NCBI RefSeq assembly: GCF_009662475.1 | Contig: NZ_CP045571.1 | Coordinates: 2,044,501-2,108,500 of the forward strand | Length of the DNA: 64,000 nt | Direction: 5' to 3' | Source: Acidithiobacillus thiooxidans ATCC 19377 | Lineage (GTDB): Bacteria; Pseudomonadota; Gammaproteobacteria; Acidithiobacillales; Acidithiobacillaceae | Shown: in pieces, positions 1-64,000 of the stretch | Numbering within the stretch: the first letter of the stretch is position 1 | How the letters are laid out: every line of letters begins with the position of its first letter | Position numbers and translations under genes: made by a program | Notes under the pieces: model-generated | The model's database searches: none | Seen by the model: only the letters and a program-made list of their open reading frames with translations | Told to the model about the DNA's origin: nothing

Positions 1-789
1 GAATCTGTCGAGACTGATCAGGGAAGCTTTACGGCCCGGCTGGTGGTTTTGGCTGCAGGAGCGGTCAATAGTGCGGCTCTCCTGCTGGCTTCTGCATCGG
101 AAAAATATCCTTCCGGACTGGCTAACCATAGTGATCAGGTTGGGCGCAATTATATGTGCCATCTCAATAGCGCCTGCATGGCTATTAAACCGGGTCGGGA
201 AAATCGCAGCATTTTTCAGAAAACCCTGGCTTTGAACGATTTTTATGAAGACTCCGGAGACCCGGACTATCCTTATCCACTGGGGCATATTCAGGGGCTG
301 GGAAAGGTCACACCGGCCCTGCTCCATGCGCAGCGGCCGCTCATGCCGATTCCCATCAGCGCCTGGACGGCCAGTCATTCCGTAGATTGGTGGCTGACCA
401 CCGAAGACCTGCCTGATCCCGACAACCGGGTGACTCTGGATACCGATGGCAACATTTGTCTGGCCTGGAACCCCAAAAACCGCGAAAGTCATCGCCGCCT
501 CTGCCAGAAATGGCGGGAGATTCTGCAGAAGGCCGGGTTCATGGGCGTATTTTTTCAGGCCATGGATATTTCTGCCACCGCCCATCAGGTCGGAACCTGC
601 CGCTTTGGCGAAGATCCTGCCGACAATGTTCTTGATCCTCATTGCAAGGCGCATGATCTGGACAATTTGTATGTGGTGGATGCCAGCTTTATGCCCTCGA
701 TTAGTGCGGTCAATCCCTCACTGACCATCATGGCCAATGCCTTGCGTGTCAGTGCGCATATTATTCAGCACGCCAAAGGCGGCCTGTGA
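1..789 (+). CDS. GMC-family oxidoreductase, C-terminal part (5' end outside window)
   Basis: The frame is open from the first base, so the gene begins upstream; 262 residues are visible. GMC enzymes are FAD-dependent alcohol, sugar or sterol dehydrogenases/oxidases. What is seen is the C-terminal GMC domain: a His-Gln-Val-Gly-Thr-Cys-Arg stretch that carries the usual catalytic His, followed by VVDASFMPS and NPSLTIMANA, the conserved FAD-contacting end of the family. Earlier, VVLAAGAVNSAALLLAS is the typical dinucleotide-domain strand after which substrate-domain residues follow. The stop overlaps the GTG of the next gene (GTGA), so the two are translationally coupled. The substrate cannot be read from the sequence. 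Confidence 0.85.
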   Translation, partial: ESVETDQGSFTARLVVLAAGAVNSAALLLASASEKYPSGLANHSDQVGRNYMCHLNSACMAIKPGRENRSIFQKTLALNDFYEDSGDPDYPYPLGHIQGLGKVTPALLHAQRPLMPIPISAWTASHSVDWWLTTEDLPDPDNRVTLDTDGNICLAWNPKNRESHRRLCQKWREILQKAGFMGVFFQAMDISATAHQVGTCRFGEDPADNVLDPHCKAHDLDNLYVVDASFMPSISAVNPSLTIMANALRVSAHIIQHAKGGL

Positions 790-1919
790 AACGCGGGCTC
801 AGTGCCGTTTATATTGCCGGTTTTTTGCAGGGAGCTGCTTTTGTGCTGATTCCAGCACTGGGTACCACCCTGCGCAGCGCACCTTACGATATGAGTAATG
901 CCACTTACGGCATGTTGTATTTTCCGGAAATCATCGGCGCCATATTGGCGGCTTTGAGTGCGGGGGCCATTCATAAACGCCTGGGCAGCAAGGGGCTGTT
1001 TCGTCTGGGAGCCCTTATCAATGCCGTTGCCATGGCTTTTCTGGTAGCGGCTTTTTTCAGTTCCGGGCTGTTCGTTGTGCTGTTACTGCTGGCTGAAACA
1101 CTGATGCTCGGTATCGGGTTCGGCTTGACTAATGCTGCCATCAATCGGGCTGCGTCGCTCCTCTTTGCGGGCGCTGCGGCGGCGGCCGTCACCATTCTGA
1201 ATGCCGTCATTGGCGGAGCAACTGCCGTATCGCCCATGATTCTGACTGGCGCACAAAGCTGGTTGAGCTGGGTGGCCTGGCCTGCCCTCATTCTTTTGCT
1301 TTGGTTCGTTCTACTCTTATTTCCACTCGCGGAGGATACAGATACGCACGAACTGGGCGGCTTACGTGCCTGGAGACGCTCCATGATGCCCTTCGCTTTT
1401 GCAGTAGTGATTTATGCGATCTGTGAAGGCAGCTTTGGCAGCTGGGCCAATGTTTTGGTCAGTGTCGACCGCCATCTTCCCGCCGCGACCGGCGCCCTGG
1501 CCCTGTCACTGTTCTGGGGAGGCATGACCGTTGCCCGGTTCATTTTGGGCAGTATTCCCGACCGCTTTCTTTCCCGACGCTGGGTTTATCGCCTGGCGCC
1601 TATCGGTATGGCAGCCTGCTTTATCATCATCCCCCATCTGCTCAGTGCAACGGCGCTGTTACTGGCATTTGCCCTCGCCGGTGCAGCTTGCGGTATATAC
1701 TACCCCTACAGCATGGCTTTCGGAGTGGCCGCACACGGCAAGGAAGGTACGCAAATGGCTGGACTATTGGTTGGAGCGCTGATGATTGGCGAAGGCATCG
1801 GCTCTACCGGACTGGGACCACTGCAACATTTCATTTCACTGAATCAGATTTATACTTTTTCCGCCCTATGGGCGATCCCACTGCTCTGGCTGGCCTGGCG
1901 CAATAGCCGGCAGCAATAA
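786..1919 (+). CDS. MFS transporter
   Basis: The 377-residue protein is almost entirely hydrophobic, with about 12 predicted membrane helices and a short basic C-terminus, as in the major facilitator superfamily. The GTG start overlaps the stop of the GMC oxidoreductase gene by GTGA, which argues for coupled expression and perhaps for a permease moving that enzyme's substrate or product. The motif-A-like loop between helices 2 and 3 reads GAIHKRLGSKGLFRLG. Mid-size MFS proteins of this type (FucP/YbjJ-like) carry sugars or are orphan exporters; the substrate is unknown. Confidence 0.8.
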   Translation: MKRGLSAVYIAGFLQGAAFVLIPALGTTLRSAPYDMSNATYGMLYFPEIIGAILAALSAGAIHKRLGSKGLFRLGALINAVAMAFLVAAFFSSGLFVVLLLLAETLMLGIGFGLTNAAINRAASLLFAGAAAAAVTILNAVIGGATAVSPMILTGAQSWLSWVAWPALILLLWFVLLLFPLAEDTDTHELGGLRAWRRSMMPFAFAVVIYAICEGSFGSWANVLVSVDRHLPAATGALALSLFWGGMTVARFILGSIPDRFLSRRWVYRLAPIGMAACFIIIPHLLSATALLLAFALAGAACGIYYPYSMAFGVAAHGKEGTQMAGLLVGALMIGEGIGSTGLGPLQHFISLNQIYTFSALWAIPLLWLAWRNSRQQ

Positions 1920-1951
1920 GCAGGGCGTCTACCGATATTGCGAAAAACTCT

Positions 1952-3562
1952 TCACGCAACTGAGCTTTCCTCCTTCACAACAGACATCCGCGCAAATACT
2001 GTTTCCGGTTGAGAAGCTATTTCCAGCAACTGCGCATCAATATCGACAAGTAATTGTTCTGCACTGATTTCATTCAACAATCCTTCTCTCTGTGCTTGAT
2101 TTATTTTTTCCTTACGGGCAAGGAGAATGCGACGATACAAGCGCACAAAATCGCCTTGCATAATGTTGTTGTCCGGTTTGTCCAGTTGCCGTAATTGTTC
2201 TGTAGCTTCTTTCTGCTCTTCTTCAAGGGCGACTTTCAATACATTCAGAGCGCGCTGATCCCGAAGCCCCTCCTCTCCCAGCTTTTTGAGTTCAAGCAGA
2301 TCAGACTTTGCTAAAAAAATCCGTAGGCGCTGTATTTCCGTATTTTGATCTGCCCCGCTTTTGCCCAGCACCTTCAACATTCTGGCCAAGGGAGAAATAC
2401 TTAATCCCTGCACGAGGATTGTTAATAATACCACTCCAAACACCAGATTAATGAGCAACTCCCGGTGTGGAAGGCCAGCAGGCAGACTGAGCGCCAAAAC
2501 CATAGAAAGGGCTCCACGAATCCCTCCCCACATCAGTACAAAATTCCAATTCAGAGGGATTTTTGCGCGGGTCCGGCTCAACAACGCGCCCATACCATAG
2601 ACCACGGCAGCTCGGGCAATGGTTACAGCGACATAGGCTGCCAGCACAAGCGCCCAGATATGCATTAAATCCAGCAGATTAATGGTCAAACCGACCAGCA
2701 GGAAAATCAGGGAATTTAGTGCAAAACCTATATATTCCCAGAAGGTATTGACAGCCATCCGGACAGATGCCGTCATGCCTTTTTGCGCCCCGTAGTTCCC
2801 ACATATCAGTCCCGCGACGACTGTGGCAATCACACCCGAGTAACCCAACTGGGTTGCCAGCAGAAAGCTGCCATAAGCGGCCAAAATAGTGATGGTGATT
2901 TCGACCATTCCATCGCCAATACGTTTGATGATTTCCGAGCTGAGCCAGCCGACGATCAAACCCAGCAGCGCCCCTCCGCCAACTTCACTGACAAAATCAA
3001 TGCCCAGATGGGTGATGGAGATGGATTTTCCCTCGGCAAGGGTCAGAAACAGACTAAAAAAAACTATGGCGGTTCCATCATTGAGAAGACTTTCGCTTTC
3101 AATCATGAAGGTCAGCCGTTCTGGTGCCATCAACTTGCGGAAAATGGCCACTACGGAAATTGGATCCGTAGCGGCTACAGCCGCACCGAACACCAAGGCT
3201 ACGGCCAGAGGGATGACAGCACCGGAAAGGTGCGGCAAGTATTCAGAAGCCCAAAGAAATACATAGGCAGTAACTACCATAGACAGGAACACACCGGGTA
3301 CAGCCAAACCAAAAATGGCCAGACGATCCCGCCACATCGCACTGGCAGAAAGATGATAGGCTGACTCAAAAATCAAACCGGGCAAAAAAAGATTGAAAAC
3401 GAGGTCATGGGTAAGTACCGGGGTATGAAAAAGATGCAACGCACCCAACGCCAGGCCGCCAAGCACCAGGGCCACGGTATAAGGTAAATGTAAACGGTTG
3501 GCGATTAACGAAAGTAATGAGGCAACCACGAACAGTAACAAAACGGCAGTTTCTGGAATCAT
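1952..3562 (-). CDS. Na+/H+ antiporter, CPA1 family
   Basis: The 536-residue inner-membrane protein has about 12 helices and a cytoplasmic tail of roughly 130 residues rich in Glu, Lys and Gln. Diagnostic CPA1 (NhaP/YjcE/NHE) motifs are visible: ATDPIS in the helix carrying the conserved Asp, and ESLLNDGTAIVFF with the Asn-Asp ion-binding pair. The family exchanges Na+ or K+ for H+ and serves pH and salt homeostasis, which suits an acidophile. It is convergent with the MFS gene and divergent from the 169-residue membrane protein gene. The start chosen is the first ATG (MIPETAVLLLF), directly before the first helix. Confidence 0.9.
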   Translation of the reverse strand: MIPETAVLLLFVVASLLSLIANRLHLPYTVALVLGGLALGALHLFHTPVLTHDLVFNLFLPGLIFESAYHLSASAMWRDRLAIFGLAVPGVFLSMVVTAYVFLWASEYLPHLSGAVIPLAVALVFGAAVAATDPISVVAIFRKLMAPERLTFMIESESLLNDGTAIVFFSLFLTLAEGKSISITHLGIDFVSEVGGGALLGLIVGWLSSEIIKRIGDGMVEITITILAAYGSFLLATQLGYSGVIATVVAGLICGNYGAQKGMTASVRMAVNTFWEYIGFALNSLIFLLVGLTINLLDLMHIWALVLAAYVAVTIARAAVVYGMGALLSRTRAKIPLNWNFVLMWGGIRGALSMVLALSLPAGLPHRELLINLVFGVVLLTILVQGLSISPLARMLKVLGKSGADQNTEIQRLRIFLAKSDLLELKKLGEEGLRDQRALNVLKVALEEEQKEATEQLRQLDKPDNNIMQGDFVRLYRRILLARKEKINQAQREGLLNEISAEQLLVDIDAQLLEIASQPETVFARMSVVKEESSVA

Positions 3563-3875
3563 GGTTCTCCACGCACTGAGTGTTTTTTGGCGACTATTAT
3601 CCTGAATCAGTGTAACTGGTCTCAGTTACCCAAGCCAGACACAGCGCAGGACTGTTCATAGCCCTTCATGTCATACCCATCGTGCAGATCATTGAGGGGG
3701 GCCAAAAGAAACGATAAATACAGGCTTAAAACTAAAAACTACGGTTGACCTGGGGACTTTTCAGCAACTTTAGGCTGCACGTCGTATTGTCTGGTTTGGT
3801 CTCAGGCCGCAGACCATGATACAAATCAGTTGATAGCCTGGAACATCCGGGTATTCCGCAAAGGAGTGATGAACA
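3563..3875. promoter_or_regulatory. Divergent intergenic region with a 7-bp inverted repeat
   Basis: This gap separates the divergent antiporter and 169-residue membrane protein genes and holds no convincing gene. A perfect inverted repeat GTAACTG-gtct-CAGTTAC lies at 3612-3629, about 50 bp upstream of the antiporter start, and could be an operator. A good Shine-Dalgarno AAGGAG at 3861-3866 decides the TTG start of the rightward gene. No clear -35/-10 pair was recognised. Confidence 0.4.
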
Positions 3876-4385
3876 TTGGCCCCACGCAAACCCGCCCCTT
3901 CCAGGAAAAAAACCTGGATTCTGGTGGTCATTATCGCGCTGATAAGCACAGCCATTGTCATTGGCATTGCCCTCAATATTCCGCTATCCACGCAAGCCGT
4001 CAGTCCAACTCCTGAAAAACCGGTACCCGAAAAAACAAATATCCCCAGGCCGATGAAAAAAACTCTGGACTTGGGTTCTTTCGGGGTGATGGTGCGCAGT
4101 GCTGATGGTTCTGAAAAAGCATTGACCATTCATCCTGTTGCCATCCTTCACGGGCACGGACCCTGGCAGCCTCTACATGACGCCCAAAACCATTTTGAGA
4201 GCCTGATTGCCAATCCCTTCATGGCCTTTCCAGATTTGAATCAGGTTTCACATTCACCGACGGTACAGAAAGATCTGGGTCGTCAGATCATGGACAACAT
4301 CGCCCCAACCCTGGCAAGACTGGAACCAGGCTGGACTATTGAACACATAGAGCTGCATCCCGCCCTTCAGGAGCCACCGCCATGA
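3876..4385 (+). CDS. Single-pass membrane protein of unknown function, FliL-like layout
   Basis: The TTG start is chosen because AAGGAG lies nine bases upstream. The 169 residues comprise a short basic N-terminus (MAPRKPAPSRKKTW), one membrane helix at about 14-34, a Pro-rich linker, and a periplasmic domain of about 115 residues. The layout and phrases such as LDLGSFGVMV and LGRQIMDNIAP recall FliL-like proteins, but the similarity is too weak to name it and no flagellar genes are nearby. It leads a run with the kinase-like and HAD genes, 31 bp upstream of the kinase-like one, so the three are probably co-transcribed. Confidence 0.6.
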   Translation: MAPRKPAPSRKKTWILVVIIALISTAIVIGIALNIPLSTQAVSPTPEKPVPEKTNIPRPMKKTLDLGSFGVMVRSADGSEKALTIHPVAILHGHGPWQPLHDAQNHFESLIANPFMAFPDLNQVSHSPTVQKDLGRQIMDNIAPTLARLEPGWTIEHIELHPALQEPPP

Positions 4386-4416
4386 ACTGTAAGAGCAATA
4401 GAATGGAGCAGATATT

Positions 4417-5415
4417 GTGAAATATCTCGGACGACTGAATCCTCAGGATCCACTTTTTGCCTATTTACGCGATGATGTATATCCGCAAATACTGCCAAAT
4501 GATCAGGTCCGCAATTTTCGGGTATTTCAGTTTCCTGCTTCCAATGAAGTATTTCTGTATGAAGAAACTCATTCTCAGCAAAAGGTGATCGGGAAATTTT
4601 TTCAGCGTCCGGGTAAAGATCCTCAAAACGCCTGGGAAAGAGCCTGGAATGAATGGCAAAATCTGCATTATTTGCGCAACATCGGTCTTAATCATAAGCA
4701 TTTTCATATTCCTCAGGCTTTTGGCATCGCCCGCCACATGAATAGTCTGGTCGTGGAAGAATATTGTCCCGGTCAATCATTATCGAGTGTTATGAGTCAG
4801 AGTCTTGCTGAACACCATGAAGATTTGCTTTATGCCCGTCTCACTGATCTCGCCTGGTTTCTGGCCAAGTTACATAACCACACGGCCGGCGCTGAGACAG
4901 TTCACTTTCATACCCAGTTTCCCTACTTTGATAAAATCGTGGCGCGTCTGCAGCGTCGCCACCGCATTACCGAAGCACAAATGCGCGAAGTTTATGGATT
5001 TCGCGATCAGTGGCAGAAGTCTCCCTGTATGTGGAGCGATCAGGCGGTTTTGATTCATGGCGATGCCACTCCATCCAATTTTTTGTTTGCGCACCCCAGA
5101 ACCATTATTGCCATTGATTTCGAGCGCATGAAGCGCGCTGACCGCGTCTACGACCTGGGCATGATTGCCGGTGAAATCAAACACCATTTCCTGCGCAACA
5201 ACCATCATGGTGAGCAGGCCGAGCCCTTCATCGGTCATTTTCTCTGGGAATACAGCACCCATTTCCCCGACCGACAGGCGGCATTTGCAGCCATCACCCG
5301 GAGAATTCCCTTTTACATGGGCATGACTTTGTTACGCATCGCCCGTAATTCCTGGTTGGACTGGCGTTACAGTCAAATTCTGGTTCATGCTGCACTCTCT
5401 GTTCTAAGGAGGTAA
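4417..5415 (+). CDS. Aminoglycoside phosphotransferase (APH)-fold kinase
   Basis: The 332-residue protein has the small-molecule kinase fold. VLIHGDATPSNFLF, near residues 210-225, contains the catalytic-loop HGDxxxxN (Brenner) motif, and AIDFERM about ten residues later supplies the Asp that binds metal. Family members phosphorylate antibiotics, choline, sugars or lipopolysaccharide sugars. The start is GTG. The gene ends inside the Shine-Dalgarno AAGGAGG of the HAD phosphatase gene that follows 4 bp later, so the two form a tight operon; a kinase and phosphatase acting on the same metabolite is an attractive inference. The substrate is unknown. Confidence 0.75.
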   Translation: MKYLGRLNPQDPLFAYLRDDVYPQILPNDQVRNFRVFQFPASNEVFLYEETHSQQKVIGKFFQRPGKDPQNAWERAWNEWQNLHYLRNIGLNHKHFHIPQAFGIARHMNSLVVEEYCPGQSLSSVMSQSLAEHHEDLLYARLTDLAWFLAKLHNHTAGAETVHFHTQFPYFDKIVARLQRRHRITEAQMREVYGFRDQWQKSPCMWSDQAVLIHGDATPSNFLFAHPRTIIAIDFERMKRADRVYDLGMIAGEIKHHFLRNNHHGEQAEPFIGHFLWEYSTHFPDRQAAFAAITRRIPFYMGMTLLRIARNSWLDWRYSQILVHAALSVLRR

Positions 5416-5419
5416 TCTC

Positions 5420-6160
5420 ATGTCTATTCGCGCTGTCTGTTTTGACTTGTATGGCACATTGATCAACATAGAAACCAATGAAGACATGGAGGAAATTTAT
5501 CGAGGAATTTCTCATTATCTGACGTATCACCGGGTTTTCATGAATCGTCGGGAAGTGCGCGAACGCTATTTCGCCGTCATGAAAGAACGCAAACGCCAAT
5601 CCACCGAACGCTATCCGGAAATTGATGTAGAAGCCATCTGGCATACCATTCTTATTCAGGAAAACAGCAAGCCACTGAATGGCAGGGAAAAATTGGCCAA
5701 GGAACTGGCGCGGCTGCATCGTGGCATTTCCAGAACCCGCCTGGAACGTTATGAAGGCGTCAAAAGAACGCTCAAAAGCTTGCAGGAACAGTACCAGCTT
5801 GCCCTCATTTCCGATGCCCAACGCTGTTTTGCTCTGCCCGAAATGCGCGCATTGAATATCAAAAAGTATTTCGACATTCGCATCATTTCCGGTGATTACG
5901 GATATCGCAAGCCTGATTCCCGATTATTTCAAATGGCTGCCGAACAACTCGAAGTAGCGCCACATCAGGCCATTTATGTGGGTAACGACATGTTTCGGGA
6001 TATTTATGGCGCGCAGCAGGCCGGGATGAAAACCATTTTTGTAGATTCCAACCAGGGGGCCAAATCCTACAACGATATTCAGCCGGATTATTTCGCCCAC
6101 GACTTTTATCAGGTACTGGATGGCGTGGCTTTTCTGGCGCAAAAACATGCAGACAACTGA
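5420..6160 (+). CDS. HAD-superfamily hydrolase
   Basis: The 246-residue protein carries the four haloacid dehalogenase motifs: FDLYGTL (motif I, nucleophile Asp near residue 9), LISDA (motif II), a Lys in YRKPDSRLF (motif III) and YVGNDMFRDIYGA (motif IV). These enzymes are mostly phosphatases of small metabolites with a helical cap, here residues 17-110. The Shine-Dalgarno AAGGAGG at 5406-5412 overlaps the end of the kinase-like gene, indicating coupling. A bidirectional hairpin follows the stop. Confidence 0.85.
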   Translation: MSIRAVCFDLYGTLINIETNEDMEEIYRGISHYLTYHRVFMNRREVRERYFAVMKERKRQSTERYPEIDVEAIWHTILIQENSKPLNGREKLAKELARLHRGISRTRLERYEGVKRTLKSLQEQYQLALISDAQRCFALPEMRALNIKKYFDIRIISGDYGYRKPDSRLFQMAAEQLEVAPHQAIYVGNDMFRDIYGAQQAGMKTIFVDSNQGAKSYNDIQPDYFAHDFYQVLDGVAFLAQKHADN

Positions 6161-6161
6161 C

Positions 6162-6188
6162 CCTAAAAACGGCAGTTGCCGTTTTAGG
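6162..6188. terminator. Bidirectional hairpin terminator between convergent genes
   Basis: CCTAAAAACGGCA pairs with TGCCGTTTTAGG over a two-base loop, with one bulged A. The A-run on the left and T-run on the right let it act on both strands between the HAD gene and the leftward TIGR02186 gene. A related but decayed copy follows tag at 14078. Confidence 0.65.
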
Positions 6189-6196
6189 CTGAAGCA

Positions 6197-6940
6197 TTAA
6201 GCTGAACGGCGACGCATGAGGATACCCAGAGCAAAGCCCAATCCTGCCAGAATAATAGTCAGAACAATGCCATAGACCCAGCTGTTCTCTCTGGCAAAAC
6301 GGGCAATCCACGCTTGAAAACCGACCTGGCGGACATCAATCTGCTGCTTGCGGACTGCAACCACCTGTTGCTGCCGGACCAAATAAGTCAGCAATTGATA
6401 ATGACCCAGAGGCAATGACGCCGGCAGCCTGATTTTCGCCGAAAATAACCCCTGCTTCAGAGTGACCCCAGCGGGATCCACCACGTAATTGCGGTAGCGA
6501 ATTTTCTCATCCAGAAAGGCTCTTTGCCAGGTATCCAAATGATCGGGTTCGGGATCAAAACGGGCTTTATCTACCAGCGAAGACAGGGTTAATCCCAGTT
6601 TCTGCAGGGTATCATCAGGCAGAATGTGCCTGACCGGGGCCGAAGAAAGCCGCTGCCAGATACCCGGAGCCTTGGTCACCGTTACCTTTGCACCATTCAG
6701 CCAGATTGGTCCGGTTCGGGTTTTTTGCTGCATGGCTTCAGTGCTGTCGGGCGAACGCAGTATGACAATGACCTGCCCCGGACCCGTGATGGCACCATAC
6801 ACCAGCAGATTTTCCCCGACAAAATGGCTGGTCACGTTCACCTTATCCGTACTGGTAGCCACCACCAGGGGCGTAGACGCTTCGGCCAGCATGGCAGCAC
6901 CCATAGTCAGCAGCATGAGCATCAGGCGCAGATAAAGCAT
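6197..6940 (-). CDS. TIGR02186-type membrane-anchored protein, partner of the sulfite exporter
   Basis: The 247-residue protein starts with a signal peptide (about residues 1-22), has a mainly beta exported domain with phrases such as GENLLVYGAITGPGQVIVILR, and ends with a membrane helix and a basic tail ILMRRRSA. This is the architecture of the TIGR02186/Alph_Pro_TM family, which in many proteobacteria is encoded beside a TauE/SafE permease; the function is unknown. Here it abuts the TauE/SafE gene with no gap, which strengthens the assignment. It is the last gene of a three-gene leftward operon. Confidence 0.75.
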   Translation of the reverse strand: MLYLRLMLMLLTMGAAMLAEASTPLVVATSTDKVNVTSHFVGENLLVYGAITGPGQVIVILRSPDSTEAMQQKTRTGPIWLNGAKVTVTKAPGIWQRLSSAPVRHILPDDTLQKLGLTLSSLVDKARFDPEPDHLDTWQRAFLDEKIRYRNYVVDPAGVTLKQGLFSAKIRLPASLPLGHYQLLTYLVRQQQVVAVRKQQIDVRQVGFQAWIARFARENSWVYGIVLTIILAGLGFALGILMRRRSA

Positions 6941-7855
6941 CTAAACAACCCGCGCCATGCTGAAAATGTGTTCGGGCGCAATAAATAATCCCAACCCCAT
7001 CTTGATAGCCACTCCCACGACCACCAGGGCCAGCACCAGACGCAGCTGTTCCCCCTTCATATGCGCTCCGGCCCGCGCCCCGAATTGCGTGCCGAAAATA
7101 GAACCTAAAACCAAAGCCAGAGCCAGATAAGGGTCTACGGCATGATTCATTCCCGCCTGCAAAATACCTACTTCAGCCGTGGTAAACAGCAATTGAAACA
7201 ATGAGGTACCTACTACCACCTTGGTGGGCATTTTCAATACATAAAGCATGATGGGCACCATCACAAAACCACCTCCAACCCCCATCAGCGCGGTAAGCAA
7301 GCCCACGCCAAAACCCAGTAAAACCGGGGTCAGAAAGGAAAGACGCAGCCCTGAAACCGGAAAATCCATTTGTCCCGGAAGGCGCTGCAGAATGGACTGA
7401 TTTTTTGTCCGGTTTTTTTGGGATGCATGCCCATGCCGACCACGCAAAGCCAGCAGCGATTCAATCAACATGGAAGTACCGATGACACCCAGCAAAATGA
7501 CATATAGAAAAGTCACCACCAGACTGAAGTGGCCACCCGCTTCCAGAATCCGGGCAATGTGTACACCGATCAGCCCCCCCGTCCAGCTCCCTGCCAACAG
7601 GACAAAAGCCATGCGCATATCGACATTACCCATGCGCCAGTGTGCATAACTGCCAATGGCCGACCCACCGACAATCTGGGCCGCCCCGGTACCCACGGCA
7701 ACCAGCGGCGGGACCCCGATAAAAATCAGCAGAGGCGTAATCAAAATACCTCCACCCACTCCGGTCAATCCTGACAGGAAACCCACCGCCAAACCAAAGC
7801 TGACAATCAGCCAGATATTCACGTCCATATGCGCGATAGGCAGGAACAATTCCAC
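6941..7855 (-). CDS. Sulfite exporter, TauE/SafE (TSUP) family
   Basis: The 304-residue protein has about eight membrane helices in two repeats, each opening with the TSUP signature: GFLSGLTGVGGGILITPLL in the first half and GLLTALMGVGGGFVMVPIML in the second. The family exports sulfite, sulfonates and related oxyanions. In a sulfur oxidiser, removing cytoplasmic sulfite is a reasonable role. It sits between a universal stress protein gene and a TIGR02186 gene with no spacing on either side. The direction and exact substrate are inferred. Confidence 0.88.
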   Translation of the reverse strand: MELFLPIAHMDVNIWLIVSFGLAVGFLSGLTGVGGGILITPLLIFIGVPPLVAVGTGAAQIVGGSAIGSYAHWRMGNVDMRMAFVLLAGSWTGGLIGVHIARILEAGGHFSLVVTFLYVILLGVIGTSMLIESLLALRGRHGHASQKNRTKNQSILQRLPGQMDFPVSGLRLSFLTPVLLGFGVGLLTALMGVGGGFVMVPIMLYVLKMPTKVVVGTSLFQLLFTTAEVGILQAGMNHAVDPYLALALVLGSIFGTQFGARAGAHMKGEQLRLVLALVVVGVAIKMGLGLFIAPEHIFSMARVV

Positions 7856-8395
7856 TCAGCGGTCTCCCTGCGACGGATCGGAACAAAACACCGCAGAACA
7901 CAGTTGATCGATGTTCGTATCAGGCGGCACCAGCAATACCGGAACCGCCAATGCCAGACTCAGTTTTGCACCGAGTCCCCCCAGAAGATGGGGTAACCCT
8001 CGCGGTTTACTTTCCGTGCCAAAACCACGCTGCCCTACCACCACCATGATTGTTTCCGGAAGACTCTGGACCAGATGCGGAATTTCCTGTTCGGGATCCC
8101 CTTCCAGCAGAAAATATTCTGGCAGCCCAATATCACAATGTTCTTCGATACGTTCGGCAACAGCGCGCAGATTACTCTCCGCCTCAAGACGGGCTTCTGC
8201 CAGTAGTCGATCCGTCAGGTCACGAGAAAACAGTCCCCCGCCAAAACCCAGTGGATCCTTGGCCACATGCAGGGAAGTCACCAGCCCGAGACGTGCTCCA
8301 AGAAGACGTGAAAACCGCGCCGCCACAGCAGCCGCCAGCAAGGCATTTTGTGATCCATCAATAGCCGTCAACAGGACTGGATCTGACATAAACAA
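7856..8395 (-). CDS. Universal stress protein (UspA family)
   Basis: The 179-residue protein opens with VLLTAIDGSQNALLAAAVAARFSRLLGA, the usual first strand and helix of UspA proteins, and contains VVVGQRGFG followed by GGLGAKLSLALAVPVLLVP, equivalent to the GxxGxSxx ATP-binding region and final strand. It probably binds ATP. The stop codon abuts the start of the sulfite exporter gene, making it the first gene of the leftward operon, divergent from htpG. Confidence 0.8.
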   Translation of the reverse strand: MFMSDPVLLTAIDGSQNALLAAAVAARFSRLLGARLGLVTSLHVAKDPLGFGGGLFSRDLTDRLLAEARLEAESNLRAVAERIEEHCDIGLPEYFLLEGDPEQEIPHLVQSLPETIMVVVGQRGFGTESKPRGLPHLLGGLGAKLSLALAVPVLLVPPDTNIDQLCSAVFCSDPSQGDR

Positions 8396-8593
8396 CCTAC
8401 AATGTTGAGAGATTTCATCAATATTAGAGGATGGCCCTATGCCTGTCGAGGCGGCAAGCTCAATGCGTAAAGTCCATAGCCCCGGCAGAACAGTCTATAA
8501 GTACTCTTGATTCTCGATGAAGCAGGCCCCACTTCCAGTCTGTCTATTGAAATGATAGCTGCTCAGACTACTTGTCTATACGAAGGAGAGATA

Positions 8594-10486
8594 ATGACCA
8601 CCAACAAGGAAACTCTACAATTTCAGACTGAAATCAATCAGCTGATGCATCTGATGATTCATTCTCTGTATTCAAACAAAGAGATTTTTCTGCGTGAACT
8701 GATTTCCAACGCCTCTGATGCCTGTGACAAACTGCGCTTTGAAGCCTTGGCGGATCCCAGTCTGGTTGCGGGAGACAGCGAACTGAAAGTGGAGGTAGAT
8801 TTTGATGCCGAACAAGGCACCTTAACTGTCCGCGATAATGGCATCGGGATGAACCGCGACGAGGTCATTGCCAATATTGGAACCATTGCCAAGTCGGGAA
8901 CCAAAGAATTTTTTGAGAGACTGAGTGGCGATCAAAGCAAGGATGCCAAACTGATTGGTCAATTTGGCGTCGGTTTTTATTCTGCCTTTATTGTCGCCGA
9001 CCGCGTAACGCTGAGTACCCGTCGAGCCGGCATGGAAGTAGAACATGGTGTGCGCTGGGAGTCTGATGGGACAGGTGCCTACACCCTCGAAACCGTCGAT
9101 TTGCCAGAGCGCGGTACCGAGATAGTGCTGCACATCCGCGAAGATGAACGCCAGGACCTGCTGAATCTCTGGCGCTTGCGCGGCATTATCAACAAATACT
9201 CAGACCATATTCCCCTACCCATTCTGATGCGTAAAGCGGGCGAAGATGGTAAGCCCGGCGATAGCTGGGAGACTGTCAATAAAGCCTCTGCACTTTGGCA
9301 ACGTTCCAAGTCTGAAATCAGTGATGCGGAATACAAGGAATTTTATCAGTACGTCAGCCATGACTATGCTGATCCACTGGCCTGGGCGCATAACCGGGTG
9401 GAAGGTCGCCTCGAATATACTTCTCTGCTCTACATTCCCGGCAAGGCGCCTTTTGATCTTTGGGAACCCAATCAAACGCACGGCATCAAGCTTTACGTGC
9501 AGCGCGTTTTCATCATGGATGATACCGAACACCAGATTCTGCCCCGTTATTTGCGCTTTGTACGCGGCGTCATTGATTCCAGCGATCTCCCCCTGAATGT
9601 TTCCCGCGAAATTCTTCAGGGCAACCGGGTCATTGACCAGATGCGCTCGGGCTCCATCAAACGGGTACTGGGCCTTTTGGAAGAAATGGCTGAAAAAGAA
9701 CCCGAAAAATATCAAAACTTCTGGAATGAGTTTGGACGGGCACTGAAAGAAGGTCCTGGTGAAGATTTTGCCAATCGCGAACAAATCGCGAAATTATTAC
9801 GTTTTGCGAGCACCCATTCAGACACTGAAACCCAGAATGTTTCCCTGGCTGATTATATTGGCCGTATGCGCGAAGGTCAGGACAAAATATATTACATTAC
9901 TGCGGATACTTTTATTGCTGCCAAAAACAGCCCGCAGCTGGAACTTCTCCGTAAAAAAGGTATTGAAGTATTACTGCTCAGTGACCGTGTGGATGAATGG
10001 TTGACCAGCCACCTGCATGAATTTGAAGGCAAGGGACTGAGCTCTGTAGCCAAAGGCACGCTTGATCTGGGTAGCATTGAAACCGAAGAAGAACGCAAAT
10101 CTCAGGAAGAAATCGAGAAAACCGCAGAAGGTCTGGTGGAGCGTATCAAAAATGCGCTGGGTGATCGGGTTGAAGCGGTTCGGGTTTCCCACCGGCTGAC
10201 CAGTTCTCCTGCTTGCATGGTCCTGGGCGAACGGGACATGGCCCTGTATATGCAGCAATTGTTGAAGCAGGCTGGACACGAAGTACCCAGTACCAAGCCC
10301 ACCCTGGAAATCAACCCTACCCATCCTATGTTAACCCGCATAGAAAGTGAAAAAGATGCGTCACGCTTTGCGGAGTGGTCATCTCTGTTACTGGATCAGG
10401 CGATTTTGAGCGAGGGCGGACAACTGGATGATCCTGCTGGTTTTGTGGCCCGTCTCAACCAGTTAATGCTCGCCCTGGCAGGCTGA
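8594..10486 (+). CDS. htpG: Molecular chaperone HtpG (Hsp90)
   Basis: The ATP-dependent cytosolic chaperone acts as a homodimer on folding intermediates. The 630-residue length fits the family (about 620-640). Visible ATPase motifs are [22 protein letters not shown] and [11 protein letters not shown] in the N-terminal domain, then the middle domain with NVSREILQ, and the C-terminal dimerisation domain. The ATG was chosen over an upstream in-frame start because GGAGAG precedes it and the N-terminus [13 protein letters not shown] then matches known HtpG starts. A strong terminator follows. Confidence 0.97.
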
Positions 10487-10519
10487 TAAACCCACTGACC
10501 CTTTTGTTCAACGGTCATG

Positions 10520-10556
10520 GCATCACCTTCTAATCCACCGAAGGTGATGCTTTTTT
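10520..10556 (+). terminator. Rho-independent terminator of htpG
   Basis: GCATCACCTTC and GAAGGTGATGC form a perfect 11-bp stem with a 9-base loop, followed by six T residues. Confidence 0.9.
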
Positions 10557-10835
10557 ATTTGCATATTTTCTTCAAAAGAAGACCCCTTTTTTTAATTCAC
10601 AAAAAACACCATCGTTAAATTATTTTTAAGATATCAAGTGTAATCATATGTAACCATGTTTCAATTTTTTACATTTATATTATTGATATCTTATATCGAG
10701 AGGTTTAGGGTTCAGTAACTCAATGATGATACTGAATTATTCATTAACAAATTAGAATTTTCTAATTATTCAGCACACCTCATGAGAGAATTTACAGCGA
10801 GGTTGTTTCACATTTTCAACGCGCGAGGAGAAGTG
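10557..10835 (+). promoter_or_regulatory. AT-rich tetH upstream region with two inverted repeats
   Basis: This stretch is clearly more AT-rich than its neighbours and holds no gene. AAGATATCAA (10628-10637) and TTGATATCTT (10683-10692) are exact inverted copies 45 bp apart. Nearer the gene, AATTAGAA-tt-TTCTAATT (10750-10767) is a perfect 8-bp palindrome. Either could bind a regulator of tetrathionate metabolism. No GG-N10-GC sigma-54 element was found here. The Shine-Dalgarno GAGGAG of tetH is at 10825-10830. Confidence 0.45.
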
Positions 10836-12347
10836 ATGAAATTCCGCAAGATAGTCATATGGTCAGCAGTCAGCATCTTGATTTCCGGGACCGCCTGGGC
10901 GCAGACCAATCAGGTTCCCCAGGATCCCATTAACAATACCCTGGACCCCCAAAGTCCCTTTGCGACGCTATATTTACCGCAAAATGCGCCACAGGCCAAT
11001 GATCAGGTCGGTCCTTCAGAGTGGACCCACGCCTATGGAAACCCTCAGCACAATGCCGGATTCCCTGTTGCGCACAACGCGCCCCGTTGGATTCGTGATG
11101 GCGTCCGCTGGAATTTTCCTGAAGCCCGGGCCTGGCCGCTCAATGATAACCATCCCTACGGCGAAAAAGTGGATGGCATCAAGGAAGCACTCCCGGTACA
11201 AACCCAGTTTTATGGAAATGCTCTGGGCGTTTCGGTGGTCAAAGGGGTCGTGTATGCGGAAAGCGATGATATGTTCGCTTACGCCGTCAATGCTCAAACT
11301 GGCAAGCTGATCTGGCGGAGCAGCCCGGTAGCCAATACCCTCATGGGTAATCCTCTGGTCGTCGGCAAAAAGGTATATCTATCAGCGGGTAGCGTGTCTT
11401 TCAATTTTGCCAATGTCATGGAGTACTCCAAGCATCCCAAGCAGGCCGGACGCGGCAAGGATATCAGCTATAACGGGATTTTCTGCCTGGATCGTAAAGA
11501 TGGCAAGCTACTCTGGAGTTTCAAGACCCAGGGTGATGCCATGCCCACCCCGGCCTATGCAGACCACTCGCTTTTCATCAGCACCGGCGACGGCAATATT
11601 TACCGGATTCACTCCACAGATGGAAAGGCCATCTGGAAAACCCATGTAGGGGGCATAGCCAACATGTCCAGCCCCGTAGTCTGGAAAAACCATGTCTATG
11701 TCTCCATGTCCGTCATCCCCGGTCTTTATGCACTGAATATCAATAACGGCAAGGTGTTGTGGAAGGGTGAAATTCCCGGTGCCGTCAACACCGGCATGGG
11801 CGATGTATCCCCCGTTGTGGATAACGGTATTGTCGTCATGGACACCGTTGCCAACCCCAAAATGGTAGATGGCAAACCCACCATGGAAACCCTGGTTCGG
11901 GCTTTTAATGCCAATACCGGACAAGTTCTGTGGACAAACAATATGGGACGTGGCCCCAAGATTCCGGCATTCAAAGGCGGGGTTCCCATGATTCATGATG
12001 GGATGGTTTATGTCGGTTCTCCTGTCACCTCGACCTATGAGGCCATGAATCTGCATACCGGTAAAGTGGCTTGGACCTGGCACGTACCCAATCCTGGTCC
12101 TGCCGGAGCAGGACGTGGTGCACCGACGTACTATGAAAATATGCTCTATATTTCTACCGGACCGGATATTTATGCCATTCAGCCTAAAACGGGGCAGATG
12201 GTTCACGAATATCATGTCGGGGGTCGCTTCGGCATCGTGAATCCCACCATTGTCGGAGGCACCATGTACCTGGGTAACTCGTGGGACTGGATCAACGCCG
12301 TACCGGTCAAGGACGTCAACCCGCAATTCAACGCCAACAAGGCTTAA
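10836..12347 (+). CDS. tetH: Tetrathionate hydrolase precursor
   Basis: The enzyme hydrolyses tetrathionate to thiosulfate, sulfur and sulfate in the acidic periplasm or on the outer surface. The ATG was chosen over an upstream in-frame start: GAGGAG precedes it and the first 22 residues (MKFRKIVIWSAVSILISGTAWA) then form a clean signal peptide cut before QTNQ. The mature part is a PQQ-type beta propeller with repeated blade phrases such as AVNAQTGKLIW, LDRKDGKLLW, ALNINNGKVLW and AFNANTGQVLW. The length of 503 matches the about 500 of the Acidithiobacillus enzyme. doxDA follows after 12 bp, the classic S4-intermediate pathway pair; the two-component genes found upstream of tetH in A. caldus are absent here. 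Confidence 0.93.
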   Translation: MKFRKIVIWSAVSILISGTAWAQTNQVPQDPINNTLDPQSPFATLYLPQNAPQANDQVGPSEWTHAYGNPQHNAGFPVAHNAPRWIRDGVRWNFPEARAWPLNDNHPYGEKVDGIKEALPVQTQFYGNALGVSVVKGVVYAESDDMFAYAVNAQTGKLIWRSSPVANTLMGNPLVVGKKVYLSAGSVSFNFANVMEYSKHPKQAGRGKDISYNGIFCLDRKDGKLLWSFKTQGDAMPTPAYADHSLFISTGDGNIYRIHSTDGKAIWKTHVGGIANMSSPVVWKNHVYVSMSVIPGLYALNINNGKVLWKGEIPGAVNTGMGDVSPVVDNGIVVMDTVANPKMVDGKPTMETLVRAFNANTGQVLWTNNMGRGPKIPAFKGGVPMIHDGMVYVGSPVTSTYEAMNLHTGKVAWTWHVPNPGPAGAGRGAPTYYENMLYISTGPDIYAIQPKTGQMVHEYHVGGRFGIVNPTIVGGTMYLGNSWDWINAVPVKDVNPQFNANKA

Positions 12348-12359
12348 CAGGAGTCAAGA

Positions 12360-13448
12360 ATGGCAACGACCATGAAATCTGCAGCAACCGATCAAGCCAC
12401 GCAACATTCGTGGCGCATACTGGCCATTGGCATGCTCGCCGTGCGTTTTGTCCAGGGCTGGATTTACTGGGGTGGTGGCTCCCGCCGCTTCATTTATGGC
12501 CCCCAGAAAATCAATCCGGCCGGACACTGGATGGCCTATAAGTTTCAAACCGCCATGCCGGGAGCGATTCTTGGCTTGAATCATCTGATAGCCTTTTTAC
12601 TACACCACTTTGTCCTGTTGTATGCGGGAGTCATCATTTTCAGCGCGGTTGAACTCATTTCCGGATTGATGTTGTTATCCGGCTTCATGACCCGCCTCGC
12701 GGCTTTTTTAACCCTGGGTCTTTCTTTCTCACTGATGCTGATGTTCGGATGGCAAGGGGCTACCTGTATTGATGAATGGACCATGGCGGCATCCAACTTC
12801 GGCATGGGCATCACCCTGCTCCTCGTTGGCGGTGGTGCATACTCCATTGACAACTGGATGATGAAACGCAATCCGGCCTTGGCCCAGAAAGGCTGGTTTC
12901 GCTGGCTGGGAGGCAGCTTACCCCTGCCCCTGTCTGACGGCGCTTTCAAAAAGCTGTCCCTGACCCTGTTCTGGATTGCGGTTATTTTCATTGTCGCCAC
13001 CTATTCTTACTATCGTGGCTCAGTGATCACCCCCTTCCATGGCGATCCTACCGGCGTGAAGGCCCACCATGTCAAAATGACCGATGTGCGGGTTCTGCCC
13101 AATGGTCGCGTGGATGTGCATATGTATATTGATGCAGGAACGGCTTCCGTACCGGCGCATATTATTGCCATCCGTCTGCTGGATTATAATGGCAAAGTTG
13201 TAGAGTCCTGGGATGGCAAGCAGCTTTCCCACCTGAACCCCAAAGACATTCACAATGATTTTGCCTACCAGCAAATTGCTCCAGATAAAATTCTGGGCCT
13301 GAAGGCAGGTCTGGGTGCAGAAGCCATGTTGCATCTGCCGGTCAGCAGTACGGGCTTTATCAATACCAGTTCCGGTCCTTATCAGTTGCAAGTACTGAAC
13401 ATCAATGGTCAGAAAGCGGAAGTAAGCGCACAAATCGCCGCTCATTAA
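12360..13448 (+). CDS. doxDA: Thiosulfate:quinone oxidoreductase, fused DoxD-DoxA
   Basis: TQO oxidises thiosulfate to tetrathionate and passes electrons to the membrane quinone pool, so with TetH it forms a thiosulfate-tetrathionate cycle. The 362 residues contain a DoxD/DoxX-type N-terminal half with about four membrane helices (roughly 20-45, 80-105, 115-135 and 200-220) and a soluble DoxA-like C-terminal domain from about 225. In Sulfolobales/Acidianus the two are separate subunits, while Acidithiobacillus carries the fused form, as here. AGGAG precedes the ATG, 12 bp after tetH, so they share an mRNA. Confidence 0.9.
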   Translation: MATTMKSAATDQATQHSWRILAIGMLAVRFVQGWIYWGGGSRRFIYGPQKINPAGHWMAYKFQTAMPGAILGLNHLIAFLLHHFVLLYAGVIIFSAVELISGLMLLSGFMTRLAAFLTLGLSFSLMLMFGWQGATCIDEWTMAASNFGMGITLLLVGGGAYSIDNWMMKRNPALAQKGWFRWLGGSLPLPLSDGAFKKLSLTLFWIAVIFIVATYSYYRGSVITPFHGDPTGVKAHHVKMTDVRVLPNGRVDVHMYIDAGTASVPAHIIAIRLLDYNGKVVESWDGKQLSHLNPKDIHNDFAYQQIAPDKILGLKAGLGAEAMLHLPVSSTGFINTSSGPYQLQVLNINGQKAEVSAQIAAH

Positions 13449-13514
13449 AGGCATTTGACGCGAACCGTTCGGCGGGAGACGATGCTGTTTGTTTCTCCCC
13501 GAACGGATTTTTGT

Positions 13515-14069
13515 ATGCAACGCTGTGCGTGGGTACCTCTCGACAAAGCAGATTATGTGCAATATCACGATCTGGAATGGGGTGTTCCCGTCCATGATGA
13601 CCGGCAACTTTTTGAAATGCTCATTCTGGAAGGCAGCCAGGCCGGGCTAAATTGGTACACAATCCTCAAAAAGCGGGCGGCGTATCGTCAGGCTTTTCAC
13701 CACTTTGACCCTGAAGCGGTGGCCAGGATGCCGGACACAGAGCTGGAAACGCTTTTAAACAACCCGGAAATTATCCGCAATCGCCTGAAAGTCTATGCAG
13801 CACGCGATAACGCTCGTATTTTCCTCACCATTCAAAAAGAATTCGACTCTTTTGATGCGTACGTCTGGCGATTTGTCGATGGTCAACCCCTGATCAACCG
13901 TCCCGGCAGTATGCTTGAAGTACCCGTCCGTAACGAAATATCGGATGACCTATCCAAAGATCTCAAAAAACGCGGTATGCGTTTCGTCGGTCCGACCATC
14001 ATGTATGCCTATATGCAAGCTGTCGGCATGGTCAATGATCACAGCACCGACTGCTTCAAAAGTTTGTAG
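13515..14069 (+). CDS. tag: DNA-3-methyladenine glycosylase I
   Basis: The enzyme removes 3-methyladenine from alkylated DNA as the first step of base excision repair. The N-terminus MQRCAWV...YHDLEWGVPVHDDRQLFEMLILEGSQAGL matches the Tag family, as does the C-terminal FVGPTIMYAYMQAVGMVNDH. The zinc-site Cys4, the His in YHD and the C-terminal His/Cys in DHSTDC are all present. The inner ATG gives 184 residues, close to the 187 of E. coli Tag; earlier in-frame starts would add a non-conserved extension. Confidence 0.93.
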   Translation: MQRCAWVPLDKADYVQYHDLEWGVPVHDDRQLFEMLILEGSQAGLNWYTILKKRAAYRQAFHHFDPEAVARMPDTELETLLNNPEIIRNRLKVYAARDNARIFLTIQKEFDSFDAYVWRFVDGQPLINRPGSMLEVPVRNEISDDLSKDLKKRGMRFVGPTIMYAYMQAVGMVNDHSTDCFKSL

Positions 14070-14174
14070 TCCATAATCCTAAAAACAGCAGTTACCGTGG
14101 GTGCATTTTTCTCCGTTGTTCCTCGCCTGTTGTTCTTGGCGTCATCAGAAAGGCTTGCATTTTCCTTTTTATCG

Positions 14175-14200
14175 GGTTACTGTATTTATATACAGTAACC
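14175..14200 (+). promoter_or_regulatory. LexA-type SOS box
   Basis: GGTTACTGTAT-ttat-ATACAGTAACC is a perfect 11-bp inverted repeat. Its core TACTGTATTTATATACAGTA (14178-14197) has the CTGT-N8-ACAG structure and differs at one position from the E. coli-type consensus with an alternating TA centre. It ends one base before the Shine-Dalgarno TAAGGAGG of the 71-residue gene, so a bound repressor would block transcription or early elongation. The family consensus is established for gammaproteobacteria; that this organism's LexA reads it is inferred. Confidence 0.7.
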
Positions 14201-14215
14201 GTAAGGAGGCTTATC

Positions 14216-14431
14216 ATGATTACGCATCATTCTACTCTGCAGCTCTGGACTAAAACCATGGGAATCATTGTCTTCGGGGCATTCATCGGAGTCTGGCTCG
14301 GCCATCAGGATAAGCACTATCAGCCCGGCCCAAGTTCAGTTATGGAAACTGTCGCAGTCCAGCAAGTGCAGTATCTACCGGCCAGCGCACAAGATCCCGT
14401 CACGCCCCAAGATCAGCGTCCACAAATATGA
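14216..14431 (+). CDS. Small single-pass membrane protein, probably SOS-controlled
   Basis: Shine-Dalgarno TAAGGAGG lies six bases before the ATG. The 71 residues have a short N-terminus, one membrane helix at about 13-30 (TMGIIVFGAFIGVWLGH) and a 40-residue tail rich in Gln, Pro and Ser. I do not recognise a family. The LexA-like palindrome immediately upstream and the DNA-repair gene tag before it suggest a damage-induced product. Small LexA-controlled membrane proteins elsewhere include division inhibitors (SidA) and toxins (TisB), so such a role is possible but unproven. Confidence 0.65.
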   Translation: MITHHSTLQLWTKTMGIIVFGAFIGVWLGHQDKHYQPGPSSVMETVAVQQVQYLPASAQDPVTPQDQRPQI

Positions 14432-14483
14432 GATCGTGATAAACTGCTGCGCGACTACCATCCACCATTTGCAGAGGAAAACA

Positions 14484-14753
14484 TTGGAACTTGATCACAA
14501 GGCCCGTGAGGCCATTGAAGACATCATCAACCGCCGGGAAGGCATCAATTCCATTCAGGCACAGTTGAAAGAAGACATGAAGGCCATTGCCGAATATCTG
14601 GCCGTCAAACCGGCTCAGGTGGCGCGTCTGATTAATCTGGTAGAACGGGAACGCGCCAAGGGAGATGTACTCGAAACCGAACGTGGCGTCATTGATGCCG
14701 CTGAATCCATGGTTCCGGTAACCGCTTCTGCCCAAGAGCCTGCACCCATTTAA
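14484..14753 (+). CDS. Small helical protein of unknown function
   Basis: The TTG start is preferred because AGAGGAAA lies just upstream and the conserved-looking part begins with MELDHKAREAIEDIINRREGINSIQ. The 89 residues are charged and almost wholly helical until a Pro-rich end. IAEYLAVKPAQVARLINLVERER could be a helix-turn-helix, so a DNA-binding role is possible. It lies 52 bp behind the LexA-linked small membrane protein and may share its transcript. No family was recognised. Confidence 0.55.
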   Translation: MELDHKAREAIEDIINRREGINSIQAQLKEDMKAIAEYLAVKPAQVARLINLVERERAKGDVLETERGVIDAAESMVPVTASAQEPAPI

Positions 14754-14822
14754 GGCAGCCGGGGAACTTCTGGCAGATTGTCGGCGTCATACTGGTTGAT
14801 CCTGAATAATAGTGAACCAGAG

Positions 14823-15638
14823 ATGCCGCCGCTTACCATTCGTACTTACAAAACCACGTTATCTTCATTTCTTTTTATTTCTGCGCTGATGACCTTGTCT
14901 TTGTCCGGTTGCGCCAGCACACCCGATAAAAAGGGCGAGCACATACACGTAGCACCCGTTGCGCAAATGTTCAGACCGGCCCAGGAAGCTCTGCATCGGG
15001 GCGATTACGATCGAGCCATCCGGCAATTTGAAAATTTGCAGACAGAATATCCCTACGGCCCCTATTCAGAGCAGTCCCAACTGGATACTGCCTACGCTTA
15101 TTACCGGTCTGGCGATTCCAAAGCGGCAGCGGCAGCGGCCTCGGCTTTTATCAAGGCACATCCCGCAAATCCACATGTTGTTTATGCTTATTATCTGAAG
15201 GCTCTTGCCGAATATGAAGGCATTGAGGGTCCGGAATATACCCCTACTCCCGACTATGAAGCATTAAACACGTTCACCTATCTGGCCAAAACCTTTCCCA
15301 AGACACCATACGCAGTCAGTGCCCGACTACACATTGCCAAAATTATCGACATTCTCGGCCAGCGTAATCTGAATATCTGCAAGTTTTATTATATTCGCGA
15401 TGCTTATGTGGCTTCCGCCAATCGCTGCAGCAGGGTCATCACTGATTATCAACTCAGCCCGGCTCGTCAAGAAGCGCTCTATTATTTAACTAAATCCTAC
15501 CTGCATTTGGATTTGAACCAGCAAGCACGGACCACAGCGGCCATATTACATGCCAACTATCCCCAGGGACGATTCACCAAAAGGCTGCGCTCACTTTGGG
15601 AACAGGCACCCAAAGCCAGTAAAGTCTCTGCAGGATAA
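14823..15638 (+). CDS. bamD: Outer membrane assembly lipoprotein BamD
   Basis: BamD is the essential TPR lipoprotein of the BAM complex that inserts beta-barrel proteins into the outer membrane. The chosen ATG gives a lipoprotein signal ending in LSGC with the lipidated Cys at residue 30. TPR-like repeats follow: DYDRAIRQFENLQTEYPYGPYSEQSQLDTAYAYY, then SKAAAAAASAFIKAHPANPHVVYAYYLKALAEYE, as in all BamD/ComL proteins. The 271-residue length is slightly above the usual 240-260. It is convergent with the EamA transporter gene. Confidence 0.9.
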   Translation: MPPLTIRTYKTTLSSFLFISALMTLSLSGCASTPDKKGEHIHVAPVAQMFRPAQEALHRGDYDRAIRQFENLQTEYPYGPYSEQSQLDTAYAYYRSGDSKAAAAAASAFIKAHPANPHVVYAYYLKALAEYEGIEGPEYTPTPDYEALNTFTYLAKTFPKTPYAVSARLHIAKIIDILGQRNLNICKFYYIRDAYVASANRCSRVITDYQLSPARQEALYYLTKSYLHLDLNQQARTTAAILHANYPQGRFTKRLRSLWEQAPKASKVSAG

Positions 15639-15656
15639 ATCTCTGTGCTGTCCAAC

Positions 15657-16511
15657 TTAACCGATTTCTATCAGGACAGCGCCCAGCAAAATAATCACAG
15701 CACCTGCAATTCTGCGCATTCCGGGCTGTTCGGCAAGAAACCACCAAGCAAAAATCAATCCGAAAAGCAGACTGGTTTCGCGCAGGGCGGCCACTGCACT
15801 GATAGGTGCTTGCGTCATTGCCCACAAAGCCAGGGTATAAGCGGCTACCGAAAAAACCGCTCCTCCTGCACCTTTTAACCATGCTGCAAGAGCATCATGG
15901 CTCTGCCAGAGCGCTCTTACTTTACCGCGCAACAAAATCAACGCGGCGGGTATTGCCGGCAACACAAAAGTCCAGAGAGCATAAGCAACGGGTGAATGCG
16001 ACAAACGTACCCCAAAGCCATCATTGATCGTATACAAAGCAATTACCAGCGCATTTAAGACAGCAAAGCCTATGGCATGCCATTCGCCGCTTTTGCCATT
16101 ACGGCGCGCGAGTAAAAGTACACCGCCACTGATAAGCATCAGGCCAACCCAAGCAAGTTGGTCCATGTAGCGGCCAAATATGAAAACAGCGATGATAGCC
16201 ACTAACGCCGGTGCCATACCACGCATTACTGGATAAGTCAGGCTGACCTCACCTAACAGGTAGGTCTCGGCTACTAGATTAAAATACAAAACATGCAAAA
16301 GTATGGAAATACCCAAATGCCACCACGAAGCAGATGCTGGCGGCATCAGAAAAGGAAGCATCATCACGCCAATGCCACCCGCGCTCAAAAGGAGCATAGC
16401 TGTTGCCCTGCGGCGATCCGGACCACCACGAATCCCGACATTCCAGGCGGCATGCATGGCAGCACCACCGACTACCGCGACACTGGCCATTGCGGGGATC
16501 ACATTAGCCAA
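15657..16511 (-). CDS. EamA-family (DMT) transporter
   Basis: The 284-residue membrane protein has about ten helices in two EamA repeats. The first carries RGMAPALVAIIAVFIFGRYMDQLAWVGLMLISGGVLLL and the second ends with AALRETSLLFGLIFAWWFLAEQPGMRRIAGAVIILLGAVLI, the typical family ending. The drug/metabolite transporter superfamily exports amino acids, nucleotides or drugs; nothing here narrows the substrate. It is convergent with bamD, with only 18 bp between. Confidence 0.85.
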   Translation of the reverse strand: MANVIPAMASVAVVGGAAMHAAWNVGIRGGPDRRRATAMLLLSAGGIGVMMLPFLMPPASASWWHLGISILLHVLYFNLVAETYLLGEVSLTYPVMRGMAPALVAIIAVFIFGRYMDQLAWVGLMLISGGVLLLARRNGKSGEWHAIGFAVLNALVIALYTINDGFGVRLSHSPVAYALWTFVLPAIPAALILLRGKVRALWQSHDALAAWLKGAGGAVFSVAAYTLALWAMTQAPISAVAALRETSLLFGLIFAWWFLAEQPGMRRIAGAVIILLGAVLIEIG

Positions 16512-16574
16512 CCTGATTGCATCAGAGGAACTATTGATTCGATAAAATACGTTGGAAATATCATCGGTTTCGTT

Positions 16575-18053
16575 TTATGAATTCTGACGTTTTTTCAAAA
16601 GAATTTGCATGTCTTCCAGAAACCAGGCACCGACAAATGCCGCCAGACTAAAACTGGCAGCTATCAGAAAATCTGTACGCAAGGTCTGAACAATCATGGC
16701 AGCGTGTTCAGCAGATGACGCCACACCGGCCATTAATCCGGAAAAAACGGCACCAAATGCAGCTACGCCCAAGGTTCCGCCCATGGAGCGAAACAAGGTA
16801 ACCGTCGAAGTAGCCACTCCGAGATTTTTATGCGGAATCGCCAATTGTGCGGACAACACCAATACCTGCATGGTCATGCCAAGACCAAGGCCCAACAACA
16901 CCAAGGCAGCGTCGATATGCCACATCGGGGTCTGCTCACCGAGTCTGGAAAGCCAACCCAAAGAAACCGTGATCAGCAGCGCACCGATAATGGGAAACTC
17001 CCGATAGCGCTGTTTATGGCTGATCCGCCGCCCGGCCATAATGGACATGGACAACATTCCGACCAAAAGATATAACAATTCGAGTCCCGACATGGTGGGT
17101 GAAAAATGGCGAACATCCTGGAGATAAATGGGTAAAAAACTGATGGAACCCAACATGGCCAGGCCCACAAAAAAAGACAGGATGACACTCAAGGTAAACG
17201 TCCGGAAGTTAAAAAAAGACAGTGGCAGCAATGGTTGAGGATGGTGTTTTTCAAAGATGAAAAATCCGGCGAAACTACCCAAGCCTATCGCCAAAATCAA
17301 CCATAATTCGGGAGAATTCCAGGCCAATATCGGACCTGCCACGCTGGCAAATAATACCAGCGCACTTAATCCCGTAATCAGCAAAACGGTCCCCCAGACA
17401 TCCATAATCCATTCAGCCGTACGTAGAGGTTTGGGAAAGGCGGTGCCAATAACCAGCAAGGCAAATATGCCAATGGGCACATTAATATAAAAAATCCAGC
17501 GCCAGCTCAACGTCTCCACAATAAACCCACCCAGAAAAGGGCCAATTAAAGTAGCTAAACCAAAAGCAGCACCGACTAGCCCCTGATAGCGGCTTCTTTG
17601 AGTTACCGGTATAAAATCCGAAATAGAGGCAATGGCGGTTACCAGTAAACCGCCACCACCAATACCCTGTAAGGCACGAAACAGGATGAGTTCATCAATA
17701 TTTTGGGCCAATCCCGAAAGGGCTGACCCGGCCAGAAATAATAACACAGCGGATTGCAGCAAATATTTGCGACCCAGCAAGTCACCGAGTTTGCCATACA
17801 CCGGCAAACAGACCGTGGAGGTCAGCAGATAAGCCGTGACAATCCAGGGCAATTTAGCCAAGCCATTCAGGTCACGAGCAATAGTCGGCAAGGCGGTCGA
17901 AACAACAGTCTGATCCATCGCCGCGAGAAAAATGGAGGACAGAATAGCTACAAACATCAGCCACGCCGACCAATCCAGCTGAAAATTCTTTTCGTTATCG
18001 GTAGTGTCTGGTTTTATGTCCTGCATATCAGCTCGATTGCTCTGCGTCATCAC
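16575..18053 (-). CDS. MFS multidrug exporter, DHA2 (EmrB/QacA) type
   Basis: The 492-residue, 14-helix protein shows the DHA2 signatures AMDQTVVSTALPTIARDL in helix 1 and YGKLGDLLGRKYLLQSAV (motif A). The family expels drugs or organic acids in exchange for protons. No HlyD-type adaptor gene is adjacent. Its start overlaps the end of the AI-2E transporter gene by 26 bp, so the two leftward genes are coupled. Substrate unknown. Confidence 0.9.
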   Translation of the reverse strand: MMTQSNRADMQDIKPDTTDNEKNFQLDWSAWLMFVAILSSIFLAAMDQTVVSTALPTIARDLNGLAKLPWIVTAYLLTSTVCLPVYGKLGDLLGRKYLLQSAVLLFLAGSALSGLAQNIDELILFRALQGIGGGGLLVTAIASISDFIPVTQRSRYQGLVGAAFGLATLIGPFLGGFIVETLSWRWIFYINVPIGIFALLVIGTAFPKPLRTAEWIMDVWGTVLLITGLSALVLFASVAGPILAWNSPELWLILAIGLGSFAGFFIFEKHHPQPLLPLSFFNFRTFTLSVILSFFVGLAMLGSISFLPIYLQDVRHFSPTMSGLELLYLLVGMLSMSIMAGRRISHKQRYREFPIIGALLITVSLGWLSRLGEQTPMWHIDAALVLLGLGLGMTMQVLVLSAQLAIPHKNLGVATSTVTLFRSMGGTLGVAAFGAVFSGLMAGVASSAEHAAMIVQTLRTDFLIAASFSLAAFVGAWFLEDMQILLKKRQNS

Positions 18054-19209
18054 GCTTCCACCCCTGCCACCAGGCCATCAACATGCCCATCAGCATCGGG
18101 CCCACAAAAATGCCCAAAATACCCAGCACCGAAAGCCCCCCAATAAGTCCCATAAAAATCAGCATGAAAGGCATTCTTGAACGACCACCGATGAGTAACG
18201 GTTTCAATAAATTATCTGCCAAGGTGGTAATAATGTTACCGGCAATAAATATCACCAAGGCCAGCAGCGGTTCAGATGCGGCCAACCAGACCCATAAGGT
18301 CACCCCGGTAAATACTGCCGAAGCACCAAAGGGAATCACGGAAAACACCCCGGATACCGTCCCCCAGATCAAGGCATGTGGTACTCCGCAGGCGGCATAT
18401 AAGGCCCAAAACAACAGCGCTTCAAACAAACCGGTAATCACGACACTCCAGAAAGTGCCTCGCAAAATATCGAGACCACGGGAAACGACTTTCCACACTT
18501 CAGCACCAGCCAGTCCGGTCACCCGTTCGGCCAGTCCCTGAGCCAACGTTTCGCCATGCAACAGAAAGAAAAACAGGAGCAGCAACGCCAGACTGGCATT
18601 AAAAGCCGTATCTTCGGCACCCCCAAGAACATTCAGCACCATTTGCCCATGCGCCAGCAACGCATCCGAGCCACTAAGAACCTGCAATCCCGTAAAATGC
18701 GGGGCCAAAAGAACACTTTTTGCACTGATTCCTGGTAAAAATGCGCCAAGCCAACCCGTAGCAACGCGCCACAAATGCCGCAACGGATCCAGTAAAATCA
18801 GCGGCAAATGCTGACTCATCCAGGCGGGTAAAGCCCAGTGCGATAGTTCTTCCCCAGAAATCCATGGCCCGAGCAAATGCAGACCGCGCAGCATTTCTAA
18901 AATCACAAAGGCCAGCGGCAAAAGAATCAAACTGGCCGCAGTCAGTGCAAAAAACAATGCGCCCAAAGGTCGCCATCGCCCCGGTATGCGCGCCACAAAA
19001 GGCCAGAAAACCACAGAAAGCACCGCCGACCAGGCCAAGGCTGACCAAAAATCCTGCAATATCCAAATCAATGCAACAGCAATCAGTAAAATGGGTAACC
19101 AACGCTGCACGGATTGAGTACGATCCGTCAAAATGCTGCCCTCGTCTGAAATATCTTTTCCATTATGCCTGAAACTGCATTTTGGAGCGTCATAAAATCG
19201 CGCCGACAT
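18028..19209 (-). CDS. AI-2E family transporter (PerM/YdiK-like)
   Basis: The 393-residue protein has the AI-2E/UPF0118 pattern: two to three N-terminal helices, a soluble-looking central segment, then a conserved helical block including LIWGTVSGVFSVIPFGASAVF and ITTLADNLLKPLLIGGRSRMPFMLIFMGLIGGLSVLGILGIFVGPMLMG, the most conserved region of the family. Members transport autoinducer-2 or, in other cases, cations; the role here is open. The first 30 residues are polar and may be an over-extension, since TTG and ATG codons closer to the first helix exist. Confidence 0.85.
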   Translation of the reverse strand: MSARFYDAPKCSFRHNGKDISDEGSILTDRTQSVQRWLPILLIAVALIWILQDFWSALAWSAVLSVVFWPFVARIPGRWRPLGALFFALTAASLILLPLAFVILEMLRGLHLLGPWISGEELSHWALPAWMSQHLPLILLDPLRHLWRVATGWLGAFLPGISAKSVLLAPHFTGLQVLSGSDALLAHGQMVLNVLGGAEDTAFNASLALLLLFFFLLHGETLAQGLAERVTGLAGAEVWKVVSRGLDILRGTFWSVVITGLFEALLFWALYAACGVPHALIWGTVSGVFSVIPFGASAVFTGVTLWVWLAASEPLLALVIFIAGNIITTLADNLLKPLLIGGRSRMPFMLIFMGLIGGLSVLGILGIFVGPMLMGMLMAWWQGWKRDDAEQSS

Positions 19210-19321
19210 TGCGTGCGGCCGAGCGCCAGAAGGCAGAGGGAAAGTAACCGCATTGAACCGGGATATTGATGCCGGTGTCGCTCTGAAGTGTTTAATGATT
19301 ATTATTGACGACTTCGGAGGC

Positions 19322-19351
19322 GATGATATAGCATCAAAACATCATATCATC
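19322..19351 (+). promoter_or_regulatory. Inverted repeat upstream of vapBC
   Basis: GATGATAT and ATATCATC are exact inverted copies separated by 14 bases, ending 22 bp before the antitoxin start. VapB-type antitoxins usually bind such repeats to repress their own operon. Confidence 0.5.
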
Positions 19352-19373
19352 CAACACGACGAAGGACTGTCTC

Positions 19374-19619
19374 ATGCGTACTACACTGGATATCGAAGAC
19401 GATGTGCTTGAAGCCGCACGTGAACTGGCGCGGCGTGAGCATATCAGTGCAGGTGCAGCAGTATCCCGACTTTTGCGTGTCGCGTTTACCGGCCATTTCC
19501 CCATATCCACAACGCCGCCAGAAACCACTGTAGTGAATGGCTTCCGCCCCATTCCAGCTAATAACCGGCTCGTCACCGATAGTCTTATCGACCGGCTGCG
19601 CGATGAATCTGGCCTCTGA
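19374..19619 (+). CDS. VapB-type antitoxin
   Basis: The 81 residues open with MRTTLDIEDDVLEAARELARREHISAGAAVSRLLR, a ribbon-helix-helix DNA-binding segment typical of VapB antitoxins, followed by a tail with PANNRLVTDSLIDRLRDE that would wrap the toxin. The stop overlaps the PIN toxin start (TGATG). The pair sits between the AI-2E transporter gene and a decayed restriction locus. Confidence 0.8.
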   Translation: MRTTLDIEDDVLEAARELARREHISAGAAVSRLLRVAFTGHFPISTTPPETTVVNGFRPIPANNRLVTDSLIDRLRDESGL

Positions 19620-20053
19620 TGCGCGCCCTGCTCGACGTCAATGTACTGATTGCTCTGCTCGACGCCGCCCACATCCACCACCGCGCTGCCCATCATTGGC
19701 TCGCACAGCAGAGTGATGGCTGGGCCACCTGCCCGATCACCGTCAACGGCTGCCTGCGCATCCTCTCACAACCCGGCTATCCTGGAGCTTTGCCTATTGC
19801 GGATATCGCCGGGCGGCTAACCGATGCCACCGATTCCCGGTCTCACGCTTTCTGGCCCGACAGTCTCGACCTGCTCCACAACAATTCACTGGACTGGACT
19901 AAGGTAATCGGTCACCGCCAAATTACTGATGTCTATCTGCTCGCACTCGCGGTGGACCATGATGGATGCTTTGCGACCTTCGACCGGCGCATTCAGCATA
20001 AGGTTTTGCACTCCGCCCGTGAGGAACATCTCATCATGATTCCAGGCAGATGA
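19619..20053 (+). CDS. VapC-type PIN-domain toxin
   Basis: The 144-residue protein has the PIN ribonuclease acidic residues in LLDVNVLIALLD (first Asp), a mid-protein Glu/Asp region, TDVYLLALAVDHDGCFATFDRRI (third and fourth acidic positions). VapC toxins cleave tRNA or rRNA and are neutralised by VapB, here encoded immediately upstream with a TGATG overlap. The gene appears intact. Confidence 0.85.
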   Translation: MRALLDVNVLIALLDAAHIHHRAAHHWLAQQSDGWATCPITVNGCLRILSQPGYPGALPIADIAGRLTDATDSRSHAFWPDSLDLLHNNSLDWTKVIGHRQITDVYLLALAVDHDGCFATFDRRIQHKVLHSAREEHLIMIPGR

Positions 20054-20120
20054 ACTGAAAGATGTTCACTTGGGCAAAATTTGGGCGCAGATTTGTGCAT
20101 TTTGAAGATGCCATAGAAAT

Positions 20121-20462
20121 TCAATCGAAGCGCGTATGCTGCGGGGCTTGGTTGCCCGCGATGCGCCTTAACTCTCCCTCTTGTACCTCATATTCTCCCA
20201 GATGCACACGCATCAGGCTTTTCCAAAGTTTTCCGTGGTTGGGAACCGAGAAGTGGAGCAGCTCGTGAACGATCACGTAGTCCCATAGCTCGGGTTTCAG
20301 GGCGGGCAGTTCGTCGCTGAAATTCAAATGACCTGCGGTGGAACACGAGGCCCATTTGTTGCGCATCGGCCGCACCCCCAGCCAGACAATCTTGACGTCC
20401 AGCTTGTCGGCCCAGTGGCGGACGCGCTGCTTGAACTGGCCTTTGTGATCGATTGCCATCAT
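20121..20462 (-). CDS. YgjP/SprT-like zinc metallopeptidase, DUF45
   Basis: The protein contains VHELLHFSVPNHGKLWKSL, an HExxH zinc motif with a downstream His as in the DUF45 (WLM/YgjP-like) family. Starting at the first of two consecutive ATGs gives 113 residues, roughly half a full-length YgjP; short versions encoded directly behind hsdR are common. It begins 5 bp after the hsdR remnant stop, so it was the last gene of the restriction operon. Its activity is unknown and it may no longer be expressed. Confidence 0.65.
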   Translation of the reverse strand: MMAIDHKGQFKQRVRHWADKLDVKIVWLGVRPMRNKWASCSTAGHLNFSDELPALKPELWDYVIVHELLHFSVPNHGKLWKSLMRVHLGEYEVQEGELRRIAGNQAPQHTRFD

Positions 20463-20466
20463 TGCG

Positions 20467-21010
20467 CTAAATCCGATCCGCCTTTTCCAGCAGCGTAAAC
20501 AACTCATCCACCATCGCCGTCACCCGGTCCAGGTCCTCCGTTTCGGCGAAGAGGGCGAAGGTCACTTTTTTGCGGAGTTCACGCAGGGCGTTTTCGCTGC
20601 GCTTCCAGTTCGGAAACTCGGTGAAGGCGTGGCGAATCTTCCGGCTGACCGTCTCGGCGTTCTGAACCTTCGCGTCGAGCAGACTGCGGTAGACAAAATA
20701 GGTCAGGCCATCGAAAGACTTCTCGGCCTGTTCCTTCTTCCGCGTTTCGTTGCCTTCCACTTCACGCAGCAATTCGGCCAGGGCTTCGGCCGTGCTGGTC
20801 TGGCGCGCCTCGAAACTTTCCTGCACCGCCCGCGCGCGTTCCGCCATGGCGATAAGGTAAGGGTCGTCGCTGTTTTCCTCGGCCAGCTTTTCGATGCTTT
20901 TGATCAAGTTGATGACTTTGGTGCCATCCCCGCCCTGCTTGTTCTTGATCAGCTCGATGGTATTACCGTTGATCGCGACCATCTCGCCCAAACCGCCCAC
21001 GCCATAACTG
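20467..21010 (-). pseudogene. hsdR: Type I restriction endonuclease HsdR, C-terminal remnant
   Basis: About 180 residues of the C-terminal helical domain of a type I R subunit remain (INLIKSIEKLAEENSDDPYLIAMAERARAV ... LREVEGNETRKKEQAEKSFDGLTYF). The nuclease and helicase domains are missing. Upstream it runs directly into hsdM sequence at about 21010, in another frame, so the 5' part of hsdR, hsdS if it was there, and most of hsdM were removed in one deletion. Confidence 0.75.
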
Positions 21011-21578
21011 CCGACCCGATGATGTCGGCCTCGACGTCGTCGAGCCCGAGGCGCTTGGTGCTGATGGCTTCGATGAGGTTGGAGAGGCGGTCGTCGTCGA
21101 GGTCGCGCTGGCCGTGGGTGGTGGCGTTGAAATCGACGCGGTCGATGATGCCCTGCAAGAGCGGGTTTTCCCGGGCGATGGCCCGCATGTGGGTGGTGAC
21201 GCCTTCGCCGATCTTGTCGGCGAGCTTGCGGATGACAGACCAGACGGGCTGCTCGGGATCGTCAGGGACAAGGGGAAGATAGAAGCGGACGAGCTTGTGG
21301 TCGGCCCTGGCGAGCTGGAAGGCCTTCTTGCGCGAGCCAACCTAAGCGGCAATGCGATTCAGCTCATCGTCAAAGACGTCGCAAAGGCGCTTAGTGAAAA
21401 TGAGGGGGAGGATGTAGTCCTTGTATTTCGGCGCGTCCTTGGCACCACGGATGGAACACGCGGCGTCCCAGATCCAAGATTCGAGGGATTTGTCTTTACC
21501 GTTATTGTTTGCCAATTGAGGTTGATCCGTACGAACCGCAACCATTTTTCCCCCATTTCTGATGCCTAAAATGGGCAC
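21010..21578 (-). pseudogene. hsdM: Type I DNA methyltransferase HsdM, N-terminal remnant with a nonsense codon
   Basis: The N-terminal HsdM domain is recognisable: SLESWIWDAACSIRGAKDAPKYKDYILPLIFTKRLCDVFDDEL, then HKLVRFYLPLVPDDPEQPVWSVIRKLADKIGEGVTTHMRAIARENP and LDDDRLSNLIEAISTKRLGLDDVEADIIG. An in-frame TAG interrupts it at 21344-21342, with the same frame continuing afterwards, so this is a nonsense change and not a frameshift. Sequence breaks off just before the catalytic region and joins hsdR. Confidence 0.75.
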
Positions 21579-21613
21579 AGCTTGGGAATTATATGGGCAA
21601 TAGTCAATAAAAC

Positions 21614-21645
21614 AAAAAAAGCACCCAGGCTATAACCTGGATGCT
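21614..21645 (-). terminator. Terminator of tRNA-Asn
   Basis: Read leftward, AGCATCCAGG pairs with CCTGGGTGCT (one G-T pair) over a six-base loop and is followed by a run of seven T residues, immediately downstream of the tRNA. Confidence 0.8.
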
Positions 21646-21654
21646 TGATTCTTT

Positions 21655-21730
21655 TGGCTCCCCGGGACAGGCTCGAACTGCCGACCTAGTGATTAACAGT
21701 CACCCGCTCTACCGACTGAGCTACCGGGGA
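21655..21730 (-). tRNA. tRNA-Asn (anticodon GTT)
   Basis: Read leftward, the acceptor arm TCCCCGG pairs with CCGGGGA; the D loop has AGTCGGTAGAGC, the anticodon loop is CTGTTAA with anticodon GTT, and the T arm is GGCAG-TTCGAGC-CTGTC. The 3' CCA is encoded. The gene flanks the decayed restriction locus and could have been an integration site, but no integrase or attachment repeat was seen. Confidence 0.95.
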
Positions 21731-21898
21731 AAAGTGGGCGTATCCTAGCCTTCCCTTTGCTTCGCGTCAAGAACTGTGGGGCATTTTCAGGATGATGTTT
21801 CAACACCGCTTCACGGTCGGAGTATTTCGCGATAGACTGCCCCACGCCATAATTTAACGTCCTGATCCTGCCCATCCAATCATTCGGTGAACCCAGCC

Positions 21899-22552
21899 AT
21901 GATGTTCCTGAAACGCCTGCCAACCGTACAAGAACCACGATTGTACATGGCGCTGGAACGCACGTATCTAGGTTACTTTAAGCTACTGTTTGTATCGATC
22001 GGAACAGGATTGGTTTCAGCCCGTCTTGCCGTACTGTTTTTGGCATTACATTACGCAAAACTGGGCCATTTTTTTACCGAGCTTTTCAATGTACTGACCT
22101 GGCCAGCCATTGCTCTGGTTTTTGTGGTAGGCTTGAATTTTATGTTTGATCTGCAACATATTGAAAAAGGACCCCCCGTGGCAGCAAAAGAGATTATTGA
22201 TCCGCGTATTTATATGGCCGCCGAACGTACTTTTCTGGCATGGGTACGAACGGGTATCGGTCTGATTGCTTTTGGCTTTGTCATCGAAAAGTTCGATTTT
22301 TTTCTGGAACAGCTTTCTATCATGCTCCACACCAAGCTGGTTATGGGAGAAGGGTTCTCAGGAATGGGCATTATATTTATTGTCCTGGGAATCACCAACC
22401 TGATGATCGGTGGTATCAATTTCATTCGCACCGTCAAGAAGGTAGATGAAGGCTGCTACCATGTCCATAAATTCCTGTATGGTCTTTATGGCGTTATTTT
22501 ATTTGGTATTACCGTCGCACTGGCGGTCATGATTATTCGGGTTTCCCTGTAA
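21899..22552 (+). CDS. DUF202 (YidH-like) membrane protein, duplicated domain
   Basis: The C-terminal half is a DUF202 domain: IYMAAERTFLAWVRTGIGLIAFGFVIEKF followed by two more helices and INFIRTVKKVDEG. The N-terminal half begins with LYMALERTYLGYFKLLFVSIGTGLVSARL and has the same three-helix pattern, so the protein looks like two DUF202 units in tandem, the first diverged. About 217 residues and six helices result; single-domain YidH proteins are about 110-120. Function unknown. Starts at GTG 21887 or ATG 21899 are both possible and neither has a clear Shine-Dalgarno. Confidence 0.7.
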   Translation: MMFLKRLPTVQEPRLYMALERTYLGYFKLLFVSIGTGLVSARLAVLFLALHYAKLGHFFTELFNVLTWPAIALVFVVGLNFMFDLQHIEKGPPVAAKEIIDPRIYMAAERTFLAWVRTGIGLIAFGFVIEKFDFFLEQLSIMLHTKLVMGEGFSGMGIIFIVLGITNLMIGGINFIRTVKKVDEGCYHVHKFLYGLYGVILFGITVALAVMIIRVSL

Positions 22553-22554
22553 AA

Positions 22555-23169
22555 TCAGGAAAGCGGAATCAATGCATCCTGATAAGCCCAATAACAGGCA
22601 TGAAAGGGGTATTTTTCGGATCCTTTGCGAGCATTACGCCATACCGGCAATCCGCTTTCTACCAGTAACTCCAGGCAACTGCACACCCGCTGATCATAGG
22701 CAGAGGCCGGAATACCGGCATGCCCTCCCCAGGCGATAATCACTCCCGAACTTGCCGTAAGCGTTGTTTTGATGACCTTGTCATTCTGCGGGCCGACTAC
22801 ATGCGCCGCACCCTTCGCAAGCAACGCTTTCCCCACTTCTTTACTGTCTGTACCCCTGAGCGCAAAAAGATTCAAAATGTGGACCCCACCACTTTCCGGG
22901 AAATTGCGCCATACATATTCCGAGGCCGTGCGTACGGTTTTATCTGCGGAGAGCTCACTGGCACTGGAAGGGTTTTTGAGAAAAACCGTCATCATAGCGC
23001 CTTTACGCTCACGAAATGGCAAGCTCAATCCATACCGCCAGGTACGGCACGGTGAAAAATCTGCCTGAATAGCTGCCATATCCACGGCTGGTGCATGTTG
23101 TACGGTTCGCCCGATTCTCAAGGTGCTGGAGGATAGGTTATTCGTCACGTTTTGGATTCCCGTAATCAT
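22555..23169 (-). CDS. DUF1643 family protein
   Basis: The 204 residues show the DUF1643 pattern: MTVFLKNPSSASELSADKTVRTASEYVWR (usually reading LNPSxAD), VHILNLFALRGTDSKEV, GPQNDKVI and VIIAWGGHAG. These small proteins are widespread next to mobile elements, and the biochemical role is unknown. It is convergent with the DUF202 gene, with two bases between the stops. Confidence 0.7.
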   Translation of the reverse strand: MITGIQNVTNNLSSSTLRIGRTVQHAPAVDMAAIQADFSPCRTWRYGLSLPFRERKGAMMTVFLKNPSSASELSADKTVRTASEYVWRNFPESGGVHILNLFALRGTDSKEVGKALLAKGAAHVVGPQNDKVIKTTLTASSGVIIAWGGHAGIPASAYDQRVCSCLELLVESGLPVWRNARKGSEKYPFHACYWAYQDALIPLS

Positions 23170-23422
23170 TGCCTGTTAATCGTCAACCATATCAGGCGGT
23201 GGGGTCGCCCGACCAGTCCTAGCCTTTTCCTGCCCATCGCTATCAAAGCCAGTGCATCCTCTGATCAGCAAAAGGACGACCTGACCGCCGCATAGCACTG
23301 CAACACTCCGTTGCAACGATTCAACATAATAAAATACATATTTAACAATTAGATAAAAAATTAAATTGTTGCAGTGATTTTTAGGGATTTTATAAAAACC
23401 ATATTTTACATGCGCTTATTAT
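23170..23422 (+). promoter_or_regulatory. RND-operon upstream region with TGTTGCA-type repeats
   Basis: No gene is visible. CACTGCAACA (23296-23305) and its exact inverted copy TGTTGCAGTG (23367-23376) flank a 10-bp palindrome CGTTGCAACG (23309-23318). They lie 50-130 bp upstream of the -24/-12 promoter, the usual place for binding sites of sigma-54 activators. The same TGTTGCA core recurs upstream of cydA. Confidence 0.5.
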
Positions 23423-23439
23423 TTGGCACAGTTTCTGCT
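23423..23439 (+). promoter_or_regulatory. Sigma-54 (-24/-12) promoter of the RND operon
   Basis: TTGGCACAGTTTCTGCT carries the invariant GG and GC exactly ten bases apart and a full TGGCAC -24 block. Transcription would begin near 23450, leaving a leader of about 50 bases before the adaptor gene. Confidence 0.75.
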
Positions 23440-23500
23440 AATAGACAGGCAAACACTTTGGGCGTTGCTTAAGCTCATCAAACCTGCAAGGAACCTGTCC

Positions 23501-24637
23501 ATGAAAACAAACACCTGGCGTTATGCATTAGTTTGCGGCCCGCTCCTTTTGGGCATGGGTTTTGGCACGGCCCTGGCGGCCGCGCCGAGCCTCGTAACGG
23601 TGCAAACAGCGCCCGGCATTGGCCCCGTACTGGGGGGCCGGGTCATCCCGGCGTTTACGGTCACCCTGCGTGCCCAGTTGCCAGGCCGGGTCAAATTTGT
23701 GGCGGGTGAAGCCGGAATGCCCATTGCACCGGGCCAGCCTTTGGTGGCTTTGGATGACGATCAGCTGCTTGCCCAGAAAGCCCAGGCCATTGCGGCCTAT
23801 CAGGCCGATGAAGTCGCCCTGCACAACGGTTATTCCCAGTACGGATATCAGCTGTACAGTTATGACCCCCCCTCCTTCATGAACCCTTTTACCTGGATGG
23901 GCCAGGGCTTCAAGGCCATGATGGGCAACAGCCAGAATCCCTGGGCCACCTATCAATCCAATCTGGAAAACCGGAAAGCTACCGCCCTCAAGGCGCAAAC
24001 CCAGCTGGAGGCTTCAGCCTGGAGAATCCGTCAGATTGAGGCGGAGATGAACAACTCGGTTTCCATCGCCCCCTTTCAGGGCGTAGTCCTCGCAAAAGAG
24101 GTTAATCCGGGGGATATTGTGCAGCCCGGTCAGCCGCTCATGGTGCTGGGCAGTGGTGGACCCAAGCAACTGCTGGTCAAGGTGCCGGAAAGTCTGGCTG
24201 GCAATCTGAACCCCGGACAATCCCTGCCCGTCCATCTGGGCGATAACGCGGGCATGGTGAGTGGCAGGGTCGTTCATGTCGCCCCCCAGGCCAATCCCCA
24301 AACCCATACGGTGGCCGTCAAGGTCAGTCTGCCCCGCAATGCCGCCATCCGCGTCGGGGCGTACGCGACCATCAGTCTGCCCAGTTACGGCAGCTCTGCC
24401 CAGAATGAACCGGCCATTCCCCGTAGCGCCCTCATTCCCGGGACTTCTTTGCCCTCGGTGCTGGTGGATCATCACGGAGTGACTGAAATGCATGTGCTGC
24501 GCCTGGGTGGACCCTTGCCGGATGGGCAGATTCAGGTGCTGGCCGGACTGCGCGTGGGTCAGATCATCGTCAATGATCCCCCCGCCGGAATCGGGTCCGG
24601 TTATCAGCTCCAGACCAGCGCGTCTTCCGGGGAGTAA
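23501..24637 (+). CDS. RND efflux periplasmic adaptor (HlyD/MFP family)
   Basis: The chosen ATG gives a signal peptide MKTNTWRYALVCGPLLLGMGFGTALAAA. The 378 residues then show the membrane fusion protein order: a first barrel/lipoyl half (TLRAQLPGRVKFVAGEAGMPIAPGQPLVALDDDQL), a helical hairpin at about 95-185, the second lipoyl half (SIAPFQGVVLAKEVNPGDIVQPGQPLMVLG), a beta-barrel and a membrane-proximal domain. It would bridge the downstream permease to an outer membrane channel; no TolC-type gene is in the window. The -24/-12 promoter lies 60 bp upstream. Confidence 0.88.
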   Translation: MKTNTWRYALVCGPLLLGMGFGTALAAAPSLVTVQTAPGIGPVLGGRVIPAFTVTLRAQLPGRVKFVAGEAGMPIAPGQPLVALDDDQLLAQKAQAIAAYQADEVALHNGYSQYGYQLYSYDPPSFMNPFTWMGQGFKAMMGNSQNPWATYQSNLENRKATALKAQTQLEASAWRIRQIEAEMNNSVSIAPFQGVVLAKEVNPGDIVQPGQPLMVLGSGGPKQLLVKVPESLAGNLNPGQSLPVHLGDNAGMVSGRVVHVAPQANPQTHTVAVKVSLPRNAAIRVGAYATISLPSYGSSAQNEPAIPRSALIPGTSLPSVLVDHHGVTEMHVLRLGGPLPDGQIQVLAGLRVGQIIVNDPPAGIGSGYQLQTSASSGE

Positions 24638-24642
24638 GCGCC

Positions 24643-27600
24643 ATGCATAACGGTTGCCAAACCCCTGAGCCGGAAACCCCGGAAACCAGACCCTCGCGCA
24701 GTCTGGGATTGGCCGGTTCTATCGCGAAGATTTTTGTCAGTTCGCCGCTGGCGCCCCTGCTCCTGATCGTGCTGCTCGCGGCGGGCATTCTCGGCCTGAT
24801 TTCCACGCCCAGAGCTTCCAACCCGCAAATCTCCGTGCCCATGATTGATATTTTTGTGGGTTATCCGGGGCACTCCCCTGCCGAAGTCTCGCGCATGGTC
24901 AGTGATCCTCTGGAACGCATGATGAGCGAGCTGCCCGGCGTGCGCCACGTGTATTCGGTGTCGAATCGCGGCGAATCCATGGTCACCGTGCGCTTTCAGG
25001 TGGGCAGACGGATGGGTCCCTCCCTGGTGGAGGTCTACAACAAACTCGCCGCCAACATGAACCGGATTCCGCCGGGAGCCACCCATCCTCTGGTCCGTGC
25101 CAAGGGCATCAACAGCGTCCCCTTCATGACCTTTACGCTCTGGTCCCGGGAGGTCGGTCCCGCCACCCTCAACGAAATTGCCCGCACCGCGTTGCAGCAT
25201 CTCAAGCAGGTTCCCCAGACCGGGGAGAGTTTTATTGTCCACGGTCCTCAGGAAACACTGACCGTCGATATTCATCCGGGCCGCCTGGCCGCTTATGGCA
25301 TCACCCCGCAGCAGGTCGCACAAACGATCAAGGCTTCCAATGCCCAGACGGAAACCGGGCGGACCGATGTGCAAAACATGCAGATGCGCATTGTCACCGG
25401 ACAGTTTCTGCGCACGCCGGCAGAAGTCCGCAATCTGGTGGTCGGGGTGTATGAAGGAGAACCGGTGTATCTGTTTCAGGTGGCGCAGGTCCGACTCGGC
25501 CCCAGCGATCCCCACAGTCTGGTGACTTATTACCAGAAGGCTGGCAAAAATCAGCCCGAAGTGGATGGCGCTCCGGCGGTCACCATTGCCCTGGCCAAAA
25601 TTGCCGGCAGCAACGGCGTGACGGTCGCCCGGGCACTCATCCAGAAAATGCACAGCCTGGAAGGAACGGTCATTCCCGGTAATGTGCATGTCAGCATCAC
25701 CCGTGATAACGGCAAAAAAGCCAACGCCAAGGTCGATTCCCTGCTCTTCAAGCTTTTTGTCGCCACGGCAGCCGTCACCCTGCTGATTCTACTGGCCCTG
25801 GGATGGCGGGCGGCGGCTGTCGTGGTCATCACCATCCCGCTGATTTTGCTGATTACCGTGTTCTCGGCCTGGTTATTGGGGATCACCATCAATCGGGTCA
25901 GTTTGTTCGGATTGATTTTCTCCATCGGTATTCTCGTCGACGACTCCATCGTGATTGTCGAGAACGTTTATCGCCGCTGGCTGCAGGAAGGAACAACGTC
26001 CACCGAAACCCTCATTGATGCCGTGCGCGAAGTGGGTAATCCCACCATTCTGGCGACTTTTACGGTCATTGCCGCCTTGCTGCCCATGGGTTTTGTGGGC
26101 GGGATGATGGGCCCTTACATGGCTCCCATTCCGGTATTGGGTTCCGTGGCCATGCTTTTCTCCCTGTTCACGGCCTTCGCTCTGGCCCCCTGGTTGATGC
26201 TGCGCTTCAAACCCAGCCTGAAAACCCTGGAACGTATGCATAAGGGCGAACACCGGCAGGCCACCTGGTTGCGCAAATTTTTCCGGAACACCCTGATTCC
26301 GCTGATTCGCCGCAAATTTTATGGTCGCCTGTTTCTGGGTGGCATTGTGGTCGCGTTTTTTGCCAGTCTGGCGCTGTTTCTGGTCGAGTGGGTGCCTTTC
26401 ACCATGCTGCCCCATGGTAATTCCAGTGCCTTTAACGTCGTCATCAACATGCCGGCGGGTACCGCCATGCCGGTAACCGCCAATGTGACGGCCGAGGTGG
26501 TACAGAGCTTACAGGGGATGAAGGATGTCCGGGCGCTGCAAAGTTATGTGGGCACGCCGGAACCGTATGATTTCAATGGCATGGTGCGGCATTACTACCT
26601 GCGCAACCAGCCCTGGCAGGCCATGATTCATGTGCAGTTACTGGACAAAGCCGAACGCAGCGCCTCCAGTTCCGAACTCGCTGTCGTCGCGCGGCGGCTG
26701 ATTACGCCCATCGCGGCACAACACCAGGCCCATATTGTCGTCGTGCAAAGTCCACCGGGGCCACCGGTTTTGGCGCCGGTGGTGGCCGAAGTTTATGGCC
26801 CTTCTGCCGCCATCCGCGACGCGGTCACCCGGCAGGTGACGGCCGAATTTGCCCGGGCCAAAAACCTCACCGAGGTGGATAACACCCTGGAAGCCCCCCA
26901 TGACTACTGGCACTTTCATCTGAATGCCATCAAGGCGGGCATGGCCGGTGTGCGGCCCAGCGCCCTCAACGAAACCCTGGCGATGACCCTCGGTGGCTAC
27001 AAGCTGGGTAACTTTACGCCCTATGGTCAGAATCTTGCGGTACCGGCCGTACTGCAGGCCCCTCTGGCCCTGCGCAGTAATGTCTATAGTCTGGCGGCAC
27101 TTCCCGTACCCTCCGTCAGTTATGGCGCCGTACCTCTTTATACGCTGGGGCATTTTAATCGTGAGAGAGCGGAACAACCCATCTACCAGCAGGATCTCAA
27201 ACCCGTTGAATATGTGACGGCAGGCAGCAGGGGACGTCTGGACGCCCCGCTGTACGGCATGCTGGAAGTCGAAGATGCCCTGTCCGGTTATCTGACCCCC
27301 GACGGACACCCGCTGGGCATCGACTGGATCAGCGTTCCCAGCGGTAATCATGCCACGATCAAGTGGGGCGGTGCCTGGACCGTGACCTACAAGACCTTCC
27401 GGGATATGGGCATTGCCTTTGCCGTGGCCATTGTCCTCATCTACATGCTGGTAGTCTGGGAATTCGGGAATTTTGTCATCCCCGCCATTATCATGGTGCC
27501 CATTCCCCTGACCCTGATCGGGATTTTACCCGGTCACTGGCTGTTTGGGGCGAGCTTTACGGCCACATCCATGATCGGTTTCATTGCTCTGGCCGGCATC

Positions 27601-28425
27601 ATCGTGCGCAATTCCATTCTGCTGGTGGATTACTCCCAGCAAAGAGTAGCCGAAGGCATGCCGGTCATGGATGCCCTGATTGAAGCGTGCGCGACCCGTA
27701 CCCGGCCCATTGTGATTACGGCGCTGGCACTCATGCTCGGTTCCGCAGAAATCATCACCTCCCCGATTTTCCGGGGGATGGGTATTTCCCTGCTCTTCGG
27801 GGTCATGATTTCGACCATTCTTACCCTGCTGGTCATTCCTTTAGGCTGTGTCAGCGGTCGTGCTGCGTTCTGCCCGGCGGGGATGGATCTGGGTGACACG
27901 CAGCCGAACAATCCGCCCCCCTTCCCGTTTGCGCCCGCCAGCATGCAGGTCTCCCTGTCTCCCCGGGATAGTCTGGCGCGAAGCGATATTCAATCTGCAG
28001 CACTGGTTCAGGATACGCCACCCAAAGATGCTGGTCCCCTGACCATGACCCTGGAAATGATCGGACAGGATATTCGCGCCTTTTTCCGGGCCACTACCAA
28101 AATCCTGCTGGCTTTGCTCGGACAACTCTGGACCTGGCTGATGAAGCGCCCGGCCGCCCACAACAAGCCTGAAGCGCCGGGTCCGCAGTCGCCTTCAGGG
28201 CCCGTGAGCCCCCCTCAGGGGCCGGATGGATCATCGCAAGGGCCAACGAATCCTCACGCCTCAACTTCAGAAAGTACCAGCGGATCGGCCAAAAGTCCGG
28301 TCAGCGGGCAGAGCAATCCCGTCGCAACCAAAGCCGCTGAAACCACTGCGTCACCTTCACCCCGCGCCAAAGCGCGTGGCATTCATTTACGGTCATCCGG
28401 TTCCAAACCGAAAAAGGAGGATTAA
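24643..28425 (+). CDS. RND-family efflux permease with long Pro/Ser-rich C-terminal tail
   Basis: The 1260-residue inner-membrane pump follows the adaptor by 5 bp. It has an N-terminal helix, two large periplasmic loops and 12 helices; GILVDDSIVIVENVYRRW carries the Asp pair that relays protons, and the second half ends with the GMGISLLFGVMISTILTLLVIPL helix. RND permeases normally stop at 1020-1060 residues. Here some 190 further residues follow, changing from GDTQPNNPPPFPFAP to a Gly/Pro/Ser-rich stretch ending in a basic segment. The tail would be cytoplasmic and is unlike anything I know in the family. The substrate is not evident. Confidence 0.88.
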   Translation: MHNGCQTPEPETPETRPSRSLGLAGSIAKIFVSSPLAPLLLIVLLAAGILGLISTPRASNPQISVPMIDIFVGYPGHSPAEVSRMVSDPLERMMSELPGVRHVYSVSNRGESMVTVRFQVGRRMGPSLVEVYNKLAANMNRIPPGATHPLVRAKGINSVPFMTFTLWSREVGPATLNEIARTALQHLKQVPQTGESFIVHGPQETLTVDIHPGRLAAYGITPQQVAQTIKASNAQTETGRTDVQNMQMRIVTGQFLRTPAEVRNLVVGVYEGEPVYLFQVAQVRLGPSDPHSLVTYYQKAGKNQPEVDGAPAVTIALAKIAGSNGVTVARALIQKMHSLEGTVIPGNVHVSITRDNGKKANAKVDSLLFKLFVATAAVTLLILLALGWRAAAVVVITIPLILLITVFSAWLLGITINRVSLFGLIFSIGILVDDSIVIVENVYRRWLQEGTTSTETLIDAVREVGNPTILATFTVIAALLPMGFVGGMMGPYMAPIPVLGSVAMLFSLFTAFALAPWLMLRFKPSLKTLERMHKGEHRQATWLRKFFRNTLIPLIRRKFYGRLFLGGIVVAFFASLALFLVEWVPFTMLPHGNSSAFNVVINMPAGTAMPVTANVTAEVVQSLQGMKDVRALQSYVGTPEPYDFNGMVRHYYLRNQPWQAMIHVQLLDKAERSASSSELAVVARRLITPIAAQHQAHIVVVQSPPGPPVLAPVVAEVYGPSAAIRDAVTRQVTAEFARAKNLTEVDNTLEAPHDYWHFHLNAIKAGMAGVRPSALNETLAMTLGGYKLGNFTPYGQNLAVPAVLQAPLALRSNVYSLAALPVPSVSYGAVPLYTLGHFNRERAEQPIYQQDLKPVEYVTAGSRGRLDAPLYGMLEVEDALSGYLTPDGHPLGIDWISVPSGNHATIKWGGAWTVTYKTFRDMGIAFAVAIVLIYMLVVWEFGNFVIPAIIMVPIPLTLIGILPGHWLFGASFTATSMIGFIALAGIIVRNSILLVDYSQQRVAEGMPVMDALIEACATRTRPIVITALALMLGSAEIITSPIFRGMGISLLFGVMISTILTLLVIPLGCVSGRAAFCPAGMDLGDTQPNNPPPFPFAPASMQVSLSPRDSLARSDIQSAALVQDTPPKDAGPLTMTLEMIGQDIRAFFRATTKILLALLGQLWTWLMKRPAAHNKPEAPGPQSPSGPVSPPQGPDGSSQGPTNPHASTSESTSGSAKSPVSGQSNPVATKAAETTASPSPRAKARGIHLRSSGSKPKKED

Positions 28426-28429
28426 TCCC

Positions 28430-29389
28430 ATGACAAGCCCAACAACCCTTTCCCCCCGTAGCCACAAGCGCCTGTTCTGGCTGGGGGTGGCGGTCTGTAC
28501 GGCACTGGGCATGCAAGCCCAGGCCCTGGCGTCCGTGGACACGCCCTACTCCAGCCCATATTCGGGAATGCCGGGTCCTGACATGGCCAATAGCGCAACG
28601 TCTTCCGGCTGGTCGGAGACCCGTCCAGATCAAGCACTGCCAGCGCCAATGCCAGCAGACTCCACCTATGCCGAGTGGCATGGATATGCCCCGCACCGTA
28701 CATCCAGCTATCCCTACGAGACCAACGGCTGGCCTGCACCAACTGAAAATGCAGACAGCGCCTGGAACAGCGCAGAACAACAAGCCCCCCAGAGCACGCC
28801 ACCCGCTCCAGGCTGGAGCAACCATGAAGCTGCCATGCCTACAGCCACATTCAACGAAGTAGCGGACTGGGTTCCCCCACCTCCGGGTCCCTACCCCAAT
28901 GGGCCTGACGAAGGCGCCATAGATACTACGCCGCCAAGCTCTTCCCCGATGGCGATGGCGCCACAGGGATATGCCCCCCAGCAAGGATACGCACCCCAAT
29001 ATACCCCAGGACCAGCTTATGGTGGTCCGAATGCTGGCCCCATGGAGTCCATGCCCTACCGGGGCCCCAACATGCCCTGGCAAAACGCGCCGAGACCCGG
29101 TTATGGTGCGCCCTCTTATGGCCGACCAAACTTTGGCCCTATGGGACCCATGCCCTGGCAAGGCCCCAACATGCCTTGGCAAAACGCGCCCAGACCCGGT
29201 TATGGTGCACCGGCTTTCGGACCATCACCTTACGGGCCTAATCCTTACGCCCGCCCGCCTCAATACGGCCCACAATATGCTGGGCCAGATTATGGGGCAC
29301 CAGCCTACGGGCCATCACCCTATGGACCCCCTCCCGAAGCCCGGCCACCTCAGTCTTATGGCCCGCAGCCTGGTTATGGTTATCCATAA
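28430..29389 (+). CDS. Secreted Pro/Tyr/Gly-rich low-complexity protein
   Basis: AGGAGG sits ten bases before the ATG, 4 bp after the permease stop. A signal peptide (about residues 1-34, ending AQALAS) is followed by about 285 residues of Pro, Gly, Tyr, Ala and Asn. The unit NMPWQNAPRPGYGAP occurs twice (around 29070 and 29170), and shorter units of the type GPSPYGP continue to the end, which is PGYGYP. No catalytic domain is visible. A structural, surface or matrix role is inferred from composition; the final PGYGYP is shared with the protein encoded at 30067. Confidence 0.75.
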   Translation: MTSPTTLSPRSHKRLFWLGVAVCTALGMQAQALASVDTPYSSPYSGMPGPDMANSATSSGWSETRPDQALPAPMPADSTYAEWHGYAPHRTSSYPYETNGWPAPTENADSAWNSAEQQAPQSTPPAPGWSNHEAAMPTATFNEVADWVPPPPGPYPNGPDEGAIDTTPPSSSPMAMAPQGYAPQQGYAPQYTPGPAYGGPNAGPMESMPYRGPNMPWQNAPRPGYGAPSYGRPNFGPMGPMPWQGPNMPWQNAPRPGYGAPAFGPSPYGPNPYARPPQYGPQYAGPDYGAPAYGPSPYGPPPEARPPQSYGPQPGYGYP

Positions 29390-29434
29390 ACGGAAATATC
29401 GGGATATAGATCCGCCTGAAAAAAGGAGAACGCA

Positions 29435-29980
29435 ATGCAAAAAGCAAAATGGTTAAAGGTAGCCATTCTCTCTGCCGCAATGGGAACACTTTCCATACCT
29501 GTTGCTGCTTATGCCTGGGGGCCCTGGGGAGGCGAAATGCCTTGGTCCGGCTGGCAAAACCGCATGCCCTGGAGCGGTTATTCCAATCCCTGGCAAGGGA
29601 ATTCCGGACCATGGTCCGGTTATGGAGGTCCTTGGCAAGGTAATAGTGGTCCCTGGAGTATGGGTAGTTTCCGTATGACTTTTCCCCATTGGGGTCCGAT
29701 GAATTTCAATGGCAGTCCCTTTGGCGGCTACGGACGCCCCTGGTCCGGAGATGCGATGCCCTGGGGTGGTGGCGGTATGCCTTGGGGCGGGGGTGGCGGT
29801 ATGCCCTGGGGTGGTGGCGGTATGCCCTGGGGTGGTGGCGGTATGCCCTGGAGTGGTGGCGGCATGCCCTGGGGTGGTGGTGGCATGCCCTGGGGTGATG
29901 GCGGCATGCCCTGGAGTCCCATGTCCTCCATGAACCCCATGTCGCCAATGGGTCCCATGAGCCCCTGGAGTACCTGGTAA
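29435..29980 (+). CDS. Secreted Gly/Trp/Met-rich repeat protein (MPW repeats)
   Basis: AAAAGGAG precedes the ATG. The 181 residues open with a signal peptide cut after AYA, then PWSGYSNPWQGNSGPWSGYGGPWQGNSGPW, and from about 108 on eight consecutive MPW tripeptides separated by GGGG, GGGGG, SGGG or GDGG. The end is rich in MSPM. The repeated DNA unit is about 21 bp. Gly/Tyr-rich secreted proteins coat sulfur globules in Allochromatium, and by analogy this could be an envelope or sulfur-associated structural protein, but homology is not shown. It is paralogous to the following gene in its first half. Confidence 0.75.
   Translation: MQKAKWLKVAILSAAMGTLSIPVAAYAWGPWGGEMPWSGWQNRMPWSGYSNPWQGNSGPWSGYGGPWQGNSGPWSMGSFRMTFPHWGPMNFNGSPFGGYGRPWSGDAMPWGGGGMPWGGGGGMPWGGGGMPWGGGGMPWSGGGMPWGGGGMPWGDGGMPWSPMSSMNPMSPMGPMSPWSTW
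29756..29914 (+). repeat. 21-bp tandem repeat encoding MPWGGGG units
   Basis: Eight MPW codon triplets are separated by four or five mainly Gly codons, giving a unit of about 21 bp with small variations such as GGC/GGT and AGT for GGT. The unit count is likely to vary between strains through slippage or unequal crossover. Confidence 0.85.
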
Positions 29981-30066
29981 CACCATAATTCCCAAGTTTG
30001 GGGAGTGACATTGCAGTGGCGCCAACTGCAAGGCTTGTGGCGCAAAATGATCAAGGAGCAGATGTG

Positions 30067-30594
30067 ATGAATGCAAAACATTTTGGAAAAGTAGCCGCTT
30101 TGGCAGCAACACTCGGATGTGCAGGTTTACTGACAGCTTCGCCTGCTTTTGCCTGGGGATGGGCACCCTGGAATGACATGCCCTGGAGTGGTTACAGTAG
30201 CCCGTTTTCCGGCGACAGCGGCCCTTTCAGTGGTTATGGAGGCCCCTTTACGGGCAATAGTGGGCCCTGGGACATGGGCAGCATGAGTTTTAATGGACCG
30301 CACGGCGGCCCCATGCAATTCAGTAGTGGTCGCTGGGGTGGCTACAGCCAGCCATATAACGGGTATTACGGCGGTGGTTATGGTCGCGGAGCCTACAATG
30401 GTTACGGCTATCGGGATTCAGCCCCTGAAAATGCCTTTCCACCCGCAGAATCCGGATATCCTCAATACGGCAATTATAACAATGCCGATAATAATGCTTA
30501 CAACGCTCCTTCAGCACCACCGCAATACGCTAACAACAGCCAGCAATATGCCCCGCCACCCGGACCCTACCGTCCCGGTTACGGATATCCATGA
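30067..30594 (+). CDS. Secreted Gly/Tyr/Pro-rich protein, paralogue of the MPW repeat protein
   Basis: AAGGAG lies eight bases before the chosen ATG. The 175 residues start with a signal peptide ending SPAFA, then WGWAPWNDMPWSGYSSPFSGDSGPFSGYGGPF, which aligns with the preceding protein (MPWSGYSNPWQGNSGPWSGYGGPW) with Phe replacing Trp. The second half is Tyr/Asn/Pro-rich and ends PGYGYP, exactly like the protein encoded at 28430. It lacks the eightfold MPW block. Function unknown; a structural surface role is inferred. Confidence 0.75.
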   Translation: MNAKHFGKVAALAATLGCAGLLTASPAFAWGWAPWNDMPWSGYSSPFSGDSGPFSGYGGPFTGNSGPWDMGSMSFNGPHGGPMQFSSGRWGGYSQPYNGYYGGGYGRGAYNGYGYRDSAPENAFPPAESGYPQYGNYNNADNNAYNAPSAPPQYANNSQQYAPPPGPYRPGYGYP

Positions 30595-30691
30595 TGGACG
30601 AAAATCCTGCGGGCTGCAGATGCACCGCGATGCCTGCAGGGTTCCAATATTGCCGTGAAATCAAAAATACAGGTGCCAAAAGAGGCCAACC

Positions 30692-31303
30692 ATGAAACGA
30701 ACTTTGGGTAGAATCATTGGGTTTATTATTCTGGTGATCATTGTGCTGGTAGTGATTGCTGCCATCCAGGATCCGCAACTCTGGCGTCATGACTGGCAGA
30801 CGACACGGCAATATACGGTGCAAAAATGGCAGGCAATGCATCATTGGTGGGAAAAACAGGAAAGCAAACCCACTCCGGTAGCACATCCTGCAACAGTGCC
30901 GATCACAGCCACCGCACCAAAACTACAGCCGGGCGTGGCTGTGCAGCAAGCAACCCCGGTTACCCCGCACGTTAAAATCGTCTTTCCGAAAAACCTTACC
31001 GGGTCTCAGTATGCTCTGTTAATGGCTGCAAGACGGGCGTTTTGGGAACATGACGTGAAAGCCGCCATTGCCGATTATCAGGCATTAATTGATCAACTGC
31101 CTGAAGTACCGCAACTGTATGGCGAATTAGGCAACATTTATTACCAGACTGGTCATCCTTTATCTGCTGGCAAGGCCTATTCCGGTGCTGCCCGAACGCT
31201 AATTGCAACGCATCAATATCCTTCTGCCGCAGCATTATTACCCCTGATCAGTTCTCTGGACCCGAATCAGGCCACCATCATCCGCCAGGCACTGGCACGT
31301 TAA
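30692..31303 (+). CDS. Membrane-anchored protein with TPR-like domain (paralogue 1 of 3)
   Basis: The 203 residues have a strongly hydrophobic N-terminal anchor (about 8-26), a linker, and a C-terminal helical domain of about 100 residues: YALLMAARRAFWEHDVKAAIADYQALIDQLPEVPQLYGELGNIYYQTG and AGKAYSGAARTLI. The same domain recurs in the next two genes. The helix pairs resemble tetratricopeptide repeats, which usually bind other proteins. AGAGG stands close before the ATG. Function unknown. Confidence 0.7.
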   Translation: MKRTLGRIIGFIILVIIVLVVIAAIQDPQLWRHDWQTTRQYTVQKWQAMHHWWEKQESKPTPVAHPATVPITATAPKLQPGVAVQQATPVTPHVKIVFPKNLTGSQYALLMAARRAFWEHDVKAAIADYQALIDQLPEVPQLYGELGNIYYQTGHPLSAGKAYSGAARTLIATHQYPSAAALLPLISSLDPNQATIIRQALAR

Positions 31304-31322
31304 CCATAAGGAGTAATGAATT

Positions 31323-32141
31323 ATGAGTGACATCCGAGAAGAACCGCAGTTACATTCAGAAGATGCCCCGACCAGCGGCACAGAATATGCCGCAGAAACA
31401 AAAGCCAACTTGCACGGCACAACGGAAACTACATATAGCGAGACTGCGCAAAGCCATCATGAAGCTGACCGGCCTGAAATCCATTCGGATGCGGACACAG
31501 CTGCAGCGGCAGCAGCGGCCGCCGCTGCAGCAGCCGCTGCGGCGTCAAGTTCCAGTTATAGCAGTTACGCTCCACCCCCTCCCCCTCCTGCACAAAAAGC
31601 AGGATTTTTGAGCCGCTTTTGGGGATACCCACTGATCATTTTGATCTTGCTGATCATCATTGTGATTCTGTTTATTTGGGCCATCACCGCCAATCAGCCC
31701 GATAATACCCACGTAGCAGTTGCCGCCAAACCCGCGCAAAAAGTCCTGCATGTCACCAGTGCCCCCAGCATTGCGGCCATCACCCAAAACAGCAAACCGT
31801 TGACCGCCGATCAGACCAAGTTGCTCATGCAGGCACGCGGAGCTTTCTGGCATCACGACTATGCCGGTGCTATTGCGGATTATCATCATTTGATTCAGGA
31901 AGCGCCTGACTCCCCTGCTGCCTATGGCGAAATGGGTAATGTGTTGTACATGACCGGTCACTATCACCAGGCGGGCAACGCTTATGGCCAGGCAGCCATG
32001 CAACTGATTCATGCCGGACGTTATGCCGATGGTGCCGCGCTGATTCCTATTCTTGGACGTCTGGATCCTGCGGAAGCACAAAAAGTGCAGGAGGCGCTGT
32101 CCCATTCACCCGAAGCCGAAACCGGGATGCCACCGGCCTGA
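31323..32141 (+). CDS. Membrane protein with poly-Ala tract and TPR-like domain (paralogue 2 of 3)
   Basis: AAGGAG precedes the ATG. The 272 residues are ordered as an acidic polar cytoplasmic segment (1-60), fifteen consecutive Ala residues written with mixed GCN codons, a Ser/Pro linker, one membrane helix at about 103-125, and a C-terminal TPR-like domain (LLMQARGAFWHHDYAGAIADYHHLIQEAPDSPAAYGEMGNVLYMTG). The domain aligns with those of the genes on both sides. The stop overlaps the next start (TGATG), so translation is coupled. Confidence 0.7.
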   Translation: MSDIREEPQLHSEDAPTSGTEYAAETKANLHGTTETTYSETAQSHHEADRPEIHSDADTAAAAAAAAAAAAAAASSSSYSSYAPPPPPPAQKAGFLSRFWGYPLIILILLIIIVILFIWAITANQPDNTHVAVAAKPAQKVLHVTSAPSIAAITQNSKPLTADQTKLLMQARGAFWHHDYAGAIADYHHLIQEAPDSPAAYGEMGNVLYMTGHYHQAGNAYGQAAMQLIHAGRYADGAALIPILGRLDPAEAQKVQEALSHSPEAETGMPPA

Positions 32142-32653
32142 TGGTAAGCTGCACAAAACCCACCCGATGGACAGTAACACTGCTATCTGTCGGGTTTACA
32201 GTCTGCATGGCGGCTGCACAAGCCGGGGTTACATCCGCTTTGTCGCGTCCAAAATCCGGATGGAACCATCATTACATTCAGCAGCTGATGCAGGCACGCC
32301 AAGCCTACTGGCAAGGCAACCCATTGCGCGCCATTCAGGAATATGCGCAATTAATTCATCATGCCCCCCAGCGGTATCTGGCAGATCTCTATGGAGAACA
32401 GGGCAACGTTTATTACCGGATAGGCGCATTTTACGCGGCGGGAAATGATTACATTCATAGTGTTAGAAATCTGATCCGGGAGAAAAACTTGCGTGGTGCC
32501 CGCACACTGATTCCCATCGTCGCACAAATCAATCCAAATGCAGCCTATCAGCTGACGATCCAATTAAATCATCAGGAGACAAACCATCATGGCGGAACAA
32601 CCGACTACGCAAACACACTCGCAGTCTCAGCATCATATCGCCGGCCTTTCTGA
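32141..32653 (+). CDS. Exported or anchored TPR-like protein (paralogue 3 of 3)
   Basis: The 170 residues begin with a signal-like hydrophobic segment (about 9-29) and go straight into the domain shared with the two genes before it: YIQQLMQARQAYWQGNPLRAIQEYAQLIHHAPQRYLADLYGEQGNVYYRIG. It lacks the long linkers of its paralogues. Its last 65 bp overlap the next gene in another frame. The TGATG overlap with the gene before indicates coupling. Function unknown. Confidence 0.65.
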   Translation: MVSCTKPTRWTVTLLSVGFTVCMAAAQAGVTSALSRPKSGWNHHYIQQLMQARQAYWQGNPLRAIQEYAQLIHHAPQRYLADLYGEQGNVYYRIGAFYAAGNDYIHSVRNLIREKNLRGARTLIPIVAQINPNAAYQLTIQLNHQETNHHGGTTDYANTLAVSASYRRPF

Positions 32654-33089
32654 CCGCCAGCTCAGACTGATCGTCTACGCGGCCCTCGTCGCATTTCTGG
32701 TCCTCGCCGCTTATGAGTTTTATCTGGCCGTGGAAATGTCGCATGACCTTCATGAAATGACCAAACAGTTCCAGAAAATGAGTCCCAACATTCAACGCAA
32801 CATGAACAGCATGTCACAAAACATGGCAGAGATGACCCATTCGACCAACTACATGGCCCGGGCCACCGGACAAATGCAGGCTGAATTCTGGAGCCTGAAC
32901 CGTAACATCACCCCACCCTTTTCTTTTCTGAGTGGCATGTTGCCCTTCAATCACAATGATCCGGACTATGGGCCCAAAGCCCCTCTACCCCCTCCCCGCC
33001 AAGAAGCCTATGATGGAGTTCCACCGGGATATAATCCGCAATATCAAAGTGGCTATCCGTATCAGGGGAATGCTTATGGCAACCACTGA
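32589..33089 (+). CDS. Membrane protein with coiled coil and Tyr/Pro-rich tail
   Basis: AGGAG is found at 32574, ahead of the ATG, which lies inside the preceding gene. The 166 residues have one membrane helix at about 30-50 (LIVYAALVAFLVLAAYEFYLAVE), an amphipathic Met/Gln/Asn-rich segment (MTKQFQKMSPNIQRNMNSMSQNMAEM) likely to form a coiled coil, and a tail with PPGYNPQYQSGYPYQGNAYGNH. The tail resembles the low-complexity proteins encoded upstream, which ties it to the same system. No known family. Confidence 0.65.
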   Translation: MAEQPTTQTHSQSQHHIAGLSDRQLRLIVYAALVAFLVLAAYEFYLAVEMSHDLHEMTKQFQKMSPNIQRNMNSMSQNMAEMTHSTNYMARATGQMQAEFWSLNRNITPPFSFLSGMLPFNHNDPDYGPKAPLPPPRQEAYDGVPPGYNPQYQSGYPYQGNAYGNH

Positions 33090-33123
33090 GGCTGATGTCG
33101 AGGTGCTGGCCAAGGAGAAAAAA

Positions 33124-34500
33124 ATGGCATCGCTGAGCACTGAACTGGAAACCCTCTGCGAGGTTTTGCCAGAATTACTGGATTCCATGGACGCCGGCAT
33201 TCTGCTGACCGACATTCAGGGAAAAATTGAATTCTGCAACGCCGCCGCCAAAATCCTGTTGAACACGCACCCACTGGAGCACCTGCGCAGCATACCTGGA
33301 GGTAGCGTCCAGAAAGAACTGGTGCGAGCGGCCATTGCCGCCGGTCAGGAAGATGCGGTGAGTCGTCCGCAAACCGGCTGCGTCCGCTGGGATCATCTGC
33401 TTCCCGTTGCCGAAGGCGAGCACAAGGTCCTGCAGATCAGAACCCGACTGGTAGAGCGCAAACAACATAAACGCCGCATTTTTTTCATCGAAGATGTCTC
33501 TGAATTGCGTCATGCCGAGCGGATTCTGGGTGGCACCCGCAGTGTGGGTTTTATTACGGATGATCCGCACATGCGCGATGCCCTCGAATTGATTGAGCAG
33601 GTCGCAGCCACCGATGCCAGCGTCATTTTTCAAGGCGAATCGGGGTCTGGCAAAGGCTTGATGGTCCGCCTGCTGCATCAACAAAGTAACCGCTCCAAAA
33701 AATCCCTGGTGGAAGTGAATTGTGCCGCTATACCCGATAATTTATTTGAAGCCGAGTTTTTCGGTTCAGTAAGGGGAGCATTTACGGGAGCAGTGACAGA
33801 TCGCATTGGCCGTTTTGCGGCAGCAGATGGTGGCACACTCTTCCTCGATGAAGTCAGCGAACTGCCCAAACATCATCAGGCCAAACTGCTGAAGGTGCTG
33901 GAAGACATGCGCTATGAACCGGTCGGCAGCACCAAAACCCATCAGGTCGATGTGCGCGTGGTTGCTGCCAGCAATCGCAATCTCAAGGAACTGGTAGAAA
34001 ATGGAGATTTTCGCAGTGACTTGTTTTATCGGTTGAATGTGATCCCTATCCGCATTCCGGCACTGCGGGAAAGGCCCTCGGACATCATGCTCCTGGCCGA
34101 ACATTTTTTGAAAATTACTACAGGAGGACACAAGAAAAGGCTGGGCTCGGCGGCCAAACATCTACTCCTGGATTACCCCTGGCCGGGAAATGTGCGTGAA
34201 CTCCGCAACGTGATGGAATATGTGGCCATCTGCAGTGCCGGACCGGAAATCAGTGACAGTGATTTTCCCAAAGACTTCCTGGACAGAATGCACTTGGGGT
34301 CGGCCGTTACTTCCAGCCGATCAGAAAACGATCCGGAAGCCATTTATGATCGGGAAAGTCTTTTGCAGTTATTGGATAAACACGGGGGCAACCGTGCCGC
34401 CGCCGCTCGTGAATTGGGGATTGATCGCGTAACCCTGTGGCGGCATTTGTCCCGCCTGGGCATTTCCGGAAAAGAGGGTAGCAGTCATCTCGGGCATTGA
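33124..34500 (+). CDS. Sigma-54-dependent transcriptional activator with PAS-like sensor
   Basis: The ATG preceded by AAGGAG was chosen, giving 458 residues; ATG 33076 is an alternative. The N-terminal 120 residues resemble a PAS domain ([29 protein letters not shown]). The AAA+ domain has Walker A GESGSGKG, the sigma-54 contact loop GAFTGA, Walker [10 protein letters not shown] and arginine-finger region [22 protein letters not shown]. The C-terminal Fis-type helix-turn-helix is [20 protein letters not shown]. There is no phosphoacceptor receiver domain, so the signal is probably sensed directly. Both -24/-12 promoters in this window, at 23423 and 36975, are natural targets. Confidence 0.9.
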
Positions 34501-34508
34501 CGGACACA

Positions 34509-34533
34509 GGGCTTCTGAATAACCCAGAAGCCC
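34509..34533. terminator. Hairpin between convergent genes
   Basis: GGGCTTCTG pairs perfectly with CAGAAGCCC over a seven-base loop, 9 bases after the activator stop. There is no T-run on either side, so termination may be weak. Confidence 0.5.
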
Positions 34534-34553
34534 CAGCGTCGTTACCTTGCGGA

Positions 34554-34949
34554 CTAGATTTTTGACATCGCAGAAAAACTTTTGACAAAAGGTCCTGCCA
34601 TCCGTGGATCTTTGAGCATACTCGCGTAGTCTCCTACCTTGAATTTGATTTTTCCGGTGGTAAACGCCATGCCCAGGCCCGTCATACCCGGAGACTTCTC
34701 TATCCACTTCAGCCACTGCGGATGCTGGGCGCGAATATCCCAGTTTAAAGGCTGGTCCGTATAAACACCGGAAGCCGTTGCCTTGCCGTTTTGTACCACC
34801 AGAAAAGCACGGGGTTTTTCTTCTTCCGGATAACCATAAGCAATGACCGAATTAAAGCCAATCTGGGCAAGAGCGTCAGAAAGCTCGGGATCCTTGTTCC
34901 ATTCCTCAACAAAACGAGCCATCCAGGCGGGTGAAAATAAATCTGCCAC
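34554..34949 (-). CDS. SCP2-like sterol/lipid-binding domain protein
   Basis: The GTG start follows GGAGG at good spacing. The 131 residues look like an SCP-2 fold: FVEEWNKDPELSDALAQIGFNSVIAYGY at the start, AFLVVQNGKATASGVYTDQPLNWDIRAQHPQWLKWIE in the middle and TTGKIKFKVGDYASMLKDPRMAGPFVKSF at the end, the typical position where the family lists helix-forming GKxxxxGDxxxLxxL. SCP2-like proteins bind lipids or hydrophobic ligands. It faces the activator gene. Another SCP2-like protein is encoded at 54471. Confidence 0.6.
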   Translation of the reverse strand: MADLFSPAWMARFVEEWNKDPELSDALAQIGFNSVIAYGYPEEEKPRAFLVVQNGKATASGVYTDQPLNWDIRAQHPQWLKWIEKSPGMTGLGMAFTTGKIKFKVGDYASMLKDPRMAGPFVKSFSAMSKI

Positions 34950-35121
34950 GGGTAATACCTCCTAATACAGGTGAACAAAAATTTGCGGGCGCACGCCCGC
35001 ACCAAAAAGCGGTTCTCAGGATGTCGGGTCCCTCGTCAAAAATTGTGACTTCAAGTCCTGGCAGGATTGACAATTCCAGTGGCGATATTTTTCGAGAACA
35101 TCCGCCAAAGGTGTACGCAGA

Positions 35122-35418
35122 TCAGTCTCCATGCCGCCCTCGCTTATTGATGGCAGCACTATGTCCCCATTCCCCCAGATCACTCACTTGTACTCCGACC
35201 CACCAGAAAGGGGCCACGCTATCCTGGCCATGTCCACCGACCAGATGCTGGCCGGGGGCCAAATGCACATGGGCAACCAGATGCTCCGCTTCCGCGCGGG
35301 TCCGAAAAACTGACCAGGCAACGACCCGCTCCGTGGGGGTCATACCAGATTTTCCAGACCGGGATGCGTGCACCTTTGAAGGTAACTCCCGTGCTTCATC
35401 GAGAAAATGACTATCCAT
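35122..35418 (-). CDS. Small protein of unknown function
   Basis: AAGGAG stands before the ATG of MDSHFLDEARELPSKVHAS, giving 98 residues. The middle has RVVAWSVFRTRAEAEHLVAHVHLAPGQHLVGGHG. I do not recognise a family. It precedes the SCP2-like gene on the same strand and both may be one transcript, but an IS630 copy has landed about 40 bp upstream of its start and probably separates it from its promoter. Confidence 0.55.
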   Translation of the reverse strand: MDSHFLDEARELPSKVHASRSGKSGMTPTERVVAWSVFRTRAEAEHLVAHVHLAPGQHLVGGHGQDSVAPFWWVGVQVSDLGEWGHSAAINKRGRHGD

Positions 35419-35460
35419 GAGGACTATCTCCTTCAAAAAAGTGAATCCGATAACCATCTA

Positions 35461-36625
35461 GTGTAGTGTTGCATTCTTGGTGAACCTTAAGGTTAATGAT
35501 GATAAAATAGCTCCATGTTGAGGGTATGAATGGAGTCGAGCCTTGCGAGTTGCGCCCACAGTCACTTTAACCAGCGAAGAGCGGTCCGAGTTGTCCCGTA
35601 TAGTCGCCTCCCGATTAAGCAGTGTCCGCTTGTCATTACGGGCACGGATGATATTGCTGGCGGCAGAGGGCTTGCAGAACAAAGAAATTGCGGAGCGCCT
35701 GGGGGTGGATCGCCTGCAAGTCGCACGTTGGCGCAAGCGTTATCTGGAACACCGCTTGTCGGGCATTGAACGCGATTTACCGCGCGGCGCCCCTCCGGTG
35801 AAAGTGGATGTGGCCCGTCTGGTAGAATTGACCACGCAGAGTAAGCCGGAAGCGATGACGCATTGGAGTACGCGTAGGATGGCGGCAGAACTGGGTGTCA
35901 GTGCCGCCAGTGTGTCACGGCATTGGCGCAAGCATGGCCTCAAGCCTCATCTGCTGCGTGGTTTCAAGGTGTCACGTGACCCGCATTTTGTGGAAAAGCT
36001 GGAAGATATTGTGGGGTTGTATATGTCTCCCCCGGAGCATGCCTTGGTGCTCTGCGTGGATGAAAAAAGTCAGGTACAGGCCCTGGACCGGACCCAACCG
36101 GGACTCCCCCTCAAAAAGGGCCGCGCAGAAACGATGACCCACGACTACAAACGTAATGGCACTACGACCTTGTTTGCCGCCCTCAACGTGCTGGATGGTC
36201 AGGTCATCGGACAGTGTCAACAGCGCCATACCCATGTGGAATGGCTGAAGTTCCTGAAGAAAATTGATCGGCAGACGCCCAGGGACAAGGCTCTGCATCT
36301 GATTGCCGACAACTATGCGACCCATAAACACCCGGTAGTACAGGCGTGGCTCGACAAGCACCCGCGTATTCACATGCACTTCACGCCCACTTCGGCATCC
36401 TGGCTCAACATGGTCGAGCGTTTCTTTCGGGATATCACGACCCAGCGGTTACGTCGTGGGGTGTTCACCAGTGTGCCTGAACTCATCCAGGCCATTGAGG
36501 GGTACATCGACCACCACAACACCCATCCCAAACCTTTCATCTGGACCAAAACCGCCCGCGACATCCTGCAAAAAGTCATTCGCGCCAACAGCCATTTAAG
36601 CAGCAAACAGAATGCAACACTACAC
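35461..36625 (+). mobile_element. IS630-family insertion sequence, copy 1 (complete)
   Basis: The element is 1165 bp, with inverted ends GTGTAGTGTTGCATTCT and AGAATGCAACACTACAC, flanked by TA on both sides (35459-35460 and 36626-36627), the target duplication expected of IS630/Tc1. It encodes one transposase. A second copy of identical length lies at 62114-63278, differing by only about ten bases, so movement is recent. It sits in the region between the leftward small genes and cydA. Confidence 0.93.
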
Positions 36626-36628
36626 TAG
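35543..36628 (+). CDS. IS630-family transposase
   Basis: The 361-residue protein has an N-terminal helix-turn-helix (GLQNKEIAERLGVDRLQVARWRKRYL), a second one (RRMAAELGVSAASVSRHWRKHGLKP), and a DDE catalytic core with LCVDEKSQ, LIADNYATHKH and SWLNMVERFFRDI. The TTG start follows GGAG. The TAG stop is formed by the duplicated TA plus the first flanking G, so it lies outside the element. All catalytic residues are present and the gene looks functional. Confidence 0.92.
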   Translation: MRVAPTVTLTSEERSELSRIVASRLSSVRLSLRARMILLAAEGLQNKEIAERLGVDRLQVARWRKRYLEHRLSGIERDLPRGAPPVKVDVARLVELTTQSKPEAMTHWSTRRMAAELGVSAASVSRHWRKHGLKPHLLRGFKVSRDPHFVEKLEDIVGLYMSPPEHALVLCVDEKSQVQALDRTQPGLPLKKGRAETMTHDYKRNGTTTLFAALNVLDGQVIGQCQQRHTHVEWLKFLKKIDRQTPRDKALHLIADNYATHKHPVVQAWLDKHPRIHMHFTPTSASWLNMVERFFRDITTQRLRRGVFTSVPELIQAIEGYIDHHNTHPKPFIWTKTARDILQKVIRANSHLSSKQNATLH

Positions 36629-36974
36629 GTGGGCATAAATCATGCCAATTTGTAATTGGTTGATTACAATGAAATCACCGTAATGATACTTTCTGTCAAT
36701 GCAACGCTTTTTATTTCATATTCAATAAAAACAATAGGATGAATAATGCATCAACCTGTTGCATCAGCAACGCATGAAGCCACAACAATTCCAGAATTTT
36801 CAGATTATTATTATTAAATAAATATCTTATTATTCTAGGGTTGCACGCGCTCACCGGTATTGTTGCATTAAAAAATTATTAAATAACAAATGGATAAATA
36901 ATTTCATTATCATCAACCGTTTCACAGTGCATTTCCATAAATTAAAAATCATTTAAAAATCAGAGAACTCGATT
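36629..36974 (+). promoter_or_regulatory. AT-rich cydA upstream region with TGTTGCA-type motifs
   Basis: No gene is visible in this strongly AT-rich stretch. ATGCAACG (36699-36706), GTTGC-atca-GCAAC (36758-36771, with TGTTGCA at 36757) and TGTTGCA (36861-36867) repeat the motif seen upstream of the RND operon. They lie about 110-275 bp before the -24/-12 promoter, suitable for activator binding with DNA looping. The IS630 ends also contain TGTTGCA, so part of the match could be coincidence. Confidence 0.5.
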
Positions 36975-36991
36975 TTGGCACATAAAATGCT
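36975..36991 (+). promoter_or_regulatory. Sigma-54 (-24/-12) promoter of the cydAB-sqr genes
   Basis: TTGGCACATAAAATGCT has GG and GC exactly ten bases apart and the full TGGCAC block; it shares the first seven bases TTGGCAC and spacing with the RND promoter. Transcription would start near 37002, giving a 70-base leader. Confidence 0.75.
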
Positions 36992-37072
36992 TATATACTC
37001 TCAAATTTTGATGAGCAGGACTTCATCCTTCTTCACTTTATACGGAATAACTAACAACCAGGAGTCAACCTT

Positions 37073-38521
37073 ATGTTGATCGAAAATACGTTACCCGTTT
37101 TACTCAGCCGTCTCGATTTTGCCTGGATTACCTCGCTGCATATTCTCTGGACGCCCATGACGATTGGCATGTCGTGGCTGCTTTTCGGAATAGAAGTCCT
37201 CTGGCTCCGCACCGGGGATGAGCGCTGGTACAAACTCAATCGTTTTTTTGAAAAAATATTCATTATCAATTTCGGTGCCGGGGTGGCGACGGGTGTCACC
37301 ATGGAAATGGCCTTCGGGATTCTGTATGGGCCATTTTCTCAGGCAGTCGGCCCCTTTTTCGGCAACATTCTCGGCTTTGAAACCATCACCGCATTCATGT
37401 ATGAAGCGGGATTTATTGGTCTGATGGTTTTCGGCTGGGGAAAAATCAGTAAAACCATGCATCTTTTTGCCACCTTCAATGTCGGCATTTCTTCCACTTT
37501 ATCGGCCGGCTGGATTCTGGTGGCGAATTCCTGGATGCAAACGCCCGACGGAGTCGTCTTTAAAAATGGGCTGTTTCAGGTCAGCAACTGGTGGAGCGCC
37601 ATTTATAACGACAATTTTCATTGGGGATTTCCGCATATGTGGATCGCCTGCGTAGAGCTGGCTCTTTTTGTTTTTGCCGGCGTCAGTGCCTGGTTCATCC
37701 TTAAGAACCGCAACACTGAACTTTTTGTAAAGCTGCTCAAACCAGCGCTCCTGGCACTGCTGATTGTGACCCCTTTGCAGATTTATCTGGGGGATACGCT
37801 GGGGCGGGACGTCGCCCAGACACAGCCCACCTCTCTGGCCGCCATGGAAGGGCATTACCATACGTATCTCCCCAATGGCCAGGTCAATACCGGCTGGCAC
37901 CTGATTGCCATACCCAACAGCCAGAATGACGGTACCCGATTTGCGATTACCATTCCTTACGTCCTGAGCCTGCTGGAAACCCATACCTTGACCGGCAAGG
38001 TGACGATCATGGACAGCTTCCCTGCCCGTGATCGTCCGGATGTCTGGGTGCCTTTCTATGCGTTCCGGATCATGGTCGCCATTGGCTTTTTCCTGTTCCT
38101 CGTCGCTCTTTGGGGTAACTGGCTACGCCTGCGGGGCAAGCTGAATGCGACGGCTCTACGCCAACACCCGTGGTTTCTCCGGGCCGTCGTTTTCTCGGCA
38201 TTTTTACCCTATCTGGCGATCTGGACGGGCTGGTGGGTGCGCGAAATCGGTCGGCAACCCTGGGTAGTCTTTGGCATGATGCGCACCTACGAAGGAGTCA
38301 GCCACATGTCGCTGGGCCAGGAAGTGGTCTGGTTCGTGGGCTACATTATTTTTGAGTTGGCCGTCTGGTCGGGCGCCTGGTACTTCTTCAGCCGCGTCAT
38401 CCAAAAAGGCGTGAATGACATTCCGGATTCCACCCATCTCTGGGACAAACCGGAAACCATCGACAGTGGAGGTGGCCATGTGTCCCCCCATTTTACCAAA
38501 GCATTGCCACACCGAGATTGA
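37073..38521 (+). CDS. cydA: Cytochrome bd ubiquinol oxidase subunit I
   Basis: Subunit I of the bd quinol oxidase binds haems b558, b595 and d and reduces O2 to water with quinol electrons. AGGAG precedes the ATG. In 482 residues one sees the N-terminal haem-ligand His in TSLHILWTPMTIGMSWLLFG, the conserved GFETITAFMYEAGFIGLMVFGW helix with its Glu residues, and the signature EIGRQPWVVFGMMRT. The length is shorter than the 522 of E. coli CydA and suggests a short Q-loop, as in cyanide-insensitive types. cydB follows after 12 bp and sqr after that, so quinol made by SQR can be oxidised directly. Confidence 0.95.
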   Translation: MLIENTLPVLLSRLDFAWITSLHILWTPMTIGMSWLLFGIEVLWLRTGDERWYKLNRFFEKIFIINFGAGVATGVTMEMAFGILYGPFSQAVGPFFGNILGFETITAFMYEAGFIGLMVFGWGKISKTMHLFATFNVGISSTLSAGWILVANSWMQTPDGVVFKNGLFQVSNWWSAIYNDNFHWGFPHMWIACVELALFVFAGVSAWFILKNRNTELFVKLLKPALLALLIVTPLQIYLGDTLGRDVAQTQPTSLAAMEGHYHTYLPNGQVNTGWHLIAIPNSQNDGTRFAITIPYVLSLLETHTLTGKVTIMDSFPARDRPDVWVPFYAFRIMVAIGFFLFLVALWGNWLRLRGKLNATALRQHPWFLRAVVFSAFLPYLAIWTGWWVREIGRQPWVVFGMMRTYEGVSHMSLGQEVVWFVGYIIFELAVWSGAWYFFSRVIQKGVNDIPDSTHLWDKPETIDSGGGHVSPHFTKALPHRD

Positions 38522-38533
38522 GGAGAACCCATC

Positions 38534-39622
38534 ATGACCGATCTCATGGGTAGAATTGCCGTGTCCCTGTCCACCTGGTGGTGGTTGATTCTCGCCTTGT
38601 TTTTTATGCTTTACGTGATGCTGGATGGCGCCGATCTGGGGGCTGGCATTTACACCCTGTTTTCGCACGACGAGGAAGAACGCGGGGCGGTCATGGCTTC
38701 CATGGCCGGATTCTGGGACGGAAACGAAACCTGGCTGGTGGTTGCCGGCGGGGTCCTCTTCGGGGCTTTCCCGGTGGTCTACGGCTCTGCTTTGAACTAT
38801 CTCATGATCCCGTTGATGCTGGCCTTGTGGGGGATTATTTCCCGCGCTGTCGCTTTTGAATTTCATATTCATGCGCGCAGCAGCAAACGATTCTGGGGCT
38901 GGGCCTTTGCTCTCGGCAGTCTGATCGCTCCCTTTTTTGCTGGCGTATCCCTGGGTGCCACCTTGCAGGGTTTCCCCCTGAAAGCCGGACGGGCCCTGGA
39001 AATACAGGGACACGGTCTCCCTGCTTCCACGGATCCGGTACTCCATTATTCCGGACAGGCCTTCACCTTCTTAAGTCCTTTCAGTATATGGGTCGGTTGC
39101 GGGGCCGTCATTGCGGCAGGCCTTGCCGGTGGACTGTATTTATGTGCCCGCTTCATACCGGGAGACCCCATTCATGAACGCGCCCGCAAGTGGACTACCG
39201 TATTTTCCTTTCTGGCGCTGATCGCCATTCTCGTCACCTTAATCTGGTCCTACGCGATTTTCCCCTGGGCAGCGGCCAAATGGAGCGGTGCCCATTGGTG
39301 GATCTGGGCGATCTGGCTGGTCATTGTGCTGTTCTTTGCCTACAAATCGATGATCAATCATTCCCTGCAGCGGGATATTGCCGCCCTGCTCTGGGGCGAG
39401 GGTGTGGTGGCACTTCTCTGGATGGCCATGTTCGCCACCATGTATCCCTATGTCGTGCCAGAAACCTGGCCCATCGCCCTATCCGGCAATCCAGCCAACT
39501 CCCTGGCGGTCTTCACCTTGTTCATGACGGGATTTGTGCCGGTCATGATCATGTACAACTGGTATCAGATTTGGGTCTTTCGGGGGAGGTTAAGCAAAAA
39601 AGCCGCATACGGTGGGCATTGA
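38534..39622 (+). CDS. cydB: Cytochrome bd ubiquinol oxidase subunit II
   Basis: The 362-residue integral membrane partner of CydA has about eight helices. The family start is clear: LYVMLDGADLGAGIYTLF with the conserved Asp pair, then GFWDGNETWLVVAGGVLFGAFPVVYG. A GAGGAG Shine-Dalgarno lies just before the ATG and overlaps the end of cydA. No small CydX-like gene was found between cydB and sqr. Confidence 0.94.
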   Translation: MTDLMGRIAVSLSTWWWLILALFFMLYVMLDGADLGAGIYTLFSHDEEERGAVMASMAGFWDGNETWLVVAGGVLFGAFPVVYGSALNYLMIPLMLALWGIISRAVAFEFHIHARSSKRFWGWAFALGSLIAPFFAGVSLGATLQGFPLKAGRALEIQGHGLPASTDPVLHYSGQAFTFLSPFSIWVGCGAVIAAGLAGGLYLCARFIPGDPIHERARKWTTVFSFLALIAILVTLIWSYAIFPWAAAKWSGAHWWIWAIWLVIVLFFAYKSMINHSLQRDIAALLWGEGVVALLWMAMFATMYPYVVPETWPIALSGNPANSLAVFTLFMTGFVPVMIMYNWYQIWVFRGRLSKKAAYGGH

Positions 39623-39646
39623 AAATCTATCTTTAGCGGATGTTGA

Positions 39647-41023
<1,377 letters not shown>

Positions 41024-41030
41024 GGGCACT

Positions 41031-41067
41031 CCCCTGGCGCAGATTGTCTGCAGATCTGCGCCAGGGG
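41031..41067 (+). terminator. 14-bp hairpin between sqr and the next gene
   Basis: CCCCTGGCGCAGAT pairs perfectly with ATCTGCGCCAGGGG over a nine-base loop, starting eight bases after the sqr stop. The following TTATCTTTT is only a weak T-run. It could end part of the transcripts or protect the cydAB-sqr mRNA from 3' decay while the genes behind are still read. Confidence 0.6.
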
Positions 41068-41097
41068 CCGTTATCTTTTCAAAGGAGGACAAATGTG

Positions 41098-41964
41098 ATG
41101 AGTGCTGCCGAAATGAGTCAAGCCGTCAATAACCCGACGGAAACGCCGGATTGGTCGCAGGTGCTGGACCTCAGCCATGCCATCGAGGATCAGTTGCGTT
41201 TACTATACGCCATGCTGGACGAGGTAACTGCCGATACCGATGTCCGCAGTGCTGCCCTGCATATCGCCTGTGAAGCAGGCCACCTCTGGTCGGCCACCCA
41301 AAAACTGGCGCAGGTCACCGGTGTGCATTCTGCCGCCGACCTGGAGGCGCGGGTCGAATCCGGCGTCCGCATGCTGGAACCCCTGCTGGTCGCCATGAGT
41401 ACGCTGATGGAAACCCTGCCGGAAGTGCTCGGCGATCTGGCCAAATCCGGCACCATGCAGCAGCTGGGCATGGCCACCGTAGAATGGACCGATATCCTGA
41501 AACGGATAACCAGCCTTATCCAGGGTGCCTCACCTTCCCTGACGGCACGCGTTTCGGGACTGGTAGACGATGCCAGCCGCTGGTCGGGAGAACTGGTAGT
41601 CGCCTGGGAAACCCTGGCTGCGACCCTGCCGGAGGTCATGCAGGATGAGATGCTTCACAAGAACCTGAATGATTTGCAAAAAGCGATTGGTGTCTGGGCC
41701 TCGGTCGCCATTGAAGCCCGGACGATGGTCGCCCGCTGTGGGGGAGGCAACATGGCATCAGGTGCGCGGGCTCTGGTCTGCTCCATCCGTGATGGCCTGG
41801 ACGATGCGGAGCAGAAAGGCGGGTCAGGCAGTGGCGGGATTTTTGCCCTAATACGCCTCGTGCTGTCCGGAAAAACGATCTATGTGCTCCGCAATGTCAT
41901 CTCCATCGCTTACCGGGTCCTCAAAACCATGAATGCATCCGGTAAAAAAAAGACGGCCGGGTGA
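41098..41964 (+). CDS. Helical protein, possibly DUF1641-like, in the sqr operon
   Basis: AAAGGAGG precedes the ATG. The 288-residue protein is nearly all helical, with amphipathic repeats such as MLEPLLVAMSTLMETLPEVLGDLAKSGTMQQLGMATVEWTDILKRI and a similar ELVVAWETLAATLPEVMQDEMLHKNLNDLQKA; the last 40 residues are basic and amphipathic. DUF1641 proteins are encoded beside SQR-like dehydrogenases in several sulfur oxidisers, which is why I suggest that family, with moderate trust. It overlaps psiE by ATGA. A membrane-associated accessory role to SQR is inferred. Confidence 0.6.
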   Translation: MSAAEMSQAVNNPTETPDWSQVLDLSHAIEDQLRLLYAMLDEVTADTDVRSAALHIACEAGHLWSATQKLAQVTGVHSAADLEARVESGVRMLEPLLVAMSTLMETLPEVLGDLAKSGTMQQLGMATVEWTDILKRITSLIQGASPSLTARVSGLVDDASRWSGELVVAWETLAATLPEVMQDEMLHKNLNDLQKAIGVWASVAIEARTMVARCGGGNMASGARALVCSIRDGLDDAEQKGGSGSGGIFALIRLVLSGKTIYVLRNVISIAYRVLKTMNASGKKKTAG

Positions 41965-42371
41965 TGACTCGCAATGCCGGCATACTGGAAATGTTCAAAC
42001 GGGCACATCGCACGGGTGGCACCATGGTCGAGGTTTTCAAATCGCTGTCCTTGTTCATCATTGGTGCCAGCATCATCTGGTCTGCTACGCATTTTTATGT
42101 CCACCTGATTCATCGTGGCTATGCGACCTTGCAGGATTTACTGCTGCTTTTTGTGTATCTGGAAATCGGGGCCATGACCGGCATTTATTTCAAAACCGGA
42201 AAACTGCCCGTGCGCTTTCTGATCTACGTCGCCGTGACGGCCATCGCCCGCTATCTGGTGGTGGATGTCGATCATCTCAAAGCGATGTCCGTATTGACCA
42301 TGAGTATCGCCGTCATTGTACTGATGGCGGCCCTTTGGGTGGGTGATCACATTCATTCCAGCGAGGATTAG
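41961..42371 (+). CDS. psiE: PsiE-family inner membrane protein
   Basis: The 136-residue protein has four helices and the family signature DLLLLFVYLEIGAMTGIYFKTGKLPVRFLIYVAVTAIARYLVVD. PsiE was named for phosphate starvation in E. coli, but its function is unknown. Here the ATGA overlap with the helical protein gene shows that it belongs to the cyd-sqr group, so the phosphate link need not hold. Confidence 0.82.
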   Translation: MMTRNAGILEMFKRAHRTGGTMVEVFKSLSLFIIGASIIWSATHFYVHLIHRGYATLQDLLLLFVYLEIGAMTGIYFKTGKLPVRFLIYVAVTAIARYLVVDVDHLKAMSVLTMSIAVIVLMAALWVGDHIHSSED

Positions 42372-42448
42372 GTCTGCTATGTTTTATGGATGACCGACGG
42401 CGGTCGGCTTTGATTTTGATCTAACAAGTTACATCCAGGAGGTGAAAT

Positions 42449-43036
42449 ATGACTACAGCAACTTCTTCAGTACAGATTATCAAAAAAAGTGGCGGTTTTT
42501 ATTCCTGGCCACTGCTGGCCATTCGCGGAGTAGCCGCATTGGTGTATGCGCTGGTGGCCCTGGCCGATTTCAAGGCAACCATTCCATTACTGGTCTGGTT
42601 TTTTGCCATTTACGTTCTGTTTGATGGTGCTTACGCCCTCCGGGTGGCCGCCGGTCAGCAAATTGATGGGCTATGGACCCGTCTGGCCGTGATTTTTAAA
42701 GGTCTGTTAGGCATTGCCGCAGGCATCATCGTCATCTATTGGGATATGAGTGCAGGCTCCACCCTCTACATTCTTCTGACCGTATTCGTCTGGGTGGCCT
42801 TGTCGGGTATTCTCGAAGGAGTCTGGGTGATCCGCAACATTAAAAACAAGGAACTCGTGCTGATTATAGGCTCTGGCGCTTATCTGGCTCTGGCGGTAGC
42901 CCTCCAGTTTCTGTTCGCACTGGCTCCACAAGCCGGTTCGTCCATATACAGTTGGATCATCATCGGTTTCTCGGCCGCCTTTGGATTAGGCATGCTGATC
43001 ATGAGTTGGGCCATGCGCAAAAACCAGTTCGGATAA
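42449..43036 (+). CDS. HdeD-family membrane protein
   Basis: AGGAGG precedes the ATG. The 195-residue protein has six helices in three pairs, opening YSWPLLAIRGVAALVYALVALADFKATIPLLVWFFAIYVLFDGAYAL, the DUF308/HdeD pattern of duplicated helix hairpins. HdeD supports acid resistance at high cell density in E. coli; in an acidophile it may be a general membrane-stress protein. It is the last gene of the co-oriented group; an IS630 remnant follows 21 bp later. Confidence 0.8.
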   Translation: MTTATSSVQIIKKSGGFYSWPLLAIRGVAALVYALVALADFKATIPLLVWFFAIYVLFDGAYALRVAAGQQIDGLWTRLAVIFKGLLGIAAGIIVIYWDMSAGSTLYILLTVFVWVALSGILEGVWVIRNIKNKELVLIIGSGAYLALAVALQFLFALAPQAGSSIYSWIIIGFSAAFGLGMLIMSWAMRKNQFG

Positions 43037-43056
43037 GAGGGGCATCGCTTTACCTG

Positions 43057-43294
43057 GTGTAGTGTTGCATTCTTGATGAAACTTAAGGTTAATGAGGATA
43101 AAATAGCTCCATGTTGAGGGTATGAATTGAGTCGAGCCTTGCGAGGTGAAAGTGGATGTGGCCCGTCTGGTAGAATTGACCACGCAGAAACGATGACCCA
43201 CGACTACAAACGTAATGGCACTACGACCTTGTTTGCCGCACTCAACGTGCTGGATGGTCAGGTCATCGGACAGTGTCAACAGCGACATACCCAT
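43057..43294 (+). mobile_element. IS630 remnant with two internal deletions
   Basis: The left end GTGTAGTGTTGCATTCTTG and about 70 following bases match the complete copies, then GTGAAAGTGGATG... and AAACGATGACCC... follow, each after the loss of a few hundred bases, and the match stops in the codons for RHTH. Changes such as GATGAAAC for GGTGAACC show greater age than the two intact copies. No right end is present. Confidence 0.88.
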
Positions 43295-43464
43295 CCGGAA
43301 TATCCGAAGCCGCTACCACGCCTCCGCAGCGCATGGCTTCCACTCCGGAAAAATCAAAGCCCTCCCCCACGCTGGGGCACACCGTCACCACCGCCTGCCG
43401 GAATAACAAGCGCAGGGCTTCGGCAGGCACACTATGGAGCAAAAACAGACTGCCCTGCTCTATC
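43295..43464 (-). pseudogene. Fragment of the glycosyltransferase gene at 48425
   Basis: These 170 bases match 48638-48807 without gaps at roughly 95% identity. They encode the part of a GT4 glycosyltransferase around [19 protein letters not shown]. Directly after it, CTTTGGATAAGATTTT at about 43475 matches the same gene again near 49680, so the fragment is a copy with an internal deletion. It is joined to the truncated end of the IS630 remnant. Confidence 0.85.
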
Positions 43465-43508
43465 CTGGGCGGCCCTTTGGATAAGATTTTTTGGTGATGG
43501 ATTCATTA

Positions 43509-43889
43509 TTACCAAACTGCATGCAGATAATTCTGTCGAATCAAAAGATCCTTACTTAACAGAGGCTCTTCATTCACCCTTGCCTGGGCCACAATCAACC
43601 GGTCGAATGGATCACGCGTCCAGGCCAAAGAAAAGGCCGCACGACTCACCATCGCAAAGGGGATGGTGCACACTGCAAGGCCGATGGTCTGCGCCAACTC
43701 TGCAAATAATGTGTCCGGAGTCACTGTCACCACGCCTTTTTCATTGAGATATTCAATTTCCAGCAAAGCCATAGGAGACACCCTGAGTTCACGCGTCTCC
43801 ATCACCTGCTGACCTTCCGCTGTGAATTTATCCAGCATGCCCGCATAAAGCCAAACCAGAACGTGTGTATCAAGATAAACGATGGACAT
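43509..43889 (-). CDS. PIN-domain (VapC-type) toxin
   Basis: Starting at [17 protein letters not shown] gives 126 residues, the usual PIN toxin size. Acidic sites are in [16 protein letters not shown] (Glu) and [13 protein letters not shown] (Asp pair), followed by LLSKD. Such toxins cleave RNA. The start overlaps the end of the antitoxin gene upstream by 20 bp, indicating coupled expression. It appears intact. Confidence 0.82.
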
Positions 43890-44118
43890 CTTCAACCTGC
43901 CATTCCGAAGACCAGTCCAGATGCACAATGGTTTCCGGATCCCCCTGAATCACTCCAGGATGAGGGCGGAGACGCGCCAGCTTCGCCATGGACGATAAAC
44001 TCTCTTTGGGAACAATCTGTAAATGCTGACCTTTCCACTCCACATCTTCCGGCTTACCCGTAGCCAGCACGCGACGGAGTACCAAAAAAAGATTTGCGCG
44101 CAATTGTGTCGCATTCAT
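43870..44118 (-). CDS. Type II antitoxin partner of the PIN toxin
   Basis: The start at MNATQLRANLFLVLRRVLATGKPEDVEWKGQHLQIVP gives 82 residues; the first 40 resemble the Phd/YefM DNA-binding fold, the rest ([15 protein letters not shown]) would cover the toxin. The ATG has GGAGGCG just upstream. Its end overlaps the toxin start. Confidence 0.7.
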   Translation of the reverse strand: MNATQLRANLFLVLRRVLATGKPEDVEWKGQHLQIVPKESLSSMAKLARLRPHPGVIQGDPETIVHLDWSSEWQVEDVHRLS

Positions 44119-44233
44119 AGCGCCTCCAACATGTACACACAAGCAAAAACTGTACACCCGCAAGCGATAATATACAAACGCCCTCAATGAATCCCTTTGT
44201 CGGCCACTGTGGCACAAATCCTGTTAAGGCCGA

Positions 44234-44398
44234 TTAACCAGAAAGATGAGCACAACCCAGTCGCGCCAGGCGACGGGCGCTTTCGCGCTCAATCAAGGCA
44301 CGCAAAGCTTCTTTCAGCAACGCGCCCCGGTCTTCCACACCAGAAAGATTTTTGGCCTGCACAAGGAGGTCATCATCCAGCTTAACGGTCGTTCGCAT
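44234..44398 (-). CDS. Orphan VapB-type antitoxin
   Basis: MRTTVKLDDDLLVQAKNLSGVEDRGALLKEALRALIERESARRLARLG is a typical VapB ribbon-helix-helix protein, 54 residues and somewhat short. No PIN gene follows it on the same strand, so the toxin was lost. The DNA just upstream (44411-44508) is a collage of phd and vapC pieces that match 46620-46653 and 47034-47089. Confidence 0.7.
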   Translation of the reverse strand: MRTTVKLDDDLLVQAKNLSGVEDRGALLKEALRALIERESARRLARLGCAHLSG

Positions 44399-44410
44399 TT
44401 GAGAAACCTC

Positions 44411-44508
44411 GCTAATACTCTGGCACTGCTCGGGTTTGAATAATATGGGCGGATCACCCGGAAAAGTTTTGAGATAGTGCACAAGCCCAGGCGGTTTTGA
44501 TTGCATTG
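44411..44508 (-). pseudogene. Chimeric remnant of a phd-vapC pair
   Basis: 44453-44508 matches 47034-47089 (the Phd segment QSKPPGLVHYLKTFPGD) with a single difference, and 44411-44444 matches 46620-46653 (the VapC end LFKPEQ-QSIS). The two are adjacent here but 390 bp apart in the fuller locus, so a deletion removed the middle. Confidence 0.75.
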
Positions 44509-44568
44509 CAGACACGCCGACCTGAGCGTATAAACACTTATGTACATAAACACTTTTGGGAGGGCTTT

Positions 44569-44808
44569 ATGAATACCGTACGCTGGAATATCGCCGTATC
44601 GCCGGAAATAGATCAGTCCGTGCGTATGTTTATTGCCGCGCAGGGCGGCGGTCGCAAGGGCGACCTATCGCGTTTCATTGAGGAGGCAGTGCGCGCCTAT
44701 CTTTTTGAGCGGGCTGTCGAGCAAGCCAAAGCTGCCACGGTGAGTATGGACGAGACAGAACTGAATTCCCTTATCGACGAGGCGGTACAGTGGGCGCGTA
44801 AACACTGA
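44569..44808 (+). CDS. Ribbon-helix-helix antitoxin
   Basis: GGGAGGG precedes the ATG. The 79 residues read RWNIAVSPEIDQSVRMFIAAQGGGRKGDLSRFIEEAVRAYLFERAVEQ, a ribbon-helix-helix domain, then an acidic helix MDETELNSLIDEAVQWARKH that would contact the toxin. It overlaps the PIN gene by one base (TGATG). Confidence 0.78.
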   Translation: MNTVRWNIAVSPEIDQSVRMFIAAQGGGRKGDLSRFIEEAVRAYLFERAVEQAKAATVSMDETELNSLIDEAVQWARKH

Positions 44809-45227
44809 TGCGGGTCGTCCTCGACACCAACGTGCTGCTGGCCGCACTGATCTCGTCGCACAGCACTCCAGACATCATTTATCGCGCTTGGCTTGCGGCA
44901 CGTTTTGAACTGGTGACAGGTGCAGCGCAGCTCGATGAACTGCGCCGGGTGAGCCGTTACCCGAAGATCAAGACCATCCTGCCTGCACATCGCATTGGCA
45001 CCATGATAAACAACATTCAGCGCGCCATTGTGCTCAACACGCTGCCGCCGCTACCGAAAGGTATCGAGGCCGACGATCCGGAAGATACCTTTTTGTTAGC
45101 GATGTCTCTGACTGGTAATGCTGATTACCTCGTGACTGGTGACCATCGCGCCGGTCTGCTCCGACGCGGTAACATCGGCCGCACGCGCATCGTCACACCA
45201 GTCACCTTCTGCGCCGAGGCACTTTAA
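44808..45227 (+). CDS. PIN-family toxin (TIGR00305 type)
   Basis: The 139-residue protein opens MRVVLDTNVLLAALISSHSTPDIIYRAW and contains DDPEDTFLLAMSLTGNADYLVTGD, the pattern of the TIGR00305 PIN group. First Asp, the Glu in LDELRRV, and the late Asp cluster are intact. It directly follows its antitoxin gene with a one-base overlap, so this pair looks functional. Confidence 0.82.
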   Translation: MRVVLDTNVLLAALISSHSTPDIIYRAWLAARFELVTGAAQLDELRRVSRYPKIKTILPAHRIGTMINNIQRAIVLNTLPPLPKGIEADDPEDTFLLAMSLTGNADYLVTGDHRAGLLRRGNIGRTRIVTPVTFCAEAL

Positions 45228-45321
45228 CTTCAAGCCAATGTCGTGCCGCCGAGGCATTCGGTCTGCAGGTGGTATCCGAGAGCGCGCGCATCCAGTCTCC
45301 AGCCCGCGCAGCGCGCTTCGA

Positions 45322-45762
45322 ATGATCCTGCTCGATACGAACGTGATTTCGGAAACACAGCGCCAGGAGCCTCAAGCGCGTGTCCTTGACTGGCTCGACG
45401 CGCAAGCGCTAGAAACGCTCTACCTGTCCGCGATCACGGTAGCCGAGCTGCGGGAAATTGCCCAAAAACTTGACCGTGCAGAGATTCTACCGGAAGCAGA
45501 TTATCACCTGAGTTTTTCCGATTCTGTACAGCTTTTTCGTGAGCTTACGCCAGCGCGGTTGGTGCTGCTGAAACATCTCAAAAAGAATGGCCCACAGTCC
45601 ATCTACGAGCTAGCCAGGCAGTTGAACAGGAACTACAGCAACGTGCATACCGATGTTCAGAAACTCACAGAGCACCACCTTATCGACAAAACGGAAGATC
45701 AGCAGATTTTTGTGCCTTGGGACGATGTGGAAATTCACCTGTCCTTGAGCGCCGTGGCTTAA
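45322..45762 (+). CDS. Chimeric ORF: VapC/FitB N-terminus fused to an HVO_A0114-type HTH domain
   Basis: Residues 1-44 (MILLDTNVISETQRQEP ... AITVAELR) equal the start of the toxin encoded at 47714, and the DNA upstream includes the end of its antitoxin gene. After GAGCTGCG the sequence changes to EIAQKLDRAEILPEADYHLSFSDSVQLFRELTPARLVLLKHLKKNGPQSIYELARQLNRNYSNVHTDVQKL, a winged-helix protein of the kind used as antitoxin in HVO_A0114/TumA pairs. The frame is continuous, so a 146-residue hybrid could be made. Whether it is expressed or simply scar tissue is open. Confidence 0.65.
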   Translation: MILLDTNVISETQRQEPQARVLDWLDAQALETLYLSAITVAELREIAQKLDRAEILPEADYHLSFSDSVQLFRELTPARLVLLKHLKKNGPQSIYELARQLNRNYSNVHTDVQKLTEHHLIDKTEDQQIFVPWDDVEIHLSLSAVA

Positions 45763-45914
45763 CCTTCTCCCCGCCCTGGAACGGCGGGGAGTTGAGACTG
45801 CGCACCCTCTCACGCTATGTGACCATCAGCACGTCTAAAACCATCAATATCTCTGACCGTACTCACATGCTGACCTTGCTCAAGGAAATGTTAGCTGCTT
45901 GGAGCAAGACCTGA

Positions 45915-46280
45915 TACAGTGGTGCAATTGTATATGAGCCAGGCCGAAATCGGGCATTGGAGCTCACGGCAGGTCGTAATTTGATCGCGCCAAGTTCCGT
46001 TCACTGGGAAATGGGCAATGCCTTTTCGGCCATGATCAAACGTGGTCGTACGACATTGAAGCAGGCCACAGCATGCCTGGATGCCTATTCTGAGATTTCC
46101 ATCAAGCTGGTTGAGGTGAATCTGAATCAAGCTTTGGCTCTTGTATCCAAGCATCGCATCTACGCATACGACGCCTACTTGCTGGTGTGCGCCATGCAAT
46201 CCCATTCACCACTGCTTACCCTTGACCAACCTCTTAAACAGGTGGCTGAGTCCTTGAGTATCAAAATCCTGGAGGTCTAG
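45915..46280 (+). pseudogene. PIN toxin missing its N-terminus
   Basis: The frame encodes IVYEPGRNRALELTAGRNLIAPSSVHWEMGNAFSAMIKRG and later YAYDAYLLVCAMQSHSPLLTLDQ, the middle and end of a PIN toxin. The first 20 or so residues, with the first catalytic Asp, are absent: an in-frame TGA at 45912 precedes and no ATG is available; TTG 45957 would give a 107-residue fragment. Its antitoxin follows after 3 bp. Confidence 0.65.
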
Positions 46281-46283
46281 CTC

Positions 46284-46514
46284 ATGAAGGTCTACACATT
46301 CTCTGAAGCTCGTCAAAAGTTCTCGACCGTACTTGATTCAGCCCAACTTGAAGGGGCGGTGAAAATCACACGTCGAGATGGTCGCGCATTCCTCATCCGC
46401 CCGGTTCAGAAATCTCTGTCTCCTCTGGACGTCAAGGGCGTGAAGTTGAATCTCAGCCGAGACGAAATTGTCAGCGCTGTTAGAGAAGGGCGCGAGCGTG
46501 AAGCCCGCAGCTAA
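46284..46514 (+). CDS. Phd/YefM-type antitoxin
   Basis: The 76 residues open MKVYTFSEARQKFSTVLDSAQLEGAVKITRRDGRAFLIRP, the Phd fold, and end in a basic/acidic helix. It lies behind the truncated PIN gene, so the antitoxin remains while the toxin is broken. Confidence 0.75.
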   Translation: MKVYTFSEARQKFSTVLDSAQLEGAVKITRRDGRAFLIRPVQKSLSPLDVKGVKLNLSRDEIVSAVREGREREARS

Positions 46515-46607
46515 CAAATCGTTGCAGCGGACGTTTGACCCGGCACCTGCAATAAACAAAACAGACAAGGTCGCAGAAAAGGAAAAAAATCGCATACACT
46601 CATAAGG

Positions 46608-46986
46608 TTAGGTAACCAGGCTAATACTCTGACCCTGTTCGGGTTTGAATAATAAAACAGCCTGATCTGGAGTGGCCGCCTCAATACCGAATGACAAGAA
46701 ATGCCGGGGATTTCGCGTAATCACAACAAGATGATTAAGCTTCGCGATGTCTGCAATCACTGCGTCCGCCATGCCCGGATGATGACCCGCAGCCGAGGAT
46801 AAGGCTTCCAGCCGGCCGGACAATACAGCGCCATGGGCATCCAACCCGAGGATTTTATCCCCATAATTCGCCATCAAGCCCAAAAGCCATATTCTGAGAT
46901 CAGCCGCTTTCGCTGTGGCGCCTTTGCTGTCTAAAAACACCCGGCGAGAGCATGGAAATAACATCCGTGTCGAGCAAAAAACCCAT
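46608..46986 (-). pseudogene. VapC-type toxin with frameshift
   Basis: The start overlaps the antitoxin stop (TGATG) and reads MGFLLDTDVISMLSPGVF, then the frame meets a stop within 10 codons. The remainder, KGATAKAADLRIWLLGLM ... GMADAVIADIAKLNHLVVITRNPRHF, continues in another frame with the late PIN Asp residues. One small insertion or deletion near 46940 would explain it. Confidence 0.7.
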
Positions 46987-47237
46987 CACAACTCTACGGG
47001 GCGTGACGGCTGCGGGTTGCGCCCAATGGGCGAATCACCCGGAAAAGTTTTGAGGTAGTGCACAAGCCCAGGCGGTTTTGATTGCATTGACTGACGAACC
47101 GCTTCTGCGACATCCACGGATACCAATGCGGCAACCGGTTTACCGTGTCGGGTGATGGTGACCACCTCGCCATTCATGGCTTCATTTACCATGCTGGAAA
47201 ATTTGGCCTTGGCGTCTTTGAGATTGATCGTCAACAT
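46986..47237 (-). CDS. Phd/YefM-type antitoxin of the broken vapC
   Basis: The 83-residue protein begins MLTINLKDAKAKFSSMVNEAMNGEVVTITRHGKPVAALVSVD, a classic Phd/YefM N-terminus, and ends with SKPPGLVHYLKTFPGDSPIGRNP. AGGGCTTCAT-type sequence precedes the ATG. It seems intact although the toxin behind it is frameshifted. Confidence 0.75.
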   Translation of the reverse strand: MLTINLKDAKAKFSSMVNEAMNGEVVTITRHGKPVAALVSVDVAEAVRQSMQSKPPGLVHYLKTFPGDSPIGRNPQPSRPVEL

Positions 47238-47330
47238 GATGAAGCCCTCTTGACATAAAAGTAGTCACCGGTGGTCACCATAGGTCAGCGATTCAAAAAC
47301 TTCAAGCCAAGGCCTTGTCCAAGCGGCGGG

Positions 47331-47406
47331 CCACTTTCCGGCGTATAAGTGATACTCCTGCTACTTTTTAGGCGCGTCCCGGGCATCGCTGGCAGCTTGC
47401 GCCTTG
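47331..47406. repeat. 76-bp copy of the junction at 54811
   Basis: CCACTTTCCGGCG ... GCTACTTTTTAGGCGCGT ... CATCGCTGGCAGCTTG matches 54811-54886, which spans the end of the SCP2-like gene and the convergent remnant. A more diverged copy lies at 48259-48320. These are gene fragments and not terminal repeats of a known element. Confidence 0.75.
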
Positions 47407-47459
47407 ATGTCATATCCATACAATGGGTGCATTGATAGACTTTAATGGAGATATATCAA

Positions 47460-47717
47460 ATGGCCAACGTGAACGTAAGAAATCTGCCCGATGAGGTGCA
47501 TCGGGCTATCCGCATCCAAGCCGCCCATCATGGCCGCAGCACCGAGGCGGAAATCCGTGACATTCTGGAGCGGGCAGCCAAGCCGGAGGGGCGCGTGAAA
47601 CTTGGCTCGTTTCTGGCCTCTATGGCTCGCGAGACGGGTGGCCTGACGGATGAAGAAGTCGCCCTCTTCGAGAACGCGCGCATCCAGTCCCCAGCCCGTG
47701 CAGCGCGCTTCGAATAA
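47460..47717 (+). CDS. FitA-type antitoxin
   Basis: The 85 residues read MANVNVRNLPDEVHRAIRIQAAHHGRSTEAEIRDILERAAKPE, an Arc-like ribbon-helix-helix with the family phrase AEIRDIL, and a toxin-contacting tail ending SPARAARFE. The TAA stop overlaps the position where the toxin gene should start. Confidence 0.82.
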   Translation: MANVNVRNLPDEVHRAIRIQAAHHGRSTEAEIRDILERAAKPEGRVKLGSFLASMARETGGLTDEEVALFENARIQSPARAARFE

Positions 47718-48139
47718 TCCTGCTCGATACGAACGTGATTTCGGAAACACAGCGCCAGGAGCCTCAAGCGCGTGTCCTTGACTGGCTCGACGCGCAAGCG
47801 CTGGAAACGCTCTACCTGTCCGCGATCACGGTAGCCGAGCTGCGTGCGGGTGTCGCGCTGATGCCGGTCGGAAAGCGCCGGATCAGCCTGCATGAAAACC
47901 TGGAAAAGCGCCTGCTGCCGATGTTCGCCAATCGGGTGCTGTCGTTCGATATGACTTGCACGAAAGCCTATACAGAGCTGCTGGTCAAGTCCCGCGCTGC
48001 CGGCTTGGCGGTCGAAACGGCCGCTGCCTTCATTGCCGCCGTCGCCCTTGCCAACGGCTTTGCCGTCGCTACCCGTGACACCACCCCTTTTGAGGCTGCC
48101 GGGCTGAACGTCATCAATCCATGGGAGGCGGTACAATAA
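47714..48139 (+). CDS. FitB/VapC-type PIN toxin, start codon altered to ATA
   Basis: In the related copy at 45322 the toxin starts ATG ATC CTG CTC GAT. Here the same site reads ATA ATC CTG CTC GAT, so the ATG is lost, though the antitoxin still ends there (TAA instead of TGA). Downstream the frame is intact: LLDTNVISETQRQEPQARVLDWL, LYLSAITVAELRAG, FAVATRDTTPFEAAGLNVINPW. CTG 47720 or GTG 47735 might start translation, the latter deleting the first catalytic Asp. Expression is probably weak or absent. Confidence 0.7.
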   Translation: MILLDTNVISETQRQEPQARVLDWLDAQALETLYLSAITVAELRAGVALMPVGKRRISLHENLEKRLLPMFANRVLSFDMTCTKAYTELLVKSRAAGLAVETAAAFIAAVALANGFAVATRDTTPFEAAGLNVINPWEAVQ

Positions 48140-48153
48140 TAAACCTGAAAACA

Positions 48154-48258
48154 ATGGTGTATTTGGATGCCAGCTTTATTGCACCATTGTTCATAGCGGA
48201 AGATACAAGCGATGATGTGGAACACTACCTACAACATCTTGGAGAAGATTTGTCCACG
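48154..48258 (+). pseudogene. PIN toxin N-terminal fragment
   Basis: MVYLDASFIAPLFIAEDTSDDVEHYLQHLGEDL is the beginning of a PIN-domain toxin with its first Asp. After about 35 codons it is replaced by the diverged copy of the 54811 repeat, so the catalytic remainder is lost. Confidence 0.65.
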
Positions 48259-48424
48259 CCACTGTCCGGCGTATGGGTAATATTCCCGCTACTTATATTA
48301 GGCACGTCCTGGGTATCGCCCAAAGTTTTACCTTAACAAGGGGGCGCAGGTACTCGCCACACAACCATTTCCGAGAGATCGCCATTAGGCGCAACATCTC
48401 TAAGTGACGCTTTCGCCGTAGCCC

Positions 48425-49984
48425 TCACCGCACGATCCGCCAGAGCAGATCCTGCCACTGGGGCAGGATTTTTTCGGGGAGGTAGCGGGCACTTTGGGTG
48501 GCACCGGCGGCGCGCAAAGACTCCTGTATTTCGGCGGCATCAGGGTGATAAATCATTTGCCGCAGCACCTGCACCAGGCTGCCGGTATCGTAGGGGTCAA
48601 AATAGCTGGCGGCTTCGCCATACACTTCACGATGCACCGGAATATCCGAAGCCGCTACCACACCTCCGCAGCGCATGGCTTCCACCCCGGAAAAATCAAA
48701 ACCTTCGCCCACGCTGGGGCACACCGTCACCACCGCCTGCCGGAATAACAAACGCAGGGCTTCAGCGGGCACACTATGGAGCAAAAACAGACTGCCCTGC
48801 TCTATCCATGGCAAAAACCCCTCCAGCGCGGTCTGATAATCCCAGCCGATATGCCCGACAATAATCAGCTTCAGGTCCGGGTCCATGGTACTGCGCAAAG
48901 CTTCCCAGGCTTCCAGCAGGCGGCTGTGATTTTTGCGCGGCTCCACGGTAGAAACCATCAACACAAAACGGCTGTCTGGTCCCAGAGCATCGGCATAAAA
49001 ACGGGTTTTTTCTTCTTCATTGCCAAAAGCCCGGGATAATTTATAGACCTTGTATTTTTCTTGTTTGCCTTTGATTTTCCCCTCAAACTCACCATGCAAA
49101 TGGCGGCGGACAATACCGGGAATGCGCTCTGGCTCGGGTTCTGCCGGAAAATAATGACTGGGCAGCATGTTATGAATCGTGTGGGCCAAAGGCTCGGCTT
49201 CCGGGAACAGATTCAGCAAATCCCGGCGGGTCGCGTTCGATACGCACACAAAATGCGCACCCGCCCGCACATTGGCAGCCATCGCCTGAAAATGGCTGGC
49301 CTGATGAAAAGCCCGGTCGGAAATCGTGTGGGGCATCAACACCGGAATGGCATCATGATAATGCACCAGCAGCGCCGTGCCCTTATTCACCCGCGCCGGG
49401 AAAGGCGTCTGGGCAATCAGCACATCCACCCCTTGGGTATTCAGGCGCGGATAGCGGGACGCCAAAGAAAGCTGGGCGCGTTCAATACCCACCAAATGCA
49501 TGCTGCGCCAAGGGTAAGCACAAACCCGATAATCCCCGCGCAGCACCGCCTCCCGATCAGCCGCAGGCAAACTACGCCCATATAATTCCTGCCAAACGTA
49601 GTCCCGAAAATAGCGGGTCTCAAAATGCCCCAGTGGAATTGCCCCCATCCCCATCCAGGCTTTTCCGCGCAGGCGCCAGCTTTGGATAAGATTTTCCAGC
49701 CATTCGGCGACATCCCCTTTCCAGTCCACGGCAGTGCGGCCTTTCAGGGCCACCACCACCCGCGCAAAACGATGCACCCGCTCGGCCTCACTGAGGGACT
49801 TATGCCCATAAACACCACCGCGCACGCTGCGTTTGGACATCTGCAGCAAGCCCGACAATTCCACATCGGGCAAACGGGCCAACACCCCGTAAAGCAAGCG
49901 GGTTTCCTGAGGAATCCCGTAAAAGCCATCCAGGGCGGGGCGCATTTCCATGAGTATACGGAGGTTATTTGGTTTATGCTCCAT
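48425..49984 (-). CDS. Glycosyltransferase, GT4 family
   Basis: The ATG after AGGAAG gives 519 residues beginning MEHKPNNLRILMEMRPALDGFYGIPQETRLLYGVLA. The nucleotide-sugar-binding half has LMVSTVEPRKNHSRLLEAWEAL and [34 protein letters not shown], with the E-x7-E pattern of retaining GT4 enzymes. It would transfer a sugar, often mannose or a deoxyhexose, from a nucleotide donor in the cytoplasm. It lies 40 bp behind the FkbH-like gene in the leftward cluster. A deleted partial copy exists at 43295. Confidence 0.88.
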   Translation of the reverse strand: MEHKPNNLRILMEMRPALDGFYGIPQETRLLYGVLARLPDVELSGLLQMSKRSVRGGVYGHKSLSEAERVHRFARVVVALKGRTAVDWKGDVAEWLENLIQSWRLRGKAWMGMGAIPLGHFETRYFRDYVWQELYGRSLPAADREAVLRGDYRVCAYPWRSMHLVGIERAQLSLASRYPRLNTQGVDVLIAQTPFPARVNKGTALLVHYHDAIPVLMPHTISDRAFHQASHFQAMAANVRAGAHFVCVSNATRRDLLNLFPEAEPLAHTIHNMLPSHYFPAEPEPERIPGIVRRHLHGEFEGKIKGKQEKYKVYKLSRAFGNEEEKTRFYADALGPDSRFVLMVSTVEPRKNHSRLLEAWEALRSTMDPDLKLIIVGHIGWDYQTALEGFLPWIEQGSLFLLHSVPAEALRLLFRQAVVTVCPSVGEGFDFSGVEAMRCGGVVAASDIPVHREVYGEAASYFDPYDTGSLVQVLRQMIYHPDAAEIQESLRAAGATQSARYLPEKILPQWQDLLWRIVR

Positions 49985-50024
49985 AAAATTCAACTTCCTG
50001 TTTATGATAATAAAGTTGACCTTG

Positions 50025-52022
50025 TCATGGCCGAATCCAGGTCGGCCATTCAGGCGCAACGCTTCCACGCCACAAACTCTGTTCCGCGTCCCAGACCAGG
50101 CCCTGCTCAGGCCAGAAATCCCGGCAGGCATCATTGCGGCCAGTGGCACTAAAATGACCGAGAAATTCATCATGCCCACCGGCCTGTATCTGGCGCACAG
50201 CTTCGGCCAGGAGAGCAGTTTCAATGCCCAGGCCAAATACCCGGCAAGACAGTACCATCTGCATGATGGCATTGGACTGCAACAAAGCCAGGGCAATCAG
50301 CCCATGAGGGGCAAAACGGTCTTGCGTCGAAACGGCGAGCAAAACACCCCCCGCCGCCAGCCAGTTTTGCAGTTCTGCATCGCTCCAGCGCCGGCCAGTG
50401 GTATTGAACTGATTGGTTTTGTTGAGTAGCTCCAGCGCACGTGCATAGCGGGGATGCCTGCCATCGGTCACGGTCTCCACCTGCAGAGTGAGCTGCAAGG
50501 ACTCCAGCCAGGCCGCCCTATCCATGTTCTCAGCCGCTGCATCCCGCTGTTTTTTGGCCTGAACCAGTTCGGTGCGCCGGGCAGACTCTGCCGACACATG
50601 GGCGACCTGCGTTTCCACAGCATAGAGCAGCAGATGACGCCATTGCTCCGGGTCACCGCTGAGGGTCCGCATCTGCGGGTAAGCATGGCTGACTTCGGCA
50701 ATTTCCAGAGGGTTATCATCTATAAACAGCACATATTCAGGTAACAGGTTGGTTTCTGCCAAAATCTGCGCAATGGCCTGAGACTTGGGTTGCCAACTGA
50801 TGTGTACCGCGCAGAAATCCTCCAGACGCAAGCGGCTCCCCCAGACTTTGGCAAAATTTTCGCGGGTACTGATGTCCTCATTTTTGCTGCAAATAGCCAG
50901 CAAAATTCCGCGTGCCTTGCAGGCCAGCAGGGCCTCGGCATAACCCAGGGGCCAACCTTCGGTGACCTCCAGCGGGATAATCTCATCCAGCTCCGCCAAC
51001 ACGCCTTTCCAGAGGGTATTATCCAGATCGGTAATAATCAGTTTGACCTGCTGATCACCCCGCAAAATCTGCAAAGCAGCCTGTACTTTTTCCAGAATCC
51101 CCAGATGAATCAAATCTCCCTGCCGACTACTGCGCATGCCCCCATGGGTGAAATGGGTAACATAGCCATCATAGGCCGTGCTATCGCCGTAATGCAGGCG
51201 CAAATCGTTCAGCTCCAGATAAAAAGCACGGTGCTGCACCGCCAGGGCCTCTTCCAATGCGTCATTCAGGTGGCGAATCAATGCATATAAGCTATTCTGA
51301 CGATTACGCCCCAGCAGACCGTTGATCCGGGGCATGGGCTCCAGAAAACCCAGGAAAAACACAGGAAGCCCATCGGGTAAGGCCGCCAGTATGCGCTGCA
51401 CCTGGTTTTGCAGTTGCTGACCAGCCCGTTCCCGCAAATCGGACCAATCCACATCAGCGCGCAGATGAAATAAATCCCCATCGCCGTTTTCCGCCACCAT
51501 ACTCAGCAAAGAACGCAGGGTCAGTTGCACCAGCACCCCGTCAAAATCCTCCGCAGAAAGCAGGGGCACATGATCATGAGGTCCAGAATCCATCAGATAG
51601 TGTTTAACGGGCCAACTCGCTGCGAGCGCGGTTTGCAGCAGGCCTTCCACCTGACAAGTACCCAGTAAAGCTATACGGGGTGGTTTGCGGTTTTGAATAG
51701 CTCTTAAGTAAGGCGTTGGAGAATGTTGTTCTCTTTCTTTCCAATCCAGTAGTGCAGAAAAATTTTTCTGGCGTTGATTGTAAGCCTGTCCTTCTACAGA
51801 ATTTTGAAGCGCCTGTATAACTCGCTGACGTCCCCGAGATGATTGTACACGCTGCAAATAGAAGCTTTTTCCTGTAGGGTCTATGTTTCGCCCCAGATAC
51901 TTCAAATAAACCGCGTCCAAAAAAGCGTCATTATCCAGTTTCTGTAAACTCGCGGCATCCGCAACGGAACTCTTACGCTGTAGCCAATGCAGCCGCCACG
52001 ATATTTTTACCTTGCTCGCCAA
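50025..52022 (-). CDS. FkbH-like HAD-IIIC/GNAT protein with N-terminal DUF4214
   Basis: A TTG eight bases after the methyltransferase stop is the likely start; the frame is open further upstream but would overlap that gene by 220 bp. The 665 residues are ordered as a DUF4214 domain (NDAFLDAVYLKYLGRNIDPTGKSFYLQRV), an SGNH-like region opening IALLGTCQVEGLL, a HAD domain with IITDLDNTLWKGVLAE and YVLFIDDNPLEI, and a GNAT-like end (VLSCRVFGLGIETALL). FkbH enzymes charge glyceryl units on carrier proteins in polyketide pathways; in glycan clusters they may add acyl or glyceryl groups. The substrate is unknown. Confidence 0.8.
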   Translation of the reverse strand: MASKVKISWRLHWLQRKSSVADAASLQKLDNDAFLDAVYLKYLGRNIDPTGKSFYLQRVQSSRGRQRVIQALQNSVEGQAYNQRQKNFSALLDWKEREQHSPTPYLRAIQNRKPPRIALLGTCQVEGLLQTALAASWPVKHYLMDSGPHDHVPLLSAEDFDGVLVQLTLRSLLSMVAENGDGDLFHLRADVDWSDLRERAGQQLQNQVQRILAALPDGLPVFFLGFLEPMPRINGLLGRNRQNSLYALIRHLNDALEEALAVQHRAFYLELNDLRLHYGDSTAYDGYVTHFTHGGMRSSRQGDLIHLGILEKVQAALQILRGDQQVKLIITDLDNTLWKGVLAELDEIIPLEVTEGWPLGYAEALLACKARGILLAICSKNEDISTRENFAKVWGSRLRLEDFCAVHISWQPKSQAIAQILAETNLLPEYVLFIDDNPLEIAEVSHAYPQMRTLSGDPEQWRHLLLYAVETQVAHVSAESARRTELVQAKKQRDAAAENMDRAAWLESLQLTLQVETVTDGRHPRYARALELLNKTNQFNTTGRRWSDAELQNWLAAGGVLLAVSTQDRFAPHGLIALALLQSNAIMQMVLSCRVFGLGIETALLAEAVRQIQAGGHDEFLGHFSATGRNDACRDFWPEQGLVWDAEQSLWRGSVAPEWPTWIRP

Positions 52023-52027
52023 CGTAC

Positions 52028-52783
52028 TCAGCGCCCCCGCCGCACATACATTTCCACACCCCAATGACCACCATGATCTTCCAGACGGGTATGGATTTCC
52101 TGAATCCCGGCTTCCTGAAAAGACTGGACCAGACGGTTCAGATTGTAGGCATTCATCTGCATGTGCGGTTCTTTCAGTGGTTTCCCTCGCAGGGCATTGA
52201 CCAGCAAACGGCCGCCCGGTACATGGTGACTCAAAAAAGTGGAGCACGGATGTCGAGGCATGACTTGTGCGTATTTGAAATGGAAAACTGCCATTCCGCC
52301 CGGTGCCAGATGGGTCAATAACTGCTGCAAGAGGCGTTGTCCTCGTGCTTCAGGAATATGCTGAAACACAATAAAAGAAAGCATAAAGTCAAACTTTTTG
52401 CTGGCAACTCCCGAAAGCTGATCATCGGCCAATAGCCATTGCACATTGTGCAGGTCGGCTAATTGGGCAAGGCGCCGGGCCTCACTGAGCATCGCCGGAG
52501 CCACATCCAGCCCCGTCACCTGCCCAAAGCGCCGCGCCAAAGGCAAGGACAGCCGCCCTACCCCGCAGCCAAAATCCAGCGCACTACCCGTCTGCCCGTT
52601 GGCACCAAAAAAGCGCGTGCATTGGTCCAACACCATATTGACGTAACGCTGACCGGAATCCAAAAATTGCGAGAGCTGCGCATCGGAAAGCGCTGGCTCC
52701 GCATAAGCCGCCTCACTCAACACCCCAAAATAAGGCCGCTCGCGCGCAATATGCCGCCAATCGGCATTACTGTCAGGAAGCAT
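52028..52783 (-). CDS. Class I SAM-dependent methyltransferase
   Basis: The 251-residue protein has the SAM-binding motif LDFGCGVGRLSLPLARRFGQVTGLDVAPAML, motif II around WLLADDQLSG and FDFMLSFIVFQHIPEARGQRLLQQL. It probably methylates a sugar or acts at the glycan end, as is common beside KpsT-type exporters. It starts 4 bp behind the ABC ATPase remnant and ends just before the FkbH-like gene. Confidence 0.85.
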   Translation of the reverse strand: MLPDSNADWRHIARERPYFGVLSEAAYAEPALSDAQLSQFLDSGQRYVNMVLDQCTRFFGANGQTGSALDFGCGVGRLSLPLARRFGQVTGLDVAPAMLSEARRLAQLADLHNVQWLLADDQLSGVASKKFDFMLSFIVFQHIPEARGQRLLQQLLTHLAPGGMAVFHFKYAQVMPRHPCSTFLSHHVPGGRLLVNALRGKPLKEPHMQMNAYNLNRLVQSFQEAGIQEIHTRLEDHGGHWGVEMYVRRGR

Positions 52784-52786
52784 GGC

Positions 52787-53448
52787 TCACATGTTCGTAT
52801 AGTAATGCACGGCTTCATTGATATCCTCAATGACCCGCAAACGCCCGTTTTCGAGAATGGCCGCATGATCACAATTACCCAGAATCAGATCAGAATGATG
52901 AGATACCAGCACCATCGCCTTGGTGGCTCGCCGTTTCAGTTCATCCTCACAGCGGCGGTTGAAACGCGCATCGCCCACCGAAATGACTTCATCTACCAGA
53001 TAACAGTCAAAATCCACCGCCATGCTGATGGCAAAACTCAGGCGCGAATTCATGCCTGAAGAATAGCTTTTCACCGGCTCATCCAGATAAATCCCGAGTT
53101 CGGCAAAGTCTTCCACCTGCGCCACAGTTTCCTTCACATCAGCCCCATAAACCCGGGCAATGAGGCGGGCATTATCACGGCCCGTGAGGCTACCCTGAAA
53201 AGCCCCCCAAAAGCCAGGGGCCAGGAAACCGTCATACCGCGATGCACGGTTCCCGCATCGGCTCGCAAAGAACCGCTGATAATCTGAATGAGGGTGGATT
53301 TGCCCGCCCCGTTCGGACCCATAATACCCCAGCGTTCACCGGGGTGAATCTCCAGGGAAATATCATCCAGAATCAGACGCATATCCCGACCATGGTGGAT
53401 GGGGAAGGATTTGCTAATACCAGAAAGAATCAGGCTGTTTTCATTCAC
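52787..53448 (-). pseudogene. Polysaccharide-export ABC ATPase (KpsT/Wzt type), frameshifted in a G6 run
   Basis: The first part MNENSLILSGISKSFPIHHGRDM ... GIMGPNGAGKSTLIQIISGSL carries Walker A, and the second part has SYSSGMNSRLSFAISMAVDFDCYLVDEVISVGD with the ABC signature and Walker B. They are in different frames. At 53203-53208 (C6 on the plus strand) removing one base restores GAFQGSLTGRDNARLIARVYGAD and a 220-residue KpsT of normal length. The partner permease gene is not present next to it; a toxin-antitoxin pair lies there. The frameshift may be a real loss, a slippage switch or a sequencing error. Confidence 0.82.
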
Positions 53449-53515
53449 GGATAATTACTCATCATCATCCCCCATGAGATGACCAGAATCTGGTTGGCAT
53501 TATAAGGGCAAGCCG

Positions 53516-54034
53516 CTATGCGAACAATTTCGCGATCTGCCCCATGGGCAGGAACAGGCGCAAAGGGGTTTGCTGGAAAGGCTGAAAATCAAAATGCCGA
53601 TAGAAGCTCTCGGCCCGCTGATCCTTGGCTTCCACAATCACCGCCATGGCCGCGATCTGTTGCGAAGATTGCAGGCTGCGATGAAGGGCATTTACCAGCA
53701 GGAACTCACCCAGCCCCTGACCACTGACCGAGTGGTCCACCGCCAACCTGCCCAGTAACGTGACCGGCAATTGTCCATAGCGCGGCAACTGCTTCATCAG
53801 GTCCGGCGGAAGCTCAGCCACCGGGATGATGGATGACGACAGGGTGTAGAAGCCGAGCACTACAGGGCTGTCTGCCTCAGTAAATACAAAAGGTGCGGCG
53901 ACGCGCTTCTCGGCGTCTTGCCGCGCCTGCTCGCGCAGATAAGCATTCAACCGGTCATTGCCGCAATCGAACGTCTTGCGCTCGTGCGTTTTTTTAAGCG
54001 GAGCGATGTTTTCAGAGACCAAAGAAAGCGTCAA
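53516..54034 (-). CDS. GNAT-family toxin (TacT-like)
   Basis: The 172-residue protein opens with FDCGNDRLNAYLREQARQDAEKRVAAPFVF and has LGRLAVDHSVSGQGLGEFLL, the acetyl-CoA-binding loop, as in TacT/AtaT toxins that acetylate charged tRNA. It follows a DUF1778 antitoxin gene with no gap. The catalytic Tyr region near AESFYRHFDF is kept. The pair separates the KpsT remnant from the rest of the cluster. Confidence 0.87.
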   Translation of the reverse strand: MTLSLVSENIAPLKKTHERKTFDCGNDRLNAYLREQARQDAEKRVAAPFVFTEADSPVVLGFYTLSSSIIPVAELPPDLMKQLPRYGQLPVTLLGRLAVDHSVSGQGLGEFLLVNALHRSLQSSQQIAAMAVIVEAKDQRAESFYRHFDFQPFQQTPLRLFLPMGQIAKLFA

Positions 54035-54331
54035 TCAAAGCCCCGTTTTTTGTCGGTAGCTCCGGACGGCCTTACGGATACGCATGCCCGGCTCGGACGG
54101 TGCCAGCAAGGCACTGACAAAAGTGATTTGCTCTTCGCGAGACAAGCGGATGACTTCGTGCTCTTGCACGATCCTGCTCGCCGCTTCCTGAGTACTCTCA
54201 ATGACTAGTTCACTTAAAGTGCGCCCTGTCAACTTGGCAGCGCGCTGAAAAAAGTCTTTCTGGTCGCTGGAGACGCGCGCCTCCAGGCGCGCATTGCGCG
54301 ACTTGTCGGATGTTTCAGGCGTGTTCAGCAT
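54035..54331 (-). CDS. DUF1778 antitoxin (TacA-like)
   Basis: The 98 residues read RNARLEARVSSDQKDFFQRAAKLTGRTLSELVIESTQEAASRIVQEHEVIRLS, the DUF1778 ribbon-helix-helix domain, with a C-terminal tail that would inhibit the acetyltransferase. It abuts the toxin gene; an inverted repeat upstream is the likely self-operator. Confidence 0.87.
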   Translation of the reverse strand: MLNTPETSDKSRNARLEARVSSDQKDFFQRAAKLTGRTLSELVIESTQEAASRIVQEHEVIRLSREEQITFVSALLAPSEPGMRIRKAVRSYRQKTGL

Positions 54332-54371
54332 GGGCGACTCCGTAGAATGGATTTATGTCTTAGTTTTTATT

Positions 54372-54390
54372 GTACGGCACTTGTCCGTAC
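54372..54390 (-). promoter_or_regulatory. Inverted repeat upstream of the tacAT-like pair
   Basis: GTACGG-cacttgt-CCGTAC lies 41 bp before the antitoxin start and is a plausible operator for autorepression by the DUF1778 protein. Confidence 0.5.
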
Positions 54391-54470
54391 TCATCAAGGG
54401 AGACGCTTTGACGCTATGCAGAGCGGCTTGTACTCTTCCAAACAGCGCACATCATGATCATTGGAAAATT

Positions 54471-54851
54471 ATGGACCGCTTTCTGAGTATTCCCTGGATG
54501 GAGGCCTACGCCGCACACTGCAGCGCAGATGAATCATTGGCAGTGGCACTGAAAGGCTTCAATGCCAGCATTGAATACGGCTGGCTGGACAAAGACCACC
54601 CCAACATTTATCTGACGCTGGTCAATGGGTTACCACAAGATATTTCAGAAACCCCGCCGCAAAAAGCACTACTGCGTGTCCATGCCAGCCAGGAAACCTG
54701 GATGCGCATTCACCAGAGAGAACTGAGCGGCAAAAAGGCCTTTCTGACCCAAGAACTCCAGTTTCGCGGCTCCATGCTGACCTTGCTCAAATATATGGAC
54801 CCTTTCAATACCACTTTCCGGCGCATGGGGGATATTCCCGCTACTTTTTAG
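54471..54851 (+). CDS. SCP2-like domain protein
   Basis: The start at MDRFLSIPWMEAYAAHCSADESLAVALKGFNASIEYGWLD gives 126 residues; LRVHASQETWMRIHQRELSGKKAFLTQELQFRGSMLTLLKYMDPFNTTFRRM is the ligand-cavity part of an SCP-2 fold. It runs opposite to the cluster. Its last 40 bp and the sequence behind recur in two places in the toxin-antitoxin island (47331 and 48259). Confidence 0.55.
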   Translation: MDRFLSIPWMEAYAAHCSADESLAVALKGFNASIEYGWLDKDHPNIYLTLVNGLPQDISETPPQKALLRVHASQETWMRIHQRELSGKKAFLTQELQFRGSMLTLLKYMDPFNTTFRRMGDIPATF

Positions 54852-55262
54852 GCGCGTACTGAGCATCGCTGGCAGCTTGTGCCTTGGGTTTTCTACGCTT
54901 GGGCTTCAGCTCGCAGATGATTTCCGCGCGCAGGCTGGCTTCATAACGCATGGCGAGGTCTGCCAGGGTCAACCCATACTGCTGATCAAAGGGTGCATCA
55001 AAACTTTTCAGTTTTTTGGCTGTGGCTGTTTTTTGCGCGACCACGGCATAGTCGGGACTTACCCCGGCCAGCACCTGCATCAATGATACGGGGGCATCCC
55101 CTGCGGCAAGCTCGGGAGATTCCTGCAAACGCAATATTTTATTGCGCAAATGGCTTTCAGTGGATACAAGAAAGGCAGATAGACTTTGACCCGCGATTTG
55201 ATGAGAGCTCGGGAACCCCGGTGCCGGTCTTCAAAAGCGCGGTAAAAGTCGGGATCAGCCAT
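54841..55262 (-). pseudogene. Remnant of a large methyltransferase-type gene with internal deletion
   Basis: The N-terminus MADPDFYRAFEDRHRGSRALIKSRVKVYLPFL is that of proteobacterial class I methyltransferases found in glycan clusters. Immediately afterwards the useful frame changes and reads LRNKILRLQESPELAAGDAPVSLMQVLAGVSPDYAVVAQ ... PKRRKPKAQ, a C-terminal piece of something else or of the same long protein. The SAM-binding domain is missing, so the middle was deleted. Confidence 0.55.
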
Positions 55263-56188
55263 CAAGTCTCCAGCATCCAGCGCAAAGTCTGTTCCATGGG
55301 GATGGGGGAGAATGGGCCGAGGTATTGTTGCATTCTGGCCGCAGAGCCCAGCAGGCGGGGGACTTCATTGGCGCGGACAAATGCCGGGTTCACCCGGATG
55401 TCCAGAGAGTGACCACTGAGTTGTTCGGTCAGGGCCATAATCTCGCGCAGGGAGTGGGCTTGCCCGGAGCAGACATTGAAGGTTTGCCCGACCACGTCTT
55501 TGGCATCCAGCAGGAGTTTTACATAGCGGTCCACCACATCGCGGACATCGGAAAAATCCCGGCTGACATCGAGATTGCCCAGTTCAACGAAAGGCGCACG
55601 GCGTTGGTAATGGCTGACAATTTTAGGAATAAGAAACTTGTGGTCCTGCCCAACGCCGGTGTAGTTGAAGGGACGAGTAATGACGATGGGCAGTTTATCC
55701 ATCCAGTTATGGGCCATGTGCTCCATGGCTAACTTGCTACAGGCATAGTGATTGACCGGAGCCGGACAGATGCTTTCGTCGATGACTTCCACAGCGGGGG
55801 TGCCATACACATTGGCGGAACTGGCGAGCAGAATACGTCGCGGCGGTGTTTTGAGGGTGCTCAAGGCTTCCAGCAGATGGAGGGTGCCGAAAAGGTTGAC
55901 GGCATAAAAAGCCTGGGCATCCCCATGACCGACGAAGGCCAGCCCGGCGAGATGGACTACATGGGTGGGCTGGACCTGGGCAACAGCGGCCTGTACGGAA
56001 GCGCCATCGGTCAGATCGGCACTGATTTCCTCGGCGTTTTGTGCTTCGTCCTGCACCAGGCCAATGACCTGGGCGCCACGGGCACGCAGGGCTTTGGCCA
56101 GATACTGCCCGGTAAAACCGCGCAGGCCAGTGACCAAAATTGTCTGGCCTGTAGCACTGAGTGTTGGCTTGGATTCAGGATGCGTCAA
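55262..56188 (-). CDS. rmd: GDP-6-deoxy-D-mannose reductase-like epimerase
   Basis: The 308-residue SDR enzyme has the NAD(P) motif VTGLRGFTGQYL and the catalytic Ser and YxxxK in SSANVYG and YACSKLAMEHM. Placed directly behind gmd, it most likely reduces GDP-4-keto-6-deoxymannose to GDP-D-rhamnose, although a GDP-4-keto-6-deoxymannose epimerase or other SDR role is possible. The product would feed the glycosyltransferases of this cluster. Its stop overlaps the beginning of the remnant behind. Confidence 0.78.
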   Translation of the reverse strand: MTHPESKPTLSATGQTILVTGLRGFTGQYLAKALRARGAQVIGLVQDEAQNAEEISADLTDGASVQAAVAQVQPTHVVHLAGLAFVGHGDAQAFYAVNLFGTLHLLEALSTLKTPPRRILLASSANVYGTPAVEVIDESICPAPVNHYACSKLAMEHMAHNWMDKLPIVITRPFNYTGVGQDHKFLIPKIVSHYQRRAPFVELGNLDVSRDFSDVRDVVDRYVKLLLDAKDVVGQTFNVCSGQAHSLREIMALTEQLSGHSLDIRVNPAFVRANEVPRLLGSAARMQQYLGPFSPIPMEQTLRWMLET

Positions 56189-56207
56189 TTTGGCCTCCGC
56201 AGGTTGT

Positions 56208-57450
<1,243 letters not shown>

Positions 57451-58713
57451 TCACATTTTTTTTATTCGACACTTACCTTCCAGCGATTCAAATTCTTCAA
57501 AAAAATCATCATAGGCACGCTTAATATCTGGACAAGTGATGTTATCTTCGTGATAATTTGCACCTATCAACTCTCCACCAGAATTAAGTAATGGCCACCA
57601 ATCATTTAAGTCAGAAATGACACCATTATAGTCATGACTAAAGTCTAGATTTATTAAATCGAAATAAATCCCACGATTTTTAAAAAAAATTGAAGCATTA
57701 TGAGGGTCTAACGCCAAGGGCAAAACCCATTCTGTCAAGTTTTTGTTCTTAATGTTTTCTAAGAATTGAGAGTAAAAATCTTCCGCATTAATATTAATAT
57801 CATCACAACTTATAGTATCCTCATTAATTAATTTATAAAAAGATCCAAGCCATGTATCAATCGCAATAATCGTTGAGTCTTTACCATGCATAATCAATTG
57901 TTCGGCTAACAAAATAGTACTTAAACCCTCTTTGCATCCAATATTGGCAATTAACTTGATATCTTTTTCTACCACCTCTTTAAAATAAAGATGGGCACAA
58001 TTTGAGTACTGCATTTCAGTTTGAAGATTTTTTATTAGCTCTTTTGAAAATGGATCAGCTATTGATTCAAGCACCTTGATTATCGATTTTTTTCGCACAA
58101 CAGCATGTTTTCTATATATTGATTGATACTGATATTCTCGCTCGTTTAATTCATAACTTGTTTTTCTTATATATTTGTAATGATAAATATGTGGAAATTT
58201 TTCAAACTGACCCGACGATGGCATTAGCCACTCACCTCCTTGTGGCATTTCGTGAACGTCTCCAAAATATAAAAAACCTTTATTTTTAAGTAGCCTTAAT
58301 TGCAAATCAGGATATAGAAATGGAGTACCGTTATCTACAAGATTAACCCTTGGAAAATAACAGCCATCGTACCCATTAATACTATTATTCATTAATCCTA
58401 ACAACAGCTCATGCTGATCTCTCGGGATCTCCTCGTCACAATCAAGGATAAGAATATAATCAAGATATGATGGAACAATATTTATTGATTTATTTCTTGC
58501 GTCTGAAAAACTTTTAAACTCAGTAGTTATGATTTCATGACCGATGTTTCTGGCGAGAAGAAAATCGTGGATTAAGGTTATGCTCTCATCTGTAGATCCG
58601 GTATCCACCACGCATGCGTACGCTATGATACTACTAACCGAATCAATCATGTCTAAGGCATACTTTCCTTCATTTTTCACAATAAAACTCAGAGCCAATA
58701 ATGGTTTCTCCAT
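57451..58713 (-). CDS. GT2 glycosyltransferase fused to a C-terminal methyltransferase-like domain
   Basis: The ATG after AGGAT gives 420 residues. The first 240 are a GT2 enzyme: LALSFIVKNEGKYALDMIDSV, VVDTGSTDESITLIHDF, DYILILDCDEEIP (metal-binding DxD region) and FGDVHEMPQGG. From about 255, KLIANIGCKEGLSTILLAEQLI and TIIAIDTWLGSF start a class I methyltransferase-like domain that runs to the end (FDLINLDFSHDYNGVISDLNDWWPLLNSGGELIGANY). Base composition is far more AT-rich than in the neighbours, with Asn/Ile/Lys-rich protein, a sign of transfer from another source. Confidence 0.78.
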   Translation of the reverse strand: MEKPLLALSFIVKNEGKYALDMIDSVSSIIAYACVVDTGSTDESITLIHDFLLARNIGHEIITTEFKSFSDARNKSINIVPSYLDYILILDCDEEIPRDQHELLLGLMNNSINGYDGCYFPRVNLVDNGTPFLYPDLQLRLLKNKGFLYFGDVHEMPQGGEWLMPSSGQFEKFPHIYHYKYIRKTSYELNEREYQYQSIYRKHAVVRKKSIIKVLESIADPFSKELIKNLQTEMQYSNCAHLYFKEVVEKDIKLIANIGCKEGLSTILLAEQLIMHGKDSTIIAIDTWLGSFYKLINEDTISCDDININAEDFYSQFLENIKNKNLTEWVLPLALDPHNASIFFKNRGIYFDLINLDFSHDYNGVISDLNDWWPLLNSGGELIGANYHEDNITCPDIKRAYDDFFEEFESLEGKCRIKKM

Positions 58714-59193
58714 AGGTAATATCCTAAGTAAATTTAGCAAATAATTCCAATAATTACCAGGTGATTTAGTTCGTAAGCAAATCTAAGAGAGTACGCTAAC
58801 TAAATTCCTCAGTTATAGCATCACCAAAAAGTGACCAGCATTAACTCCAAAACTTTAACCGATCCACCCATTCATCCAGCTTCTTCTGAAGGAAACACCA
58901 TCTGAATTTTCGCCTCTTCTCTATCTAACATCGAAAAAAGGATACATAGACTGTAAGTTAATGCCCCACGAAATCACAACTCCGTTAACAGTCATCCTGC
59001 GCAACAGGGACATCACTCCTTCCCTTGATATAACACGGCGCAGTTGATACTAAATACTTTGACATATCGAAATTCGCAATTGAAAATGGCCCATTATGAT
59101 AGGGGCTTACGTTCATTTCCACCTCATCCTCGGGTGCTTGGTGATGGCTCAAAATGTTGGTCTCCTGTATGATTATAGATAAAGCATCTGCTG
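58714..59193. other. Non-coding stretch between glycosyltransferase genes
   Basis: No convincing gene in 480 bases. Short leftward frames near 58845-58930 (ending KLDEWVDRLKFWS or KIQMVFPSEEAG) look like the tail of a lost gene, but they cannot be identified. Confidence 0.35.
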
Positions 59194-62127
59194 TTACGCC
59201 GACAGAATCAAGGGGATTTCATTTTTTTGGTCAATTATCATCAGCTCGTTAATGATAAAATCTGTTTCTTCTGTAACACATATTTGAAACTCAAGATCAT
59301 CGTATGTGGTATCCAGATTAAAATCATACTCTTGATGATATTGACCAGGCTCGCAAGCGGTCAAATTGACTTGTGACAACCTAAATTCCCCATGATTACA
59401 GACTAAATTTAAAATTTCATTTCCCGTCAATCGTTCGGCTTCACCTTTTAGGATAATACGATACCTCCCAGCCTCATAGCGCTCATATGGACCATAGATA
59501 AGAAACCCTGCAATACCACTAGTCTTTATGGAACACCCTTTGGTTTGACCCACCTCGGTATGCAAGCGCGGATCGGAACCCCAGTAACGGCGTATACCAT
59601 CGGGCATCCAAGTGACATAGGGGGCAGACTTGCCTAATACAATATCAAGAGCGTTTCGAACGCTTTGTATCCATGTAAGGTGTGGCATAGTATCAGAGCG
59701 CAGGTGCTGCCCCTTATGGTAATGCGCAAGCCAATGGATTACAGCCTCGGCAATCACTTCTGGCTGGCGGGTATCAGCAAAAAAATGTGCCTGACCGGTA
59801 GTGACTTCATGGAATACTGGAATGTCCCGCACCAATAAAGGCAGGCCGTGGCGTGCAGCTTCAATAAGTGGTAAGCCGAAGCCCTCACCGTAACTGGCGG
59901 CAATAAGACAGGTTGACACAGTGTAAATCTGTTCAAGATATTCATCGCTTGAGCTTTCTAGCCAGAACAGGTGCTTACCACATTCAGGGTGGGTGCGTAG
60001 GCATTCCACTATTTTAGGAATATCATAACGTTGGGGACCGGGCACCAGTTTCCAGCCTTCCTTGCCAACAATGACTAAATTGCAATCCACACCCTGCGCC
60101 CAAAGCAAATCGAAGGCGTGCAAGGTTTGCAAATAACCTTTTCTCGGTTCGATGGTACCAACCATCAGAAAACTTGGGCGAGCCGTCATACTGTGCAAGG
60201 TTTGTGCTGCATCGATGGGCAGGCCAAAACTTGGATTACTTTTATCCACATCCGCGCCTAAATGGAACCAATATACAGAAAAGGGGCTTTCTCGCTTATC
60301 GCCAAAAACTTGTAGCCAATCGTACAATTCATCTGCTACTGATTGGGAGATGCACAATACGCCGTCCATGCGGGTAATAGTTTGTAGCCAGCGATGATGT
60401 CCTTGTTTTGCGCCCTCCGGGAACGCTTCGGCCATCAGCACCGGTAATAAGTCATAAACAACAAAATAAACGCGAACACCACGATTCCTCCAGGTATTCA
60501 AGATGCTTTCCTGTGCAGGAACGACATAAGGATGATAATCTAATCCCCAGAATACATCACCCTGCCAGACTTGCACCGGTGAGTCTTCTGCCCAGTCAGC
60601 ACGTATATCCAAAAAACGGCACATAAACTGACGGGCATTGCGATAACCCTGCTGATCGTTAGTTGCGTACACCGGCACCACAACCCATCCTTCGGGAGGA
60701 CTCTCGACGAGTCGATCCAAGATAGCACGGACAACACGCTCAATTCCGCTTTTCAGATCACTAGATACAATGGCAGAGACATCCAATAAAAGTTGTCGAA
60801 TCCTTGGTGCAGGTGGAAAGTTAGCCGCAAGTGCATTCGCAAAATGAAGATATTCGTTGATAGAAAGTGACGGAGATATTTGTGGCAATTGCTGGCTCAG
60901 TCCGTAAATAGTTTGTTCGGCTTTGGAGTAGGCCGTTTCAATAGCCTCTGAGTATTGGTCGGCACAAAACCGAGGGCTGTGTTGGGTACGAATATACGCC
61001 ATCGCGTTGGTGCTCAGTTTATTTAGGCCACTCTGTTCGTGATACAAGGCAGTAATGGCTTCTGTTAATTGCGAGTCACTAAATACATCGGGTAGCAAAC
61101 ATAAAACATCAACTGGCAATTCGTCGATGCTGCCGTGAGCGTTGGCAATCAGAGGCAGGCCATAATTCATGCAATCCAGCACTGCAGCAGATGTTTCACC
61201 TCGTGAAAGAGTGCGTAACTGTACAGCCATATCTGCGGCCACCAACCAATCCTGATAAGTTTCGTTGCTAGTCCAACCGGTGATCAGGATACGGTCTTTG
61301 GCAACACTCCTAGCAATGGTTTTTAACAAGACCTGTCCATATTCTCCTCCATCATTTTCGCCCACAAAAACTAGGAAACAGTGCGATTGTGTGGCGAGGG
61401 GAGATGCCAACCAAGCCTTTAACAGATGATGGTTCAGTTTGGTTGGCCCCAAAACACCAAAGCTGCATACAACAAAATCATTCGGCGAAAGCCCCAAGTT
61501 TTGGCGAGCAGTAACTTTATTTTTTTGTAGCGGAGGTTGGCGCAAAAGCGGGATGATGGTCCAGTCTTCCGCAGCCTGATCACCGTAAAACTGACGGGCA
61601 AGTTGTCGGGAAAAATCAGAGTGGACAATAACACCCAAAGCCTGCTGCAGCACATTTAAATTGCAAGGGTAAGTGTTGACCACCTTAACCAGATCGGTCC
61701 GGTTGGTCACAGCCAACCGAGCACGCGCAGTATTCCAGCCATGCTCCTGAAGTAAAACACGTACCCAACCATCTTTATCTGAGCCATGTTCATCACGATG
61801 CCAGACAGGCCAGGAAAGATAAAAATCATGCAGTACAACGACACCAGGGATAACGGCCAACAGATCAAACATGTGGTCATGGAAAGGCGAGTTGCCAAAA
61901 TGATAAAGCACGCGATCAAAATTTCGTTCATTTTTGCGGAACCAGGAACCATTGCGTATGGGTGCGTTGGCTTGCACCCAGTGATCGCCCACCACATCTT
62001 GCTGTACAATTACAGTAATTTCGTAATGGCGTGCCAGTTCGGGCAAAAGCTCGGCAGCATAATCCGCAATGCCAGTTTTTTCTGGAGGAATAGGGGAAAC
62101 AAAAGCCAGCCTAGTGTAGTGTTGCAT
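59194..62127 (-). CDS. Tandem GT4 glycosyltransferase, start supplied by IS630
   Basis: The 977-residue protein joins two glycosyltransferase units. The first (about 1-390) begins LAFVSPIPPEKTGIADYAAELLPELARHYE and has GETSAAVLDCMNYGLPLIANAHGSIDEL; the second (about 440-820) has LMVGTIEPRKGYLQTLHAFDLL and SYGEGFGLPLIEAARHGLPLLVRDIPVFHEV with the retaining E-x7-E motif; a beta-rich region follows to the end. The first codons ATG CAA CAC TAC AC lie in the inverted repeat of the IS630 copy, so the original start has been cut off and the element now provides a substitute. Promoter and Shine-Dalgarno are uncertain. Confidence 0.82.
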   Translation of the reverse strand: MQHYTRLAFVSPIPPEKTGIADYAAELLPELARHYEITVIVQQDVVGDHWVQANAPIRNGSWFRKNERNFDRVLYHFGNSPFHDHMFDLLAVIPGVVVLHDFYLSWPVWHRDEHGSDKDGWVRVLLQEHGWNTARARLAVTNRTDLVKVVNTYPCNLNVLQQALGVIVHSDFSRQLARQFYGDQAAEDWTIIPLLRQPPLQKNKVTARQNLGLSPNDFVVCSFGVLGPTKLNHHLLKAWLASPLATQSHCFLVFVGENDGGEYGQVLLKTIARSVAKDRILITGWTSNETYQDWLVAADMAVQLRTLSRGETSAAVLDCMNYGLPLIANAHGSIDELPVDVLCLLPDVFSDSQLTEAITALYHEQSGLNKLSTNAMAYIRTQHSPRFCADQYSEAIETAYSKAEQTIYGLSQQLPQISPSLSINEYLHFANALAANFPPAPRIRQLLLDVSAIVSSDLKSGIERVVRAILDRLVESPPEGWVVVPVYATNDQQGYRNARQFMCRFLDIRADWAEDSPVQVWQGDVFWGLDYHPYVVPAQESILNTWRNRGVRVYFVVYDLLPVLMAEAFPEGAKQGHHRWLQTITRMDGVLCISQSVADELYDWLQVFGDKRESPFSVYWFHLGADVDKSNPSFGLPIDAAQTLHSMTARPSFLMVGTIEPRKGYLQTLHAFDLLWAQGVDCNLVIVGKEGWKLVPGPQRYDIPKIVECLRTHPECGKHLFWLESSSDEYLEQIYTVSTCLIAASYGEGFGLPLIEAARHGLPLLVRDIPVFHEVTTGQAHFFADTRQPEVIAEAVIHWLAHYHKGQHLRSDTMPHLTWIQSVRNALDIVLGKSAPYVTWMPDGIRRYWGSDPRLHTEVGQTKGCSIKTSGIAGFLIYGPYERYEAGRYRIILKGEAERLTGNEILNLVCNHGEFRLSQVNLTACEPGQYHQEYDFNLDTTYDDLEFQICVTEETDFIINELMIIDQKNEIPLILSA

Positions 62128-63278
62128 TCTTGGTGAACCTTAAGGTTAATGATGATAAAATAGCTCCATGTTGAGGGTATGAATGGAGTCGAGCCTTGCG
62201 AGTTGCGCCCACAGTCACTTTAACCAGCGAAGAGCGGTCCGAGTTGTCCCGTATAGTCGCCTCCCGATTAAGCAGTGTCCGCTTGTCATTACGGGCACGG
62301 ATGATATTGCTGGCGGCAGAGGGCTTGCAGAACAAAGAAATTGCGGAGCGCCTGGGGGTGGATCGCCTGCAAGTCGCACGTTGGCGCAAGCGTTATCTGG
62401 AACACCGCTTGTCGGGCATTGAACGCGATTTACCGCGCGGCGCCCCTCCGGTGAAAGTGGATGTGGCCCGTCTGGTAGAATTGACCACGCAGAGTAAGCC
62501 GGAAGCGATGACGCATTGGAGTACGCGTAGGATGGCGGCAGAACTGGGTGTCAGTGCCGCCAGTGTGTCACGGCATTGGCGCAAGCATGGCCTCAAGCCT
62601 CATCTGCTGCGTGGTTTCAAGGTGTCACGTGACCCGCATTTTGTGGAAAAGCTGGAAGATATTGTGGGGTTGTATATGTCTCCCCCGGAGCATGCCTTGG
62701 TGCTCTGCGCGGATGAAAAAAGTCAGGTGCAGGCCCTGGACCGGACCCAACCGGGACTTCCCCTCAAAAAGGGCCGCGCAGAAACGATGACCCACGACTA
62801 CAAACGTAATGGTACCACGACCTTGTTTGCCGCCCTCAACGTGCTGGATGGTCAGGTCATCGGACAGTGTCAACAGCGCCATACCCATGTGGAATGGCTG
62901 AAGTTCCTGAAGAAAATTGATCGGCAGACGCCCAAGGACAAGGCTCTGCATTTGATCGCCGACAACTATGCGACCCATAAACACCCGGTAGTACAGGCGT
63001 GGCTCGACAAGCACCCGCGTATTCACATGCACTTTACGCCCACTTCGGCATCCTGGCTCAACATGGTCGAGCGTTTCTTTCGGGATATCACGACCCAGCG
63101 GTTACGTCGTGGGGTGTTCACCAGTGTGCCTGAACTCATCCAGGCCATTGAGGGGTACATCGACCACCACAACACCCATCCCAAACCTTTCATCTGGACC
63201 AAAACCGCCCGCGACATCCTGCAAAAAGTCATTCGCGCCAACAGCCATTTAAGCAGCAAACAGAATGCAACACTACAC
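62114..63278 (+). mobile_element. IS630-family insertion sequence, copy 2 (complete)
   Basis: The 1165-bp element has the same ends as the copy at 35461 and is flanked by TA (62112-62113 and 63279-63280). About ten base differences separate the copies, among them a Val-to-Ala change next to the first catalytic Asp. It has landed in the first codons of the tandem glycosyltransferase gene, between it and the rightward export gene. Confidence 0.93.
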
Positions 63279-63281
63279 TAG
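62196..63281 (+). CDS. IS630-family transposase, copy 2
   Basis: The 361 residues are the same as in the first copy except at the residue before the first catalytic Asp (LCADEKSQ here). DDE residues in ADEKS, ADNYATH and NMVERFF are kept. As in copy 1 the TAG stop is completed by the target TA and a flanking G. Confidence 0.92.
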   Translation: MRVAPTVTLTSEERSELSRIVASRLSSVRLSLRARMILLAAEGLQNKEIAERLGVDRLQVARWRKRYLEHRLSGIERDLPRGAPPVKVDVARLVELTTQSKPEAMTHWSTRRMAAELGVSAASVSRHWRKHGLKPHLLRGFKVSRDPHFVEKLEDIVGLYMSPPEHALVLCADEKSQVQALDRTQPGLPLKKGRAETMTHDYKRNGTTTLFAALNVLDGQVIGQCQQRHTHVEWLKFLKKIDRQTPKDKALHLIADNYATHKHPVVQAWLDKHPRIHMHFTPTSASWLNMVERFFRDITTQRLRRGVFTSVPELIQAIEGYIDHHNTHPKPFIWTKTARDILQKVIRANSHLSSKQNATLH

Positions 63282-63336
63282 CAGGAAATAATATTACCAA
63301 CTATTCAACTGACGGTTTTTTCTGAGGATGTTGCCG

Positions 63337-64000
63337 ATGACAACAGGTTATCCGGGTTTGCGCGCTTTGACTGCCAGTTTGCTGCTGGCGGGGCTCGCGG
63401 GTTGCTCCTCCTACATGCCTTACGCAGGACCGCGTGTCGGACCTGTGGAGAACGTGTCCCATAACAAAACCTTACGCGGCATTCAGCTGGTCAAGGTGGA
63501 TTATGCCCTTGCCCATCAGATCCGGACTCGGGCAGATACGCCTCAGCTAAACCTGCTGCGCGACTTCAGTAACCCCAATCCGCGACTGTATACGGTGGGG
63601 CCTGGCGATACCTTGCAGGTTTATATCTGGGAGGCACCACCCGCCATGCTTTTTGCTTCGGCCGGGGTAGCCAACAGCACTACGGGTTCCGGTTCGGTGA
63701 TGACCTCCATTCCTGAGCAAATGGTGGGGAGTAATGGTGACATCATCATTCCTTTTGCCGGTAAAATTTCCTGTGCCGGTAAAACCCTGGACGATATTGG
63801 CGCTGAAATCCGCGCCCGTCTGAAAAATATGGCCCATGATCCCCAGGTGGTGGTCCGTCTAGTCAGCAACCATGCCCAGAGCATTTCCGTGGTTGGCAAT
63901 GTGCGTAAAAGTACCCAGGTTCCGCTGATTCCGGGCGGAGTCAGCGTGCTGCAGGCGCTGGCGGCAGCGGGCGGGGTCGATAAACCGGTGAACAAGGTCA
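63337..64000 (+). CDS. Polysaccharide export lipoprotein, Wza family (3' end outside window)
   Basis: The frame is open to the window end. The ATG after GAGG gives a lipoprotein signal ending LAGC with Cys at residue 23. The family layout follows: LYTVGPGDTLQVYIWEAPPAML (start of the polysaccharide export domain), GDIIIPFAGKISCAGKTLDDIGAEIRARLKNMAHDPQVVVRLV, then an SLBB-type domain SISVVGNVRKSTQVPLIPGGVSVLQALAAAGGV. Wza forms the outer membrane pore for capsule or exopolysaccharide. It runs opposite to the glycosyltransferase cluster and probably starts the export half of the locus. Confidence 0.9.
   Translation, partial: MTTGYPGLRALTASLLLAGLAGCSSYMPYAGPRVGPVENVSHNKTLRGIQLVKVDYALAHQIRTRADTPQLNLLRDFSNPNPRLYTVGPGDTLQVYIWEAPPAMLFASAGVANSTTGSGSVMTSIPEQMVGSNGDIIIPFAGKISCAGKTLDDIGAEIRARLKNMAHDPQVVVRLVSNHAQSISVVGNVRKSTQVPLIPGGVSVLQALAAAGGVDKPVNKV

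Follow-up and report, generated by a model that had tools for sequence, protein, structure and literature searches.

Three secreted low-complexity proteins of Acidithiobacillus thiooxidans as probable counterparts of sulfur globule proteins in a conserved gene cluster

Introduction

What are three secreted, low-complexity proteins, encoded one after the other directly behind the gene of an RND pump, doing in Acidithiobacillus thiooxidans ATCC 19377? We address this question for a stretch of 64,000 nucleotides (the window; C1:2044501-2108500 of a genome of 3.42 Mb on one contig), for which an initial annotation had proposed either a structural layer for contact with hydrophobic sulfur or a sulfur-globule envelope similar in composition to Sgp proteins. 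In the portions available, PMC7082400 reports intracellular sulfur globules in A. thiooxidans cells by TEM/EDS/WDS, and PMC5731081 large ones in A. albertensis. The main text of PMC7082400 contains no term starting with sgp, though globules were seen. The review PMC6335251, in the part available, names the accumulation of sulfur globules in acidithiobacilli as an important subject in work on the truncated Sox pathway. Proteins of such globules are known, and the literature, to the extent that the available sections of PMC10386293 cover it, ties no transport or positioning machinery to them beyond the exporter gene that neighbors sgpD. The open-licence PMC papers searched yielded no description of the cluster dealt with here, and the accessible part of PMC11267869 says nothing about it.

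Three proteins and a seven-residue repeat

The three proteins, which we call P0003 (28430-29389, ATG start at 28430, 319 aa), P0002 (29435-29980, ATG start at 29435, 181 aa) and P0001 (30067-30594, ATG start at 30067, 175 aa), are consecutive open reading frames on the + strand, immediately after the RND gene. P0003 is Pro-rich with a WVPPPPGPYP motif, P0002 is a Trp/Met/Gly protein that carries an array of MPWGGGG units and ends in STW, and P0001 combines GP[FW]xGYG heptads with a Tyr-rich tail. The reading frame of P0001 has a possible earlier start (TTG, 29998); its signal peptide begins at 30067. All three have, by eye, Sec-type signal peptides made up of an n-region, a hydrophobic segment and a site of AxA type, so that their extracytoplasmic location is a prediction from sequence. 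The initial description of three consecutive secreted low-complexity proteins agrees with these frames, starts and signals.

Its account of shared signatures also stands: PWSGYS and SGYGGP are common to P0001 and P0002, and PGYGYP terminates both P0003 and P0001. MPW is indeed found in each protein, with three occurrences in P0003 (two of them MPWQNAP), ten in P0002 and a single one in P0001, but the array described as MPWGGGG eight times over consists of eight MPW units of which five are exactly MPWGGGG. At the DNA level it is a 21-bp tandem repeat of 7.4 copies, the sole tandem array reported in the window. P0002 and P0001 align across MPWSGYS..GPWxMG..GPM. This conserved core, in which an xPWxGxx unit of seven residues recurs, has 19 invariant columns in an alignment of 17 rows (A2). 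Pairs of Pro with an aromatic residue or Met recur with a period of seven in P0001 (p 0.0075), in P0002 (0 of 2000 shuffles) and in P0004 (p 0.001), a paralogue and third core protein encoded 1.0 Mb from the trio in the same genome. The MPWGGGG array is the xPWxGxx heptad, enlarged with a DNA period of 21 bp. The same test finds no such period in P0003 (p 0.50), and since its alignment is also loose, P0003 is not a clear homologue of the other two.

Lys and Cys are absent from the mature parts of all three proteins. An AlphaFold2 model of P0001, made with its family, has a pLDDT of 49.4 and a single helix, the signal peptide, with no fold; searching PDB sequences with the core profile gave no match, and NCBIfam returned for core or SGP-type proteins only weak matches far below cut-off, and no name. 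Against the strain HP-2 (locus L028), dN/dS is 0.19 for P0003, 0.10 for P0002 and 0.16 for P0001; against A. marinus it is 0.12 for P0003, with a high dS of 1.99, and 0.06 for P0002, dS being saturated for P0001. With values of 0.06-0.19, the three are constrained by purifying selection.

The operon and its surroundings

The trio lies in a + strand operon that opens with an RND membrane-fusion (periplasmic adaptor) protein, MFP (23423..24637; HlyD_D23, 60 bits; likely ATG start near 23501), and the RND permease (24643..28425; PF00873, 480 bits); MFP orthologues adjoin the RND gene in relatives. With its adjoining HlyD-type adaptor the permease classifies as an ACR_tran efflux pump. Behind the trio follow a TPR protein with an N-terminal hydrophobic segment (30692..31303; TPR_19, 26.8 bits), a second one, also with a hydrophobic segment (31323..32141; TPR_19/TPR_2 below cut-off, and a match to our own HMM, which was partly built from it), a TPR-like protein (32141..32653; weak TPR at E 0.36, 75 bits with our own HMM), and a protein with a transmembrane segment and a coiled coil (A3; 32589..33089), referred to below as the coil protein, which serves as marker of the cluster. 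The last gene encodes a PAS-AAA-Fis sigma-54 activator (32932..34500; Sigma54_activat at 218 bits, HTH_8, and a weak PAS match below cut-off), so that the locus has an activator of its own. As drawn from its first start this frame overlaps the coil gene; the true start is later.

On the opposite strand lies a conserved 131-aa protein (34554..34949, -) whose model (pLDDT 68.7) gives SCP2-type structures as top Foldseek matches, with a best E of 0.012, a weak resemblance. Farther along the + strand come cydA, cydB and a flavoprotein gene (37073..41023; cytochrome bd I and II, Pyr_redox_2); the label sqr for the latter is that of the initial annotation. The same cydAB-sqr order recurs in HP-2, and another relative (L027) has the sqr-like gene alone. 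Remnants of a transposase element, found by BLASTN at 43054..43301 (+), with the same element at 35443-36700 and 62111-63281, occupy the place that a P0004-ParA-TPR unit holds in relatives, as judged from the order in L028 and L027. In the genome under study that unit lies at C1:1.059 Mb (L033), about 1 Mb away; because the genes match up to position 43036 and remnants follow, the cluster has been split, probably by this element.

A putative regulatory link joins these parts. Scored against a sigma-54 -24/-12 consensus, the window has two promoter-like sites with at most one mismatch, both on the + strand with one mismatch each: one at 23424..23439, ahead of the pump operon, and one at 36976..36991, in front of the cydAB-sqr genes, where HP-2 has the same. 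The former falls inside the first-start frame of the MFP gene, upstream of its likely true start, and is identical in L038, with a related site in L049. At two mismatches or fewer there is no excess in the window (45 sites versus 48.7 by chance). Across 13 loci we counted 25 sites with at most one mismatch, and 12 of 260 frames had one within the set distance; 11 of these 12 were MFP, P0004-type, cydA or SCP2-like genes, although several of the sites are orthologous copies and not independent. By gene, such a site precedes 3 of 7 MFP genes, 6 of 9 P0004-type genes, 2 of 2 cydA genes and 1 of 9 SCP2-like genes. The P0004 unit, 1 Mb off, keeps a perfect site (L033, 7919). It is probable that cydA, cydB and the sqr-like gene are members of the same regulon as the pump operon.

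Conservation within the family

The order MFP, RND, P0003-like, P0002-like, P0001-like, TPR genes, coil protein, sigma-54 activator was seen at nine loci, some cut by contig ends, and at L038. Losses occur: L027 (G010) is without a P0001-like gene beside the operon. The second unit, P0004-like, ParA, TPR and pyrC, adjoins the operon in A. marinus (L024) and A. montserratensis (L029), and in Acidithiobacillus sp. HP-2 it is located behind cydAB-sqr. By profile, the core is present in 11 of 57 relatives, all within the 29 genomes of the organism's own family, with two or three copies per genome; a search with P0001 alone adds a twelfth of the 57, G020, at E 3.9e-4 and with stops. The coil marker, sought in 31 genomes, is found in the same 11 of the 29 family genomes. 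A lack of joint conservation in relatives had been named in the initial annotation as one thing that would refute the proposal, and the proposal survives this check. P0001 relatives on six named contigs belong to Acidithiobacillus or Igneacidithiobacillus in five cases, and in one to a cave MAG titled Desulfobacca. Beyond the family the core is rare: among 369 genomes of the class it occurs in the genome under study and in G180 and G385, both from a single other genus, and a search of 398 genomes across the phylum returned the same genome plus a weak fragment, interrupted by stops, in G485.

Rusticyanin passes the cut-off in 8 of the 57 relatives, and none of the 11 core genomes has a match (Fisher 0.012, kinship ignored). 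In this family, then, genomes that carry this gene of iron oxidation lack the cluster; ten family genomes have neither. If genome G021 is A. caldus, and A. ferrooxidans is among the genomes with rusticyanin, then published observations of globules run opposite to the distribution of the cluster, for PMC3440390, in the part available, cites reports of A. caldus without intracellular globules and of A. ferrooxidans with them.

A wider cluster in sulfur-oxidising Gammaproteobacteria

The window operon is one version, that of the acidithiobacilli, of a cluster spread over many families of sulfur-oxidising Gammaproteobacteria. The coil protein is found in 78 of 369 genomes of the class, from 38 families as counted from labels, and the neighbors are likewise homologous: RND permeases (46-60% identical), MFP, TPR and ParA proteins. 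L049 (G385) carries the cluster; its RND is 60% identical, and the last gene encodes a dynamin-like GTPase. L050 (G180) has core genes, ParA, TPR, coil and GTPase on a contig that stops before the RND gene. In the 29 Acidithiobacillus-family genomes the GTPase is absent save for two weak partial matches.

We retrieved 32 loci around coil matches. Twelve came from the best matches (G273, G368 and G161 being passed over) and were chosen before any SGP match (PF17228, the Pfam sulfur globule protein family) was known; 7 of these 12 have, within a few kb or less of ParA, a short secreted Gly/Tyr protein starting WWG. Many of the other 20 were picked because an SGP match lay nearby; in this set RND genes occur in 14, SGP-type genes in nine and a dynamin-like gene in eight. 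The interval after the RND gene is often filled by a PPPPGPY protein, a protein ending in Trp and a Pfam SGP. Genes for ParA, TPR and coiled-coil proteins come next, and often one for a dynamin-like protein.

Treating these positions as slots, we analysed 22 loci, leaving aside L079, L081, L082, L105 and L108-L112, whose stretches lack an RND, and also L075, a near twin of L074 in which the RND is present and no SGP-type gene was seen. L071-L073, short contigs without RND, were retained because ParA and an SGP-type gene are present. Signal peptides here were flagged by a crude ad hoc rule. In the interval from the RND gene to the following marker, a PPP(P)GP motif is present in slot 1 at 13 of the 22 loci, slot 2 has Trp within the last three residues at 13, and slot 3 is SGP-type by our own profile at 16, six of which match by construction because the profile was built from those six proteins (L071, L072, L076, L077, L078, L080). 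All three features coincide at 10 loci. The strict motif PPP.?GP[YF] occurs in 13 of the 1143 frames of the 22 loci, and all 13 are the slot-1 frame. The window trio fits this scheme, with P0003 (WVPPPPGPYP) in slot 1, P0002 (STW) in slot 2 and P0001 in slot 3. No SGP-type gene was seen at the coil loci L074, L075, L093, L094, L096, L097 and L103, which speaks against tying the cluster to globule proteins.

Relation to sulfur globule proteins

We take PF17228 to include SgpA and SgpB of Allochromatium vinosum. Of four of the WWG proteins tested, three gave 56.2, 40.0 and 25.7 bits with this family (cut-off 26.7) and that of L080 gave no match; the two above the cut-off are in slot 3, and further slot-3 genes exceed it, for example in G108, G215, G233 and G319. 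PF17228 is present in 55 of 369 genomes of the class (54 over cut-off), and the coil protein is found in 52 of these 55, as against 78 of 369 overall (Fisher 8e-40, kinship ignored).

At the sequence level the window proteins stand apart. Pfam returned no family at E<=1 for P0001, P0002, P0003 or P0004, PF17228 has no match across the whole genome (G000), and hhalign of the 19-row core family with seven SGP-type proteins covered only 35 columns, the signal peptide and the first Trp. Membership of P0001-P0003 in PF17228 was accordingly rejected. What they do hold is the place of the SGP in a homologous gene cluster. The likeness to Sgp proteins suggested at the outset is thus borne out in gene order, with SGP at the same interval after a homologous RND, and fails as family membership: P0001-P0003 are not SGP by sequence, and are its counterparts by place and composition. 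A bridging protein such as that in slot 3 of L106 (AWGPGWGGPGWGG..; PF17228, 41.4 bits) may point to a common stock of the SGP and core proteins, though low complexity obscures such kinship.

The coil protein is linked to sulfur oxidation genes. In 39 genomes with the coil protein (every second of the 78), soxB is over cut-off in 33, dsrA in 29 and at least one of them in 37; the two others are G266, which is 55% complete and has a dsrA fragment of 114 bits, and G385. In 37 genomes without it (an even subset of 291) the corresponding numbers are nine, six and 11, so that 37/39 stands against 11/37 (Fisher 1.6e-9, kinship ignored). Those 11 genomes have soxB or dsrA and yet no cluster marker, which counts against the globule-protein reading.

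A candidate machinery for a periplasmic sulfur store

Our reading is that P0001-P0003 are probably acidithiobacillal counterparts of sulfur globule proteins, encoded in a pump/ParA/TPR/coil cluster. Coating or scaffolding periplasmic sulfur is their most likely role. This reading is supported because gene order and distribution fit it, that is, by neighborhood and distribution and not by sequence or experiment. In the mechanism that we envisage, reduced sulfur would lead the PAS/sigma-54 activator to switch the set on, and P0001-P0003 would cross to the periplasm through Sec. There their xPWxGxx heptads and Tyr-rich tails may self-associate and wet the hydrophobic sulfur surface, so as to coat and scaffold the store. 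ParA, which is part of the cluster and in this genome lies 1 Mb off with P0004, would together with the TPR and coiled-coil proteins hold the store at the inner membrane. The RND-MFP pump would move a hydrophobic partner, polysulfur or lipid, and not the proteins. Export of P0001-P0003 by the pump operon, as initially suggested, is unlikely because they carry Sec-type signals by eye, and we rejected it.

A different location for the same proteins, in which after Sec export they would cross the outer membrane to form an extracellular layer attaching the cell to solid elemental sulfur, strikes us as unlikely. Their low complexity, their richness in Trp, Tyr and Met and their Lys- and Cys-free mature parts are as expected of adhesive coats, and the confinement of the core, within the family, to genomes without rusticyanin would suit such a layer; but no outer-membrane partner is recognised among the ORFs of the operon, ParA, TPR and coil proteins indicate the inner-membrane side, and in A. 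vinosum, according to the available part of PMC10386293, the Sgp proteins under study reside in the periplasm. Slightly more doubtful again is general trafficking of envelope lipids or hydrophobic compounds, with the secreted proteins as periplasmic adaptors or chaperones and no direct link to elemental sulfur. The RND-MFP pair, the weakly SCP2-like neighbor and the seven coil loci without a recognised SGP gene would suit this, whereas the presence of soxB or dsrA in nearly all of the coil genomes sampled, and of the coil protein in nearly all SGP genomes, argues against it. It is very improbable that the MPWGGGG array is a neutral, microsatellite-like expansion of 21 bp in an otherwise unimportant exported protein. 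That its copy number varies between relatives and that the window has only one tandem array are as neutrality would have it, but the low dN/dS of P0002 and the conservation of the core across the family and in a second one speak against neutrality, and for the core already contradict it.

Returning to the globule-protein reading, we would generalize it only with our confidence evenly divided: in sulfur-oxidising Gammaproteobacteria an ancient and so far undescribed gene cluster may build and position a periplasmic sulfur store. Its RND pump would handle sulfur or a lipid partner of it, three secreted proteins without ordered structure would form the coat, and the ParA, TPR and coiled-coil proteins together with the dynamin-like one would place and remodel the compartment; in acidophiles the coats would have been rebuilt from xPWxGxx heptads, and sigma-54 would connect the set with cytochrome bd and sqr. 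Of wider reach than the three proteins is the conserved SGP cluster as such. Because it sets SGP-type proteins beside a dynamin-like GTPase, a ParA ATPase and an RND pump, it names the genes to delete in order to ask how globules are built, positioned and emptied, and the heptad proteins provide an unusual Lys-free, Trp-rich natural material for studying protein-sulfur contact.

Comparison with known systems

The solved chains nearest to the window RND are multidrug pumps of the AcrB/MexB/CmeB type, with which it shares PF00873, an adaptor gene upstream and the Asp-Asp pair, kept here in GILVDD. It differs from them in the Arg of GIIVRNS, where AcrB has Lys940, in a C-terminal extension, and in an invariant Cys (Cys1069) where the permease domain ends, present in 17 of 17 aligned cluster RNDs and followed eight residues on by a second Cys in 12; among the operon's ORFs no outer-membrane factor gene is recognised beside it.

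The neighborhood of sgpD (Alvin_2515) in A. vinosum offers a partial parallel: in the sections of PMC10386293 available, the gene adjoins an exporter gene for hydrophobic or amphiphilic compounds and a regulator, though Alvin_2516, the next gene, is not sulfur-regulated, which counts against the globule-protein reading, and SgpD is said to be nearly confined to Chromatiaceae. The mature part of SgpD, like that of the window proteins, begins with Trp; unlike them it is predicted to have two helices, perhaps a coiled coil. The SGP of PF17228 share with the window proteins a Sec-type signal, a mature part starting with Trp and richness in Gly, Pro and Tyr, while the window proteins are distinguished by their xPWxGxx heptads, their enrichment in Met and Trp, and two or three core copies per genome.

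Conserved features of the cluster and its flanks

The RND permeases of the conserved pump cluster have in common an invariant Cys, which closes the permease domain in the motif IP[LM]GC, and a second Cys is frequent among them eight residues further on. In the window this region spans residues 1069-1077 (27847-27873), and the Cys residues could possibly form a sulfane or metal site.

Adjoining the cluster is a conserved 131-aa protein without a Pfam name (34554-34949, minus strand), which likewise adjoins it in G385, a genome of another genus (locus L049); a weak structure model suggests a resemblance to SCP2 lipid-carrier folds. The gene that follows the sqr-like gene (41044-41964), also without a Pfam match, is conserved in HP-2 (L028) and in genome G010 (L027).

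Two transposase elements, at 35443-36700 and 62111-63281, are 99% identical to each other. A third copy is present as remnants at 43054-43301, and these occupy the place held in relatives by the unit of P0004 (a paralogue of the secreted proteins P0001 and P0002), ParA and TPR genes.

Clusters in other genomes

An acidithiobacillal copy of the pump-to-activator cluster, with an RND protein 93% identical, is found on a contig labelled Desulfobacca acetoxidans, isolate SulCav (L038), which is most likely misbinned Acidithiobacillus sequence.

Profiles built in this analysis for a DUF4412 protein and a small TM protein (W9) gave zero matches in the window or in L033, the P0004-ParA-TPR unit of the same genome, and a dynamin-like GTPase is absent from the Acidithiobacillus family, two weak partial matches excepted. 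All three proteins recur in the homologous SGP (sulphur globule protein) clusters of other families, at loci from sulfur-oxidising Gammaproteobacteria (L071-L081 and L093-L107).
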